This document shows, piece after piece, positions 1 to 64,000 of a DNA stretch of 64,000 bases. Location: NCBI GenBank assembly GCA_009746045.1, contig RPFO01000213.1, forward strand, positions 11,197,593 through 11,261,592. Direction: 5' to 3'. Made by a program: the position numbers and the translations under genes. This DNA is from Mesostigma viride (taxonomy: Eukaryota > Streptophyta > Mesostigmatophyceae > Mesostigmatales > Mesostigmataceae). The notes under the pieces are model-generated. The model made no database searches. It was given only the letters and a program-made list of their open reading frames with translations, and was not told where the DNA came from. The stretch's first letter is position 1, and every line of letters starts with the position of its first letter.

Positions 1-56
1 CTTTATGAATAAATCGCCCAGATCTTGGTAGCGCACAATCACGACCGCGCACTCAC

Positions 57-3000
57 TTCTTGACCTCCTGCAGGAACAGAGTCTCCTCTGCGAGCGTCCA
101 CCGCTTCACCACCCGGCGCGCCCTGTCCGGGTTGTACGGCACCAGGATGCCTGCCATCGCCGTGGCCGTCACGGGTGCTACTGGCAGACGCGGCGGCGGG
201 GCCCGCAGGGGGGACCCGTCCCCCCCGCCCGCGTCGGCCCCTGCTTGCCCATCGTCGGATTCCTCAATCTCGTCCTCCTCCTGGCTCGGGGACCACTGCT
301 CCTTGGCAGGGGGCGGGGGCGAGAGATAGGCCACACGCGGCGTGGGAGAGAAAAAGGCCACAAGGGGCATGGCCAAAAGAACAGAAACAGAAGGCATCAG
401 GCAAAAGGCTTGGGGGTTTGGACACACAGGGGAAGCGCCCAATGGCAGGAGGAACCCAGTAACAGAGGGGGGATAGCCAAAGGTCACGGGGAATGGGCGA
501 CGGGGACAAGAGCAAGTGCAGGGCATGCACATACACGCAACAGAACAAAGCACACACGCACGCGCGCACACACACACACACGTGCGTGAGCGCGCACACA
601 AGCATGTCGTGCACTGTGCAGACATCGTACTATATCCAATCGTTTACAAGCCCAGCGAGCGTCCAAATGAAACTCTGCGCACCTGGCGACCTCAGGCAGG
701 CACTCTCCAACTTGCTATGATGCCAAGGCAGCCATGCATCCACGACTTCCGCCTACCGGCAACACATGCCCTTGCATCGAAGACAGCACGACCATCGCGT
801 CAGTAACCGAACAAAGGATAAAGGATACAGGAACAAGAAACGAAAAGACCAAATCAAGCAAACTCCTGGAGAACACCGAACACAGGAGCGAAAGGACGGA
901 ATGAAGCAAACTCCTGGTAAAGAGGGTTGCCTTGCGAAGCCGTAGAACAAAGCAAGTGTTCGAAGAACAAACCAAGCGCATGCGAATCTCGGAAAACAAG
1001 TAGAAACGACCCTGCTGCCTTGGGCACCCCCCTGCCTACCGCACAGGCCACCGCAGGCCCAGCGTCTATGCCGCTGCAATAGAAAACGTCTGCTGTAGTC
1101 AAGTCCCATAGACCACTTACAACGACAGTCCTGCCTGAACAATGACAGCCATTTCAAGAGAACGCCCATCGAAAGACCACAAAGGGTCCAGCGCTTTGCA
1201 AGACCACCCCGCTATAAAGACAATGGCTGGATTTCCAATCGCTTAAGCGGCCTACCTGGACCTTACGGGCCGTTGGCTGGTAGTCCATCAGCGACCGGCG
1301 CTGCTGCGGCTGGGCCTGGACCCGCCCGGCCACCGCCACCCCCCCACCCCCACCAGCCCCCGCCAGTACCCCCGCAGCCCCTGTCGGGCGCGCCTGCTGC
1401 GGACTCCCCCCCTCAGCGGCCGCGTCTGCAATCCTCTGCGCATCCTCCGCGTCCTTCCTGCCCACAACGGGGGCCTGCCTCGCAGACCCACCGGCCAGGG
1501 CCGCACCTTCCCCTGCTCTTCGACCGGCCCCCGTCCCCGGGCCAGCCCCGGGCACCGCCCTGGCCCCCAGGGTCCCTGCCACCTGCTGGCCAACGAGCAC
1601 GGCCTCGGCCAATGGGTCGACCCCGATCCCTTTGAGCGCGATTCGGGACTCGCGCAGCTGCCGGGCGGCAAGGTAGCCATCACTCTCCGTCGCCTGCCGG
1701 CCGAGGGGCATGCTGCGCTGTGTGGGGATGATGGAGGGGGGCGCTGCCCCCGCCGAAATTGTTCCGCCGGCAGCAGCATTAGGCCGCCCTTTGCTGCGGT
1801 ACTCGGGGTTTGGTGGGATTTCAGATGCAGTTTTTTTGTGTCAAACAAATTCGGCACGAGTGAAGAATGGCAAGGCGGTATTCAGCCAAGGCCACGGTGT
1901 CGATTGGGAGATGGAGAGGGCTTGATTGAAGAAGGAGACGGTTAAGATTGCCATCCCCTGGAGGCTTGAAAGGGATAAAGCATTTGATGTCACGAAGAAG
2001 ACTCACGATGATGATGTAAGCACATATGACTTATGACAGCTAACCGCCTTCCATGGCCTGGGCAAACTTGTTCAATGACAGCCCTCCCTGGAGGGAAACG
2101 GGAGGGAAACGCCATCCCTCACTGATTCCAGGAAGACATCAACACCAGTCTGGGTGGCCGGCAGGCCGGTACTTGATGCGAGAGATTGATTCTTTTCTTA
2201 GCTACGAGCTCATGTCCACTCGTGCATCACTCGCAAGGAAATAAATTTGTATGTGGAAAATCGGTTGCTGAGGGCTAGGTCTTAGATGCGAGAGTGTGTT
2301 GGTAAATGGGGCCTAGATGATGCCGTAGAATCCATAATGAATGATGCTCCGCATGCACCCTCGTGCCTGCACCAAAAGCAATCTTTTCACGGCTTCATCG
2401 GGTGCACTGGGCAGCAGCATGCACGACAGTAGAGATGGCCACAGTAAAATGCTAGCTACTAGTAAACCCTTTGCAAGGCAACCATTCCCCAGGTTGGATT
2501 CCAACTTTACAAAAGCCAGAAAGACCGTGACTACACAAAAGCACGTTCACATGATCGATGAAGCAACCATCAAACGACCCTCACATGCAACACATGCCCG
2601 CCGGTAGGTGGCCCATTCATCCCCCATCAACCCCCCTGATTGCATACCTGGGAGGTCCCTGGTCGACACCACGAGTGCCCCTGCCCCCGCCCGCGCCCTC
2701 CCTCGTATCCCCCTTCAACTCATGCATGTCCCCACAACCGCCAAGCTCCACCGCCCCCTCGCTCTCGTCATTGTCCTCCGCGACAACCAGCCGCCGCTTA
2801 GGCTGCCCCTTGCGTTGATGCGTGGCCGCCCTGGTGTGCACCGGCCTTTGTTGCGGCGCCGGCACACCCTGTGCTGGTCCTGCAGTGACAGCGGCACTGG
2901 ACGCAGGACGCCGGCTCGCCGCCATCGCTTGGAGGCTGGCCGCCGCGGCGCCCACCTCCGCCGCCGCCGCTTCCACATCCCATACATATGCAGATCCTTG

Positions 3001-3482
3001 TGCGCTCCGAGCGGCCACCACCTGGTGCCGCCGCGTCGCCTGCGCCATGCCACGTGGTGCGACGTCCGTCGCCTCCGCGTCCGCAAACCCCCCATCGTCC
3101 CCAACCCCCCCATCGTCCCCAAACCCCCCTCTGTCGTCCTCATCGTGACCCTCACCCTTCCCAACGCCGTCGCTGGCAGCCTTGCGCTTCCCGCCACCGC
3201 CACGACCCAGGCTCCCGGTTGCTGCATCCTCCTGGCTTCCCATGAGTTTATCCAGAAGTGTAACCGGGTGGCCCGCATTGGCGGCAACCCGAGCGCCCCC
3301 GCGGGAAGGGCCATTACCCACGGGCCGTGAGGATGGGCCCGTTCCGGCAGACAGGGGCTTGACGGCGGGGGGGGCGGCCGGCGGCGTGCCCCCCCTGGCC
3401 TCATCGGGGAAGAGCGCCTGCAGTTCGACCATGGAGGCCAGCTTGGGGGCGCCCAGGAGGGCGGCGGCCGCCTCCACTGCGT
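57..3482 (-). CDS. Multi-exon gene, 3' part off the window; Myb/SANT-like start
   Basis: Three minus-strand exons join in phase. Exon 3482-2648 has acceptor CTTGCAG and donor CAG|GTATGC. Exon 1712-1256 has acceptor GCGCAG and donor CAG|GTAGGC. The last runs from about 300 (acceptor near 297-300, either CCAAG or GAGCAG) to 57 (donor AA|GTGAGT). The protein is low in complexity: Ala/Gly/Pro-rich stretches, an Asp/Gly-rich repeat (GDDGGVGDDGGFAD) and a basic QPKRRL patch. The last visible residues, RVVKRWTLAEETLFLQEVKK, look like helix 1 of a Myb/SANT domain (spaced W with acidic EE); the rest lies beyond position 1. That suggests a nuclear DNA- or chromatin-binding protein, which is inference from about 20 residues. 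Exon 3482 needs a phase-1 donor upstream, so it may or may not continue the 4952-7057 gene. Confidence 0.55.
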
Positions 3483-3512
3483 CTGCAAGAATAAAATAAA
3501 GAAAGGAGAGAG

Positions 3513-3729
3513 AAGAAGAAGAAGAAGAAGAAGAAGAAGAAGAAGAAGAAGAAGAAGAAGAAGAAGAAGAAGAAGAAGAAGAAGAAGAAGAAGAAGAAGA
3601 AGAAGAAGAAGAAGAAGAAGAAGAAGAAGAAGAAGAAGAAGAAGAAGAAGAAGAAGAAGAAGAAGAAGAAGAAGAAGAAGAAGAAGAAGAAGAAGAAGAA
3701 GAAGAAGAAGAGGCGGCGGCGGAGGCGGC

Positions 3730-3773
<44 letters not shown>

Positions 3774-3942
3774 GAGGAGGAGGAGGAGGAGGAGGAGGAG
3801 GAGGAGGAGGAGGAGGAGGAGGAGGAGGAGGAGGAGGAGGAGGAGGAGGAGGAGGAGGAGGAGGAGGAGGAGGAGGAGGAGGAGGAGGAGGAGGAGGAGG
3901 AGGAGGAGGAGGAGGAGGAGGAGGAGGAGGAGGAGGAGGAGG
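3513..3942. repeat. Compound trinucleotide tract (GAA)n-(GCA)n-(GGA)n
   Basis: About 430 bp of GAA units (3513-3710), a short GGC-rich joint, GCA units (about 3730-3768) and GGA units (to 3942). On the minus strand it is an almost unbroken polypyrimidine tract ending about 30 nt upstream of the acceptor at 3483, so it lies in the intron and extends its pyrimidine tract. The long poly-Leu, poly-Ser and poly-Phe frames through it are artefacts. Confidence 0.95.
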
Positions 3943-3976
3943 AATGAGTTAGCCAGGAGTTTACCGTTTGCTTCAA

Positions 3977-4082
3977 AAAAGAGAGTGAAGAGAGATCCAG
4001 CATAAAAAAGAGAGTGAAGAGAGATCCAGCATAAAAAAGAGAGTGAAGAGAGATCCAGCATAAAAAAGAGAGTGAAGAGAGG
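3977..4082. repeat. 29-bp tandem repeat, about 3.5 copies
   Basis: The unit GAGAGTGAAGAGAGATCCAG plus CATAAAAAA repeats with almost no divergence. It lies in the presumed intron or intergenic DNA upstream of the minus-strand exon at 3482. Confidence 0.9.
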
Positions 4083-4951
4083 AGAGCGCCAACTTAGATG
4101 AGAGAGAGGGGTCACGATGAAGAGGACTACACCCACCCACTAAGCAGTCATGCCTATCAATGATGGCTATCAATAGTGCCTATCGGTGCCTATCCATAAC
4201 TGCTTCCCAGAAGGAAAAGTAGACAGCGGCCACCCAATCCAACGATCAGCCACCAGTCAACAACACTGCCGTGGAAAAATGAGCCCATGCCTCTAGTAAC
4301 CATCCACAATTTTTTCTCGTGAAACTGCACGGCAGTAACGTGGCATGGACTGGCAAACAGCCAAACTTGCGAGCCTGGTGGAAGCAGCAGTGGCACATAC
4401 GCGTCACCTTCGACTTGGGCACATGGCTGGTAGGCGCTCGAATATTATAATATGAAAAAGGCGAATGGACTATTCCCACAACTGAACAGCGGCACAATCC
4501 ATACCCTTGCCAACCAGAGAACCAGTGGAATTATACTACTATAACATTACTCAAAAGTACATTATTTTTTAGATAACAACCGTCACCATAAGGGCACCAC
4601 ACGTCCTGACGCATGCATACGCTCTTCTCGCCTGCATGCAGATAAACTGTACTAGACGCAGCTACCAGCACTCTGAAAAAAAGACGCCATGAACGCTTTC
4701 GTTCCCTCAGGCCCCGCCCAATCACCTTCCTCGAATGGCCAACAATAACCCCACAGAAACTACGAACCATCTTTTAGCTATAGCTACGATGGTTACTGCT
4801 GTAGCAACCCCGCGACGCACACGCCGCCGCCGTCTACATTCATACACCACCACGCGCCCCCCAATCATGAGGACCATCACGCCAACGGGAGCATGCACTT
4901 TCAGCGGGCCAGAAACACCCCAAGCAGCACCCCCATCACGAGCTCCCTCAC
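4083..4951. other. Intronic or intergenic, no gene seen
   Basis: No frame in this stretch has coding character or paired splice signals that I can support. It separates the two minus-strand exon groups and could hide one small linking exon. Confidence 0.4.
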
Positions 4952-7057
4952 CCAGATGCAAACATAGCCATAAACCCTACGCCCTGGACCCTGAAAACAG
5001 TACCATCGCTCAGCAGGGACCTCTCGGGCGAACCGGCCCCAACCGACTCTGAATTGGGCCCACGCAGCGCCCTCTGCCTCTGCTGCTGCGACGAGGATGG
5101 CTGCAAGGATGATGCAGGGAGCAGCACCGGAAACCCCAGCCGTGTGGCGACCAGGTTCCACATCTTTTCCAGCGAGGGGTCGCCCTCTAGCTCCATCGCG
5201 CGCTTGAGGAACGCTGCCACCTGGCGCTCCAGCCTATCCCTGGTGTGGAGCGAGAGCATCTGGAGGGGAAAGGGGGGGAGGAGGGGGCGATAGGGGTGTG
5301 GCGCGGTGAAATCGCATCGCCTGAGTCGCATCGTCGGTGTCACTAACTAGGTTTGTTGTTGTCACAGTAAACAATTAAATACACTTGTAACGGTAACACA
5401 CTTGTCGATCGGATGATGACCAAGAGTTTTCCGTAGTATGCAGCTCGGGGTGGGTGGCTGTTTACGATATATGTTCACCATACATGGTGACCAAGAGTTT
5501 TCCGTAGTATGCAGCTCGGGGTGGGTGGCTGTTTACGATATATGTTCACCATACATGATGACCAAGAGTTTTCCGTAGTATGCAGCTCGGGGTGGGTGGC
5601 TGTTTACGATATACGTTCACCATACATGATGACCAAGAGTTTTCCGTAGTATGCAGCTCGGGGTGGGTGGCTGTTTACGATATATGTTCACCATACATGA
5701 TGACCATGAGGTTACCATATTCGACGACAGCTCGTGAAAGATGCAAGAATCCAAGGCATGCCCATCCGCGCACAGGACTAGGCAGGTACGCTAGCGACAA
5801 AATCCTCTACTTACGACCCACATTGCATGCATGTGAGGCAAAGCTCGAGCGAAAGGGCTCATGGCTTGGCAACACTGTGATCCACTCTGTAAACTTAAGG
5901 GGGGGAATGTGGGTATCCCCTGACCTACCCCTCAAAAATAAAGAATGGCCCCTGTTGCGAGGTAAATGGAGCAAAGCGATGATGTGAATCGCAAAGCTAT
6001 GACACCTTTAGCTACATCGAACTAATAGATTCGGCCAATCCGTCCCCCTGTAGGACGTGATACACAACTGGTACTTCATAAGTTCATCACCATGGGATGG
6101 ACAGGCTAGAATGGACTCAAGGACAACATTGCTAGGACAAAACCCGCAGGCACTACACAGCGAATGCTGGAGCATTTATGGCCTCATTGGTAATGACGAC
6201 CCTAGAGCCCAGAGCGACCAAGCACAGGACGTTACCGAAACCCACCCTAATTGCGACCTGCGGATTGCGCCCCATGTTGGCGCATGCCAGCTTAAGCTCG
6301 ACCATGCGAGCCCTCCTCCGCTCCTTCTCCGCCTCTGTCATTTCAAACGGCCCCAATTCGTCCTCATCCTCGCTATCCGGGCTATCGTTCTGTCCTTCTT
6401 CCGTCTCCTCCGGAAACCAGGTTTTGATAGCTTCCCCGAAAGCCTTGGCCGAGCCCTGTTTGAATTTCTTTCCGACGACGGAGCCATGCAAAGACTGCAG
6501 AACCAGGACCGTTTTCATTTCCAGCAGCAGCTCGTCGACTTTATCTCGGAGCTCATACCTGGCATCCGATAGTCTCGAATACTGTACGCAAAGTAGGTGG
6601 CGCAGAAAACATCAGAGAGCCATGCGTTACAACGCAGCAACGTGCGCAAGCGAAACCCACGAGCTACGTATCATACTGTGGTGTGGAGCACGGGAAAAAA
6701 AAAAAAAAAGTAACTGTGGGCTAACCTGGTATCATTTTATGGCCGCACAGAAAAACGAACCTGAGACCGCAGGTTTTCCAGCACCCCGAGAAGCGATTCC
6801 TCAGGGGCCCAATTGCCCTGGAGGCCAAGCGTCGAATGCGTCACAACGTAGAGAAGGTACATCCGCTTTAAATCTGGAGCCTTCTGGGTTCGTTTGCTCA
6901 CCAGAGGAACCAGCTTTTCTATTACGTGCTCAAGTTTTTCCCGGCTTGTGGCGTCCCACACCCAAGTGCCGATATACTTCACCATGAGATAATCCAACAA
7001 TTTGTCTTCGCAATGCATCATGTCAGGCGCTGCCTGACTACCGCTGGCGCCAGGCAT
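4952..7057 (-). CDS. Hypothetical protein, first three exons
   Basis: Exon 1 is 7057-6761 (ATG at 7057, 99 codons, donor CAG|GTTCGT). Exon 2 is 6581-6246 (acceptor GCGTACAG, 112 codons, donor AGG|GTGGGT). Exon 3 is 5259-4952 (acceptor CCCTCCAG, donor GG|GTGAGG). All joins keep frame. Exon 1 is helical (DKLLDYLMVKYIGTWVWD). Exon 2 carries a charged helix, a basic-aromatic stretch (SVVGKKFKQGSAKAFGEAI) and a strongly acidic segment (DSPDSEDEDE) followed by EAEKERRRARM. Exon 3 is helical, then Gln/Ser/Pro-rich. I recognise no catalytic family; the composition suggests a nuclear or scaffold protein. It may continue into the exons at 3482-57 as one gene with a SANT domain, either through an unseen exon or through a weak phase-1 donor (GTACTG) inside exon 3. 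Confidence 0.6.
5416..5703. repeat. 71-bp tandem repeat, 4 copies
   Basis: Copies start at about 5416, 5487, 5558 and 5629, each with the core CCAAGAGTTTTCCGTAG, and are nearly identical. They lie in the intron between exons 6246 and 5259 of the minus-strand gene. Confidence 0.93.
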
Positions 7058-7551
7058 GGTCCTTCCGAAATCCACAGTTCACTTCATCAATACCAAGCTA
7101 ACTTTGCTCCTTAATCACCATGAATGCCGTGCCCAATCGCTTTTCTACTAACACAATTGCAGACAAACATTCGCAGCCATGATAGCCTTTAGGGTTTAGG
7201 GTTTGCAAATTGCAACTTCGTAAATTTGCTGTCCCTTGCTACTGTACGTCTACAGCATGTGCTGTACGTATGTACCGCCACCGACTAGTCGACTTACGAG
7301 TTACGACTACCGACGCCCAACGATTTCAACGCTACAATGAAGCAGCGCGGCGCGCGGCTTTCGAGCCTGTCGGTCCGTTAGTCAGCTGATGAATCCCACG
7401 CCTTGCCGTTCCTGTACTGAGTAGTGAGTACTGACCCTCCACTATAGATTCTCTGTTACCAGCTGCCCATGTGCGGCGTGGGATTCAACTAAACTAACTA
7501 ACTCCATGACAGTCACACGGCACACCTGACTGACCATTCAAAACTACGGTA
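7058..7551. other. Intergenic; two TTTAGGG units near 7191
   Basis: This lies upstream of the minus-strand ATG at 7057 and should hold its promoter; I see no clear TATA element. CTTTAGGGTTTAGGGTTTG at about 7190-7208 is two units of the plant/green-algal type telomeric repeat, too short to be a telomere. Confidence 0.4.
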
Positions 7552-7557
7552 ATCTAC

Positions 7558-7747
7558 TACACCCCCCCACCACGTTTAAGACTGGGGTCCGACCAATCCA
7601 GGGCTCACGATCTTAAATAATCTTACTACTTTGATTCGATTCTACTAAGTTCTAATACATTATAATACAATTATACTACTAGTAGATGTCAAATCCAGAG
7701 TCTCATGATCTTAAACCTGAGAATCTTAAACGTGTGGGGGGGGTGTA
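7558..7747. mobile_element. 190-bp MITE with inverted termini and 6-bp TSD
   Basis: The left end TACACCCCCCCACCACGTTT and the right end (reverse complement TACACCCCCCCCACACGTTT) form imperfect terminal inverted repeats of about 25 bp, both followed by AAGA. The element is flanked directly by ATCTAC at 7552-7557 and 7748-7753. The interior is AT-rich and non-coding, with two related 'TCCAG...GATCTTAAA' stretches. A small non-autonomous DNA transposon; superfamily not assigned. Confidence 0.7.
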
Positions 7748-7886
7748 ATCTACCATGCCGCGATTCCCGGAACTGAACTTGTGGCGGTCACTGTCTATTG
7801 GGCCCTGGGGTTTCTTCGCCCAGCCTTTCCTTCTCTACAGTACAGTACAGTACTGTAGAGAGTCGCACTTGAAGGACCATATTTTT

Positions 7887-8573
7887 CAGACTCATGAGTC
7901 TGGATGCGCATCCAGACTCACCCGAGCCTAGTGGCGCGGTACTCCAAGCAGGTCCGTAGCAGGTCCGTAGCCTGCATACAAGGCTCGCCTGTCGGCCGCT
8001 GGGCCTGCGGGCGCGTAAATTACTGTAGTTGGGCGCCGTAAGTGCAGCCATGGCGGGAGAAACATTCCGGAAATTGACGGGGGCGGCATGGACATTTACC
8101 TAAACGTAGATTGACGTTTCAATATCTTGTTGCTAAGCATGCAAGTTATCATTAATTGCAATTCGATAGATAAGGCATTTTATAATGGATTTTCTCCAGA
8201 GCTTGACAGTGTTTGTCGTGGACGACTGGTCCAATCCAGTAAATCAAGGGTCGGCATTACTATCGATTGTTCCTTTAGATTGCTGCATTTGCCAATTGAG
8301 CTTCACTTCGAAGAGTGATATTGCCTTGTTATGTTGCCAGGCGGAGCAAATGTTGCCAGGCGAGTTACCGTCGACTGTGCTCGCCATCACCTTGCAACAG
8401 TTGTAAGTACATGCAACTGGCGAGCGGGGTTGCTGGTGCTCTTTTCTTTCCTGCGAGCTGTCTTGGTTCTTCTGCGTTGTGCATTGTTTCTCGATGCATG
8501 TAGGAGCGCGCATATAAGCAGGCTTGCTTTCTTGGGGTCAGGTCCCGATGGTGCGTTGTCAATCGAGGGAGCC
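7887..8573 (+). repeat. Left arm of a ~690-bp inverted duplication
   Basis: Nearly identical, in reverse complement, to 13194-13881. Its outer end is a pair of palindromes: CAGACTCATGAGTCTG (7887-7902) overlapping a 24-bp perfect palindrome at 7896-7919. Inside, frame 8185-8406 (MDFLQSLTVFVVDDW...) ends at a strong donor GTAAGT at 8405. The frame is kept in the other arm with few substitutions, so the repeat may carry an exon. No known domain is recognised. Confidence 0.9.
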
Positions 8574-8705
8574 CATCATAATTATTTTTATTGTTTTTAT
8601 TTTTTATTTTGACGCAGGCGTGCTTGCTGGGTATGGTTATATATTTGTGGTTATATACTTCATACTTATGGCTATATACTTTATAGTATTGTTCGCTGCC
8701 GAGCA

Positions 8706-9040
8706 GCCATGGCTTTCATGGCTGTCATGGCTGTCATGGCTGTCATGGCTGTCATGGCTGTCATGGCTGTCATGGCTGTCATGGCTGCCATGGCTGTCAT
8801 GGCTGTCATGGCTGTCATGGCGGTCATGGCTGTCATGGCTGTCATGGCTGTCATGGCTGTCATGGCTGTCATGGCTGTCATGGCTGTCATGGCTGTCATG
8901 GCTGTCATGGCTGTCATGGCTGTCATGGCTGTCATGGCTGTCATGGCTGTCATGGCTGTCATGGCTGTCATGGCTGTCATGGCTTTCATGGCTGTCATGG
9001 CTGTCATGGCTGTCATGGCTGTCATGGCTATCATGACTGC
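8706..9040 (+). repeat. 9-bp minisatellite (TCATGGCTG)n, ~37 copies
   Basis: Nearly perfect tandem array with single-base variants. Because 9 is divisible by 3, every frame stays open (MAV, LSW and similar). I treat those frames as non-genic. The same motif occurs inverted at 11677-11966. Confidence 0.97.
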
Positions 9041-10302
9041 CATTGTTGGCGCCGCTGTCGTCGCATGCATTCAGTACTGCCTAGGTGTCTTGCATCGCTG
9101 ACTTTTGTGCCTGTTTGCATCTCTGGGTTATTAACATAGCTGTATTGCTTGCATTGGTGGCTGTCTGTGATTGTTTGCCTTGTTGGTGCATGTGGTGATG
9201 GAGCACGGGCCTCTGTTGAGAGGTCACATAGCACTGACAGTGCTGTACACAATGTGCGGCAATTTTTGCCAGGTCGCCACCTTTCATCGTCTGAGTGGGC
9301 CCCACCCGCAATCCGCCTCAACTAGATATCTAGGTACTGGGAGATTGGGGATGTGATATCGTCTTCGTGGTAAGTGCTCGCTGTGCTTGCTGCATATGTG
9401 CTGGCTAGTGTTGGCATGTTGCTGGCTTGCTGGCTTGCTGGCTTTCTTGCATGCATCATGTGCATCTCTTGCGTTGCTGATGTGAACAGAGGGGTTTGGG
9501 CTACATGCGGTTTGCAAGTGCTGCTATCTGCTTCCGTTGCTGCTATCTGCTACCTTGGCCAGAGCTAAGCTGATGGTGTTCGCCGCCAACAACTGGCTAT
9601 GGGCGAGCAGAGCATTTTCAATGCCACATGAGCTGCCTACCTCAATCATGAACTTGCTGGATGCATTGGGGTGTTACCCATGTGGTTCACTCTTGTTGGA
9701 ATAATACCGTGTATCTGTTGCTATCTCGCGCTCTACCTGTGTGTACAACTTCCATTACAAACCCAAATGACAGGCTTTTTTGTCTTATTCTTGTACTTGA
9801 TGTTGCAAGTATATAGCAATACTGTGACATACCATCTGGGTATGTCATGGAGAAGGCCTGCCTGACTGCCTTATTATTGTACCCACCCCGGTGCAGGAAG
9901 GGATTTCACTACATGCATGCATTGTAGATGCCCTTGCGAAGTGAGTCCATTGAACCCATAATAGCTTCTCATATATATGCTTGCACGTGGTGCAGGTAAT
10001 GGAATGCGTGGGGCATGATTCTTGAAAATGCCAGCACGTGCCCTAGGTAATTCAAATCGTTTTGTCGGACCACCGTGGCTCCACATCTGCTCCTTCCATC
10101 CACATGCATCACTTGCAGTGTGGTGTCTCACCATTATTCAATAACATGCGGTCTCTCACCATTAATAACTCGTTCATTCATTTAATTACAGTGATCAAGC
10201 GGTCAACCCGATGGGGAGCTCCGCGGAGCACCCGTGTTAGTTAAATAGGCAAACTCGTACTCCCGTTGGGGAGTCATGCACGTCCGAGTATTAACCCCGA
10301 TG
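9041..10302. other. Non-coding stretch, nothing recognised
   Basis: No supported exon, RNA gene or element boundary. Short ORFs have neither splice context nor protein-like composition. At about 10258-10279, just before the tetranucleotide array, there is an inverted copy of the hairpin motif CTCCCCAACGGGAG that recurs in this window. Confidence 0.35.
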
Positions 10303-10705
10303 GATGGATGGATGGATGGATGGATGGATGGATGGATGGATGGATGGATGGATGGATGGATGGATGGATGGATGGATGGATGGATGGATGGATGGATGGG
10401 TGGGTGGGTGGGTGGGTGGGTGGGTGGGTGGGTGGGTGGGTGGGTGGGTGGGTGGGTGGGTGGGTGGGTGGGTGGGTGGGTGGGTGGGTGGGTGGGTGGG
10501 TGGGTGGGTGGGTGGGTGGGTGGGTGGGTGGGTGGGTGGGTGGGTGGGTGGGTGGGTGGGTGGGTGGGTGGGTGGGTGGGTGGGTGGGTGGGTGGGTGGG
10601 TGGGTGGGTGGGTGGGTGGGTGGGTGGGTGGGTGGGTGGGTGGGTGGGTGGGTGGGTGGGTGGGTGGGTGGGTGGGTGGGTGGTGGGTGGGTGGGTGGGT
10701 GGGTG
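10301..10705 (+). repeat. (GATG)n then (GGTG)n array, ~400 bp
   Basis: About 100 bp of GATG units turn abruptly into about 300 bp of GGTG units. The second part is runs of GGG every 4 bases, the classical G-quadruplex pattern. The left flank holds CGGGGTTAAT and the hairpin motif; the right flank (CCTACCGGTCTTTTCTATCT) resembles the inverted flank at 63678-63712. Confidence 0.97.
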
Positions 10706-11676
10706 CACACAATCCTACCGGTCTTTTCTATCTAGATGGAGCCAGACCCTAGTGGTCTCTCCTGGCATTCTTCCCCTAGGTGCAAAGACGCTTCTTCCCC
10801 ACAGTGGGCCAGGGGGGGCAAGGCGGCAAGCAAGCAAGCACACACTGACGTACATGCCACAGAGTACCATGATAACCTCATTAATATAAGAACACAAACG
10901 TTAAATATATAATCAAAAAACTAAAAGCTAAATTAAAGCCTGAATACATGCCTAACTGTGCGTGCAGGAGCAAACTAGCTCCCATGCAAATAGAGTGTGT
11001 CAGGACTCGGGAAGCTGTACGCCGTTTTGTCACAACTGATTGGATATTTAAATTTTAAACTGCACTGTCCCATGCACCACCATGATCTCGAGGGTTGAGG
11101 CTAGCACCATGTTCGATTCCTAATGAAAGCACCTTTCAATTATATACTTTTTTAGTTCATTACAACCGGCCAAGGATAACCATGTCGTACACACTCCGTG
11201 TGGCCCAACCACATTTTCACGCTTGCTCTCTCTACCCTACCAAGTAGAATCCCTAGCCCTAGCCCCTACCCCTCCCTCATATGTATTGGATTGATACAAC
11301 TATTGATATGGATGCATGCGATTAGTCATTACAGAAGAAATCACATCAACACTTGCTGCCAGCCCTAAGTGGTTGGAGCGATATCTGCGCTAGCCCATCG
11401 TGTGCATAGCAGGTTTACCTGTGGATACAAAACATTACAGTTATCGCTGCCATGGTCATGTGCATCTTGCAAATGCGCTGACCACTTGCTGAAGACTGCA
11501 TTAATTTGCATGTCCAGCGAGCAGGCACTGCCTGCGCTGCGTGCCGCTTTCTGTTACAAAGAACACGCGTCCGGCATGCATTTGCGTCCTGCGTGCGCAT
11601 TGCCAAATGAACTAGTTGCCTGCCCTTGAGCATCGTAAACTGGCACTCATAACATTCCCCTGGCAACGGCGATGAC
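10706..11676. other. Non-coding stretch, nothing recognised
   Basis: AT-rich after 10860. No supported exon or element. Confidence 0.35.
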
Positions 11677-11966
11677 AGCCATGACAGCCATGACAGCCAT
11701 GACAGCTATGACAGCCATGACAGCCATGACAGTCATGACAGCCATGACAGCCATGACAGCCATGACAGCCATGACAGCCATGACAGCCATGACAGCCATG
11801 ACAGCCATGACAGCCATGACAGCCATGACAGCCATGACAGTCATGACAGCCATGACAGCCATGACAGCCATGACAGCCATGACAGCCATGACAGCCATGA
11901 CAGCCATGACAGCCATGACAGCCATGACAGCCATGACACCCATGACACCCATGACACCCATGACAG
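11677..11966 (-). repeat. 9-bp minisatellite, inverted relative to 8706-9040
   Basis: About 32 copies of ATGACAGCC, the reverse complement of the array at 8706. The last units change to ATGACACCC. The frames through it (MTAMTA, CHGCHG) are repeat artefacts. Confidence 0.97.
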
Positions 11967-12770
11967 CCATGACAGCGATTTGGCATGACAACCCATGGTG
12001 TTAGGAGACACTCGTCCTGCGGTGCAACTAACGGCTGCGTAGGGTGGGAAGCCATGACAATATGGGATATGGCAGCTTGTTACATTGATTGGTTGCTCTG
12101 GTGTAGTGGCACAAGCGCGGTATTGTGTGTGGATAGCACTGTGTGTGTGCGTATGGACATGTGTGTACGTAAATATGCAAATGTGTACGTGTGGGCATGA
12201 ACAAGCAATACAAGCCAGCCAGCAAGCCGGCCAGCCAGCAAACCCAAAGTAACGAAGCAAGCCTGGAAGCAAGGAAAGACAGGATGCAATATGCAAGAAG
12301 TTCGCTTACCTAAGGACCGATGCTAGGTATTACCTGCTGGCTGCTGCTATAATACTTTGCTATGATATAGTTTGCTATAGTTTGCTACAATAGTTTCTTT
12401 TTGAAGCATGAATCCTGCCTTCCTCCGGTGGCAACATGCAGCATCCCAACACCACAACCCGATTCATATTAGCATAGAGAAACCAATGTGACAACACCAG
12501 TCGCCTACTTATTCTCCCAACCTTGATCTCAACAGGACTTCCGGTCTCTTAGAAGAAATTCTAGCACCCTTATCCTAATCACCTACCATGGACACGTATC
12601 GAGCCTAGAACAATTGCATGCAGGCAACATGTAATGGTACCACTGCCAACCATAGCCTTCATGAGAAAAAAAAAAAAGGCTACACGACTAATCCTGTCGA
12701 GCAAGCACAGGAACCGTACTGACAATACTACTGCTATGGTGCCTAGGATGCTGGCAAGATCTTTCTTTAC

Positions 12771-13040
12771 CTACACTGAATTATAGAAGTTTTACCAATG
12801 CCATACCGCGATACCGTCTTTCTGACCACGTGCTTGACATCCACAACGACCACCGCCAACGCCAAGGCATCAGGCAGGGCCCTTGCAGTCAAACAAAATA
12901 AGGTGTAAGGAGAAGCGCAGCTGGCGATGGAAGCACATACGTTGGCCCAATCAGCAAGTATGAATAAGCCATGAAGGGTTTCTTACCTGGAGTTCCGAGA
13001 CTGACATGCCGGGCGGGATAAAAATGGAGAGGTTGTGCAT
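12771..13040 (-). CDS. Two candidate exons of an unidentified gene
   Basis: Exon a, 13040-12987: ATG followed by HNLSIFIPPGMSVSELQ, ending at donor CAG|GTAAGA. Exon b, 12881-12771: acceptor TGCAAG, coding for a natural-looking stretch (LALAVVVVDVKHVVRKTVSR ... YGIGKTSIIQCR), donor AG|GTAAAG. The phases do not match directly: exon a ends in phase 0 and exon b needs phase 2. So either an exon is missing or exon b starts elsewhere. I cannot name the family. The pair lies between two repeat blocks and may be a remnant. Confidence 0.3.
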
Positions 13041-13193
13041 TCCAACGCTTGACGCAAGCGGAAAATATGGCTGCCATCGGTAAAACTGTAGCATCATGGC
13101 ACCAAACGTGGCCATAGTCTAGCTGAATATATGGTGGGAATCAGACAAGTTTAAAATCATCATAATAATAAGCAACCAGCACGCCTGCTTGAC

Positions 13194-13881
13194 GGGCTCC
13201 CTCGATCGACAACGCACCATCGGGACCTGACCCAAAGAAAGCAAGCCTGCTTATATGCGCGCTCCTACATGCATCGAGAAACAATGCACAACGCAGAAGA
13301 ACCAAGACAGCTCGCAGGAAAGAAAAGAGCACCAGCAACCCCGCTCGCCAGATGCATGTACTTACTACTGTTGCAAGGTGATGACGAGCACAGTCGACGG
13401 TAACTCGCCTGGCAACATTTGCTCCGCCTGGCAACATAACAAGGCAATATCACTCTTCGAAGTGAAGCTCAATTGGCAAATGCAGCAATCCAAAGGAACA
13501 ATCGATAGTAATGCCGACCCTTGATTTACTGGATTGGACCAGTCGTCCACGACAAACACTGTCAAGCTCTGGAGAAAATCCATTATAAAATGCCTTATCT
13601 ATCGAATTGCAATTAATGATAACTTGCATGCTTAGCAACAAGATATTGAAACGTCAATCTACGTTTAGGTAAATGTCCATGCCGCCCCCGTCAATTTCCG
13701 GAATGTTTCTCCCGCCATGGCTGCGCTTACGGCGCCTAACTACAGTAATTTACGCGCCCGCAGGCCCAGCGGCCGACAGGCGAGCCTTGTATGCAGGCTA
13801 CGGACCTGCTACGGACCTGCTTGGAGTACCGCGCCACTAGGCTCGGGTGAGTCTGGATGCGCATCCAGACTCATGAGTCTG
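13194..13881 (-). repeat. Right arm of the ~690-bp inverted duplication
   Basis: Reverse-complement copy of 7887-8573, differing at scattered bases. The 24-bp palindrome recurs at 13849-13872. The internal frame (13583-13365, minus) keeps the same reading up to the GTAAGT donor. The spacer between arms is about 4.6 kb, so the whole could fold into a large hairpin, or it is two inverted copies of one element. Confidence 0.9.
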
Positions 13882-14717
13882 GGAAAATACCTCCGCACTT
13901 GAAAGCTCCTGAATCTTCCAACGGAAGAACGCATCACCGCCTGTCACCCTGACGTGACATTACGTGACACGCGGCCTTTGCTGATCGTCTCAGCCACTCA
14001 TGATATTTGGTCACTCGCCCTCATACCGTGCTCACAAAACTCAGTCAGGCCCCACGCGAACGCGATCTCCTCGGTCGCCTGGGAAAGATTGAAGTGTGGC
14101 GTTTAGTAATGAATCCCTGCCGCGTGTCGTTAGATCTTGCAGTGGTTAGAAAAGATTCCACCCTGGATAATGGTGCGCTGCACAAGTCTACTGAAACTAC
14201 TGTACCATATTCAACTCGCATAATGAAGTACATGGGAGTACACGCAGCGGAGGCCCCCTTCGGGTCAGGAAAAAGGCTGCGTATATATCACCGCGCGAGA
14301 AAAGGCTATGGCTACAGTACCATCAGGATTAATGTCGAAACAAATTACTACGTGCACGGTGAAGAGAGTTTTAGGAAGCATTTATTGATTCATACGATCG
14401 GTTTCCGAGTATTCCTGCAAGTGTGCAAGATTACGATGCCTTTTTTTTTCGTTCGTACTTTTCAAACATGTTTACTTTGCTGACACACGAGATGGAGCGA
14501 TGCAGTGCAAGGTGGTATGAAGGGGACAAACTGGTCTCCGTATTGTTGCCACTTCGAGATATGATTCTGAACAATCGGTAATTTTTTTAATGGCGAGGAT
14601 AATTGTCGCAGTAAAACATCCCTGCCTGGTCGGGATATCCTTCGCCTTCTGCCCCCCTCCCCGACTCAGACAGAATTATCATTGGGAGCAGCCAAAAGGA
14701 TAAACGTAAATTAAGAC
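13882..14717. other. Upstream region of the sensor-channel gene
   Basis: It should hold the promoter and 5' UTR of the gene starting at 14718. An in-frame TAA lies 6 bases before the ATG. I see no clear core-promoter motif. A long open frame at 14007-14483 has no coding character. Confidence 0.35.
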
Positions 14718-15204
14718 ATGGTAGAGGCCGGGAATATGTCAATTAGAAAGTATTTACCTAGAGATAGCGCGGCCAGGCGACTGTACGTGTTCCACTTCGC
14801 TTCGGCTGCGCTGTCCTTGTTTATCGCGGCGGCCTTCATTGCGCTGATGATGCAAATTGAAAGGTAAATATGGCAGAATCGCCTGCTCGCTGCATTTTCA
14901 CTCACCTCAAGCCGTCCTTCGTTCAAATGATTGGTGGCTCTCTATTCGTGTATGGGATTAAAGGCCTCGTCATGTTGTTTGTCCTGGGCACTTTCATCCG
15001 TTTTGGCTTGGCCGCCTGAACCTCAGGCGTTCCATGAATTTGGTAAATCGCAAGATGGAGGATCTGCTTCTCGGGGGATCCCAGGCGCGGGAAGATGGCC
15101 AGAATCAAACGCTGAAGGGTCTGCAAAAGGATCTCCAGAATCACATGTCCCTTTTGCTCGAAGCGTCCACGAACAGTGCAGAAAAGATGGTCGGATGGGT
15201 TAAG
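14718..15204 (+). CDS. Channel gene exons 1-2: signal anchor and coil
   Basis: Exon 1 (14718-14863) starts at ATG with an in-frame TAA just upstream. It encodes a short basic N-terminus (IRKYLPRDSAARR) and one hydrophobic helix (YVFHFASAALSLFIAAAFIA), read as a signal anchor with the N-terminus in the cytosol. Donor AG|GTAAAT, phase 2. Exon 2 (15027-15204, acceptor CCTCAG, donor AAG|GTAAGT, phase 0) encodes a polar helical stretch (LVNRKMEDLLLGGSQ...) leading into the ectodomain, as is usual before dCACHE domains. Exon 1 is too short to stand out as a long open frame. Confidence 0.75.
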
Positions 15205-18200
15205 GTAAGTCTGCTCTGGCATCTGCCAATTGGAATTTCAAGGTCTGGTCGATGACGTTGAGTTGGGTGCATTAGTTGCATCTGAAGTTGCCGTATGAAT
15301 TGACTTTCGAATTCATAATATGGTCAGGTGTTTTGTTTGGTGATAGTTCGTGCTGCTCTGTAGCATGGCACTGCAATGACACAATGGTACCTCTGCCCCT
15401 GCCATGGTTACCATTGGTAATGCGCATGCAATAACTTTTCTGCCTTATCAAGCGGGGCTTCACGTGGTCGTCCGGATTATTATCGAGCCTGAATCTGGCG
15501 GAGCCTGACATCTTTTAATACTTGGCAACCGTGTAGTCTACTACTTCAGCTGTCGGCAATCTTTAGAGATAAGCCTCACTTTGGAAGCTTTGGTTGTTGT
15601 CTTGCGCAGGCACACGGTCTGTGGGTGCATATCTATCTTTCTGGCCTGCACTGGTCGTCTCTTTGATATCCATGATTCGATGGGCTCCATGGAATCATAG
15701 ATATGTGTTTCCTGCTAGATCTTGGCGCAAAGAAAACTTGCTGGGGCTTTTCAGTGAGAAAGAATTTTTTGTAGGCTCAACAGTCAACGCTCTGCCTATA
15801 CCTCGGCAGGGCCCGCCATCTTCTCGGCTAGGCCCACCACCTTCCCAGCAGGTAACGTGAAGTTTTGAACTGCTTTCTGTTTAATATACCTAGAGTCAAA
15901 ATTACAGACAGATTTGCTAAGCAAACACGGCGCCATGGTCACGTTTACCTATGCCCGACACGGTACTGTGACCATTGGCCTTACTTTGTGGGTTGGTAGG
16001 GACTCGAAAGGGGTATCTTAAGTAAGTAAATAGCTAACGCAACTGGACTACAATCGCGCAGCAGTACCATGTAGCTCCATGCTGCCATGTTTCCCGAGTC
16101 ACAAAAGGGTCAAGCCTACATTGCTGTCTGTGAATTACAATAGCATGGTGTGGCAGGCACGGATTTACAGGCGCCGAGTATCGAGGATTGTCCTTTTTTC
16201 TTCTCGGACATCACGCACGGAGTGGCTGGGAGTAAGGGCTATCGGCGGTGGTGGATGGAAACAATATGCTTTCTAAGTTTGACTTTATCAAGGGTGTCCT
16301 ACGTACAATCCCCCCCAGGGATTGTAAGACGGTGCGAGGTGTTTATGCTCACCTATCGTTTTCGTGTAACACCAGCAAATGAGATAAACTAGGTTAGTAT
16401 TAATAGGTTAATATTGTTACCATTTGAATGCCCGAAGGTTGGCTTGCGTGGATGGGGATGCGTAGCAGTCACTAACTTAAAGTGCCCGCGCTTTCTTGCT
16501 GAACTCACGTGGACCCTGGCAATTTTTAAAAGTTTCAACTCTGGCATTCTTTCAACGGCTGTCCCCCAACCAGGTTGGCTTTGAGCTTGAGGACTTTGGT
16601 GACGGCCGCCAGCTGGACCTGAGCGACCCCTACCACCAGGGCGCGCTGGACGCCTACCTGCACATGCTGCTGACCACGCTGCTGGAGACGATGGATGGGG
16701 GGGGCGGCAGAGACGGGGGCGGGGGGAGTACCCAGGCGAGCCTGAACGGGATCTATATCGGGTCCGTGGACGGGTACTTTCGGGGCATGTTCACCCACCC
16801 CAAGCATCCAAACCGCCTCGTGCGGGAGTACGCAGGCCCTGGTGTCTACAACGGCTGCCTCATGAGGGACTGGATCCCCCTGTCAGGCCCATCGGGATGT
16901 GGCAGCGATGGAGGTAATGATGTGGGTGGGAAGAACGGGTCATCGTCCAATGGCGGTCGTGCGGACAACGTCACATGTGAATTCTCGCTCAAGGACCTGC
17001 GGTGGTTCGCGGACGCGCTCTCTCAGGACGCCAAGGACGCGGCCAGCGACATCTCCAGCAGCTGGGCGGACGGCGTGTGGACGCAGGTGTACAGCGCGCT
17101 TGATGGGCGCGGCCTCGTGATGACGTACGCGGAGGTGATATATGATGCCAACGGCACCGCGGTGGCGGTCGCGGCGGCCGACGTGGCCGTGCCAGCGCTC
17201 AGCATGAGTTTGCAGGACGCGGTGAGCTGGAACTCGTCAGGCAGCAGCACGCTCATGGTGATTTTCGAGGAGGACGGCGACGTGCTGGCGAGCTCCGACC
17301 TGAGCATCGCTGGTAGGTCAGACTCGATTGGCCAGGGGCTGGGAGGCAGCCTTAACGCCAGCATGACCGCGCCATCACAGCGGCTCAACATCCTTGAGCA
17401 CCCGCACGCGTTCGTTGCCACGGTCGTGGGTCTGTATCTGGCATCCGCTCAGTCTTCCCCTGGTCCCAACCCCCAAGGGGCAGGGGCAACCATGCCTTAC
17501 GATGAGCTCCACACATTTGATACCACACTGCCGCCGCCACCGCCGGAATCGGTCGCTGGGGCCCTGGCTTCTCCCGACACGGCTCCTCCCCCCCCTGCAA
17601 ATGGGACTGCCCCGCAGTCGCCGGACGACCCCGCACCCCCACCCGCAGAATTGGAGGGGCCTCCTCCATTTCCTCCGGGTCCTGGCACCCAGGACTATGT
17701 GGTGTTTGAGTACGAGGACCCGCACGTGTTCATGGGCCGGGTGGGCAACGAGGTGTTCTTCTCTATCTCCCGCCATGCCTCGCGCAACCAGAAGTTCCGC
17801 CTGCTGGCCGTGCTGGAGCTGGAGGCGGCGCCTGAGGCGGAGCGCAGGGGTGCGTGGAAAGGGGGGTGAAGAACAGGGGCTTTAAGAAGGGGAAAACCAT
17901 AATAATTATGGCATGTTATTACACATACGGGAGCAGCACGATTTGAATGCGAGGCTTCAAGCACGATTTGGGGGCTATCAGGAGATGCTCTGTTGACATG
18001 GCTGGTATGCTGTGAGATGCACGTTATTCATGAAAAACTCACGCGGATGTGTAGGGAACGATTTTCGATATTTTTTCTGTCAATTCATGATGGTGCAATA
18101 GCTGTTCTGGATATTCTGCTTTTTCTGTATACCCTTCTCCCCTCCCCTTCCCCTAACCCGCCGCCCCCCTAACACCCCCCCACACACACACCACCACCAC

Positions 18201-19040
18201 CACCACCACACACACACACACACACACACCATTGCCTTTCTCCTTCCACCATTATGGAGCCTTTTCTGTATACCCTTCTCCCACACACACTATTGCCTTC
18301 ACCTGCCACCGTCGCCACGTGCCCGTGGCTGCCCATGCTCACATCACACGTGCAGAGCAGCTCTCTATCAAGGCAGTTAACTAAGGCACGTGACTGCTAT
18401 GAGGGCCAATCTAGGAGGTAGAGCCAATGACAGTCCAATCATAGGGTTTACTGACATTTTTTAAACTGCAATCCTGCCTCCATTTTTCGCAAACCCCCCC
18501 CTGGCTGCTGCCGCTCTCCCCTCGAACCCCCCAGGCCACATCGCCACCATTGTCTTCACCGTGATCGCCGTCCTCTGCGTCGCCGCCATCTTCTACCACC
18601 ACTCCTTTGTGGGCGCGGCGCTGTACCGGGCGCGCGCGGCCGCGTTCGACAGCAGCGTGCCTGTGTCCAGGCAAGACAGTGGGCCCGTGGCAGGGTGCTC
18701 TAATAAATCTGGCCCCCGGGACATGAATGGCCAGCATAATGTGCACCATTTGGGCTCGTCTGGTGAGCTATCGGATTCCCCGTTGAAAGGGAGCCAATCA
18801 GCTTGTGTCAAGCCTCCACGGACTCTCTCGGCACCGGCGTATTCCCTCCAGATGGCGTCCCCATCCCCCGGGGGTTTGCAGGGGGAGCCCTTGTCCCCAC
18901 CACCGAGTGCGACTGTGCAGGTCTCCCGTCCGCGGCGCCTTGGCACCTCCCTGCAGGGCTTTGTGAAGTGGCTAGTCACGCCGGTGCTGGTCTTACTGCC
19001 GTTAGTGCCTTGCCCACACGAGTCGCGGGAGCTGCAAGGG

Positions 19041-19087
<47 letters not shown>

Positions 19088-21201
19088 GCTGGTGGCGCTG
19101 CCAGGACAGGTGGCGGGCGTGAAGCGGCTGCCCCACTTTTGGTCGACCATGGCAGTGTTTGGGTTCCTGCTGGCAATCCTGTGTGCATTTGCGCTGGGCC
19201 TCACGTGGCGGCACCAGTCGTACAGCGTGCTGACCGTGGTGCGCGACGTCGTTGTGCGCGGCAAGCTGGCCTACACACAGCACTACATGAACAGCTTCTT
19301 CCTGTGAGTGAGGGGGGGCCTATATGAACAGCTTCTTCCTGTGAGTGAGGGGGGCCCTACACGAACAGCTTCTTCCTGTGAGTGAGGGGGGGCCTACATG
19401 AACAGCTGCTTCCTGTGAGTGAGGGGGGGCCTACCTGCTGTATGCCAAGTCGGGTGCACATGCCGCCTGATATATATACTAGTATTATATATTTAAGAAA
19501 TTAACCAGGTTGGGTTCCATTGGATTTAGGACGGTATTCTGGTCTTTGCATGGTATTCTTCACTGGATGCCGCCGCTAGTATTTTATCTGATGTAGAACA
19601 CCCATGGAGCATCTGGGCCTTCCTTTGCCTGGTAGCATGCCGAGGAAGGGTGGTGATTTAATGCATTACCTGGCATTGTATAAAGGTGCGTTGCCTGGTA
19701 GCACATGGAGGAGGGGGTGTTTAATCATTTTATTGAAGGGGTTAATTAAGGGGTGGTTACCTGTCAAAGTGTGAAGATAGCGATGTTAAATGTATAACAG
19801 AACCATGATTGAGCAGCCAGGGAAATAGCTGTTGAAGCAACTAACTTTGTAAGTTAAATATGGTAGTCATTCCGGATTTTTAGTCCAAACATAGCAGCGT
19901 CTTGTAATTATTGCGGACTTGCTATTTCTGATGCAAAGCCTAAATAATTGTTACTGTGTTAAATGCAGTTTCGACTAACTTGAATGCACCAATTGACGTG
20001 CTCCTGCCAGGATTTGCTGATATAATATTTTCCAACTTCAACTCTCATCAAGCAGCATCTACGCTATCTCTCTTTATTCTTATAGTATAGAGAAAAAGCA
20101 ACACCGGCTATCCGAAAATCATCACTAACCCATTGTATCTTCAAAGAAAATCACTAACCCAAACGCATCTTTTCTGTACCCCTGCTGCCCAACCCCCATG
20201 CCTCGGCTCAAATGCCTCGCCTCTCGCCCTCAGTGACTCGCAAATCGGCCCCACCTTCCTGGCCGCGCGCGCCGCCCTGCGCGGGTCCGCCGCCACCTGG
20301 ATGAACTACGAGCCGCCCTCACCCGTGCTGTGGCGGGGCACCGGGGCAAAGCTGCCATCCTCCGACAACGCCACGGACCTCGTCGACGCCACGCAGGTGA
20401 CGGGGAGGAAGAGCCTGAAGCTGACCAAAGCGCAGGACGAGCTGTACCGCCACTTTGACCGCGCGATCTATGCCGCGCTCTCCGTGCTGGCCGACCGCGG
20501 CGTGGGCTCCCGCTGGGTGATGTCCGGCGGGGCCGGGCTCGCGGTGGACAGCATACACGCGGCGGCGGCGGGCATGCGCGTGAACAACCTCTACTTTGGG
20601 CTGTCTAACGGCGACTTCATCGGCATCTGGTGCCCCTACGTGAGCGTGGGCAGCGACGGCGGCAACGGAACGGACCTCGGCTGCTACTTCTCAATCATCG
20701 AGCAGAAGAGCAACCCGGTGTTCCGGCTCAAGCACCGCCCCGTGTGCGACGTGCTCGAGCGCGGGGGCGGCCAGGTGGTGGACGGCAAATTCGGGCTGAA
20801 TGTGTCAATGGACACAGACGGGCTGGGTGTCCAGGGTCCCGCGCAAGGGCTGTGCGACCCCTCGTCCACCTACCGGCGGGCGACCGCGCCGTACGAGGAC
20901 CAGGGATGCTCATACGACCCGACCGTGCGGCAGTGGTTGGTTTTGGGGCACTTGGTGGTTGTCTCATGGACATGATGGGTCAGGTTGTGATGTCACTTCT
21001 GAACTGCAAGCAGAAACAAGCAGGAAGAAGAAGTGAGAAGCAGTTTGAAGTGTGCTGGACTGTAGAATTGCGTGGACCTTTTTATCGTATTCTTAGAGGC
21101 CGTGGTAGTCCACTTATTGGCACGAATGGCCCCCTGTGTATTTATTTGGTCGCCCCCCATCTTGCTTTGCGCTCCCCCCCCCCCCACAAACACACACACA
21201 C

Positions 21202-21250
<49 letters not shown>

Positions 21251-24200
21251 CAGGTACAAGCGCGCGGCCTTGTATGGCACGCCCATCTGGTCGGACCTGT
21301 ACACGTTCGCCAGCAACACCACCGGGTCCACGCTCGGTCTCACCTACGCGGTGCCCCTGGCCGGCGAGGCAGCCACGGATGAGTCGCCGCCCCCGCCGCC
21401 CCCCCCCAGCGAGACCATAGCTGTGTCCCCACCAGCTAGTGACGACACGGCGGGCGCCCCCCCTGCGTGCGTTGACTTCACCTCTGGGATCCACAACGAC
21501 GGGGATGGCAACGGGACCGCGGAGGGCAAGGAGCTGCTCGGCGTGTGGGCGTCAGACGTGTCCCTGAAACAGATCCAGGATGTGCTGGTGGCGCTGGCCC
21601 AGGGGCTGGGGTCGGCAGGCCAGGGCCGCATCATGGTCGTGGACGACCACAACCTGACGCTCATCTCGTCGTCGCATGCTGAGTCCCTGGGCGACGCGTC
21701 CGGCTCGTCGGCGCCGATCAAGATGTTCGAGTCCAAGGATGCCGAGGTGGCGGAGACGGGCTCGTTCCTGCTGGGTGTGTCGACCGACGGCAACTTGACG
21801 GCGCACTACGGCACGTTCACATGGCTCCTGCGCGACAACGACTCGCCGCTCACGTTCGTGTTCCCGATGACCATCGCCCAGGGCCTGCGCTGGATGGTCG
21901 TCGCGACCACGCCACGCGATGACTTCTTTGCCGACTGGGACGCCGAGTTCATGTGGCTCTTCCTCCTGTCCACCGCGCTCGTGGTCCTCCTCTCCTGGGC
22001 CGCGCAGGTGTTTGTGGGCGTGTTCGCGGCCGCCGTGCTGCAGCGCTCGGCCGGCGGCATCCCCCTGGGCACCCTGGGCGACCCCTGGAAGACGGCGCTC
22101 TTCCGCTCGCGCCCGACCGCCGATTCCAGCTTCGGGCGCACGTCCTCGGGGGGCAGCGCGGGCGACGCCACTCTCCCACGCGCGCGCTCGCTCCCTAGGT
22201 CGGGCTCCGGCTACTCGCTCGACCTCGCGTCCACAGGGACCACCCTCGAGTCTCCCTCGGAGAACGAGCATGACCCGGGCGGGGGGGGCGCGGGGGCTAC
22301 TGTCACGGGCTCCGGCGGCCGGCGGGGGTTGCGGCCCGGCAGCGCGCGTGCGGGACTCCGGCAGCGCGCGGCCACGGTGGGCGCGGTCGCGGCGTCCTCG
22401 GGCGGCCAGATGCAGAGCCTGCACAAGCTGATGGGGCTGTCGTCCACGAGCAAGGAGTCGCTGGAGAGCGTGCTAACAGGGATCATTGGCAACGTGATGA
22501 TGGCCGCGCACGCGAGCTGGAAGCGGCTCCCGCTCGGCACGGGCCGCTCGGACGTGGACCGCGGCCTGCGCGCGCGCATGCTGCACCAGCTCGAGCACGG
22601 TGCGCACTCGGGCCGCGCACTGCTGGGCACCGCCACGCGCAGCTGGCGGGGCAGCTGGCGGGCGCGGGGCGCGCGGCAGGAGCGCTTCTGGCGCACGTCC
22701 GGGCTTGCCCAGCGCGGCAAGGACGAGGGCCACGAGGGCATCTCGCGAGAGGACAGCGAGGCTAACCTGCCGGTCGCGGGGGCGGGGAAGGGGGAAGGCC
22801 CCATGGAGGGGCCGTCCCTCTCTGACGCGAACCATGCGGTGGAGGTGACCCCGGTCGTACGCACGGCCATAGGGGTCCCACTCATGGTGCGGACGCCAGG
22901 GAAAGGCTACCCGTTATCGGCCACGGAGGGCGTCAAGAGCCCGGCAAGGGAAGCCGTGGTGAACGTCAAGGAGAGTCCGACACCTGGCCGCGCCAAGCTG
23001 CAGGGGGTGGGTGGGAAATCATCAGGCGGGGGGGTGGCGGCCACCCCCTGGCACCGTCGGCTGTTCTCGGGGGCGAGCACAGGGACTCCTCCAGAGACGC
23101 CCCTCTCGGGCGACCCGACGTACCACCAGTACAAGACACACCTGCTCAAGCGCGCCGTGCAGCACATCAAGGAGGGTGACGCAGTGAGTGCAACAGGGAT
23201 AAATGCTGCGGGGTTGAGTGGCACGTTTAAGAAAAAAAAAGAAAATTGCAGAGCCACGCCATTCTCATTACTCTGTAATGTTGTGCACCCTTTCCTTGCC
23301 TCCTACGGCTTCGCTAGGCACCCCCTATGACCCTAAAAGGGGTTGGTCTTGCAATAACATTGGCTTGCGATAATTTGTCACTAGACAGCTTCTCGTCACG
23401 CATGTCGTCGTGACTTCATCGTTACACTGAAGCGTTTTGCACCCGTTCCTTGACTCGTGACTCGCTCCGAGTTTACTCGATGTCTGTCCCATCTCTGACG
23501 CTGTTGTATGCTCTTGCCGACTATCTTCATTTCTATTACATCAAACCCACCCTCCACCCCTTAACCCCCACCCCTTCACCCCCCACCCCAGAGCCGCAAC
23601 ATCATCACCCTGTGCGACCTGGACAGCCATGAGTCGCACTGGTATGCGCGCGCCTACGCGCTCGTGACCAGCCCGCACTGGCGCCTCTTCCTCGCAGGGA
23701 CCCTGCTAGTGCACCTGCTCGTCTCCTTCTGGCTCCCTGAGGACAACAAGGCGCTGCGCGACTTCTACCGTCAGCAGCCGGCCTCACGGTTCGATGACGT
23801 GTCCGTCGGGGGGCCAGATGGCGGTAACAACAACGGAAACGATGGGGGCATCCTCTCTTCTGCCCTACTCCGGCTGGGCTCGTCTCTCTCGGTCACGAGC
23901 ACCGCCAAGGCCAGCCTGCTGGTCATCCAGTTCCTAGAGCTGCTGTGCCTGTTCATCGAGAGCGCGAGCGTGTCCACGCTGCTGCTGGCCAAATACTACT
24001 GGGCCAAGCCCAATTTGCTCAACATGGACAACCTGGCCGCGCGCGTGTTCGACACGGCCGCCGTGCTCCTACTCGCGCTGCTCATCACCGACTGGGGGCT
24101 GCGCATGGTGCGTGCGCGGCATGTGCGAGTGTGTGATCCATGTCCCAACCACACGTTAGATGGCCACACGTTAGATGGCCACATGTTAGATGGCCACACG

Positions 24201-24569
24201 TTAGATGGCCACATGTTAGATGGCCACACGTTAGATGGCCACATGTTAGATGGCCACACGTTAGATGGCCACATGTTAGATGGCCACATGTTGGTGGTCT
24301 GCCTTGCACAGCGTTAGCACCGAACCTACTGGTCACCACACTGGTCACTGTAACTGTTGGGTGGTCTGCCTTGAGAAGCCATACGTTGTCCTCCTCACCA
24401 ACATGACCAAGGTCAACAGTATTGGAAACCAACCCCTGTTTTAGTGTACCAACCCCTATTTGGTGCGCATCTTGTCGCTCTTTGTGTTGGTGTTTCCTGT
24501 GCCGTCGGCTGACCTCCTTCCCCTCGCCCCCCCCCCCCCCCCGCACAAACACACACATGCAAACACACA

Positions 24570-24638
<69 letters not shown>

Positions 24639-27600
24639 CTTCCCCCCCATCTCCTCCCTTTCCCCCCCCCCCCCCCCCCCCTTCTCCCTCGCTCTCGGCC
24701 TCCCTCATTACCCATCCCCATCCCCACCACCGTCACGGTCACCAGGGCGCCCACTTCAGCATCGAGTACTACATCCCCCTGCGCGCGTTCCTGGTGATCG
24801 CGCTCAACCGCAACATGCGCGACTCGCTCGCTATGTTCACGCGCTCGCTCGCCGACGCGCGCGACGTGCTGCTGCTTATTGGCCTCATCATCCTGCTCGG
24901 CGGCATATTCGGCTGCATCCTATTCGGCCGCTCGCTCAACGCGGACGCGTTCGAGGACTCGTTCGCCGACATCGGCCGCTCCGCCATCACCATGTTCATC
25001 CTCATATCCACGGGTGCGTGGATGCAGGGGCCCCCTGGACGCCTTAGAAGGGCTTTCACCGTGGCCACATGTCACTTCTAAAGCGTTTGACTATGTAGGA
25101 CCGGCGCGACAGTCCCCCTGTAGGACGTGCATGACCCATAAAAAGGCTGAATTGAGTAATCAATATAATGGCCATGGTACATACTATTCATAAAGTATAA
25201 TATAGTACATAGGTATATTATTTTCTGTGTATGTACTTGCACTCATGCGCAGGGTTATGCAGAAAGAGGTATGCCCCAGAGAACACGTATAGAGAGGGTA
25301 GAGCCGTTGCCCTGTCACCGTGGCGTTGTGGATAGCTTTACTGGAATTACTTGCGCAAAAGTGAAATGTACGTACAAATCTTTGCGAGCAGAATTCTGAC
25401 CCTGTATCTGTCCCCGCTTTCGCCCCCGTTTCCTCCCATGCTCCCCCCCCACACACACACACAGGCGAGAACTATGCGGAGGTGGTGTACCCTGCGTCGC
25501 TAACGTACCCGGGCGCGGTGGCCTTCTTCATCTTCTGGTCTACCATCGGCCTCCTGCTGCTGCTGGCCCTCACCATCGGCACACTGCAGGAGTCGTTCGG
25601 ACACCTGGCGCACGAGAACCGCATCACGCGGCGGTACGTGGGTGAGCGGTGTAGAGCACACCAGGTCACGTGACGCCATATTGGTTTGTCTGGCCGACGC
25701 TACGGGGTGGTTTGTCTGGTCGGGGGTATATCTCGCTAGATTTCTGGCCTGCGTGGGTTGTCTCATTCTGCGTTGATGTCTGGCCTTCATGCCCATGCCC
25801 ATTTCCTTTGCAGGTGGTTTGTGGATGTGTAAGTGCCCATACACATTTTCGCTATGCCCTGATGACATTACTCTATTGGCTCACACTGCGGTACATATGG
25901 GGGTGTGCATGCTAATGGAGGTGGTGGATGTACTTGTAGGTTGCTCATGTAGGTCCTAAGTCTAGGTCCGCATCCACTCTTACTTTTTTCACTGCACCCC
26001 CCCCTATGGCTGCATGCCAACCCCATTCACCCACATCCGCAGGGTCTACTATCGCATGGCGGTCGCGGCGGCGTTTGCGCTCGTGGACGTGGATGGGTCA
26101 GGGTCCCTGGACGAGGACGAGGTGGTCAACTTCATGAGGCTCTACCGCCCGGGCTCCGAGGAGCAGCGGCTGCGCGAGGCGTTTGGGCGCGAGGCGTGGC
26201 GGGAGGCCATCATGCAGCGGCAGGCGGCGCGTGCGGCGGCCGCGCATGGGCACGCCCCCGGCGCCAGCAACTTCAGCAAGGGGGCGCGCTCGCCGCGCGC
26301 ACTCTCTGTCAATGGCGGCGGCAGCCTCCGCGCATGGTCCCTGCAGCCGATCCAGGAGGCCAAGGCCCCGGGCATGGCCATGTCGCCCGTGATGGCGGTT
26401 CCGGATGTCAGTCACAAGCACCCCGGCAGTGGCGGCGACTACAGTAGTAACGGTCACTCGGGCGCATTCATCGGTGTGGCGGGTCAGGCGATGGCGAGGC
26501 CTCTGCAGGGGGGCACAGAGGCCCCCGGCTATGGCGTGCCGAGGGACGTGGTGGTGCTTCATCACAAGGCCGCGGGGGTTGGGGCGCTGGACAAGGGCCC
26601 CTTGAACAGGGTCTCCAAGGAAATGGCGGGCGGGCATGCCAATGGCCACTCCGAGAGCTCCCCCACGGACCCCGGTGCCTGGACGGAGAACAGCGCGGGT
26701 CCCGTGGGCCGGTCCAGTCTCGACGCCGGCAGCGGTGGCGCGGGCCTGGCCATGGCGGACCACGGCCGGCGGGCCAGCTGGGACAATTCTGGCGCACGCA
26801 TTCTAGAACCGGGCAAGGCGACCCCTTATGTTGCCGGGGGTGCGGGCGTATCGACAGCTGGCCACGGGAGCCGTGGCAGCGACCAGCATCTGCACGATCC
26901 ACCCCCCTTGGAGGAGGGCGAGAGCGGCATGCTCAGCGGAGCGCCCTTCATGCGTGAATCCAGTCGGTTTAGCAGCGGTGGCCCCTCCGACGCCACCCCC
27001 GGCAAGGCCACCCCTCAGATGCCATCATCCGGCACCAAGACAAGCCCTGGAAATGCCACGAGGGGCGAACCCGCAGGGGATGTCCATGTGGGCGCTTTTG
27101 TTTCCCCCCCCGCAACCTCCCCCTCCTCGATCTCGCTCGCGCGCGTGGTCCGCCTCGTCCCCGAGGCCATGGGCGCGCTGCTGTCCCCCCGGTACGTTCG
27201 CCAGCAGGAGGAGGAGGCGCGCGTGCCCGTGACCCGATCGCGCTCGGTGCGGCCGCAAGAACTATTCGGGGCGTACGGCAGCTTCCGCCGCTCGCCCTCG
27301 TCTTCATCGGCCGAGGACAGCGAGGCGCTGTTGCGGGCAGAGCCCAGCCCGGGGCTGTTTGGTCCCGGGAGCTCGAACGATGGAAACGGGGAGCCGTTGG
27401 AGGGCAGAGCCATGACGGGCGACGGCAGCGCGCGCGGGATGTTCTCGGCGGGGTCCTCGTTCAGCTACTCTCTGGCCACGCCGGGCAGCGACGGCCGCAC
27501 GAGCATGGATCTGCCCCTCATCGCCCGCGACGCCTCCTTCTCCGACAAGGTGCCCAGGGACGCGTCCAGCAGGGAGGAGGGCGTCCCCACGACCGCGCCG

Positions 27601-28873
27601 GCCAGGGGCGCCCATGCCAAGGACGGCTCGGGCGGCTCGGGTGCCAGCCACGCGACGCGAGCGAGTGGCGACTCGGTCACGTTCTCCACCCACGAGGCGG
27701 CGCTCAGCTTCTCCCACAGAGTGGCCAGGGCGAGCGAGGCGGCGGGGGCACAGTATGCCGCGGGGGTCGCGACGGCCGCGCCGGGTGGGGACCCGCTGCC
27801 CAAGCCATCGACGATCTTACCACTGCTGCTGCCGCCGCCGGATCAAGCCGGCAAGGTGCCGCGCGGGCTGAGGCACGCGGAGCTCCGGGATGGGGGTGAG
27901 GCACCAGAACTAGTCTCGCCTGTCGCCAACGGGCAGCGCCACAACCCCGCCCACCACCACCACCACCACCACCAGTTGAGCCTTGGTAGTGCGCGCTCGA
28001 TCGCCCCCTTGATCCCTGGCAAGATGTCCTCGTCCTCCCTGGGCACAACTGGCACGGCAGGCAGCCTCGACCTGGGCTCGTGTGCGCCTGAGGACGAGGG
28101 CATGATCGAGGACGAGTTCGGGTATAGGTATAGTAACCGCTCGTACAATGACCGGTATCCCAGTAACAACCATGGCATTGACAAGAAGGCGCAGCGGGAC
28201 GACGGCCGCCCGACGGTCTCGATCGCCGGATTCACGCGGCTGCTAGAGGACAACTCGCTCAAGCTGCGGCGCGCGCGGTCGCACATGCACCTGCAGCGGC
28301 TGCTGCAGGGCCTCCTGGGCTCCCGCTCCTTCCGCGTGCTGGAGATGCTTTTCCTCATCGTCCACATCTTTAGCGGTGCCTGCTACGGGATCAACATCGC
28401 CGCGCTCAAGTGGTCGTCCAGCAGCGGCGCGGGCGGCCAGGACGACACGCGCGCGCTCCCGGTCGACGGCATCAACTTCTTTCTGACCATGTTCTTCCTC
28501 GCGCGCGTCGGGCTCACCGTGATCGCCTACGGTGCGTGCTAATGTTAGTGCGGCGGCAAGATTTTAGCACTGCCATATATAATTATATTTTTCGTGAACG
28601 GTATGCCTTTTGGTTTTCGCACTGCTATCGCGGCACTGTGGTACGTTGCGACAACATCCTTTAGTGTATGTCCAGGGTTCGGGGTTTAGGGCTTACGGTT
28701 CAGGGTTTACGGTTTGGGGTTCAGGTTATAGTTTGGGGTTCAGGTTATAGGGCGCAGCGGAGTGTGACCAACTGCTGCTTGTATGACGTGGTAGTCTTTG
28801 ATTAGTTAGAAGCGATTGGCCGGCGAATACGTTCTGACACCCACCCACCGCGGATCATCTTGATTTCATTTAA

Positions 28874-28949
<76 letters not shown>

Positions 28950-30149
28950 CCCCCCCCTGCCCCCAACACTTCTTGCCCCCCCCCCCCCCCTTTTGCCCAG
29001 GCCCCGTCGAGTACTGGTGGTACCACATGTACCGCCGCCGGCTGCACGGCAACAACACGCTGGGGGGCGAGCGCGCGGCGCGGTCGCCTGAGGACACGTT
29101 CCGCCGCCGCGGTCTCGCGCTGCTGGCAGTGGTCACCATCATCCTCCTGGCCACGTCCCTGGGCACGGGCCTGGAGAAGCCCGAGCTGCGCCGCCTGGCG
29201 CTCGTCATCTCCACCCTGCGTGTGTTCCTCCAGGTACCCTCCCTGCGCCACCTCCTGTACACGGTCTACGTCGTGTTCAACGTTCTGCTCGGGCTGCTGC
29301 CCTTTCTGGGCGTCGTCATGTACGTGTACGCGGTGTGGGGGGTCATGCTCTTCCGGGGCGCGGAGCGGCAGGTCGGGCTCAAGGACTCGACCGCGGGGTC
29401 GTTTGAGAACCTCGCCGAGGCGATGCTGCAGCTGTACCAGCTGCTGGTGAGTGGCGCGACCTTGCTTGTAGTCGCGCGATGTGCATACTACTGCTGCAAG
29501 GTTCTGCATGTTGTTGTACCTTACAGCTGAGTGACTGAGGCGCACCCGCGTGCTCCTATTGGCTCAATTTTATACCAGCGGCAGGGAAGTGGCGCGCCTT
29601 TTTTGTTCCCCTTCATTATCAGCTCAACCTTAACGTTGGCCATCTCCGGGTGTTTTTTTTGTGTGTACTTTGGGAAAAAGGGGAGGGGGGGGGGGGCCTT
29701 GCGAAGCCGTGGAGCCGGGGGATCAAGGATTGGCGAGATCATGGCTTGCCTCCAACATCATCGCTACTAACTGAGCCAACCCTCTTTCAGTGGAGCGCCT
29801 TGCGAAGCCGTAGCATTGCTGCACGGGATGGCTTGTCTCTTGCGGCATGAGACGGCTTGTCATGGCAGGCTTCTTGCTGCATGAGACAAGTGGCGGTTGT
29901 GAATGCACTGGTTCGAGTTTGATATAAACTCACTCTTCTGTCAACATCTGATCACACTCACCTCAGGCCTGTGTGCTTTTTCACTTAATGACCTACTGCT
30001 CCCCGCTCCTATTTTTTTGGCACTTTACCGTGCTTGTGCACTTGCCACTTGCCAGTGCTGGTGCATGCCGTGAGCACCTTCATCGTTTCTGTACATGTAC
30101 CTATTTACATGTATGTAATGGACACCTCGTCGACGTCCACACACACACA

Positions 30150-30208
<59 letters not shown>

Positions 30209-30630
30209 TCCATCCCTGCCCCAACACCATGCAACACCATATCTCCGCCACCACCACCACTGCATGCATCACTTACGGACATCACCCCCATGCTCCCCAC
30301 GACCAATACATACCGATCCCTGACCCCCCCACCCCCCACCCCCCCCTTCCACACACACAACAGCTGGGCGAGTCATGGAATGATGTCATGTACGACGCGA
30401 TCAAGAAGACGGACTGGTCCTACTGCGTCTACTTCCTCTCCTACATCATGCTCGTCACGCTCATGCTGGCCAACCTCATCCTGGGCGTCGTGCTCCAGGC
30501 CTTCTCCACGCTGCACAAGCACCGCAACCTCTCGCTCGCGCAGGCCTCACGGCTCGTGCGCGCCGAGGAGGAGTGGTTGCCGGGGGACGAGTCAGTCTCC
30601 CACAGCGTGCGCAGGCCCTCCGCCGGATAA
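14718..30630 (+). CDS. dCACHE-sensor / two-repeat cation channel fusion (TPC-like)
   Basis: Exons: 14718-14863, 15027-15204, probable 15810-15851, 16574-17849, 18535-19303, 20234-20935, 21254-23183, 23592-24107, 24746-25013, 25465-25633, 26043-28531, 29001-29446, 30364-30630 (TAA). Every junction has GT..AG and matching phase, giving 9198 nt, about 3065 residues. Order: TM1 (23-45), dCACHE-like 1 (~125-545), TM2 (549-569), linker with 14 Gln (718-731), TM3 (750-773), dCACHE 2 (~775-1265), TM4 (1271-1300), linker, channel repeat I (S1-S6, 1711-1983), EF-hand (2014-2025), ~740-residue disordered linker, repeat II (2762-3023), short tail. The four outer TMs place both sensor domains outside the cell or in a lumen and the channel termini in the cytosol. 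Inferred role: ligand-gated, voltage- and Ca-modulated cation channel. The exon structure is my own assembly; the domain calls are by eye. Confidence 0.85.
15810..15851 (+). CDS. Probable 42-nt micro-exon of the channel gene
   Basis: CTCGGCAG precedes it and GTAACG follows. It encodes GPPSSRLGPPPSQQ in phase 0 at both sides, so it can be included or skipped without a frame change. The flanking intron is 1.37 kb if it is skipped. Confidence 0.45.
16574..17849 (+). CDS. Channel gene exon 3: first dCACHE-like ectodomain
   Basis: Acceptor AACCAG at 16573, donor G|GTGCGT at 17850. The encoded segment follows the dCACHE plan: an early YIGSVDGYFRGMFTHP strand-turn pattern, then KDLRWFADAL in the position of the usual D-x-R-x-x-W-Y ligand-pocket motif, then WTQVYSALDGRGLVMTYAEV and the G-x-V-A-V-x-x-x-D-V strand pair. 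After a second PAS-like part it carries Pro-rich inserts and ends with FRLLAVLELEAAPEAERR next to TM2. The canonical pocket residues are less well kept than in dCACHE 2, so ligand binding here is less certain. Confidence 0.65.
18163..18236. repeat. C-rich/(CA)n/(CCA)n tract in intron 3
   Basis: CCCCCC with CACACA and CCACCACCA runs, followed by (CA)n, in the intron 17850-18534. Confidence 0.85.
18535..19303 (+). CDS. Channel gene exon 4: TM2, polyQ linker, TM3
   Basis: Acceptor CCCCAG, donor CT|GTGAGT (phase 2). It starts with a membrane helix (HIATIVFTVIAVLCVAAIFY), then about 180 polar residues with 14 consecutive CAG codons (19044-19085). It ends with a second helix (TMAVFGFLLAILCAFALGL) and the start of the next ectodomain. 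The pure CAG run is likely to vary in length. Confidence 0.75.
19267..19434 (+). repeat. 37-bp tandem repeat duplicating a 5' splice site, 4 copies
   Basis: The end of exon 4 plus its donor (GAACAGCTTCTTCCTGTGAG) is repeated with donors at 19304, 19341, 19378 and 19415, exactly 37 bp apart. Only the first keeps frame with exon 5; using another adds 37, 74 or 111 nt, and the frame next open to the known acceptor phase is +111, if no stop intervenes. The first added codon after CTG is TGA, so all downstream donors would truncate. Confidence 0.9.
19435..20233. other. Intron 4, AT-rich, nothing else seen
   Basis: The intron from 19304 to 20233 after the duplicated donors. AT-rich, no ORF of note, ends at acceptor CCCTCAG. 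Confidence 0.5.
20234..22050 (+). CDS. Channel gene exons 5-6: second dCACHE and TM4
   Basis: Exon 5 (20234-20935) and the first part of exon 6 (from 21254) join through donor TG|GTTGGT and acceptor ATGCAG. The join creates DPTVRQWYKRA, the dCACHE signature D-x-x-x-R-x-W-Y, which carries amino-acid- or amine-binding residues in bacterial and animal homologues. Before it are NNLYFGLSNGDFIGIW and a Cys-containing loop. After it come WSDLYTF, LGLTYAVPLAG and a GVWASDVSLKQIQDVL block, then the membrane-proximal fold and TM4 (WLFLLSTALVVLLSWAAQVF). This is a full-length double-CACHE domain of the kind found in chemoreceptors and in the alpha2delta subunits of Cav channels. Confidence 0.8.
21177..21248. 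repeat. (C)n-(CA)n tract at a 3' splice site
   Basis: It lies directly before acceptor ATGCAG (21253) of exon 6. The long Thr-His frames through it are artefacts. Confidence 0.95.
22051..23183 (+). CDS. Channel gene exon 6, cytosolic linker
   Basis: About 380 residues between TM4 and S1 of repeat I. Rich in Ser, Gly, Arg and Pro (RRGLRPGSARAGLRQRAATV), with no recognised fold. It ends with a helical YHQYKTHLLKRAVQHIKEGD at donor GCA|GTGAGT, phase 0. Probably a regulatory or phosphorylated spacer. Confidence 0.7.
23592..25633 (+). CDS. Channel gene exons 7-9: channel repeat I (S1-S6)
   Basis: Exon 7 (23592-24107) encodes S1 (WRLFLAGTLLVHLLVSFWL), S2 and S3. Exon 8 (24746-25013) encodes S4/S4-S5 (IPLRAFLVIALNRNMRDSLA), the same spacing as repeat I of plant TPC1, then S5 and the pore helix. 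The pore is split by an intron inside the Gly codon of the filter. Exon 9 (25465-25633, donor GTACGT) gives TGENYAEVVYPASLTYPG and S6. The PA after the filter is a TPC-type feature. The filter Glu replaces the Asn usual in TPCs. S4 has few arginines, so voltage sensing by this repeat may be weak. Confidence 0.8.
24149..24297. repeat. 15-bp minisatellite in intron 7, ~10 copies
   Basis: The unit ACGTTAGATGGCCAC alternates with ATGTTAGATGGCCAC, so higher-order 30-bp units are visible. It starts about 40 nt after the donor of exon 7. Confidence 0.95.
24531..24680. repeat. (C)n-(CA)n-(C)n tract in intron 7
   Basis: Poly-C, about 90 bp of CA, then another poly-C, 65 bp upstream of acceptor CACCAG (24745). 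Confidence 0.95.
25014..25464. other. Intron 8, ending in (CA)n next to the acceptor
   Basis: The intron interrupts the filter Gly codon of repeat I. CCCCCCCCACACACACACAG runs straight into exon 9. It contains GTCCCCCTGTAGGACGTG, which is also found at about 6042-6059. Confidence 0.7.
26043..28531 (+). CDS. Channel gene exon 10: EF-hand, long linker, S1-S2 of repeat II
   Basis: The first 27 residues include a canonical EF-hand loop, DVDGSGSLDEDE, with calcium ligands at positions 1, 3, 5, 7, 9 and 12. Plant TPC1 carries EF-hands at this same inter-repeat site, but two of them; I see only one here. The next ~740 residues are disordered: Ser/Gly/Pro-rich, with many SP/TP and RS sites and an octa-His run near 27952. 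Then an amphipathic segment (LKLRRARSHMHLQRLLQGLL) leads into S1 and S2. Donor G|GTGCGT, phase 1. The linker is far longer than in known TPCs. Confidence 0.8.
28671..28755. repeat. Degenerate TTTAGGG-like repeats in intron 10
   Basis: Successive variants of GGGTTTAGGG, GGGTTTACGG and GGGGTTCAGG in the intron between exons 10 and 11. They look like decayed interstitial telomere-type repeats. Confidence 0.55.
28875..28949. repeat. (CA)n tract before exon 11
   Basis: About 36 CA units followed by poly-C and the acceptor TTTTGCCCAG at 29000. Confidence 0.95.
29001..30630 (+). CDS. Channel gene exons 11-12: channel repeat II S3-S6 and tail
   Basis: Exon 11 (29001-29446) encodes S3, S4 (ELRRLALVISTLRVFLQVP then SLRHLL, with five Arg), S5 and the pore helix FENLAEAMLQLYQLL. 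The intron sits just before the filter. Exon 12 (30364-30630) gives LGESWNDVMYDAI, very close to the Cav-type E-x-W filter context, then S6 (VYFLSYIMLVTLMLANLIL) and a short cytosolic tail ending RRPSAG, stop at 30628. This S4 is richer in arginine than that of repeat I, as in plant TPC1, where repeat II carries the working voltage sensor. Confidence 0.8.
30137..30208. repeat. (CA)n tract in intron 11
   Basis: About 35 CA units, 150 bp upstream of acceptor CACAACAG at 30363. It is followed by C-rich sequence that serves as the pyrimidine tract. Confidence 0.95.
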
Positions 30631-32210
30631 GCGCGAGGTCTTCATGGCGACTGATATGTTATGATGGGGCGACTGGTATACTTTACTATGACTGCCAGAC
30701 GCAATCATATCCTGTGTTGGTAGACATTTTTCGTTCATTTGAGCTGGACAAAAACATTCTAGCCCAGCTTGTTGTTTGTTGATGATTAGGAGGGGAGGGG
30801 GGGAAGAAGGGAGGGAGGGAGGGGAGGGAAGTTTGGGGGTATTTATTATTGGCATTTTGGCCTTCACCACGAGGATATTATGCAGACTTGTGATGGGCCA
30901 ACAGTTCTTTTGGCATGGACCACACAAACCCGTGCTACTCATCGACATTTCGATGAGACAATTTCACTACTAAACAATTGGCAATGTGGTAATAATGTTG
31001 CTACTGATTAATTAATTAATTAATAGACACGTGACTGCGTCACGTGAGCATAAGTCCTCAGTGGGAGGGGAACATGGGATGGAATGGATTAATTAATTAA
31101 TTATAAACATAACTCCGTTGGGAGTATATGTAGCACATATCCCGGAGAAGGGGCATATGGCTTTTAATACATTCTGGGCTACTTCCTGCGAGAGTGGAAT
31201 GTAAGCAACACTTGTCGCGTTTGCGTGCCATTATATCCTAGCCTATCATGCACTTGGAAGGCATATCCATAGCAATAGAGTACTCTTGTGTGTGATCCAC
31301 TATATCTGCCTGTCATGAAGGTGGTGGTGCCGTCAAGGACCACACCTATCATCACCACTTAATTAAAACGAGCGAACAACGACCACCATGGCCGCTGCGC
31401 TGCTCCTAAATACCTCCAAAAATCCCGGCATCCATGCGCTGTCGCATTTGCCAGCAAGCCGCCTGACGTGCAGTTAGACTGCCAGCAAAATGCAGAGCAA
31501 GTCTGTTCGACAACCACGTGCGAGCCAGCACACCGCACACTACGATCTGCGTATCTAGCTTTGTCAGATGGACTGAACATCATTCCGTCTGAACAATACA
31601 AAAGATTCATAACTGCCAAATGTCACGCACCGGAATATTGCGCAAGCCACCAAGGCTTTGCGCCCCAAAGTCTTGCGCCTGAACCTAAGTCAGGTCACCT
31701 AAGACTGTCACTCTAGAAATTCAGGCCTTTCCGGCGCGGCGCTCCACACCGGCCCAAGGAACAAAGCCTGCGGCCTACTGAATCGGAACCAACCAAACGT
31801 CGGTAACGATTCCGAACCGCGTAACTTCTTGAGTGCACGGACGTAAATGATCACGGACGTGACACACTTGCTCTAGGTGCCTCAAGGGCACCGGCACCAC
31901 CATGCTGTCTCGGGTTCAACCCAACTAAGGGGATCATGGCACGGGGGAGGAAGATAATCATGGCTATACAAGGGCTAGGGCATGGCTTCTCGACAGAGAG
32001 CATCTCTCTGCATAGGCATAGCATGTGCTGGTTGTCTCTTTGATAGCATGGCTAAATTCTTAATGCAACATCCATGGGGGTCCCATTATAGGCATGGCTA
32101 GGCTAAATTCTGAAGGCAACATCCATGGGGGCCATTATGGGCGCACATGTGCGTGGGCCACATACATGCTAAGCTAAGCCTGACTAATCTACACTGCTGG
32201 TATGGATTCC
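30631..32210. other. Downstream intergenic DNA
   Basis: 3' flank of the channel gene. It holds a purine-rich stretch (30786-30835), two (TTAA)n runs (about 31004-31024 and 31090-31102) and the inverted repeat CACGTGAC-TGC-GTCACGTG at 31028-31046, which contains two G-box type CACGTG cores. A ~50-bp tandem duplication lies at about 32049-32145. No gene is supported. Confidence 0.45.
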
Positions 32211-32947
32211 CTAGTCTGAGGTGGCAGGAGGGGGCTGCCAGGGCTTGTGGTCAACGTGGATGACCGCCCCCCTCCAGTATACCGGCTTCCCCCCTGCGCT
32301 CTGCCGGAGCTGAAGGTAGGTCGGCCATAGCTCGCGTCGCCGCTGTTGCTGGGCCAGGGTCAAGTCGTCGTCCAGCGTGAAGCGAGTCCTCGAGAGCTTC
32401 TTGCGGCATTTAAGGAACGCCAGTTTGTCCGCCATGTACTTAAGGTGAGGAGCACGGGTGCCGGGCCAGCCTTCCCCCGCGCGCGGGGGAGGCGGACAGC
32501 CGACATGTCCAGCTCACCAGTGAGTAGCATGGGGGCAAAAATGTCGCGCTTAAATGCCTCAAGAAGGCTCGTGGAGGTCTCACCTGCCGGCTGGTCGAAG
32601 TGCTTGACGATGACATTGTGGCTGCGCCGGCCGGGCGATGTCGGCTTCCTCGCGAAGGTCGAGGGCTTGTTGCTTGAGTTGTGCCGAGATGGTGGAGGTG
32701 GTGGAGGTGGTGTGCTGCTTAAGCAAGTCCGCCCAGGTGGAGGGAGCATCGGGCCAGCAGGCGCCGGCTGGGCGGCGATGTCCTTCACCGCCTGGGCGGT
32801 GAGGCCGGCGGTGCCATGCAAGCTCTCAAGGGCGGTGGCGGTGGCTTGAAGGCGTTGGTCGAGGTCGAGGAGCTGGGCTTTGATGTCGGCAGTGGAGGCG
32901 GAAATGGCAGTCAAGGTCAACCAGTTCTTTGCCGGCCACCGTGACAA
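32211..32947 (-). pseudogene. Degraded LINE ORF1-like gene
   Basis: The minus frame from 32947 encodes a coiled-coil part (AQLLDLDQRLQATATALESL), a Pro-rich spacer and an RRM-like start (HNVIVKHFDQPAGETSTSLL). A frame change near 32435 is followed by a C-terminal block FTLDDDLTLAQQQRRRELWP. The same block type (FSLDEDYTTAQLKARSAVW) ends the intact ORF1 at 60955-62148. It is therefore an L1-type ORF1 relic of a different subfamily, with at least one frameshift and no partner ORF2 nearby. Confidence 0.65.
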
Positions 32948-33705
32948 CTAGACCCTTCAATGGGTTTTGCGGCTGTAGGTGTTTCTCATTTCATGAGATG
33001 TCACATCGTCCAATATCATACCTATGCTCATGGTTTGAGATGCACGCTTGCTGATGTGATCGCGGACCGTGGACGAGTTAATTATTTGTTTGTTTGTTTG
33101 TGAGTGAGTGAGCGAGTGTTTTTTGTTGTTGTTCGGGGCGCGCATGCACTATGGCGGCCCCGTTTGTTGTGCTCGGCAACCAGTATGTATCATTCGGCCG
33201 ATTTACCTTTGTGTTGGAGCAATCCGTTCATGGACTTGAGAGCGGTCGGCAGTCAGCGACAGAAGTGGTTACCCTATCATGGCTGCCATTGGACAGCATT
33301 TGCACACTACTTGCTCTTGCGATACCGGCACCCTGGCTGCGGCATGACTGTGCCTGCGCTGTTTGCCTTAGTATATACTGCCACTGTTGGTAGTGGCCGC
33401 TGGTAGCGCTCTGGTTCTCGTAGTGCATTCTAGGCATCACTAACAATTGCCTAGGATGCATTTCCATCCACAGAACTAACGTGATTAGGCCACAAATACG
33501 ATTGGCGTAGCATAGCTAATTGATGACTGCGTTACTGTGTACGCGCTGCCTGAGCAAGTGTTGGTATCATGTGACCCACTAGTCCATGTACCTGAACAAG
33601 TGAGCACTGCCAGTTTCAAGCTAATAAACGGTGAGACAACTAGCTGCGATGATATTTCCTGTTTTCTTTGTGTTTTCAAGCCCTGCAGGATTTTTTTTGT
33701 TGTGT

Positions 33706-33836
33706 TGATGCTTGGTGCAGACAATATTTGTATCTTTCGTGTAGTTAATTATTTTTCTAATGACATTAGCATAGTACTCCGTGGCATTCCCAGGTGCATG
33801 ACACGCAAGTACTTCCTTATGCTTGGTGTAAAAGAA
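33706..33836 (+). repeat. Dispersed repeat, copy 1
   Basis: Shares TTAGCATAGTACTC and GCATGACACGCAAGTACT, in the same order and orientation, with about 48385-48505. Confidence 0.7.
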
Positions 33837-34506
33837 TAAAGAGCTTTAACCCCTAAATGGGCGGAAATGCTGCCGATAAATCGGCAGTAACTCACCTATT
33901 TTGTAAACCAGCCCCTGTACAACCTAGCAATATCCAATGGCTGTCCTTGGGGGGCAAGCATGTCCATGAGTTGCCCTAAGCCATGATATATCACAACCTC
34001 ACATATATTCATCGTAGGCCATGTATAACTGCCGTCAAAGTCAGGGGGGTCAAGACGAGCGTTTTCATTTTTGGTAGAATGTGCATTTTGAATTATTATG
34101 TTGTAAGAGCTAGGCACCTACCACTTCAGGGATGATAAACAATTAGTTGCTGAACAGTTTGAGCCATTGGGGTCATCATTTGGGTGGGTATACCAGCAGT
34201 TACACCCAGTACAGCCCATAGGGGTACCGTTGGTAAAAAGCAACCAAGGGGGTAGGAGTGGGCATACTACCTACTAATACCTACTAATATGGCCCCCAAC
34301 CAGTGACTGGCCATACGCGATACGCGTCGTACGCGGCCCCAGGTGTATAATGTATAATACGCGGTGTATAATGTATTATACGCTGATCGTACGCTAACCG
34401 TTGAAAACCCCTTTTTTGGCATGATTTTGAGGGGTTTTCAACATTCTGAGCAACCAAGCATAGTCTGCTGGTGTTTTTCCATACCTTTTGCCTATACATG
34501 ACATAT

Positions 34507-34697
34507 ATAGCATATTCAAGGAGTGTTGCCGGCTCCGGGAGGACCGGCTGGACCTGGAGGGCCAGCGGGCCCCATGGTCGGCGCGGACCTGGACGTCATA
34601 TTGGCGTCAGCGCTTGTCGGTGGCGCTGACTCGGGCCATGGCTGACATCATGCTCCGCCGTACGCGGGCTGATTTTGCGGTGCAGCAGGGCTATTAG
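34507..34697 (+). pseudogene. GC-rich coding-like fragment inside the hAT element
   Basis: A patch of high GC in AT-rich DNA. The plus frame reads CRLREDRLDLEGQRAPWSAR ... ADIMLRRTRADFAVQQGY and a stop at 34695. It could be a terminal exon or a captured host gene piece. No family recognised. Confidence 0.3.
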
Positions 34698-35011
34698 GTT
34701 CCTCCCGTTAGGCGTTTCCATTGGTCTTATCGTAGTATAGAGCTTTGACATGGCTCTGTATATAGGTTTATAGCTGGGCGTTTGCTTTGGTTTGAGTGAT
34801 TTCACTCTGCTGTAAGTAATTATATTTTTAATATATAGCATGACCTTGGCATTGCCATCACTACCTAAATACAAGCATAGTTTCTAACGGTCTAACTTGA
34901 CAGTTTCTCTTCAAAATCGAGACAACATGCAACTAAGTATCAATACCAGTATCAATGCACAACTCACTGGAAAGGATAATAAATTTGTAGAACTCAAGAT
35001 ATCAGCATGCA

Positions 35012-35527
35012 CTATACATTGCCCCGAGGTGTCGATGACATTGAAGGGCGTCGATGGCATTGAAAGACGCAAATGAATGCCTCGCACAGCTCCTCGTCCA
35101 GCTGCTCTTTGCTGAGCCCATAAGGTGCGGGCAAATTACCGTCGGTGGATTGGCCCTTTGATGATCCGCTTGGCCCAGCCGCCCCAGCAGCGCGCCCCGA
35201 GGTGTTGCTGGCATGAGCGGACACCCAGTTAAAGGCGTCGGTTTCTACAACGTCTGCAAGCCTGTCTTTAAGTGCCGCCCGCACATCAGCCTGCTTCTTG
35301 GCGTCACTAGTCGCCTTCCTCTTCCTGGTATTGTTTTCCTTCTCCGCCTGCTCGACCAGCAGCCTGTGACGGAGTACTCCATCATCCATGTAGTAGTTAT
35401 TTGTCTGCTGCCCATTCTTGAGGATGCGCTCTTTGCTAATGTATGTCCAGACAGTTTCGGATGTGGCCTCTTCTTCATCGGGCCGCACATCATCATCGTG
35501 TTCCATTGACTCATTCGTGTCAGCCAT
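35012..35527 (-). CDS. Hypothetical acidic protein carried by the hAT element
   Basis: Single open frame of 171 codons, ATG at 35527. The N-terminus is acidic (MEHDDDVRPDEEEATSE), then a helical part (VLRHRLLVEQAEKENNTRKR) with a likely nuclear signal (RKRKATSDAKKQ), a Gly/Ser-rich linker and a C-terminal LSKEQLDEELCEAF helix. It is the only long gene in the 1.68-kb transposon and lacks the RNase H-like fold and hATC dimerisation motif of hAT transposases. It may be a captured host gene or an accessory protein. Function unknown. Confidence 0.45.
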   Translation of the reverse strand: MADTNESMEHDDDVRPDEEEATSETVWTYISKERILKNGQQTNNYYMDDGVLRHRLLVEQAEKENNTRKRKATSDAKKQADVRAALKDRLADVVETDAFNWVSAHASNTSGRAAGAAGPSGSSKGQSTDGNLPAPYGLSKEQLDEELCEAFICVFQCHRRPSMSSTPRGNV

Positions 35528-37859
35528 GCCTGGATGTCGATATGCTACGATATAGGTGCCAGACGACCACGACGTTGCTGGCACACCTTATCACCTTCTT
35601 GATCCAGATAAATAGGTGTACGTTTATTCCAAATATACTGTTGCTTATCACCTTCTTGATGATGAATCTTCAGCCTTCCCGCCTTCACCTTCCCGCCTTC
35701 ACAAGTCACAATGAACGCGCTTTTAGCTTTAGTGCACTATACACTATAGCTAGCTCATCACGCAATTATTTGTTCCTACTACAGGTCGGCGCGCCGCAGT
35801 CTAGGCAAGCAAATGCACCCACCTTGTAAGCCAAAAATATGCCAAAAATACGCGAAAATACGCAAAAATGCGCAAAAATACGCGTTGCGTATGAAAGTAC
35901 CCCATTTTCGTACGCGCCGCTTGCGTATCGCGCATAATACGCTAAATACGGCGTATAATACGGCGTATGGCCAGTCACTGCCCCCAACCATGCCAAACAA
36001 TACAATTCCCTTCCACAATGATGGGGAAACATAACTGCATCATCACACTGCCCTTACATGGCACCTATGTGCAGGTGCCACCTTGTCCATGCACGTAGGT
36101 AACGTGGTACGGATACCCTACGCAAGGCATGCATTCTAGGAGGCAGCCACCAACAAACTAGTGATTTTAAGCCTATTTCAGCCTGCCCTAGCAAGGATAA
36201 ACTAGGCCTAAGCTGCTATAGCTTTCCAGGTGATGGCCAGCACACCTGGTGGCACATGCTGACAATGGGAAGCTTCTACTCACCGGTTACATGCTTGATG
36301 ATGCCACAGAGACCAGCCAACTGCCTCACACTCATGCAATATGTGTGTGGGAAATGTATAACAAACATATATGGAGGTATTCAAACCCATACAGCCTCTA
36401 AAACTTATCACCATCACCCTGTGGCAGGTCAACTGACTGAGGGAAGCATCTAAGAAGGGTGTTTTAGAAAGGGGCCAGGCCAGGGTCAAGAAAGAGCATG
36501 AATAATGCAAAAAGAATGTGCTACACAAGCTAGAACGTATATATAAACGTCAAACATCGATAGGAAAACGATGCTTAAGCTTTACCAGGCATGGATGGCG
36601 TTACCTTGGCCCAGGCGGTGGCCGCAAAATGGCGCATTTCGGCACACCAAAGTTGTGCAGCATGGTCGCTGGATTCGGCGATTTCTGGCCACCCTTGCAC
36701 GTTTACGACTACTATGTATCATAAAAAGTAAAAAGAAACCGATATATCCTTTAAAATACGCCGGAAAGGTATTGCTGTCAACGTTTCTATCGTCCGGCCT
36801 GATCGCAGTTTTTTCCAGCAAGAACGCTGCCGACACCTATCAAATGGCATTCCCGCGAACCAAAAATTGGCCTGTATGATCTTTAGGACGTATAAAATCA
36901 ATATCCTAAGTTTGGCCAGAAAATTCTAACGCAAACGTAAATGCCATGCGTGGGCGCAAGCCGCCATGGCCAGGTCGTCGTTTTCCGGAATGCACGTTGT
37001 ACGTGAAAAAGTACCCTGACCCCTTGTACTTTGACGGTCTGGAACACCTGTTAAACTTGGTCAAAATATAGCAAACCCTAGTATCATGTTCTGGAGAAAC
37101 TTATAAACTTTCATTCTTCTCAGCTAAACGTTTCCTAATTCCCAATAGTATTCTCGCAAACTGGTCCCCCGAGTAGGTGCCGACAAATCGGCTGTAAGTC
37201 ACTTTTTGGCGGAAAATCGGCAGCAAGACCATTTAGGGGTTAATAATGACGCGTTTTTGCCAAGTACTAGAGTTTACCCAAATGGGATGGACCTGCAGAG
37301 TTATACAAGGTTGTCTCCTTGATACAAGGTCCATGTCTAAGACAAGTTATCATAGCTACATGCATGGGACGTATGCTTGTAAGGTCTTACATCTACGTGA
37401 CCAGGCTGGGACCAATTTTCAAGATGGTTCGAGGATGTATGTGAATAATCTGCATTTGTTTTGGCCCTGACCTACATCAATGAAGTGAGACAACTATGCC
37501 TGGATACACGTTAAGTTCTGCATCATGCACCTATACACTGTGGTACATAGACCAACTAGCAACTGCTAGATTCATCCATCGATCCCATTCCATTTCCATC
37601 GCACGACCTTTTCAAGGCCAATAAGACAACCGCAGTGCAGGCCAAAGATCCGGAGACTCCGGACCATGGTAGCTCGAAAAAAAAAAGTATGGCATTCACC
37701 AAATGGCTGACGGCGGAGCTCAGATCTTTTGCGTCTGAGCCCCGAATTCGGTCAGATCACTTGCATTCGATGCGCCTTTTTAAAGATGCACTCGCCAGTA
37801 TAACCGGTTACGGCTAAACGCAGTATCGACCAAGTTACGCACGTGACAAGCAGCTGTGA

Positions 37860-39275
37860 CGACTCCAAAAGCCAATTAAGCGAGGTTTGGAAAAGGAGCT
37901 TTCCGGCTCCCAGCTGGGCAACCCACTCGCCATGCATTGTCCTCGCCCAGCCGTCTGGGCCCGCCAACCCAGCGCCCAGCGCCTCGCCCGAGCTCAAGAA
38001 ACCCTGCCACGAACACAAATGCATGGCGAAAGTACCCACCAGATTACGACCGCTTTTCTTTCAGCAACTGGCTGCAACTGACCAAAGAACGGAATGCGCC
38101 GAAATAGTGCATTTCTTAGCACAGGAACGCAAGCTCCTTGGGCCCTTAGGGCCTATCCCCGCCGACGGCCTGGAGGCGTTCTTCGCCAGGCCAGAGCTCA
38201 ACCACCGCCTCGCTATCATGTGCAGCTCAGTCTTCCAGCTACCTATGGACAAAATCGTCGCCAAGCTCCGCACCGCAGCCTAGCCTGCGCAGCCGACAGC
38301 CTCATCGGCTCCCTCCCTCTGCAAGGATCGATTACATCCGAGCAGTGCTGGAGGAGCACATGACCTGGCCGTTGGCCGAGAAGCTGACCTCGCTGAACAC
38401 GACGCTCAACACGGTGGAGGCCCGGGTCTCCAATGTGGAAACCAAGGTCGTCCACAAGCTCCACTGAGGCCCAGTTCACAGCGCTGCACAGTCCGCGGCG
38501 CAGACATGCATCTGAGACGCACGCTGCACTTGTCTCTCGCCTAAACCAGGTGGAGGGCAAGTGCGGCGTGCTCATGAAGAAGCTTGAAGCCATCACCGCC
38601 CACACCGCGCGAGGCCCTGCTGGCCTCACAGGTCCCAAAGATAGCGGAGCAGACGGCCACCATTGCATCCCAGCCACCCCGGCAGGATGCCGGCTGGCGA
38701 CCACCTGCCCCTCGATCTCCTATGCAGACCTGCTGCGGACAGCGACCGCCTCAACTACCGACGCCATCGCTACGACACTCCAGGAGCTTGAAGACCTTCG
38801 CCAGCTAGGCACAACAACGGGAGGCCACCGACCGCGCCCGCCGCGACTGCCGGGTGGTGCTGCGTTGCTTCCCCCAGAAGCCATGTGAGACGTCAACCAC
38901 CCTTGCCGACGAGCTTAAGATTACCAGCTCCTTCCCCTCATGGGCCTGGTAGGTGAGGTACAACTGCGTGGGTGCCACCGCCTTCCCCACTCACGGGACA
39001 AGGCGTCTCCCCCACCAGTCCTGCTCACACCGGCACCTTCCCCTCCCGTGAGGACAAGCAGCGGTTCCTTTCTCGTCGCAAGAGGTTGCACGACCTCACC
39101 TGGACGCTGGACGACAACCTGACCCGGGCCCCGCCCAGCAGCAGCAGCGACGCCGCGACCTGTGGCTGGAATACCTTCGCCACAAGCAGGACCCCCAGAA
39201 GCCCAAGGTGTACTGCATGGAGGGGCGGGGACCTGATGATCAACCACAAGATGTGGACGCCCCCTGCGGGCTAGA
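37860..39275 (+). pseudogene. Degraded LINE ORF1-like gene, plus strand
   Basis: Successive frames keep the order of an L1-type ORF1. First comes a helical N-terminal part (ATDQRTECAEIVHFLAQERK). A coiled coil follows (38347-38465, LTSLNTTLNTVEARVSNVET). Then a SYADLLRTATASTTDAI motif matches FADVTGKQLTTIV of the intact ORF1. Last is the C-terminal block DLTWTLDDNLTRA near 39090-39125. At least three frameshifts or stops separate them. A second ORF1 subfamily distinct from that at 60955. Confidence 0.55.
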
Positions 39276-39439
39276 ATTATTAGCTTGTAAATAGCCCTAG
39301 CTTGTATCCATTGGTAGTCACTGCATGCCGCGCCATGGCAGCCATGCCTAGAATGGTTGCCTAGCTGTGCCATACCTATAGGCTGCCACGTGCACCGCCA
39401 ACACGCGGTACACCACCAGCGGCCATAGCCTTAGCTTAG

Positions 39440-39720
39440 TCCTTGTACAGCCATGCTACGTCATGGCTATGTTCAGATTACTTGCCCACGCTCCTTGTTA
39501 GGATATGCTCACATGGGTCTTATTGCACCCACACGGATCTTGCCGGATCGTTTACCGGGTCCGATTGCAGCTGTGGCATGCCTCTGGCATGAAGGAGAAA
39601 GGGGGTCTCTGCCCTTTCTTCCTGTTGTGCACACACAGGGATTAAAAGCACTTCGGTGCTCCGTGACTCCCCAACGGCGGGAGCACGAGTTTATATACTA
39701 TATACATATATTAATTAATG
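39440..39720 (+). repeat. ~280-bp dispersed repeat, copy 1
   Basis: Starts near CAGCCATGCTACGTCATGGC and ends with a hairpin (GTGCTCC...GGGAGCAC with core CTCCCCAACGG) followed by an AT-rich tail with TTAATTAA. Copies 2 and 3 lie at about 40178-40525 and 49858-50125. SINE-like in size and in its 3' hairpin plus simple tail, but no pol III box is evident. Confidence 0.65.
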
Positions 39721-40177
39721 GTAGCTCGAGCCGGACCATGGTAGCTCGCGATATTGACAGTCCATACCTATACAAAGCCTTGTACACCACGAGCCAGGAG
39801 ATAGTCGTGGCTGACTGTGCCGCCAATAACTTTCACATTTCGGCTCCAAATTTTGCCCCGACTATCACAATCGCTTCGTCTTTTTAAGGCTGATATACTT
39901 TCCCGAAGCTAGTAACCCCAGCCTAGGGCAATATAGTAGTAGTGTAGGCTAGTAAGGCCTGGAGCTGATGTGGCTCACACCCATGTGTATTACGTGGCAC
40001 GAGACAACTATTACTTGAGACAACTATACACAACTGCATGCATGCCTATGATGGGATCCACACCAGACGATCGATGTATCAACGTTTGAGGTTACGTAGT
40101 AAGCCACATGCATGTGCTACCCATGCCATGGAGAGAGCTACTCTCTGCCATGAGACGCCCATGCCCTAGGTAGCCAT

Positions 40178-40525
40178 TGCTTAGCCATGATCATCTTACA
40201 GCCAGTCATGCTACATCCATCGCTTCGCTCTGCTTGCTTGCCCACGCTCTCCTTGTCATGCTATGTATGCCCATGAGGGTCTTATATCACCCACAGAATT
40301 CGCCGGATCGTTTAATCGTATCCGATTCCTGCCGTGGCATGCCTCTGGTTTATGTACTTAGCCTCTGGTTTATGTACTCCTGCAGCTGTGGCATGCCTTT
40401 GGCATGAAGGAGACTGGGGGTCTCTGCCCTTTCTCCTGTAGTGCACACACAGGGATTAAAAGCACTTCGGTGCTCCGTGACTCCCCAACGGGAGCACGAG
40501 TTTAATTAATTAATTAATTAATTAT
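40178..40525 (+). repeat. ~300-bp dispersed repeat, copy 2
   Basis: The same order of blocks as copy 1 (CTTGCCCACGCTC, GCCGGATCGTTTA, GGGGGTCTCTGCCCTTTC, GGATTAAAAGCACTTCGG), a perfect hairpin at 40470-40497 and a clean (TTAA)n tail at 40501-40525. Confidence 0.65.
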
Positions 40526-42639
40526 GTACTTAGTCATGTTTTCGGACCACCATGCAGAGAGTCACTCTCTGCTGATCGAGATGCTATGCCCTATGTAGCC
40601 ATCGCCTAGCCATAGTCATCTTCCACCCCATGCCAGGCCTTTTTATGATACATCATGGTGGTGCCGGTGCACCTTGTGCACCCAGAGTATAGGTGGTGGT
40701 TTACACCCCCCACCTGCAGGTAACTTGTAGCTCAGAATGTATTAAAAACCATATGCCCCTTCTCAGGGATATGTGCTACGTATGTGTCGCGTCCCTAGAC
40801 AGTGTGGGACTGCGAAAGATCTATAGCCAAAGCGTATATAGAATTCAATTCAGGCCCCTGCCCGGCACGATATGCACGGGAAACAAATGCACGCCTTTCA
40901 CGCTGCTCAACGGGCTGATTAAACTCGTCCTTTAGACGTCTAACTAAGCATGCCAAGCCTAAGTAGGAATAATTTATCACATCGCCATCCAATTCTTAGC
41001 GCTCAGCGGGTAAGCCATGCGCGCCATGGACTGCTACACCGCAGCCTGCATGCCCGGCAGCCCATTGCCAGCGGATTTTTTCGATCCACGGGCGGTACCA
41101 GCATGAGCGGCAGTGCCGCCGCCAACCCCCCCAGAACGGCCTGCCCGGCGGCCCGGCGGCCGCACCGGCAGTCCCGGTCAGGGGCGGCCCCTCGGTCGGA
41201 CCCCGCTCCTCCTCCGGCATCGCAGGGTACGAGAGTTAAACAAAGCCCAGCGAGCGTGAGCTCCTGGTCTTTCACGCAGATCGAGATGAGCCAAATGTTG
41301 CGAGACAGCAACCTTTTAGCCTTGCACCAAGCCACGGTCTCAGCGGTCACTTTCACGTCCAAGTGGGCAACCACATTGCGTGCTTCCGAGATATAGCTTG
41401 GCCATGCATCCCCCATGACCATGCAAGCTATATCCTTCCTCGTTGTTCCTCGTTCCCATCGGCGTGACGAGGCACATTGCAGGCTTGCTAGCAAATCCCC
41501 AACGTCCACTGGCATCAGTGCAGAGCCAGGACGAGCTGGATTTATGTATACCAAGGCATTTGGATAATAGCTCCAACCAAAGTTGGCCAAAAGACGATCG
41601 TTTCCGTGCAAGAAAAAGTACACCCCCCCATTTTTCTCAGGGGGGTATAATGCACGCGTGTACATGTGTGGCTTACGCGCGCGCAAACAGCCAGCTATGC
41701 CATGCTATACAATTATGCAATATAAATGACCACAATAGAGTGCCAAACCTGCTGGAATCCAAACATGACGCCGACTTGCATGCCATCACTGAACGATATA
41801 TATCTCCCAAAGAAGTGCCACAAATTGTGCACCATAATGGCCAATACCCCTCCTAGAGCAGGCATGGAAAGCTGTTGCAATAACCACTGTCATACTCATC
41901 AAAAGACATGTAAGAACGTACGCGTTGGCCCTGCAAACAACGTGCAAACGCATTGCCGTACCTGCCTCGATCATGACCTGGCCGGGTTCCGCTGGCCGGC
42001 ATGCTCATCATTATTACGTCACGTATGCAGCTACTAGCTAGTGGGAGAGGCGGCCATAGCCGCTCTATCCATGCATCCGTCATGCATTACCATGTTGAAG
42101 ATATGTGCAAAGATGACGTCTAACGCTACAACACGTTCCCAGCAAATGGCGCAGCGGACTTTCGTAAAGACGCGGGAGGCCCAGGCACTGAGACGGAAAC
42201 TCCCAAAAACCCAAGGAAACCGGCGATACCAAACGGGACGTCTCGTCTGACAGAGACTACCAAGACAGAGGTCTTGACGTACCAAAATAATACATGATTC
42301 GTCGTTCAGGGGTCCTCATCTGACCCATTTCAAGCCGCGGAACCCAAAATTGCCACAAAATGGCACGCTGACAGCCATATCTCGCTATGCGCGCGCGCAA
42401 CGGTAAAAAATGTTAGCAAAAGTCACGTGACTGCCTGCAAGAAAGTGGTGGTATTTACTGGGCTATGGCGCAATTACAGGTCTACCCAACCTAAGCATTT
42501 TCATTCACATTGCAGGTCTGCCCCGACCGGCCGGACATATTTACATTACGTCACTTACGTCGCAGGTCACGGATTTACGCGGCACAAGTGTGTAACTTGT
42601 GGTAAATTAATGACCACATCGGCGGACCATGGGTTAATG
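40526..42639. other. Mostly unassigned; one long minus-strand frame
   Basis: 40725-40783 is a short dispersed repeat (CATATGCCCCTTCTCAGG) also found at about 47912-47975. A minus-strand open frame at 41686-41003 (227 codons, with VYFFLHGNDRLLANFGWSYY and later a GC-rich tail) looks partly protein-like. It has no known domain, and its tail overlaps a sharp GC jump at 41060-41230. I leave it as a possible hypothetical gene. Confidence 0.3.
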
Positions 42640-43300
42640 ATCCATGCATGTCATGGCTGTATTTGTCGCGCGCTGGCTGGTGGAGGAGGTGCGTCGCGCA
42701 TTTGCCCTGATGGTTTTCCGCTGGTCTTCATTTTTGTCGACTATATCAAGGCTTTCGACACGGTCCTCTGGGAGGCTCTTTGAGCCATCCTTGCTCTGGA
42801 CCGCGTGCCACCAGCATTTACTGCTGCCATTGGCCGGCTGTATGAGGGATCACAGCTAGGCAGTAGTGCGGACTGCGGAAGGCACCATGCACCCAACCAT
42901 TCCCCCTTCACTAGCTGGCACGGGGTGTGGCAAGGTTGTGTCCTGTCTCCATGATCTGTTCACTTAATTGTCGATGATCACGTCATGCGCCAGGCACGTG
43001 CGCGCTTTACAGCTCGATCTGAAGGGTTTGAGCCAGGCTTGGACATCCTTATTAAATGATCGCGAATACGGCGGCGGTGGCCCTGGTTACATACCCGGCC
43101 TGTCCGACATGCATGATTTCTTGCGGATGATACCAGCCTCATCGAGCGCCCCGAGCACATTCAGACCTGGCTGGACTGTTTGGGCTTGGTGGCGTGGGCG
43201 GTGGGGTTGGAGATTAGTGTCAAAACCGAGGCGATGGTGATTGGGGCTACCAGTTGCCCGCCACGGCCGCTGCTGCTAGATGGGACGGAGGTCCCGTGTC
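42640..43300 (+). pseudogene. LINE reverse-transcriptase relic
   Basis: Reads, with several frameshifts and stops, as the RT core of the intact element at 57411-59108. MAVFVARWLVEEVRR, FVDYIKAFDTVLWEAL, a HGVWQGCVLSP remnant and AVGLEISVKTEAMVIGA occur in order on the plus strand. The catalytic YADD region is deleted or scrambled. Dead copy, opposite in orientation to the intact one. Confidence 0.8.
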
Positions 43301-44910
43301 ACGTCCGTGAGCTAGATCATCCGCACACAGCGAGGATACATTATAGCGATGGCGGGTCGCTCGGTGCTGCCATAGATAAGGTAGCCAAGAATGCTTGCGC
43401 AATATAGACAACTGGTGTGGGAATTACACTTACGGAGACGTTGTAGCGCTGAAGTAGTTCAACGTCAGGGGATCAAGTGGCATTACCCCCGGATACCAAC
43501 CGTTCCAATGCAAGTCGACTCAACAAGATACCATATCGGGCCAAGGGCACCGTGTACACTTTTGTGTTGTGAATGTTCGTGTCGTAACAGCGTACCCGGC
43601 CCTAGCCAAGCTCGGGGTATGATTGCCATTGAAAGGACGCAATGCAGGAATTGCTGTGAAGCAATTCGTTTGATAGCGATGCTATGCGCTGAAGTCGCAC
43701 GCACGCACTATAAGCACGCACTTAATTTCATCTTGGTGCAGGCAATAGCTATGCGACAGGTCACTACGGGTGACGAGGGTTGGAATGCCATTATTGCAGT
43801 ATAGTAGGTCTTGTTGATAGCTCAACAACAGACCACATCCCGGACAATGTCCGCCCAACGCTGCTTATCCTGCAGGGCAGCTCCCGGGGCCGGAGCTGAG
43901 TCAGCGTAGGGACGCTGCCAGTGCGTGAGTTACGCATGGAGTTGCGTCCGACAGAATCAGCACACCAGTAGTTATTGGGACACTGAGATGTGCTGGTTTG
44001 GCTACTTGGAATAGCGTGCGCGCTCAGGCAATATAGGCGCGACGTACAGTAAGGACTTGGTTGAGACAGGTCCTGGACAACGTTATGTGGGATGTCCAGG
44101 AATGAGGAGATAAGGGCGTGGTGGAGCCCAGGCTACATACAGTGAGGGTGCTGTAGTAGAGGGGAGGCGGGATTGTGTTTGTGGCGCAGGATTTCAACCT
44201 GGCTACCTCTTACAGCACAGATGCCGCAGCTTACGACAACCCTTTACACGTGTCATTTGAAGCGTCGATTGCATAGCCAGTCACGAGTGAAAGTGCAGTT
44301 TGTGTGAAAGATATTATATGCTGCGACCTTGAGGTTGGGTCGTTTGGCACTCATTACACACTAAATATGTCCTGGACAGAAAAATGCAGTTTATCCAAGC
44401 CTTGGATATATTAAAGGATTTGCCGCCAGATGATAAAACGGGCAGTGAGACGGCAATTTTAGTTCAGTTGCCATGATTTGTTGAGCTTCGCTCATTTTAT
44501 ACATGACGCGTGGACGGGCTCAAAGGGGACCGACCTGCCGTAGGTAGCGTAAGACTAGCGCTTGTCACGAGGGTACTGCACCGGCTGGCCCTTTTTGTCC
44601 GGCCAGCCGAGGCTGATTGCATGGTTCCGGAGTGCAGGCCTAGGTAGCTTCTAACATACGTCACTAGACCTTGTTACCTGCGCCAGTCGCCAGGCGTGGC
44701 GCAACTGTGATGGGCAGCCAGCACACCTTGTACCTGCGTCAGCCGGCAGGCCTGCGTGGCGCAATGTTAATGATAGTAAGTACTTAAAGTGGTACCTAGG
44801 GGACGTAGGGAGGCCTCTTTTCAGCTTCGCAACTTTATCCCAGCATTTGCTGGCAAAGGTCGGCTGCATGGCCGCTATGGCGGCTGCGCTGAATGGAAGA
44901 CGATGCGTAC
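43301..44910. other. Unassigned, with a minus-strand LINE 3'-end scrap
   Basis: On the minus strand near 43837-43900 the translation resembles the QDKxRW tail of LINE ORF2. An inexact ~50-bp direct repeat lies at about 44668-44770 (GGCGTGGCGCAA). Nothing else is supported. Confidence 0.35.
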
Positions 44911-45321
44911 CCACCCACCCACCCACCCACCCACCCACCCACCCACCCACCCACCCACCCACCCACCCACCCACCCACCCACCCACCCACCCACCCACCC
45001 ACCCACCCACCCACCCACCCACCCACCCACCACCCACCCACCCACCCACCCACCCACCCACCCACCCACCCACCCACCCACCCACCCACCCACCCACCCA
45101 CCCACCCACCCACCCACCCACCGGCACCCACCCACCCACCCACCCACCCACCCACCCACCCACCCACCCACCCACCCACCCACCCACCCACCCACCCACC
45201 CACCCACCCACCCACCCACCCACCCACCCACCCACCCACCACCCACCCACCCACCCACCCACCCACCCACCCACCCACCCACCCACCCACCCACCCACCC
45301 ATGCACCCACCCACCCACCCA
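44911..45321 (+). repeat. (CACC)n array, ~410 bp
   Basis: C-rich tetranucleotide array with rare interruptions, G-quadruplex-forming on the minus strand. The right flank (ATCACTATACTTTTCGTCCG and on to about 45390) is also found, inverted, beside the array at 62480. The Pro-Thr-His and Gly-Trp-Val frames through it are artefacts. Confidence 0.97.
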
Positions 45322-45828
45322 TCACTATACTTTTCGTCCGAGGGTGGTAAAAAGCATCCGAGGCGTAAATTACGAGGTCTTATCTTACTACCTAGATCCG
45401 AGGCGTGAGATCCAACGCCGTAATCATTACTACGTAGGATGATAGGTAGTAATTTTACTAGCCGTAAGTAAAGTAACGTTACGACTGCACATCTTTGGTA
45501 GTACATTACCGACAGAGTAAATTACCGCGACGGGTCTTGGTTGGTAATCTACCACCTGTAGATTAGGTGCCAGTGATCCGATGCTGTAAGATACGTTTCA
45601 GTAAGTTACTTCGGGGATCTTTGCCTGTACACGGCCAGATGGATAATTATATTGTAATGGAGAAGTGGGAGAACGTGCGTGTCTATTAGCAAATGCAGCG
45701 AAATATAAAAATGTAGTTATCAGCCTTTTTCGCCTATTCAGCAGTTGTCGTTGTCGGCCGTTGTCATTAAGCGGCTATAGATTATGTGTGCTGGGGCCGG
45801 TGAAAAGACGCTAGCAAAGTTCGTCTGA

Positions 45829-46938
45829 ATGGCGTCCAATAGAGGGGATTTTATTCTTAGTGGATTGTTGGACGAGGAGAAGGCGAGGTTGCTGGCGGAG
45901 AATGCGAAAGAGCAGAGGGAAGCAGCGGAAGCCGTGCGTGGAAGATGAGGTAACGGGATGGAGTGTGGGCCCTGGCTTCTGGTTATGAAATGATGGCGGT
46001 TGCAGGCCAGCCGTGCTCGCTGGTAATGGGTGCGTGGTGTTGAAATCCAAGTTCTGCGCGTATTCTGTTTTTTGGTCAATGATTGAAGGGATGTCGCCTT
46101 GTTTTATTTTTGTGCATCTGCGTCCCGTCGTGACTGCCTCGTCATGGACGCCCAGGGGTAGAAGTTCGAACGAGGGAATGATTTTTCAAACGCCTGGATA
46201 TGTTATGATAGTACGAATAAATGGTAATGGGTAGAGGCGGCCAAAATTTTGTTGGAAGTGTGCCAACGCCGCACATACGACTTGAACAACCCTAGGTATC
46301 TTAGGAAAAGGAAACACGGATACGTCGGAGTGGAGGAAGAGGAAGACGATGACGATGGTGAAGACGGAGAGGTTTACAATGGAGGCCTTGAGAATGGGGA
46401 GACATTGAAGCAGGAGAGCAGGGTAGCGGTGAGTGGCCCGTCATGAATTACATTGTGGTTGCAGTTGTTAGCGAGGCGTGTTGATTGCTTCTTGCCGCGG
46501 GTAATCGCTAGCGTGCATAACCTTCTTTTTTCAACAGGTGTTCTGGTGCATTGACTGCCGCAAAGCAATTAATGGGACTGATTATGTGCCTATCATGCCG
46601 TTTGGGAATCATACATTGCCAACATTTCGTGTTTAGAAGGCGCGCCTTCAGAAGCATATTCAGCACCGCACGAGCCAGGTGCTGAAGGCGTGCTTGGAGA
46701 GGAAGGGGTATAAAGTGCGCATGACCGCATCGAAGAAGAAGAAGCAGCAGGAATCGGGCAAGACCATGATAACCGAGCCAGGATTGGCTTTCGTGCATGC
46801 AGTACATGGTGCGGCGCAGGCAGTGAATGCTGCATCGATTGCAGCGGTGCAGCCTGTGGCCATGGCGGTGCAGGGCGCGGGTCCTGAAGTGTGGGCGTTG
46901 GCGAAGCAGATTCACGATGCTGTCATGGCCACGTTGTG
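45829..46938 (+). CDS. Candidate gene with CxxC...HxxH finger, maybe a pseudogene
   Basis: Three exons join in phase 0: 45829-45933 (ATG, DEEKARLLAENAKEQREAAE, donor GTGCGT), about 46235-46431 (acceptor GTAGAG, AAKILLEVCQRRTYDLNNP, then an acidic EEEEDDDDGEDGE run, donor GTGAGT) and 46539-46938 (acceptor TTCAACAG). Exon 3 begins VFWCIDCRKAINGTDY and continues to KARLQKHIQHRTS, a CxxC...HxxH pattern like BED or C2H2 fingers, then a basic ASKKKKQQ stretch. A single in-frame TAG at 46634-46636 lies between the two halves of the finger, so the gene is either broken or has an extra short intron there. A DNA-binding protein is inferred. More exons may follow at about 47000-47145 and 47723-47853. 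Confidence 0.45.
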
Positions 46939-47020
46939 AAGCCAAGGAATGGGTGTTGGTTCCAGTCAGGTGCCTCGCCCGGAGGAAGCTTTTCTGCTGT
47001 AAGCAGAGGTGCGGCATCAA

Positions 47021-47112
47021 GCATTTGCAATCGCCATGAGAGCAGTGGAGATGTCAGCGGCATGAAGCATTTGCAATCGCCATGAGAGCAGTGGAGATGT
47101 CTGCGGCATTGG
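47021..47112 (+). repeat. 46-bp tandem duplication in a possible exon
   Basis: GCATTTGCAATCGCCATGAG and the following 26 bases occur twice. The frame EVRHQAFAIAMRAVEMSAA is cut by a stop in the first copy, while the second copy runs on in frame to GDLQTIAGGHCA and a GTACGC donor. The duplication seems to have broken this exon. Confidence 0.6.
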
Positions 47113-47722
47113 GAGATCTGCAGACAATTGCAGGAGGACATTGTGCGGTACGCTTGTAGGGTGTATGCTGTGTTGTTCCGCTCGCTAATGGACATGTGCC
47201 CCTGTAACCTCTTCCAGGCTAGTATCTGCTATCCACCTCTTCAGGCTTGAAAAGTAAATTGCTGTACGGTTCACAATTGGCATGGCTTGACATGCACGCG
47301 TCCTTGACTGTGGTCTGCATGGGTTTGGGGTTTAGCGGTTTACATCAGACTCTGCTGTGTATCTGCTTAATCAGCCGACGTGTCACATGGGGACAGCAAC
47401 GGCGCTGGGATGCAGCCCGGTGTGAATGCGAGTAAGGTACGCGCTGTCATGCATGGCGGATGGGGCGTGGAAGCCACGACCCACGTTTTTGTGTGTGCAC
47501 GGGGGGCTAGGGGGCAAGTCGTTGTGTTGCTGCCATCCATATGGCCATGGATATGCGGGAAGCTTTCCCTGTACCCATACTTAATGATGCATGGACTGGT
47601 TGTGACAGCCAAGGGTTTAGCTGTCGTGGGTTTGCTGAGTGATCATGGCAGTCTGCTAGGCTGGTGCTAGAACAGCCATAGCGCGGTTACTGCTATGTCT
47701 TGCCCGTGCTAACTGATGCTGC

Positions 47723-47853
47723 AGCCATGCGTGGAGCGCGAATCGTCCCGTGAGGAGAAGGAGGAGGCGGGGCCGGTGCACCCATGGGCAGGGCCGGAGA
47801 AGAAGGACGCGGAGCACCCAGTGTGGGAGAAGGAGAAGGCGGGGAAGCACTGA
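47723..47853 (+). CDS. Candidate terminal exon, charged
   Basis: Acceptor GATGCTGCAG is followed by CVERESSREEKEEAGPVHPW and a Glu/Lys-rich tail to a TGA at 47851. It may be the last exon of the gene at 45829. No domain. Confidence 0.3.
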
Positions 47854-48042
47854 AGCTCCACCCCATGTCAGGCCTCTAGTATAGGTGCCAGTTAACTAAA
47901 CCCATGCACGTGCAGGTTGTAGCTCAGAATGTATTTAAAATCATATGCCCCTTTTCAGGTATATGTGTAACAGTGACTCCCAACGGATATATGTTCCTAA
48001 TTTATTAAATTCTTACTGAATAATTGTTGTCTTTATGAACCC

Positions 48043-48383
48043 ATGAAGAGCAAAGCCCGGTGGGGAGTACATGTAACGCATTACCACGAGAAGGGGTCCC
48101 CACACCGCATTTCTTCGCTCTCTGTTCCTATGCAGAACAAGAAGAGGTGGAAGACCAATGTCCCGGCTCACACGCCAGCCCATGTGGGTAAGCCCCCTCC
48201 CCCAAAGCGGAAGGGGCGCTTTGGGGAGAAGTGTAGTGAGGATTTTGTAGACTAGATAGCTTAGAGTTAGCTTATTTCGATGTCGCGGCTTGACCCACCT
48301 CTACCCATTCAGCAAGGAATATGCATGTGCTGCATGATCTCCCAACGGAGGCATGTTATAATTTTATTTGATTCTTTAATGTA
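48043..48383 (+). pseudogene. LINE 3'-end fragment
   Basis: PMQNKKRWKTNVPAHTPAHV and GKPPPPKRKGRF match the C-terminus of the intact ORF2 at 57411. The following UTR keeps the hairpin region (CTCCCAACGGAGGCATGTTA) also present, inverted, at about 57305-57335. A 5'-truncated insertion in plus orientation. Confidence 0.75.
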
Positions 48384-48384
48384 G

Positions 48385-48505
48385 TGTCTTGGGGCATGAT
48401 GCAGATGAGATTTGTAACTTCCGTGTAATTATGTTTCTAAAGAGATTAGCATAGTACTCTAAACATGCCCATGCGCATGACACGCAAGTACTAACTTACT
48501 TACAC
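48385..48505 (+). repeat. Dispersed repeat, copy 2
   Basis: Same blocks as 33706-33836. Confidence 0.65.
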
Positions 48506-48719
48506 CAGACCTGGCAATAAACAAGCATTGATGGGATGGACCCAGCGATACATAATGGGCGTGCATGCGTAAAAAATATACACTATGCATGGCCCAATGG
48601 GCATGCATTCAAATAATTACAAATGAAGGCCGCCATGAGAGCACTGAAGCTAAACCAGACCGGGCCACAATTAACCCTCCAGCACCAAAGTTCCACTGCA
48701 TCATGTAAGACAAGCCTGA

Positions 48720-49843
48720 CATCCATCCATCCATCCATCCATCCATCCATCCATCCATCCATCCATCCATCCATCCATCCATCCATCCATCCATCCATCC
48801 ATCCATCCATCCATCCATCCATCCATCCATCCATCCATCCATCCATCCATCCATCCATCCATCCATCCATCCATCCATCCATCCATCCATCCATCCATCC
48901 ATCCATCCATCCATCCATCCATCCATCCATCCATCCATCCATCCATCCATCCATCCATCCATCCATCCATCCATCCATCCATCCATCCATCCATCCATCC
49001 ATCCATCCATCCATCCATCCATCCATCCATCCATCCATCCATCCATCCATCCATCCATCCATCCATCCATCCATCCATCCATCCATCCATCCATCCATCC
49101 ATCCATCCATCCATCCATCCATCCATCCATCCATCCATCCATCCATCCATCCATCCATCCATCCATCCATCCATCCATCCATCCATCCATCCATCCATCC
49201 ATCCATCCATCCATCCATCCATCCATCCATCCATCCATCCATCCATCCATCCATCCATCCATCCATCCATCCATCCATCCATCCATCCATCCATCCATCC
49301 ATCCATCCATCCATCCATCCATCCATCCATCCATCCATCCATCCATCCATCCATCCATCCATCCATCCATCCATCCATCCATCCATCCATCCATCCATCC
49401 ATCCATCCATCCATCCATCCATCCATCCATCCATCCATCCATCCATCCATCCATCCATCCATCCATCCATCCATCCATCCATCCATCCATCCATCCATCC
49501 ATCCATCCATCCATCCATCCATCCATCCATCCATCCATCCATCCATCCATCCATCCATCCATCCATCCATCCATCCATCCATCCATCCATCCATCCATCC
49601 ATCCATCCATCCATCCATCCATCCATCCATCCATCCATCCATCCATCCATCCATCCATCCATCCATCCATCCATCCATCCATCCATCCATCCATCCATCC
49701 ATCCATCCATCCATCCATCCATCCATCCATCCATCCATCCATCCATCCATCCATCCATCCATCCATCCATCCATCCATCCATCCATCCATCCATCCATCC
49801 ATCCATCCATCCATCCATCCATCCATCCATCCATCCATCCATT
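48720..49843 (+). repeat. (CATC)n array, ~1.12 kb, uninterrupted
   Basis: About 280 tandem CATC units with no visible variant, ending ATTGATCGGGGTATAG. The long IHPS and MDGW frames are artefacts. Perfect purity over 1.1 kb points to very recent expansion. Confidence 0.98.
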
Positions 49844-49857
49844 GATCGGGGTATAGT

Positions 49858-50125
49858 CCTAGTACAGCCATGCTACGTCCTGGCTATGATGAGATTACTT
49901 GCCCACGCTCCTAGTGTTATGCCATGCTCACATGGGTCTTATTGCACCCACAGATTGCCGGATCGTTAGCGTGTCCGTTTAGCTAGCGTCCCCGAATGCA
50001 GCTGTGGCATGCCTTAGGCATGAAGAAGACTGGGGGTCTCTGCCCTTTCTCCTGTTGTGCACTTCGGTGCTCCGTGACTCCCCAACGGGAGCACGTGTTT
50101 AAATAATTAATTAATGAATGAATCG
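49858..50125 (+). repeat. ~270-bp dispersed repeat, copy 3
   Basis: Abuts the (CATC)n array. Same blocks as at 39440 and 40178. Hairpin at 50067-50094, tail with TTAATTAATG. It is followed by a second ATCGGGGTTAA and a decayed hairpin at about 50135-50166. Confidence 0.65.
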
Positions 50126-50169
50126 GGGTTAACTAATGCTCCTTGACTCCCTAATGGGGGCATGAGTTT

Positions 50170-51349
50170 AATAAATGAATTAAGTAGTTAGTTAATAAAT
50201 CAGGTTGATTCAGATGAAGTCCCTGCTGGTTCCTTGTGGACTGGCCAGCCAGGGAGATATCTTCTTACATGGTCAGGCCCTTGCCGACCATGTAACAACC
50301 TGTTAGGCGACGCAGTGGCCAACATTGGACATACCGCCATATGTTTGTCTCCGCGATATGATTTTAGCTGACATGCAGAGCACAGACACTGTTGGCGTCA
50401 TCCGCTCAACCCCTCTTATTCATACATGGGACCTCGGATATGTAGGATTAGTAGCGTTGCCCAGGCGGACATTGTCAAAGACTACGACCCCCCAGTTGTG
50501 GGTCCTAGGAAATTTAACAAGCATGATTGTCTCCTTGTTGATAGGCATTAATTCATCCTTGATGATAGGCATTGCTTGCGTGCAAGATTAGCTCGAGGCC
50601 CATATTTTAGACTACTAGCTGAGCTGTGGACATACATGTATGTGGTTGTCTCTTTGATACATGTAGTTATTGACGTCTTGACGGATATTGACGTCTTGGG
50701 GGACTTCCACTATATCTTCTTTGGGGAATTCAGAGATCCCGGTCCCCCAACATGGACATGAGACTAATTAAAATCAATTAATCAATGTCATGAATAGAGC
50801 GCGTTCATGACGTTCAGTCATGAACAGAGCCCTAACCTTAAACACATAAGAAAACAATTATGGCGGGCCATGTGACCAATGTAAGAAGCTTAGCCCCCAA
50901 ACATATTGTTGTCTCACGTAATGAATCACTTGCTGATCAACAAATCGATGGTTATCTCATAGGCACAATGTACCTCTGACCATCATTGCTGGCCCATGCA
51001 TGCATGCACCAATGGCAGCCTACATGACACATACATCGCTTATTTGCCATGTAAAAAATGCGACAAAGTGTCCATATAGGTACTCATAGATTAGCACAAA
51101 TTCCTTAGCACGATGTGGACAACTTTACTTAACGGTGAAAGCCTGTCTCGCCCTTATTGCCTTGAGGGTTCCCGGCGATAGGTCCTGTCTGTTGGTCGAC
51201 ATTTTTCTTTTGCAGCTGGCCATCGTCGGTAGGTACGAATGATCTCGATGCTAGCAATTACGATGATGATACCCGAGGTAGTCTATACCTAGGATCGAGA
51301 GCTTCTTCTTGTATGGCAATGCCGGCAGTTAACTATTACTCCGAATAAA
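50170..51349. other. Unassigned stretch
   Basis: No exon, RNA gene or element boundary that I can support. Short repeated words (TTGTCTCTTTGATA at about 50643, also near 32032) hint at old dispersed repeats. Confidence 0.3.
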
Positions 51350-51354
51350 GAGTT

Positions 51355-52045
51355 AAGAGGTTGGCCCTCGGCAGTCCACGGAGCGATGACGGGGCGATGA
51401 CGGGGCGATGACGGGGCGTTGACGCGCGTGATGAATAGGATCTGTTTGATAGGCGGCGGCTATCGGTAATATAGATTGTTGATTAAGAGAAGAGTTTAGA
51501 TGTTGGCCCGTCGAGGGCGATGACGGTGACGGCGTCACCGTCATCGCCCTCGACGCCCGACGGGCGTCATGAATACGACCTTTTTTATATGCGGCGGCTA
51601 TTGGTAATATAGGTCGTTGACTACTACTCCGAATACAAATGTAAAAAGTTAAGAGGTTGGCCCTCGGCTGGCTCGGCATGGCGATCACGGGGCAATGACG
51701 GGGCGATGACGGGGCGTTGACGCGCGTGATGAATAGGATCTGTTTGATAGGCGGCGGCTATTGGTAATATAGATTGTTGATTAAGAGAAGAGTTTAGATG
51801 TTGGCCCGTCGAGGGCGATGACGGTGACGGTCGTCACCGTCATCGCCCTCGACGGGCGTGATGATAAGCCCATGTTTGATATGCGGCAGCTATTGGTAGT
51901 ATAGGTCGTTGACTATCACTCCGAATAAAGAGTTAACAGGTTAAGGCCCTCGGCCGGGCGATGACGGGGCGATGACGGGGCGATGACGGGGCGTTGACGC
52001 TCGTGATGAATAGGACCTGTTGGATAGGCGGCGGCTATTGCTAAT
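51355..52045. repeat. ~298-bp tandem repeat with 21-bp-arm palindromes
   Basis: Two full units and a partial third (GGCGATGACGGGGCGATGAC ... GAATAGGA.CTGTT). Each full unit holds a near-perfect palindrome: arms 51510-51530/51534-51554 with a 3-nt centre, and 51808-51828/51833-51853 with a 4-nt centre. The palindrome spacing (298 bp) gives the period. Confidence 0.88.
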
Positions 52046-52103
52046 ATATAGGTCGGATATTTGTGTACCACCCCCCTCCTTCCCACGGCAGGTACGCAGC
52101 GAC

Positions 52104-53161
52104 CAGTGTTTTTTTAAGGTTTTCGTTACTAGTGGCGCTAGGCCACTTGTGGCGTTTCGAACTACGAAAACTTCAGTTTACTCGGCCAATGTGTGGCTTT
52201 AAGCCAATTAAAATTGGGCTTGGCACGGCCACGTGTGGCGGGCTGGCTTTTTGGTGCAGCAAATGACCCTACCGGCAGCGGGGTCAGCGCGGCGCGGCGC
52301 CGTACTGGCATTCCAAGTTCAAAGTAGTTCAGAACAGTATGTTTAATTATCTTAAGTTCAAACTAGTAGAATTTAGTAGAATCATTCACGCCTTAAGTTG
52401 GGTTCACGCCTGAAGTTGGGTTGACCAAAAACCTCGAACCCAACTTAAGGCGTGAATGCCTGTACACAAGGCGGGCGAGCGTCTCCGTCTCAGGCATCGG
52501 CGCCGGGCGTACTTGGTAAATTAACAACAACATTAGTCAATGCAGTACAGTACTGTATGGCTGGCGAGTGACTGGAACTGAGGCGCCAGCCGCCAGGCCG
52601 CCAGCCAGCTGAAGCCAGAAAATGCACACAAGCTGCAGTCTGCACAGTGCACTCTGGTCTCTGGCAGCGGGCCACTTGCCACTTGGCACTTGGCCGGGCT
52701 CTACGTACACTATGCACTATGCAGTCAGTAAGTCAGTCAGTAAGTCTAAAGTCAGTCAGTCATAGTAGTACTCATAGTAGTTCTAGTACTAGGGAGGCTT
52801 GTGGCGGAACGCCGGCCGGAAGACCGGCTGACACCGCCAATTGTGGCGTAGCCTGTACTAGAGTGAACTTCAGGCACGGCCACCCTGTGGCGAAACGAAA
52901 CTACAAAGCCGCCACACGTGTGTGTGCCCACCTTCATTAGGATTCGCTGATACTCATTTCCCCTCTCACCTCTTTGGTCCATAATTGGCTAATAAAATAT
53001 ACCCATTTCCCCGAAAAAAAAACGAAACTACAAAGTAGAACAGCACGGCCAAATTGTGGCTTCTTGGGTGCCCTGTCCAAGTGGGTGGCACCGCCACATT
53101 TTGCCAAAAAAAGTGCCACACCGCCACATTTGGCGGCATATCGCCACTAAAAAAAACACTG
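52104..53161. mobile_element. Non-autonomous hAT-like element, 1058 bp, 8-bp TSD
   Basis: Ends CAGTGTTTTTTT / AAAAAAACACTG. TSD GCAGCGAC at 52096-52103 and 53162-53169. The flanks are halves of a 118-bp tandem repeat unit whose neighbours read GTACGCAGCGACCCGCTG without interruption, so the empty site is seen directly. Many TGTGGC / GCCAC words lie near both ends, as expected for hAT subterminal sites. It contains a 23-bp-arm hairpin at 52383-52405/52436-52458. No transposase. Confidence 0.88.
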
Positions 53162-53640
53162 GCAGCGACCCGCTGTTGTCCTGGCTGCAATTGTGTATCA
53201 CTTGTACGGTATTTGTGTATCACTTGTACGGTATTTGTGTACCACCCCCCTCCTTCCCACGGACCCTGCTGCAATTGTGTATCACTTGTACGGTATTTGT
53301 GTATCACTTGTACGGTATTTGTGTATCACCCCCCTCCTTCCCACGGAAGGTACGCAGCGACCCGCTGTTGTCCTGGCTGCAATTGTGTATCACTTGTACG
53401 GTATTTGTGTATCACTTGTACGGTATTTGTGTATCACCCCCCTCCTTCCCACGGAAGGTACGCAGCGACCCGCTGTTGTCCTGGCTGCAATTGTGTATCA
53501 CTTGTACGGTATTTGTGTATCACTTGTACGGTATTTGTGTATCACCCCCCTCCTTCCCGCGGCAGGTACGCAGGGACCCGCTGTTGTACTGGCGGCAGTT
53601 GTGTATCACCTGTACGGTAGTTGTGTATCACCACCCTCCA
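53162..53640 (+). repeat. ~118-bp tandem repeat, about 4 units, with nested 23-26-bp repeats
   Basis: The unit GCAGCGACCCGCTGTTGTCC continues through two or three copies of TGTATCACTTGTACGGTATT and ends CCTCCTTCCCACGG. The frames through it (YHLYGICVSL) are repeat artefacts. The array starts before the hAT insertion, at about 52050. Confidence 0.92.
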
Positions 53641-54600
53641 TGGCCCATGCAGCCCGGCCCGGCATCGTGCCGTCGCCGACCCGACAACGTTTTCTCGAAC
53701 AACACGAATTTGAATTTTAGGGACTGGAGCGGCTGGCACGCTAGCGGCACGACCAACGGAACAAGAGAACCGAGAAACTGTGGCCGCCAGGAGGATAAAG
53801 GTTTCAAGGCGCATGCGTTTGAGGCTAGCCAGAACCGAATGCGAGGTTTTAATTTATCAAACCGATGTATATCAATGTGGCCAGAATTCTTTTCCAGTTG
53901 CGGGGTCGTGTGTCGCCAATTTGTTGTTGGGCCGGGCACTTAATCGTGATTGCAAGAAGTCAGTTCACGACGCCGTTAGCGTGGCATTTATGTACAGCAA
54001 TTCATCGTTCGGCTTCTTTATCCTATCGGCAACTCCTCACGACGTGTGAGCGTGAGTCGGTTGTCGTGTGAATGGACACTTTCTGGGAAAGTAAGTCACT
54101 AGAGGGCCAATTTCACCGATCGCAAAACATTTACCCAGTTTGGGCAGATAGACCTGGCTAAATACGAGGGCGAGCGGAAGTAATTGTTGATGCATAGCCA
54201 TCTGCTTCCTGCGCTTTGTAATTGTAATGAGTTGTTCGCAAATTGGCGTCTCTAGCGGTTACTCCTCTGTGCACAGCTGGCGACCAAGAAGACTTCATTG
54301 GCAGCCGGACTGCGGATGCGCGTCGTTGGAATATTAGCAACGTTAACATGTTTGCTGCGTTTTTTGTGAAGCTTGTCTAGCCGACTGCATTTGGGAGACT
54401 TGGCAAGGTTGCCTCCAATCGTTGAAGTCACAACCTGGGTGTCAATTCACGTTTACTAGCCACGGTCATAGTAACATTCTAATGGCATTTGTCCCAGTTT
54501 CAACATGGGTTTTCACTCTGATCTGATGGAGTGAAGGGCCTAGCTCCGTGGTTTTGTGTCATTGTAGCAGTTTAGTCGCCAGCTAACGTAGTGAATCTTC
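53641..54600. other. Unassigned stretch
   Basis: No supported exon. Short ORFs lack splice context. Confidence 0.3.
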
Positions 54601-54634
54601 CATCCCACCTCTCCCACCCCCACCCGCACTTCTC

Positions 54635-54638
<4 letters not shown>

Positions 54639-54720
<82 letters not shown>
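54639..54720 (+). repeat. (CT)n tract, ~40 units
   Basis: Pure dinucleotide tract with C-rich flanks, about 160 bp upstream of a possible first exon (54881-54901). In that position it could be promoter-proximal pyrimidine-rich DNA. Confidence 0.95.
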
Positions 54721-54723
<3 letters not shown>

Positions 54724-54880
54724 TCCCACCACCCGCTCTCTTGTCCCTCCCGCACCCCTCCTCTCTCTTTCCCTTTTTCTTTGGCTGTTGAGAAGGACTG
54801 GGGTGAAAACTCCAGACCGTTGGTGGCTGCCTTCAAGCAGGAAGTTTCAAGGATCAACAAGTTTTTGTGAGCTGTCTGAT

Positions 54881-56705
54881 ATGGTCACTGCTGCGACAAA
54901 GGTGAGTTATCTTGTTTTTCATGCAATTTTTTTGCTGTAGCTAGGTAAGCCGGCCATTTTGTACTCCCCTTTCTTTTGCTCTCACGATTTATTCTTGTTG
55001 TGGTTTATATGGTCCCGTTAAGTGGCATGCATTATCATTATCCACATTAGTGTGAGAAACCATCCGCAGTGTTGTAGCTTGCATCTATAACAACAGTTTT
55101 TGCTGCCGCCGCCACTGCTATTACCAACATTAAGTCATTCTTGCTTTCTAAGCACTCTTTTTCCTCTTAGGCTGTTGGTTGGGATACCAGCCACCCTTGC
55201 ACGCATAAATTCAAGCACCGGGTGCATGTGAAAACACAACCAAGGCAAGAATGTCCCCCTCTCGCAATATCCCACCCACGCAACGCACCCAATGCAGCAA
55301 GAATGGGACCACCTTGTTGCCATGAGCTCTAGCACGGTTGCCACCCCTAGCTTTCTACTGTTCCCGTCCATCCTTATTTACACTGGCTGCTTTGCTTGCA
55401 TTTCTGGCTCAGTGCCAGTTTGCACTTGCTAGCTTGCTAAGACAATAATGCAGCTTGCAAACGGCAAGGGCAAGCACCCGGGTAAGAGCAAAGGCAACCG
55501 CACGAGCAAAGGAAAGGGAAACTGGAAGAGCAAGCACAAGGCCAAGGAAAGGACAAAGGCACTTGTGCTTGCCAAAAGGGCAGGCTCAAGGGAAATGACA
55601 AGGGCAAGGGCAGGGGCAGGCACAAGGGAAGCGGATAAGGGCAAGGGCAGGCGCAAGGGAAAGAGATTAGGACAAGTCAAGCACGAGGGAACGGACAAGG
55701 GCAAGGGCAGGCACAAGGGAAAAGATGAAGACAAGGGCAGGCACTAGGGAAAGGATGAGGGCAACGGCAAACACTGGGGATCAAAGGATAGGGGCAAGGG
55801 CAGATGCTAGGGTAACAGTTAGGGCAAAGGCAGGCACAAGAGAAGAATAAGGGGCCGTGAAGTAAAAGTGGAAATGCGGGTGGCGACATGGGGTTCGATC
55901 GGGCCTGCTGATGCAAATGCAGATTTCAACTGCAGTGACAAACACAAGCGTAGACATAGGCAACGACAAATTCCTTGCATGCGTGCCTTGCTCTTCACCG
56001 GCTGGCTCGTTTGCTAGTTGTCTAACAGTTTCTACCGATAAACATCACTTGCCATTGTAAGGTCTGCCTTGCTGCCGTGCTAGTGGGTAGCTGGGTGATC
56101 GTGCTTGTTCCTTGTCAAGGGAGGGATGCATGTGGAGTAGGTGGGTGGGTGTGCTTGTTCCTTGCCAAGGAAGGGATGCACAAAGGTTAGATAGGTGCAC
56201 GTGCTTGTTTCTTGTCAAGGGAGGGACGCACAAAGGGTAGGTGGGGGCACATGGTTGTGCCTCGTCAAGGGCGGGATGCACGAAGGGTAGGTGGGGGCAT
56301 GTGGTTGGTCCTTGTCTTTTCACCGCCCAAGCGATGGCGATGTAGCATGCATTATACATTTATTCGTGCATTAAAAATCACTTTCCTTACAAGCGGCCTT
56401 AGCCGACTCCATCTGCCGTTGCCATTTCTCCGTATTGCATTGTCCGGACACGGTTTTTGTGTCGCAGGTCTTCCCCCGTAAAGGCACAAGCTGCCTGCGC
56501 GCGGAATTATGTGCAGACACCTCGGTTTCCAACACGACGGCTTCCCGCACATATCGAGCTCTGGATGTACAACATCTTCCCCCGGCGCACTTGCTCCCGG
56601 ATGGAGCTTCTGTGCGGTGCCGACATCCCCGGAGCTGTCCTAAGCACCGCATGGAAACAGTATTTCAAGCCACGAAGAGAAGCCACGAATTTGATATTGA
56701 CTTGA
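54881..56705 (+). CDS. Fragmentary candidate gene: first and last exon only
   Basis: A possible first exon, ATG at 54881 to donor AAG|GTGAGT (MVTAATK), and a possible last exon, 56468-56705, after acceptor TGTGTCGCAG. The last exon reads ARNYVQTPRFPTRRLPAHIE ... MYNIFPRRTCSRMELLCGAD and stops at 56703. The phases differ, so exons between them are missing. They may not belong together. No domain recognised. Confidence 0.22.
55460..55860 (+). repeat. Degenerate ~24-bp GGCAAGGGCA minisatellite
   Basis: Purine-rich tandem repeat with core AAGGGCAAGGGCAGGCACAA. A 99-codon Lys/Gly-rich frame (55448-55747) follows from the repeat and has no splice or initiation support, so I do not call it a gene. 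Confidence 0.8.
56088..56318 (+). repeat. ~55-58-bp tandem repeat, 4 diverged copies
   Basis: The core CTTGTCAAGGGAGGGATGCA with GGTAGGTGGGGGCA recurs at about 56105, 56155, 56207 and 56262. Confidence 0.8.
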
Positions 56706-57039
56706 TATTGTCGTCAGAAGACTTGATATGCTATTTTCTGTGAAGGCGTTGGATTTTTGTGCATGACATGTAATCCTGCATTTAATAATGAAATTTTTTA
56801 TGAAATAGGAACTCGTCTTGCATGAGCCTTGCTGCAAATGCCATTCATTTTTTTCCCCCGGGTAAATGGGTGTTAGGGGTTAGGTTGACCGAAATTATAA
56901 GTGAAATCAAAGTGAAATTCTGATAAGTGACATGCGTACTGCAATTCAGAACGACATAGCGACATGATTGTAGTACCGGTAGTGTACGCGAGAAGCATAC
57001 GACGTCGTAACCTACGGGACCGAGTACCGGGATCGTAAA

Positions 57040-57195
57040 TTACCAACTCGTAGATTACTACCTCGCAAATTACTACCTCGTACCTTACTACCTCGTAAAT
57101 TACTACCTCGTACATTACTACCTCGTACATTACTACCTCGTACATTACTACCTCGTAAATTACTACCTCGTAAATTACTACCTGGTAAATTACTC
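57040..57195 (+). repeat. 15-bp minisatellite CCTCGTAAATTACTA, ~10 copies
   Basis: Variants differ at two positions (TACATT, CAAATT). The same word, inverted, occurs in the flanks of the (CACC)n arrays at 45375-45395 and 62410-62435. Confidence 0.9.
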
Positions 57196-57410
57196 GTCGG
57201 ATCTCATCTCGGATCTAATTCGTAACTTACGAGACAGATTACGACGTAGTATCTAAACTGTAAGAGTATTCTTGACGGTAAATTAAAAAAAAAATTAAAT
57301 TATAACATGCCTCCGTGGGGAGGTCATGTAGCACATATTTCATGATGGATGGGGTGGAGGAAGCCGCGTGATCGAACTATCCTAACTCTATCTAGAAAAG
57401 CCTAACTACA

Positions 57411-59108
57411 CTACTCATCAAAACGCCTCCTCCGCTTGGGGGGAGGTGGCTTGCCCACAGGGTCGGGCGTGTGTGCCTTGACAATCTTCTTCCACCGCTC
57501 CTTGTCCTGCATGGCAGTCCAAAGACGGGAGAGAGAGTGGATGCGGTACTCAAACTGGGCTGGGACCACTAGGTCGTCCAGCAACATCTGGGTATAGGTC
57601 ATGGCATGTTTCCCTACCTTTTTAGGAATGTTCTTGGGGCCAGGCCAGGTCAAAATGTGCCGCCCCGGTTGGCCGAGCCGCTGGGGACCGGCCAGACCAA
57701 GGGCGGTGTCGACCTGGCTGGTGCGAGCAAGATGTCCTACAAATGCTATCCTACGCTGTCTAATCTCGTCCGAAATACGCGGCATACCGTGATACAAAGA
57801 CTCTAAGGACCTACGCTGAGAAAACCCGACATTCAGGACCTGTCGGAGCATCCGGGTTACCGTGCCGTCTAGCTTGGCTGCCAGTGTTGCCGTGAGTGTC
57901 CATGCCTCGGCGCCATACGTGAGCACCGTGAGGACGAGGACCTTGAAGAGCATGCGCTTGCGGTGCTCGTCCAGGCCCTTGGAGCGCCAGTAGGTGTTGA
58001 GCGAACGGAGCTTGGCCCAGGAAAGGCCGATGCGGGTGTCCACATCGTCGGCAGTGTCCGGAAGCCAACTCCCCAACAGCTTGAAGCGGTCGCGGAGTGG
58101 GACCTCCGTCCCGTCTAGCAGGCGCGGCAGCGGTGGGCGACTGGAGGCCCCAATCACCATCGCCTCAGTTTTGACACTAATCTCCAACCCCACCGCCCTC
58201 GCCTCCAGGCCCAGACAGTCCAGCCAGGTCTGAATGTGCTCGGGGCGCGCGATGAGGGTGGTGTCGTCCGCGTAAATCAGGTCAGCCAGGCGGTAACCCG
58301 TGCTAACCCCGCCGTGCCCACGCTCGTTAAGGATGTCCAAGCCTGGCTCGAACCCCTTAAGAGCAGTAAAGCGCGCACGTGCCTGGCGCATGACGTGGTC
58401 CACGACAATAATGAACAGGTATGGAGACAGGACACAACCTTGCCACACCCCGTGGTGAAGGGGGAATGGTGGGGTGGTGCCTTCCGCAGTCCGCACTACT
58501 GCCTGTGAGCCCTCATACAGTCGGCGAATGGCAGCAATAAACGCTGGTGGCACGCGGTCCAGAGCTAGGATGGCCCAAAGAGCCTCCCAGAGGACCGTGT
58601 CAAAGGCCTTGATATAGTCAACAAAAATGAGGACCAGCGGCAAACTGTCAGGGGGAAGGCGACGCACCTCCTCCATCAACCGGCGCGCGACAAACACAGC
58701 CATGACAGTGTTACGACCACTACGGAAACCCATCTGAGACTCACCCAGGTGTGGGTCCAGCGCGGCGCGGAGCCTGTGCAGCATCATGCGCATGAAGACC
58801 TTCAGCGCGGCGCTCTGGAGGCAGACACCCCGGTAGTTACCGGGGTCAGCAGCAGAGCCCTTCTTGTACAGCATGACGCGGATGGCCGTCTGCCACTCAG
58901 CAGGCGGAGGCTCGTCAGAGAGCAGGACACGGTTGCAGAACGCCAGCAGAAGATCCCTAACCGCCAGATCAGGGGTCTTCAGCAGCTCAGCAGAAAGGTG
59001 GTCGGCCCCGACCGCCGCATCGTACCGCAGGCGAGCAAGGGCGCCGTCCAATTCCTCCAAAGTGAAGGGGTGGACGACGTCGTTGGTGGCAAGGCAGCCC
59101 TCCTTCAA
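57411..59108 (-). CDS. LINE ORF2, reverse-transcriptase half
   Basis: The reading frame is open from about 59200 to the stop at 57411. It encodes the RT fingers-palm: NYRGVCLQSAALKVF, motif A FVDYIKAFD, motif B HGVWQGCVLSPYLF and catalytic motif C YADDT. The thumb follows with FKLLGSWL and a LTYGAEAWTLT ... RIAFVGHLAR block common in LINE proteins. The C-terminus is basic and Pro-rich (GKPPPPKRRRRFDE), perhaps for RNA binding. It copies the element RNA at a nicked target (target-primed reverse transcription). The TTG that opens the frame is not the start; this is the second half of one ORF2 with 59105-60880. Confidence 0.92.
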   Translation of the reverse strand: MKEGCLATNDVVHPFTLEELDGALARLRYDAAVGADHLSAELLKTPDLAVRDLLLAFCNRVLLSDEPPPAEWQTAIRVMLYKKGSAADPGNYRGVCLQSAALKVFMRMMLHRLRAALDPHLGESQMGFRSGRNTVMAVFVARRLMEEVRRLPPDSLPLVLIFVDYIKAFDTVLWEALWAILALDRVPPAFIAAIRRLYEGSQAVVRTAEGTTPPFPLHHGVWQGCVLSPYLFIIVVDHVMRQARARFTALKGFEPGLDILNERGHGGVSTGYRLADLIYADDTTLIARPEHIQTWLDCLGLEARAVGLEISVKTEAMVIGASSRPPLPRLLDGTEVPLRDRFKLLGSWLPDTADDVDTRIGLSWAKLRSLNTYWRSKGLDEHRKRMLFKVLVLTVLTYGAEAWTLTATLAAKLDGTVTRMLRQVLNVGFSQRRSLESLYHGMPRISDEIRQRRIAFVGHLARTSQVDTALGLAGPQRLGQPGRHILTWPGPKNIPKKVGKHAMTYTQMLLDDLVVPAQFEYRIHSLSRLWTAMQDKERWKKIVKAHTPDPVGKPPPPKRRRRFDE

Positions 59109-60880
59109 GGCGGGGACTTGGTAGTCCGCGGCCGAGGAGGGGGGCGCTGGCGGCGGCGGGGGTCCGGCGACCCCGAGGCGGGCGGCCGTCTCGGGGTGAA
59201 GCGGCGGGGGGGGGCGCGAGCCCCACCGGTCAAGGAAACATTGTGGGCCAACCAGCGGTCAAGGCTTACCGGCGCCGTGCCGTCCCCCGTGTGCTCCACC
59301 GGGGTGCGCTGCCGCCGGCCGCCGAGCCGGTCGAGGTGGTACCACATGTCCTTGCCCTGGTTGCGAGCCTGGCAGGCCTTGGCATCCGCGATGCACTGGG
59401 CCGCCTCCGCGTCCTGAGCATGCTCGTAGGCCTCCACAAGGGCGGCCTTGAGCAATGGTTTCTGCAGCGGGTCCCGGTTACGCTTGAGGCGGTGCCGGGC
59501 GGCCAAGACCTTGGGGTCCTGGCGGTAGAGCGGGCCGGGGCGGCGGCGGGGCATGACCGGCAGGTGCCGGGCCGCCAGCAACGGGGCACGGGCCGCAAAG
59601 CCCGCAAAAATGGCTGCGTTGGGGGCACCCTTGTCCAGCTCGTCGACGTCCGCCCGGGCGTCCAGTGCCGACAGGTACTTCCGTCGGCACCAGTTCCGCT
59701 CGTGCTCGGCGTCCGTCCAGTCCTCAGGATCTCCCTTGACCGGACGTAGAGCAGACCAGTCAGGGCGGACCACTGGGGCGCGGCGCGCGGGGACGTGGAA
59801 CCGGAGCCGAAGGGTCGCGCGCACCAACCGGTGGTCAGAGCACACCGTGGGCGTGTCAAACACTCGGGTGTCCAGAACCGAGGTACACCTGGGCTGCCGT
59901 ACCACCACGTAGTCCAGACAGGCCTGACGGCCGTTAGGGCCACGAAAAGTGACCAAGTCCTGGGAGGGACGTTGGAAGTGGCAGTTGACAGCAACCATCC
60001 CGCTATCCCGCAAAAAGGCAGAAAACAGGGGAGTGTTGTCATTAGCAGCAGTGTCAGCAGGCGCAAAGCGACTGCCAGCAGTACCCACGGGGAGCGTGGC
60101 ATTGGCGTCTAGCAGCATAACCAAAAAGTGGCGGGCCGGGGTGGCCCCCTCAAGGCTATGCAAGTCCTCGAAGAACTTCTGGCGTTCCAACGCAGGTAGA
60201 CCACTATGGGGTGCGTAGCCCACCCCCACCGTGAGGTGGTGTTTAGACCGCCCCTCGACGGAGGTGAAGTGTGCTACCATAAGGCGTGGCGTTAGAAACT
60301 TAAGCGTGCTGAGGCTAGCAACTGCCAGCGGCGAACACAAAAGACCAACACCACCTTGGCCAGACGTACCGCTGCCAGCGAAGAAAAACCGCCAGCCACC
60401 CGCCAAGCGATCAGTGCTCACCATGCCAAGTGGCACCGTGCGGCGGTGTTCCTGGACGCCTAATATAGACACACGATGCTCAATGCAGAATGCGACTAGC
60501 TCCTCTACCCGGCAGCTATGGTCGTCATCTAGCAATGTGCGGGTGTTAAAAGTGGCAAGGGCCAAGGATGCCTGCTGGCCCACCAGGGGAGGACGACGAT
60601 GGGTGATGGGGGTGGGTGCGGCGGGGGGTGGAGGTGGGGGTGAAACGGAGGGGGGAAGGGAAGCGGTAGAAATAGTGCTTTTCATCGCATTTATTTTGTC
60701 CTGCAAGCGTAGGATGCGAGCCTGCCGCCTGCTCTGGGTATTCGGGGATGCTTGCGCAACGCAGAGGCGTAGGAAATCTAGCATGCGTTGGGTGTTGCTA
60801 ATCTTGCTGCTGAGAGCTGTCGTTCTGGCCCGAGATACCGGCACCACCATGTGTCTCAGTCGACTGTTAGGTCGATGCAT
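59105..60880 (-). CDS. LINE ORF2, APE-like endonuclease half
   Basis: ATG at 60880. After an N-terminal helical/Pro-rich part it carries an exonuclease-endonuclease-phosphatase fold: LALATFNTRTL (catalytic Asn), ILGVQEHRR (catalytic Glu), LLDANATLP (Asp/Asn) and CSDHRLVRA (SDH motif). All catalytic landmarks are present, so the target-nicking nuclease looks intact. A linker with DMWYHLDRLGGRR follows. The frame then shifts at G9 (59206-59214), and a false Pro/Arg-rich tail runs to a stop at 59105; a one-base change there would join it to the RT half. Full ORF2 would be about 1150 residues. Confidence 0.9.
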   Translation of the reverse strand: MHRPNSRLRHMVVPVSRARTTALSSKISNTQRMLDFLRLCVAQASPNTQSRRQARILRLQDKINAMKSTISTASLPPSVSPPPPPPAAPTPITHRRPPLVGQQASLALATFNTRTLLDDDHSCRVEELVAFCIEHRVSILGVQEHRRTVPLGMVSTDRLAGGWRFFFAGSGTSGQGGVGLLCSPLAVASLSTLKFLTPRLMVAHFTSVEGRSKHHLTVGVGYAPHSGLPALERQKFFEDLHSLEGATPARHFLVMLLDANATLPVGTAGSRFAPADTAANDNTPLFSAFLRDSGMVAVNCHFQRPSQDLVTFRGPNGRQACLDYVVVRQPRCTSVLDTRVFDTPTVCSDHRLVRATLRLRFHVPARRAPVVRPDWSALRPVKGDPEDWTDAEHERNWCRRKYLSALDARADVDELDKGAPNAAIFAGFAARAPLLAARHLPVMPRRRPGPLYRQDPKVLAARHRLKRNRDPLQKPLLKAALVEAYEHAQDAEAAQCIADAKACQARNQGKDMWYHLDRLGGRRQRTPVEHTGDGTAPVSLDRWLAHNVSLTGGARAPPRRFTPRRPPASGSPDPRRRQRPPPRPRTTKSPP

Positions 60881-60954
60881 GGTAGTGGAACGGGACTATT
60901 TAGAGGCTGTCCCCGAAGCCTGTTAGCCGCGAGCCGACGAGGAAGGTTGTCTAC

Positions 60955-62148
60955 CTACTGTCTACCAACAGAGGCAGCACCCTTCTGGCTAGACGCCTGA
61001 CGAGACTCCGCTCCGGGGGTGTTAATCGGAACACCTGTAATCCTGTGCCCATCAAAGAATGCTGCAAAGGAGCCATCCTGAAGCAGACGCAACTTAATGC
61101 GCTTACCCTTGGTCTCTTGCTTCTTGGTCTCCTGGACGATGGTGCTGTTCCACACCGCGCTCCTCGCCTTCAGTTGAGCCGTCGTGTAGTCCTCGTCGAG
61201 GCTGAAGTCATCGCGTTGGAGCAGACGACGTGCTCCCAGCACGAGGCGTTTGTCGTGCATGGAGGCCATGGTGACGACGACCAGGCCCAGAGGGCCTGGC
61301 AGCCGAATGGCACGTTCAATGGCAACACGGTTCTGGAGCTGCAGCTTCCCCAGAAACGCTGGGCCGCGCAGCTCCTCGGCAAGTGAGTGTGCTGTCTCCT
61401 GTGCTGCCGCGCCTTTCTGGAAGCCTTTGATTACCATATTGCGTTGGCGTTGCTGCACTGCATTCTGGGTGACCGCAGCGGTAGCTGCAGACTTGGCCGC
61501 CTGTTGAACAATGGTGGTCAATTGCTTGCCGGTGACATCGGCAAACGTGGTAGTTTTGGCAGGGGCTGCCATGGCTTTCTTCAGCTCCAGCATCGTCTCC
61601 TTCAGGACCTTAATGTCGCCCTGCACGGTCGTAAAAGACTGTGCGAGGTCCTGCAGCGGCACGGTAGTGTCGGTCGCGGGGGCTGGCCTGGCGATGGGTG
61701 TCGCCGGCAGCTCGACAAGTTCAGAGCAGCACGAAATAAGACATGCAAGACGGCAATCCTTGGGCTCCAAATCATCAATGGTATCCGAAGGAGCGTCCAT
61801 AACCTGGCCGGTGCGAGGGTGGCGAATCGGGGCGTTGTGTTCGTAGCGGAGCTGCAGCACGCGTCGCACCTCGGCGTCGCTGAAGCCAAGGAAGGCAGCG
61901 ATGTCGTCCAGGCTCAAACGTGCGACTGGCATGTAGAATGAGGAAGAAATGGAGTCCGGCAAGGAGGTTTCAACCGCTATCGGAGTTGCTTCCGAAGTCG
62001 CTGCCGAAGTCTTGGTGCGCTTGTTAGCGGCTTTCTTGGCCGCGGCAATGTCGGTGGCGATTTTGTTTGCAGCAAGTTTGTCCTCGAGAGACTCGGCAGC
62101 AAGAACTGAAGACGATGCGGGGGCCTCCATGGCTACGTTTAATAGCAC
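60955..62148 (-). CDS. LINE ORF1, RNA-binding protein
   Basis: 397 codons, open from 62148 to the stop at 60955; initiation may be at the upstream Met or the second (MEAPASSS). Order: Ala/Lys-rich N-terminus with a nuclear-type KKAANKRTK, a helical domain (LSLDDIAAFLGFSDAEVRRV), a coiled coil around KVLKETMLELKKAM, an FADV motif, an RRM-like domain (RQRNMVIKGFQKG ... GLVVVTMAS), a C-terminal domain with FSLDEDYTTAQLKARSAVW, and a basic tail. This matches L1-type ORF1 proteins, which trimerise and coat the element RNA. Confidence 0.85.
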   Translation of the reverse strand: MLLNVAMEAPASSSVLAAESLEDKLAANKIATDIAAAKKAANKRTKTSAATSEATPIAVETSLPDSISSSFYMPVARLSLDDIAAFLGFSDAEVRRVLQLRYEHNAPIRHPRTGQVMDAPSDTIDDLEPKDCRLACLISCCSELVELPATPIARPAPATDTTVPLQDLAQSFTTVQGDIKVLKETMLELKKAMAAPAKTTTFADVTGKQLTTIVQQAAKSAATAAVTQNAVQQRQRNMVIKGFQKGAAAQETAHSLAEELRGPAFLGKLQLQNRVAIERAIRLPGPLGLVVVTMASMHDKRLVLGARRLLQRDDFSLDEDYTTAQLKARSAVWNSTIVQETKKQETKGKRIKLRLLQDGSFAAFFDGHRITGVPINTPGAESRQASSQKGAASVGRQ

Positions 62149-62479
62149 CTAGACGATGGCAGGGGGCGCAGGCGCACGGCTCACGTGCGTGGTGCCGCCA
62201 TAACGTGCAGAAAAATAGCGATATCTGCTGGGCAGGCCGCCGGCGATAACTTTCGAAATCCTGGGCGATGGCTGCCAAAAATTAGATCAGCGTGTTCGTC
62301 ATCAAAAAGCGAGTCTGTAGCAATTTACCCGACCAAATTTCATGCCCGGAATCAAAAGTTATGAGCATTCTCGGCATCCATAGCTCGGCGCACCGTAAAC
62401 CGTCACGACGGTAAATTACCACCTCGTAATTTACGCCTCGGATGCTTTTTACCACCCTCGGACGAAAAGTATAGTGATG

Positions 62480-63643
62480 CACCCACCCACCCATGCACCC
62501 ACCCACCCACCCACCCACCCACCCACCCACCCACCACCCACCCACCCACCCACCCACCCACCCACCCACCCACCCACCCACCCACCACCCACCCACCCAC
62601 CCACCCACCCACCCACCCACCCACCCACCCACCCACCCACCCACCCACCCACCCACCCACCACCACCCACCCCCACCCACCCACCCACCCACCCACCCAC
62701 CCACCCACCCACCCACCCACCCACCCACCCACCCACCCACCCACCCACCCACCCACCCACCCACCCACCCACCCACCCACCCACCCACACCACCCACCCA
62801 CCCACCCACCCACCCACCCACCCACCCACCCACCCACCCACCCACCCACCCACCCACCCACCCACCACCCACCCACCCACCCACCCACCCACCCACCCAC
62901 CCACCCACCCACCCACCCACCCACCACCCACCCACCCACCCACCCACACCACCCACCCACCCACCCACCCACCCACCCACCCACCCACCCACCCACCCAC
63001 CCACCCACCCACCCACCCACCACCCACCCACCCACCCACCCACCCACCCACCCACCCACCACCCACCCACCCACCCACCCACCCACCACCCACCCACCCA
63101 CCCACCCACCCACCACCCACCCACCCACCCACCCACCCACCCACCCACCCACCCACCCACCCACCCACCCACCCACCCACCCACCCACCCACCCACCACC
63201 CACCCACCCACCCACCCACCCACCCACCACCCACCCCCACCACCACCACCCACCCACCCACCACCCACCCATGCACCCACCCACCCACCCACCCACCCAC
63301 CCACACCCACCCACCCACCCACCCACCCACCCACCCACCCACCCACCCACCCACCCACCACCCACCCACCCACCCACCACCCACCCACCCACCCACCCAC
63401 CCACCCACCCACCCACCCACCCACCCACCCACCCACCCACCCACCACCCACCCACCCACCCACCCACCCACCCACCCACCCACCCACCCACCCACCCACC
63501 CACCCATGCACCCACCCACCCACCCACCCTGGCACCCACCCACCCACCCACCCACCCACCCACCCACCCACCACCCACCCACCCACCCACCCACCCACCC
63601 ACCCACCCACCCACCCACCAACCCACCCACCCACCCACCCACG
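62480..63643 (+). repeat. (CACC)n array with CAC phase slips, ~1.16 kb
   Basis: CCCA units broken about every 30-100 bp by one shortened CAC unit, unlike the pure (CATC)n array. It lies 5' of the LINE. The left flank matches, inverted, the right flank of the array at 44911. The minus strand has dense GGG runs. Confidence 0.97.
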
Positions 63644-64000
63644 GTCGGGTAGAGGGCACAACAGATATAGAGCAGGATTGTTTTTGAGATAGATTAGACC
63701 GGTAGTCCTGCGTGCGTGTACCCATCCATCCATCGGGGTAAATGCTCCGTGACTCCCCAACGGGAGCAAGTTAGGTTAAATAGTGCCGGAGCCTTTTTGC
63801 CATCTGCGGCAACAGGTCCGGAACACTATATTGCCCGGAATGACCACTTCCGAGCACCCAAACTATAGTCGATCGTCCAACCTGGCCTCGTGGAAGGGAG
63901 TGAAGGGCCGACAGTGAGCCACCCGCTTGGGGCCAGAGTGAGATCATACGCCGTATAATACGGTATAATACGGTATAATACGTAATACGCTGGCTTTGAG
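63644..64000. other. Array flank, hairpin motif and TACGG repeats at the edge
   Basis: Three ATCC units at about 63722-63733 are followed by ATCGGGGTAAA and the hairpin TGCTCC...GGGAGCA (63743-63768). From 63945 the sequence repeats TACGGTATAA and TACGC words like the ends of the hAT element at 34301, so a related element may start here and run off the window. Confidence 0.5.

Follow-up and report, generated by a model that had tools for sequence, protein, structure and literature searches.

The α2δ subunits that accompany Cav channels are the target of gabapentin, and plant TPC1 carries two EF-hands between its two six-helix (6TM) repeats. The first dCache domain of α2δ-1 contains the amino-acid motif YxxxRxWY and Y...D, and the function of leucine binding by α2δ is described as not known (PMC9901441). 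In PctA, the residues of the amino-acid motif include Y121, R126, W128, Y129 and Y144, according to PMC10104139. The reason for the amino-acid pocket of α2δ is unsettled, and a single chain holding both pocket and pore makes ligand gating of a Cav-like pore by a Cache domain directly testable. Here we describe, in a 64-kb window (the whole stretch of Mesostigma viride DNA analysed), one predicted gene in which two ectodomains, a two-repeat channel and an EF-hand are joined, an arrangement that recurs in a paralogue. With moderate confidence, we read its product as a single-polypeptide Cache-gated cation channel, an α2δ-like sensor fused to a Cav/TPC-like pore, whose ligand, gating and membrane we infer.

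The gene occupies positions 14718–30630 of the window on the forward strand (as do all features below), exactly where the preliminary description had placed it, with the ATG at 14718 and the stop codon at 30628–30630. With splice sites picked by hand, among them the donor at the end of exon 9, chosen from several candidates, the model comprises 12 exons and 11 introns and predicts a protein of 3051 residues, ordered as transmembrane helix (TM), ectodomain 1, TM, linker, TM, ectodomain 2, TM, linker, 6TM repeat I, EF-hand and 6TM repeat II. All 11 introns are GT-AG, the phases are all consistent, no internal stop occurs, and GC3 per exon is 0.63–0.95; the phase agreement claimed earlier is borne out, but the 13 junctions and ~3065 residues given with it become 11 and 3051. 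The 64-kb window yielded neither a tRNA nor an Rfam match. Predicted introns reach 1369 bases, as might be expected had two or more neighbouring genes been joined in error, which we regard as extremely improbable: the critical junction, between exons 6 and 7, is crossed within one exon of the paralogue, which runs from the linker through pre-S1 to S1 across the position of intron 6 (residues 1649–1716, E = 7e-11, in a search of the 17-kb paralogue locus). On this exon we reject separate genes for ectodomains and channel, and it supports the earlier claim of a single polypeptide, as predicted here. In addition, only two of the 11 introns are shorter than intron 6 (408 bases), and the open stretch containing exon 7 has no Met until after the end of S2.

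The paralogue, a diverged second copy in the same genome with 9 exons and 2296 residues, retains the order of the parts and provides, at the level of sequence, the main independent support for the architecture. The two copies are 42–45% identical in the channel and 26–32% identical in the ectodomains; in both genes TM2, the linker, TM3 and the start of ectodomain 2 lie within one exon, and in the paralogue most of S4 through S6, the EF-hand and repeat II share another. Searching the genome with repeat I at E 0.001 gave six matches, all to this gene or the paralogue and to no other channel. Ectodomain 2 found only its own exons and the paralogue (E = 1.3e-6), the paralogue ectodomain 2 found only itself and the window gene (E = 0.0018), and ectodomain 1 found its own exons and three weak matches only (E = 0.05–0.1), which contain in-frame stops. 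A dCache_1 profile gave one genome match, below cut-off and on a bacterial contig, and the PF22673 profile gave none; because both missed the window gene itself, these scans are uninformative on other Cache genes. No confirmed relative was found among the viral contigs and genome contigs searched, and one of 72,556 plasmid records matched, where 49 residues aligned to a protein annotated as an adenylate/guanylate cyclase (E = 0.6).

By Pfam and hydropathy the channel contains two 6TM repeats, not four, and Ion_trans is matched above cut-off in both repeat I (E = 3.1e-12) and repeat II (E = 2.4e-28). On the gene model, combined with Pfam, hydropathy and alignments that include the paralogue, repeat I is distributed over exon 7 (23592–24107; pre-S1 and S1–S3), exon 8 (24746–25013; S4, S5 and the pore helix) and exon 9 (25465–25633), which encodes filter I (TGENY, with E1930 at 25467–25469) and S6. 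Exon 10 (26043–28531) holds the EF-hand, a low-complexity linker of ~700 residues and S1–S2 of repeat II, which continues through exon 11 (29001–29446; S3–S5, with a charge-poor S4, and the pore helix) to exon 12 (30364–30630; filter II, LGESW, with E2966 at 30370–30372, S6, the C-terminus and the stop). The EF-hand following repeat I, with its loop DVDGSGSLDEDE (residues 2000–2011; 26086–26121), matches EF-hand_1 below cut-off (E = 5.7e-5), and this single EF-hand aligns with the EF-hand region of AtTPC1.

Repeat I together with the EF-hand is nearest to TPC1, and repeat II is nearest to Cav; the 42 PDB sequences that match it at E 1e-8 or better include no TPC. Both filters have Glu at the high-field site in both copies, and filter I reads TGENY, compared with TTAN or TTSNN in the aligned TPCs; this filter and the Cav-nearest repeat II led us to reject membership of the TPC family. 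The earlier picture of a TPC-like 2x6TM channel with an EF-hand is accordingly kept for the two repeats, the EF-hand and repeat I, and is given up for repeat II and both filters, which are Cav-like. An intracellular channel of TPC type, residing in a vacuole or acidic store with lumen-facing Cache domains that read a stored metabolite, would fit the TPC1 affinity of repeat I and the EF-hand and the often organellar location of TPCs (PMC11085791), but both filters have Glu, unlike the aligned TPC filter I sequences, and we consider this reading distinctly unlikely. S4 of repeat II keeps three of the six basic positions of the aligned Cav1.2 stretch, which argues against strong voltage gating; S4 of repeat II in the paralogue is also poor in charges.

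Exon 1 (14718–14863) supplies the ATG, the N-terminus and TM1 (residues 27–45), ectodomain 1 starts in exon 2 (15027–15204), and exon 3 (16574–17849) contains its weak dCache_1 match (residues 259–362), followed by a Pro-rich loop. Exon 4 (18535–19303) encodes without interruption TM2 (536–554), a poly-Q linker, TM3 (738–756) and the start of ectodomain 2, the first part of which extends through exon 5 (20234–20935) as far as SYDPTVRQW. Exon 6 (21254–23183) unites the remainder of ectodomain 2 with TM4 (about residues 1256–1290; 21948–22052) and a long linker. As encoded, ectodomain 2 matches MCP-like_PDC_1 (E = 2.9e-4) and dCache_1 (E = 0.015), both below cut-off. With the query cut to residues 760–1254 and a 56-residue Pro-rich loop (1060–1115) omitted, the MCP-like_PDC_1 match (E = 2.2e-6, 28.5 bits) passes its cut-off of 27, and the dCache_1 match, which runs across the join (E = 3.7e-5, 23.8 bits), stays under its cut-off of 45; the matches to the two Cache models are collinear. 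For ectodomain 1, dCache_1 is the sole Pfam family found and falls below cut-off both as encoded (E = 0.0064) and when trimmed to residues 109–402 with 213–237 left out (E = 0.0018). The proposal of two dCache ectodomains draws partial support from the profile test for ectodomain 2, with one model above cut-off in the trimmed, loop-less form only, and falls short of the threshold for ectodomain 1, which is probably a dCache domain as judged from its sequence.

We also weighed whether the ectodomains adopt an extracellular fold that has nothing to do with Cache and in which the motif arose by chance, which would agree with their below-cut-off scores as encoded, with the paralogue, where Pfam detects no Cache model in ectodomain 2 and a Cache match of only E = 0.15 in ectodomain 1, and with the NCBIfam search using a piece of ectodomain 1, which returned nothing. 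Against this, ectodomain 2 is collinear with two Cache models, one of them over its cut-off once the loop is removed, a Cache model is the best Pfam match for each window ectodomain as encoded, and none of four shuffled controls (two per ectodomain) matched any family, making a non-Cache fold very improbable. In NCBIfam, ectodomain 2 matches one model, far below its cut-off (E = 0.0026), and its top solved-structure matches are methyl-accepting chemotaxis proteins, at non-significant E values of 0.22 and 0.24. AlphaFold models built without an alignment from single-exon pieces reached pLDDT 36.3 for ectodomain 1 (residues 109–533) and 42.8 for part of ectodomain 2 (1025–1291), and a Foldseek search with the latter low-confidence model yielded nothing at E 0.001 or better, the 50 matches listed including no Cache.

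The sequence DPTVRQWYKRA pointed out in the preliminary description is present in ectodomain 2, interrupted by intron 5. Ectodomain 2 carries all six residues of the Y-R-W-Y-Y-D motif of the PctA amino-acid pocket, and the counted spacing of Y1017, R1022, W1024, Y1025 and Y1040 is identical to that of their PctA counterparts. The stretch Y1017 to Q1023 (20913–20933) contains the equivalents of Y121 and R126, the codon of W1024 (PctA W128) is divided by intron 5, Y1025 to Y1040 (21255–21302) begins and ends with the equivalents of Y129 and Y144, and D1125 in VWASDVS (21555–21557) is equated with PctA D173 by place, not spacing. Ectodomain 1 lacks the amino-acid motif, having LRWF where dCache_1AA has RxWY, and in both copies a Leu stands two positions before the Trp. 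In ectodomain 2 of the paralogue one alignment sets YDPVTSCFF opposite the motif and a second sets a gap there, with only the Asp (VWATDV) aligned in both, and an amino-acid pocket in that domain was dropped from consideration.

Hydropathy bounds ectodomain 2 by TM3 and TM4, anchoring it in the membrane, and we infer that it faces outside. In the window protein the distribution of glycosylation sequons points to ectodomains that lie outside (15 sequons in 984 residues against 6 in 1402, p = 0.0065); the paralogue has 9 in 816 against 5 in 910, which is not significant (p = 0.28). An additional hydrophobic segment at residues 675–693 could alter the topology. The linker between TM4 and S1 comprises 400 residues, and coupling between ectodomain and pore is therefore not rigid; it includes a stretch conserved in the paralogue, STSKESLES...HASWKR (1421–1448; 22443–22526), as a candidate coupling element.

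Taking these observations together, we propose that two polypeptides would pair, as TPCs do, into a four-repeat pore with a ring of Glu and four sensors on the outside. An amino-acid-like ligand may occupy the Y-R-W-Y-Y-D pocket of ectodomain 2, and the resulting movement could pass through TM3, TM4 and the conserved linker stretches to the S1–S6 bundle and open the pore, with Ca2+ at the EF-hand tuning the channel. The high-field Glu and the neutral Asn/Ser just above it suggest that the window channel would pass Na+, and the Asn/Asp above the high-field Glu of the paralogue suggests a more Ca2+-selective channel. Direct ligand gating, sharpened by the complete motif, is plausible on this evidence, and we tentatively propose that an amino-acid-gated two-repeat cation channel, with an α2δ-like dCache pair covalently joined to a Cav/TPC-like pore, would found a class of ligand-gated channels. 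A somewhat unlikely alternative is that the ectodomains only modulate the pore, helping it, as in α2δ, to fold, traffic, anchor or cluster, with opening left to EF-hand Ca2+, lipids or voltage. Such a role would be in keeping with the importance of the Cache and VWA parts of α2δ for trafficking and current enhancement (PMC9901441), with the absence of the amino-acid motif from alignments of the paralogue and of either ectodomain 1, and with the greater divergence of ectodomains than channel between the copies; it is opposed by the complete motif in window ectodomain 2, by the lack of any VWA family reported by Pfam for the ectodomains at E 10, and by the few S4 charges in repeat II of both copies. 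If Cache gating is correct, the protein would be a Rosetta-stone fusion that points to Cache control of a Cav/TPC-like pore as an old gating mode, later split into α2δ and Cav or reached in parallel, and a new type of receptor through which microscopic eukaryotes might sense dissolved amino acids.

Among known systems, α2δ/CACHD1 with Cav likewise pairs a cation pore with two dCache domains (four Cache in all), as predicted here for the window protein. Duplication of the dCache domain is shared with α2δ, which has two dCache_1 domains itself (PMC9901441), and is not the unusual feature; the covalent link to the pore is. α2δ and Cachd1 are separate subunits with a VWA domain, which in α2δ sits within the first dCache, and are GPI-anchored (α2δ) or transmembrane (Cachd1); by contrast, the window protein is covalent, has four TMs and a two-repeat pore, shows no VWA at E 10, and bears the motif in its second ectodomain. 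With TPC1/TPC2 it shares two 6TM repeats and, as predicted, an EF-hand between them, repeat I and the EF-hand aligning with TPC1, but it differs in the Glu of both filters, the Cav-nearest repeat II and the giant N-terminal sensor part. Its filter II, LGESWNDVMYDAI, is like TGEDWNSVMYDGI of Cav1.2, with an acidic (Glu) high-field site, but it has two repeats rather than the four or one of Cav and bacterial Nav, a charge-poor repeat II S4 and, in the window copy, no beacon Asp under the rule given in PMC10120453. mGlyR and GPR179 differ in being seven-helix receptors, not channels. With PctA and related dCache_1AA receptors, ectodomain 2 shares motif residues and spacing, but the predicted output is an ion channel instead of a chemoreceptor, kinase or cyclase.

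The window gene (14718-30630, plus strand) was rebuilt by hand as 12 exons and 11 introns, all with GT-AG borders and consistent phases, and its predicted product comprises 3051 residues with no internal stops. Both ends agree exactly with the preliminary description, which had counted 13 junctions rather than 11. Splice sites were picked manually, and at the end of exon 9, which offered several candidate donors, the frame-keeping one was used. The end of exon 4 and its splice donor lie in about four tandem copies with a period of 37 (19283-19434), resulting in a row of several similar donors, and (CA)n runs occupy the coding strand of five of the 11 introns (18181-18229, 21185-21248, 24544-24636, 28875-28948 and 30138-30207). 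The window protein contained TM1 (residues 27-45), ectodomain 1 (46-533), TM2 (536-554), a linker with poly-Q, TM3 (738-756), ectodomain 2 (about 760-1255) and TM4, followed by a 400-residue linker, the first six-helix unit of the channel (repeat I), an EF-hand, a linker of ~700 residues and the second unit (repeat II).

A diverged paralogue lies elsewhere in the 440-Mb assembly, on contig C1613, where a manual model of nine exons and 2296 residues retains the order of parts. In global alignments of segments cut by hand, the two copies were identical at 110 of 343 aligned residues in ectodomain 1 (32%), 98 of 380 in ectodomain 2 (26%; 50 of 142, or 35%, in its membrane-proximal part), 104 of 247 in repeat I (42%), 27 of 60 in the EF region (45%) and 126 of 281 in the repeat II region (45%; 40 of 71, or 56%, in its pore and S6), with no clear likeness in the first TM (6/29, z 2.0) or the first linker (52/167, z 2.1). 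From our reading of both models, introns 3 and 4 of the window gene are matched by the paralogue in position and phase, and the remaining 9 of 11 are not. One paralogue exon covers the exon 6/7 junction (residues 1667/1668) singled out in the preliminary description; the match runs from 1649 to 1716 at 37% identity, with E 7e-11 when the 17-kb paralogue locus alone was searched. In addition, the exon 7 open stretch contains no Met up to the end of S2, leaving the channel part without an obvious start of its own. With the paralogue used in place of a transcript, the locus reads as one predicted gene.

The two ectodomains, described earlier as dCACHE domains, differed in how well profile searches bore this out. 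As encoded, ectodomain 2 gave collinear Pfam matches to MCP-like_PDC_1 (E 2.9e-4) and dCache_1 (E 0.015), both under cut-off, and was interrupted by a 56-residue Pro-rich loop; when trimmed and freed of this loop, it matched MCP-like_PDC_1 above cut-off (2.2e-6, 28.5 bits against 27) and dCache_1 still below it (3.7e-5). None of four shuffled controls for the trimmed searches matched a family. Methyl-accepting chemotaxis proteins were its top solved structures at E 0.22 and 0.24, which is no proof alone. For ectodomain 1, dCache_1 was the sole Pfam family, under cut-off both as encoded (E 0.0064) and trimmed without its loop (0.0018); solved structures gave no useful match, and a piece searched against NCBIfam gave none. 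In the paralogue, ectodomain 1 matched dCache_1 at E 0.15, and no Pfam Cache model matched ectodomain 2. The assignment leaves aside two low-confidence AlphaFold predictions made without an alignment.

In the excerpted text of PMC10104139, the amino-acid pocket of the bacterial receptor PctA consists of Y121, R126, W128, Y129 and Y144 together with Asp 173, which is printed there under PctD and treated here as PctA's. Ectodomain 2 carries Y1017, R1022, W1024, Y1025 and Y1040 with spacing identical to that of PctA, and D1125, within VWASDVS, was assigned to the pocket Asp by its place. The α2δ-1 motif is given as YxxxRxWY and Y...D, with Arg and Asp mattering for gabapentin, and its first spacing as printed is one residue shorter than in PctA and ectodomain 2 (PMC9901441, in excerpt). 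In the paralogue ectodomain 2, Asp alone of the pocket residues aligned in both of two alignments, and ectodomain 1 of both copies has Leu where the pocket Arg would be; an amino-acid ligand is therefore predicted, from these residues, for the window protein and not for the family.

The channel had been called TPC-like, which held for repeat I with the EF-hand, whose closest solved structure was TPC1 (E 8e-8); the AtTPC1 match to the repeat I query (6e-7) ran into the AtTPC1 EF-hand region. Repeat II was instead closest to Cav1.2 (5.5e-25), with no TPC among the 42 solved-structure sequences matching it at 1e-8 or better. The EF loop of the window protein, DVDGSGSLDEDE, fits the usual ligand positions. 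In both copies, the two filters (TGENY and LGESW for the window channel; SGENY and GEDW for its paralogue) carry Glu at the high-field site. According to the available part of PMC10120453, a neutral non-Gly "beacon" residue above this site goes with Na+ permeability and Asp with Ca2+ selectivity; under this rule, derived from one- and four-repeat channels, the window channel would be Na+-permeable and the paralogue more selective for Ca2+. Repeat II S4 kept three of the six basic positions of the aligned Cav1.2 stretch, making voltage gating less favoured, and the paralogue retains the identical three in the window-paralogue alignment.

The TPC pore is a dimer, and by analogy two polypeptides would pair into the pore with the sensors outside. 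A ligand bound at ectodomain 2 would most likely act through TM3/TM4 and two linker stretches on the channel; beyond the gene structure, we infer each of these steps. Between the copies, these stretches were identical at 15 of 30 residues and, for the one before S1, 12 of 45 aligned residues. The proposed topology draws on hydropathy and on sequons, at a higher density in the window protein's ectodomains (15 in 984 residues versus 6 in 1402, p 0.0065), with an excess in the paralogue that was not significant (9 in 816 versus 5 in 910, p 0.28). By hydropathy, a hydrophobic stretch at 675-693 in the first linker could alter this topology; the paralogue linker has no such stretch at an equal threshold.

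Elsewhere in the window, a LINE-like element (57414-62148, minus strand) contained a reverse transcriptase (RVT_1, 1.9e-23) and an Exo_endo_phos endonuclease (7.7e-6), with an extra upstream open frame matching no family, and strong GC skew at 48001-50000 (-0.58) and 62001-64000 (-0.64) perhaps reflects long one-strand simple repeats. At least 153 Ion_trans matches occur genome-wide (for example on contigs C2088, C777, C1106, C1690, C887 and C335), and some rows of them may be four-repeat channels. A 1.49-Mb contig (C2011; L022) carries long open frames of bacterial look, including a histidine kinase that matches dCache weakly and others that read as RodA-, PBP2-, MnmG- and CysS-like; this bacterial-looking contig would be an associated bacterium, endosymbiont or contaminant within the eukaryotic assembly.

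The RuBisCO small-subunit gene is nuclear in green-plastid lineages, and its presence on two contigs of the assembly suggests such a host. Given that TPCs are lacking in prasinophytes and chlorophytes, according to the portion of PMC11085791 available, the pore alone would already be unexpected there. No relatives beyond this genome were found in the viral, prokaryotic and plasmid collections searched. Among the literature matches listed, we recognised no description of a Cache-channel fusion; database entries with such an architecture may exist. In its excerpted text, the 2016 Cache survey confined metazoan Cache mostly to α2δ and plant and fungal Cache to histidine kinases, with ion channels as outputs only via α2δ-type domains (PMC4822843). 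The modules here are known ones, and their covalent combination, of which we recognised no description in the literature listed, is kept in two copies.
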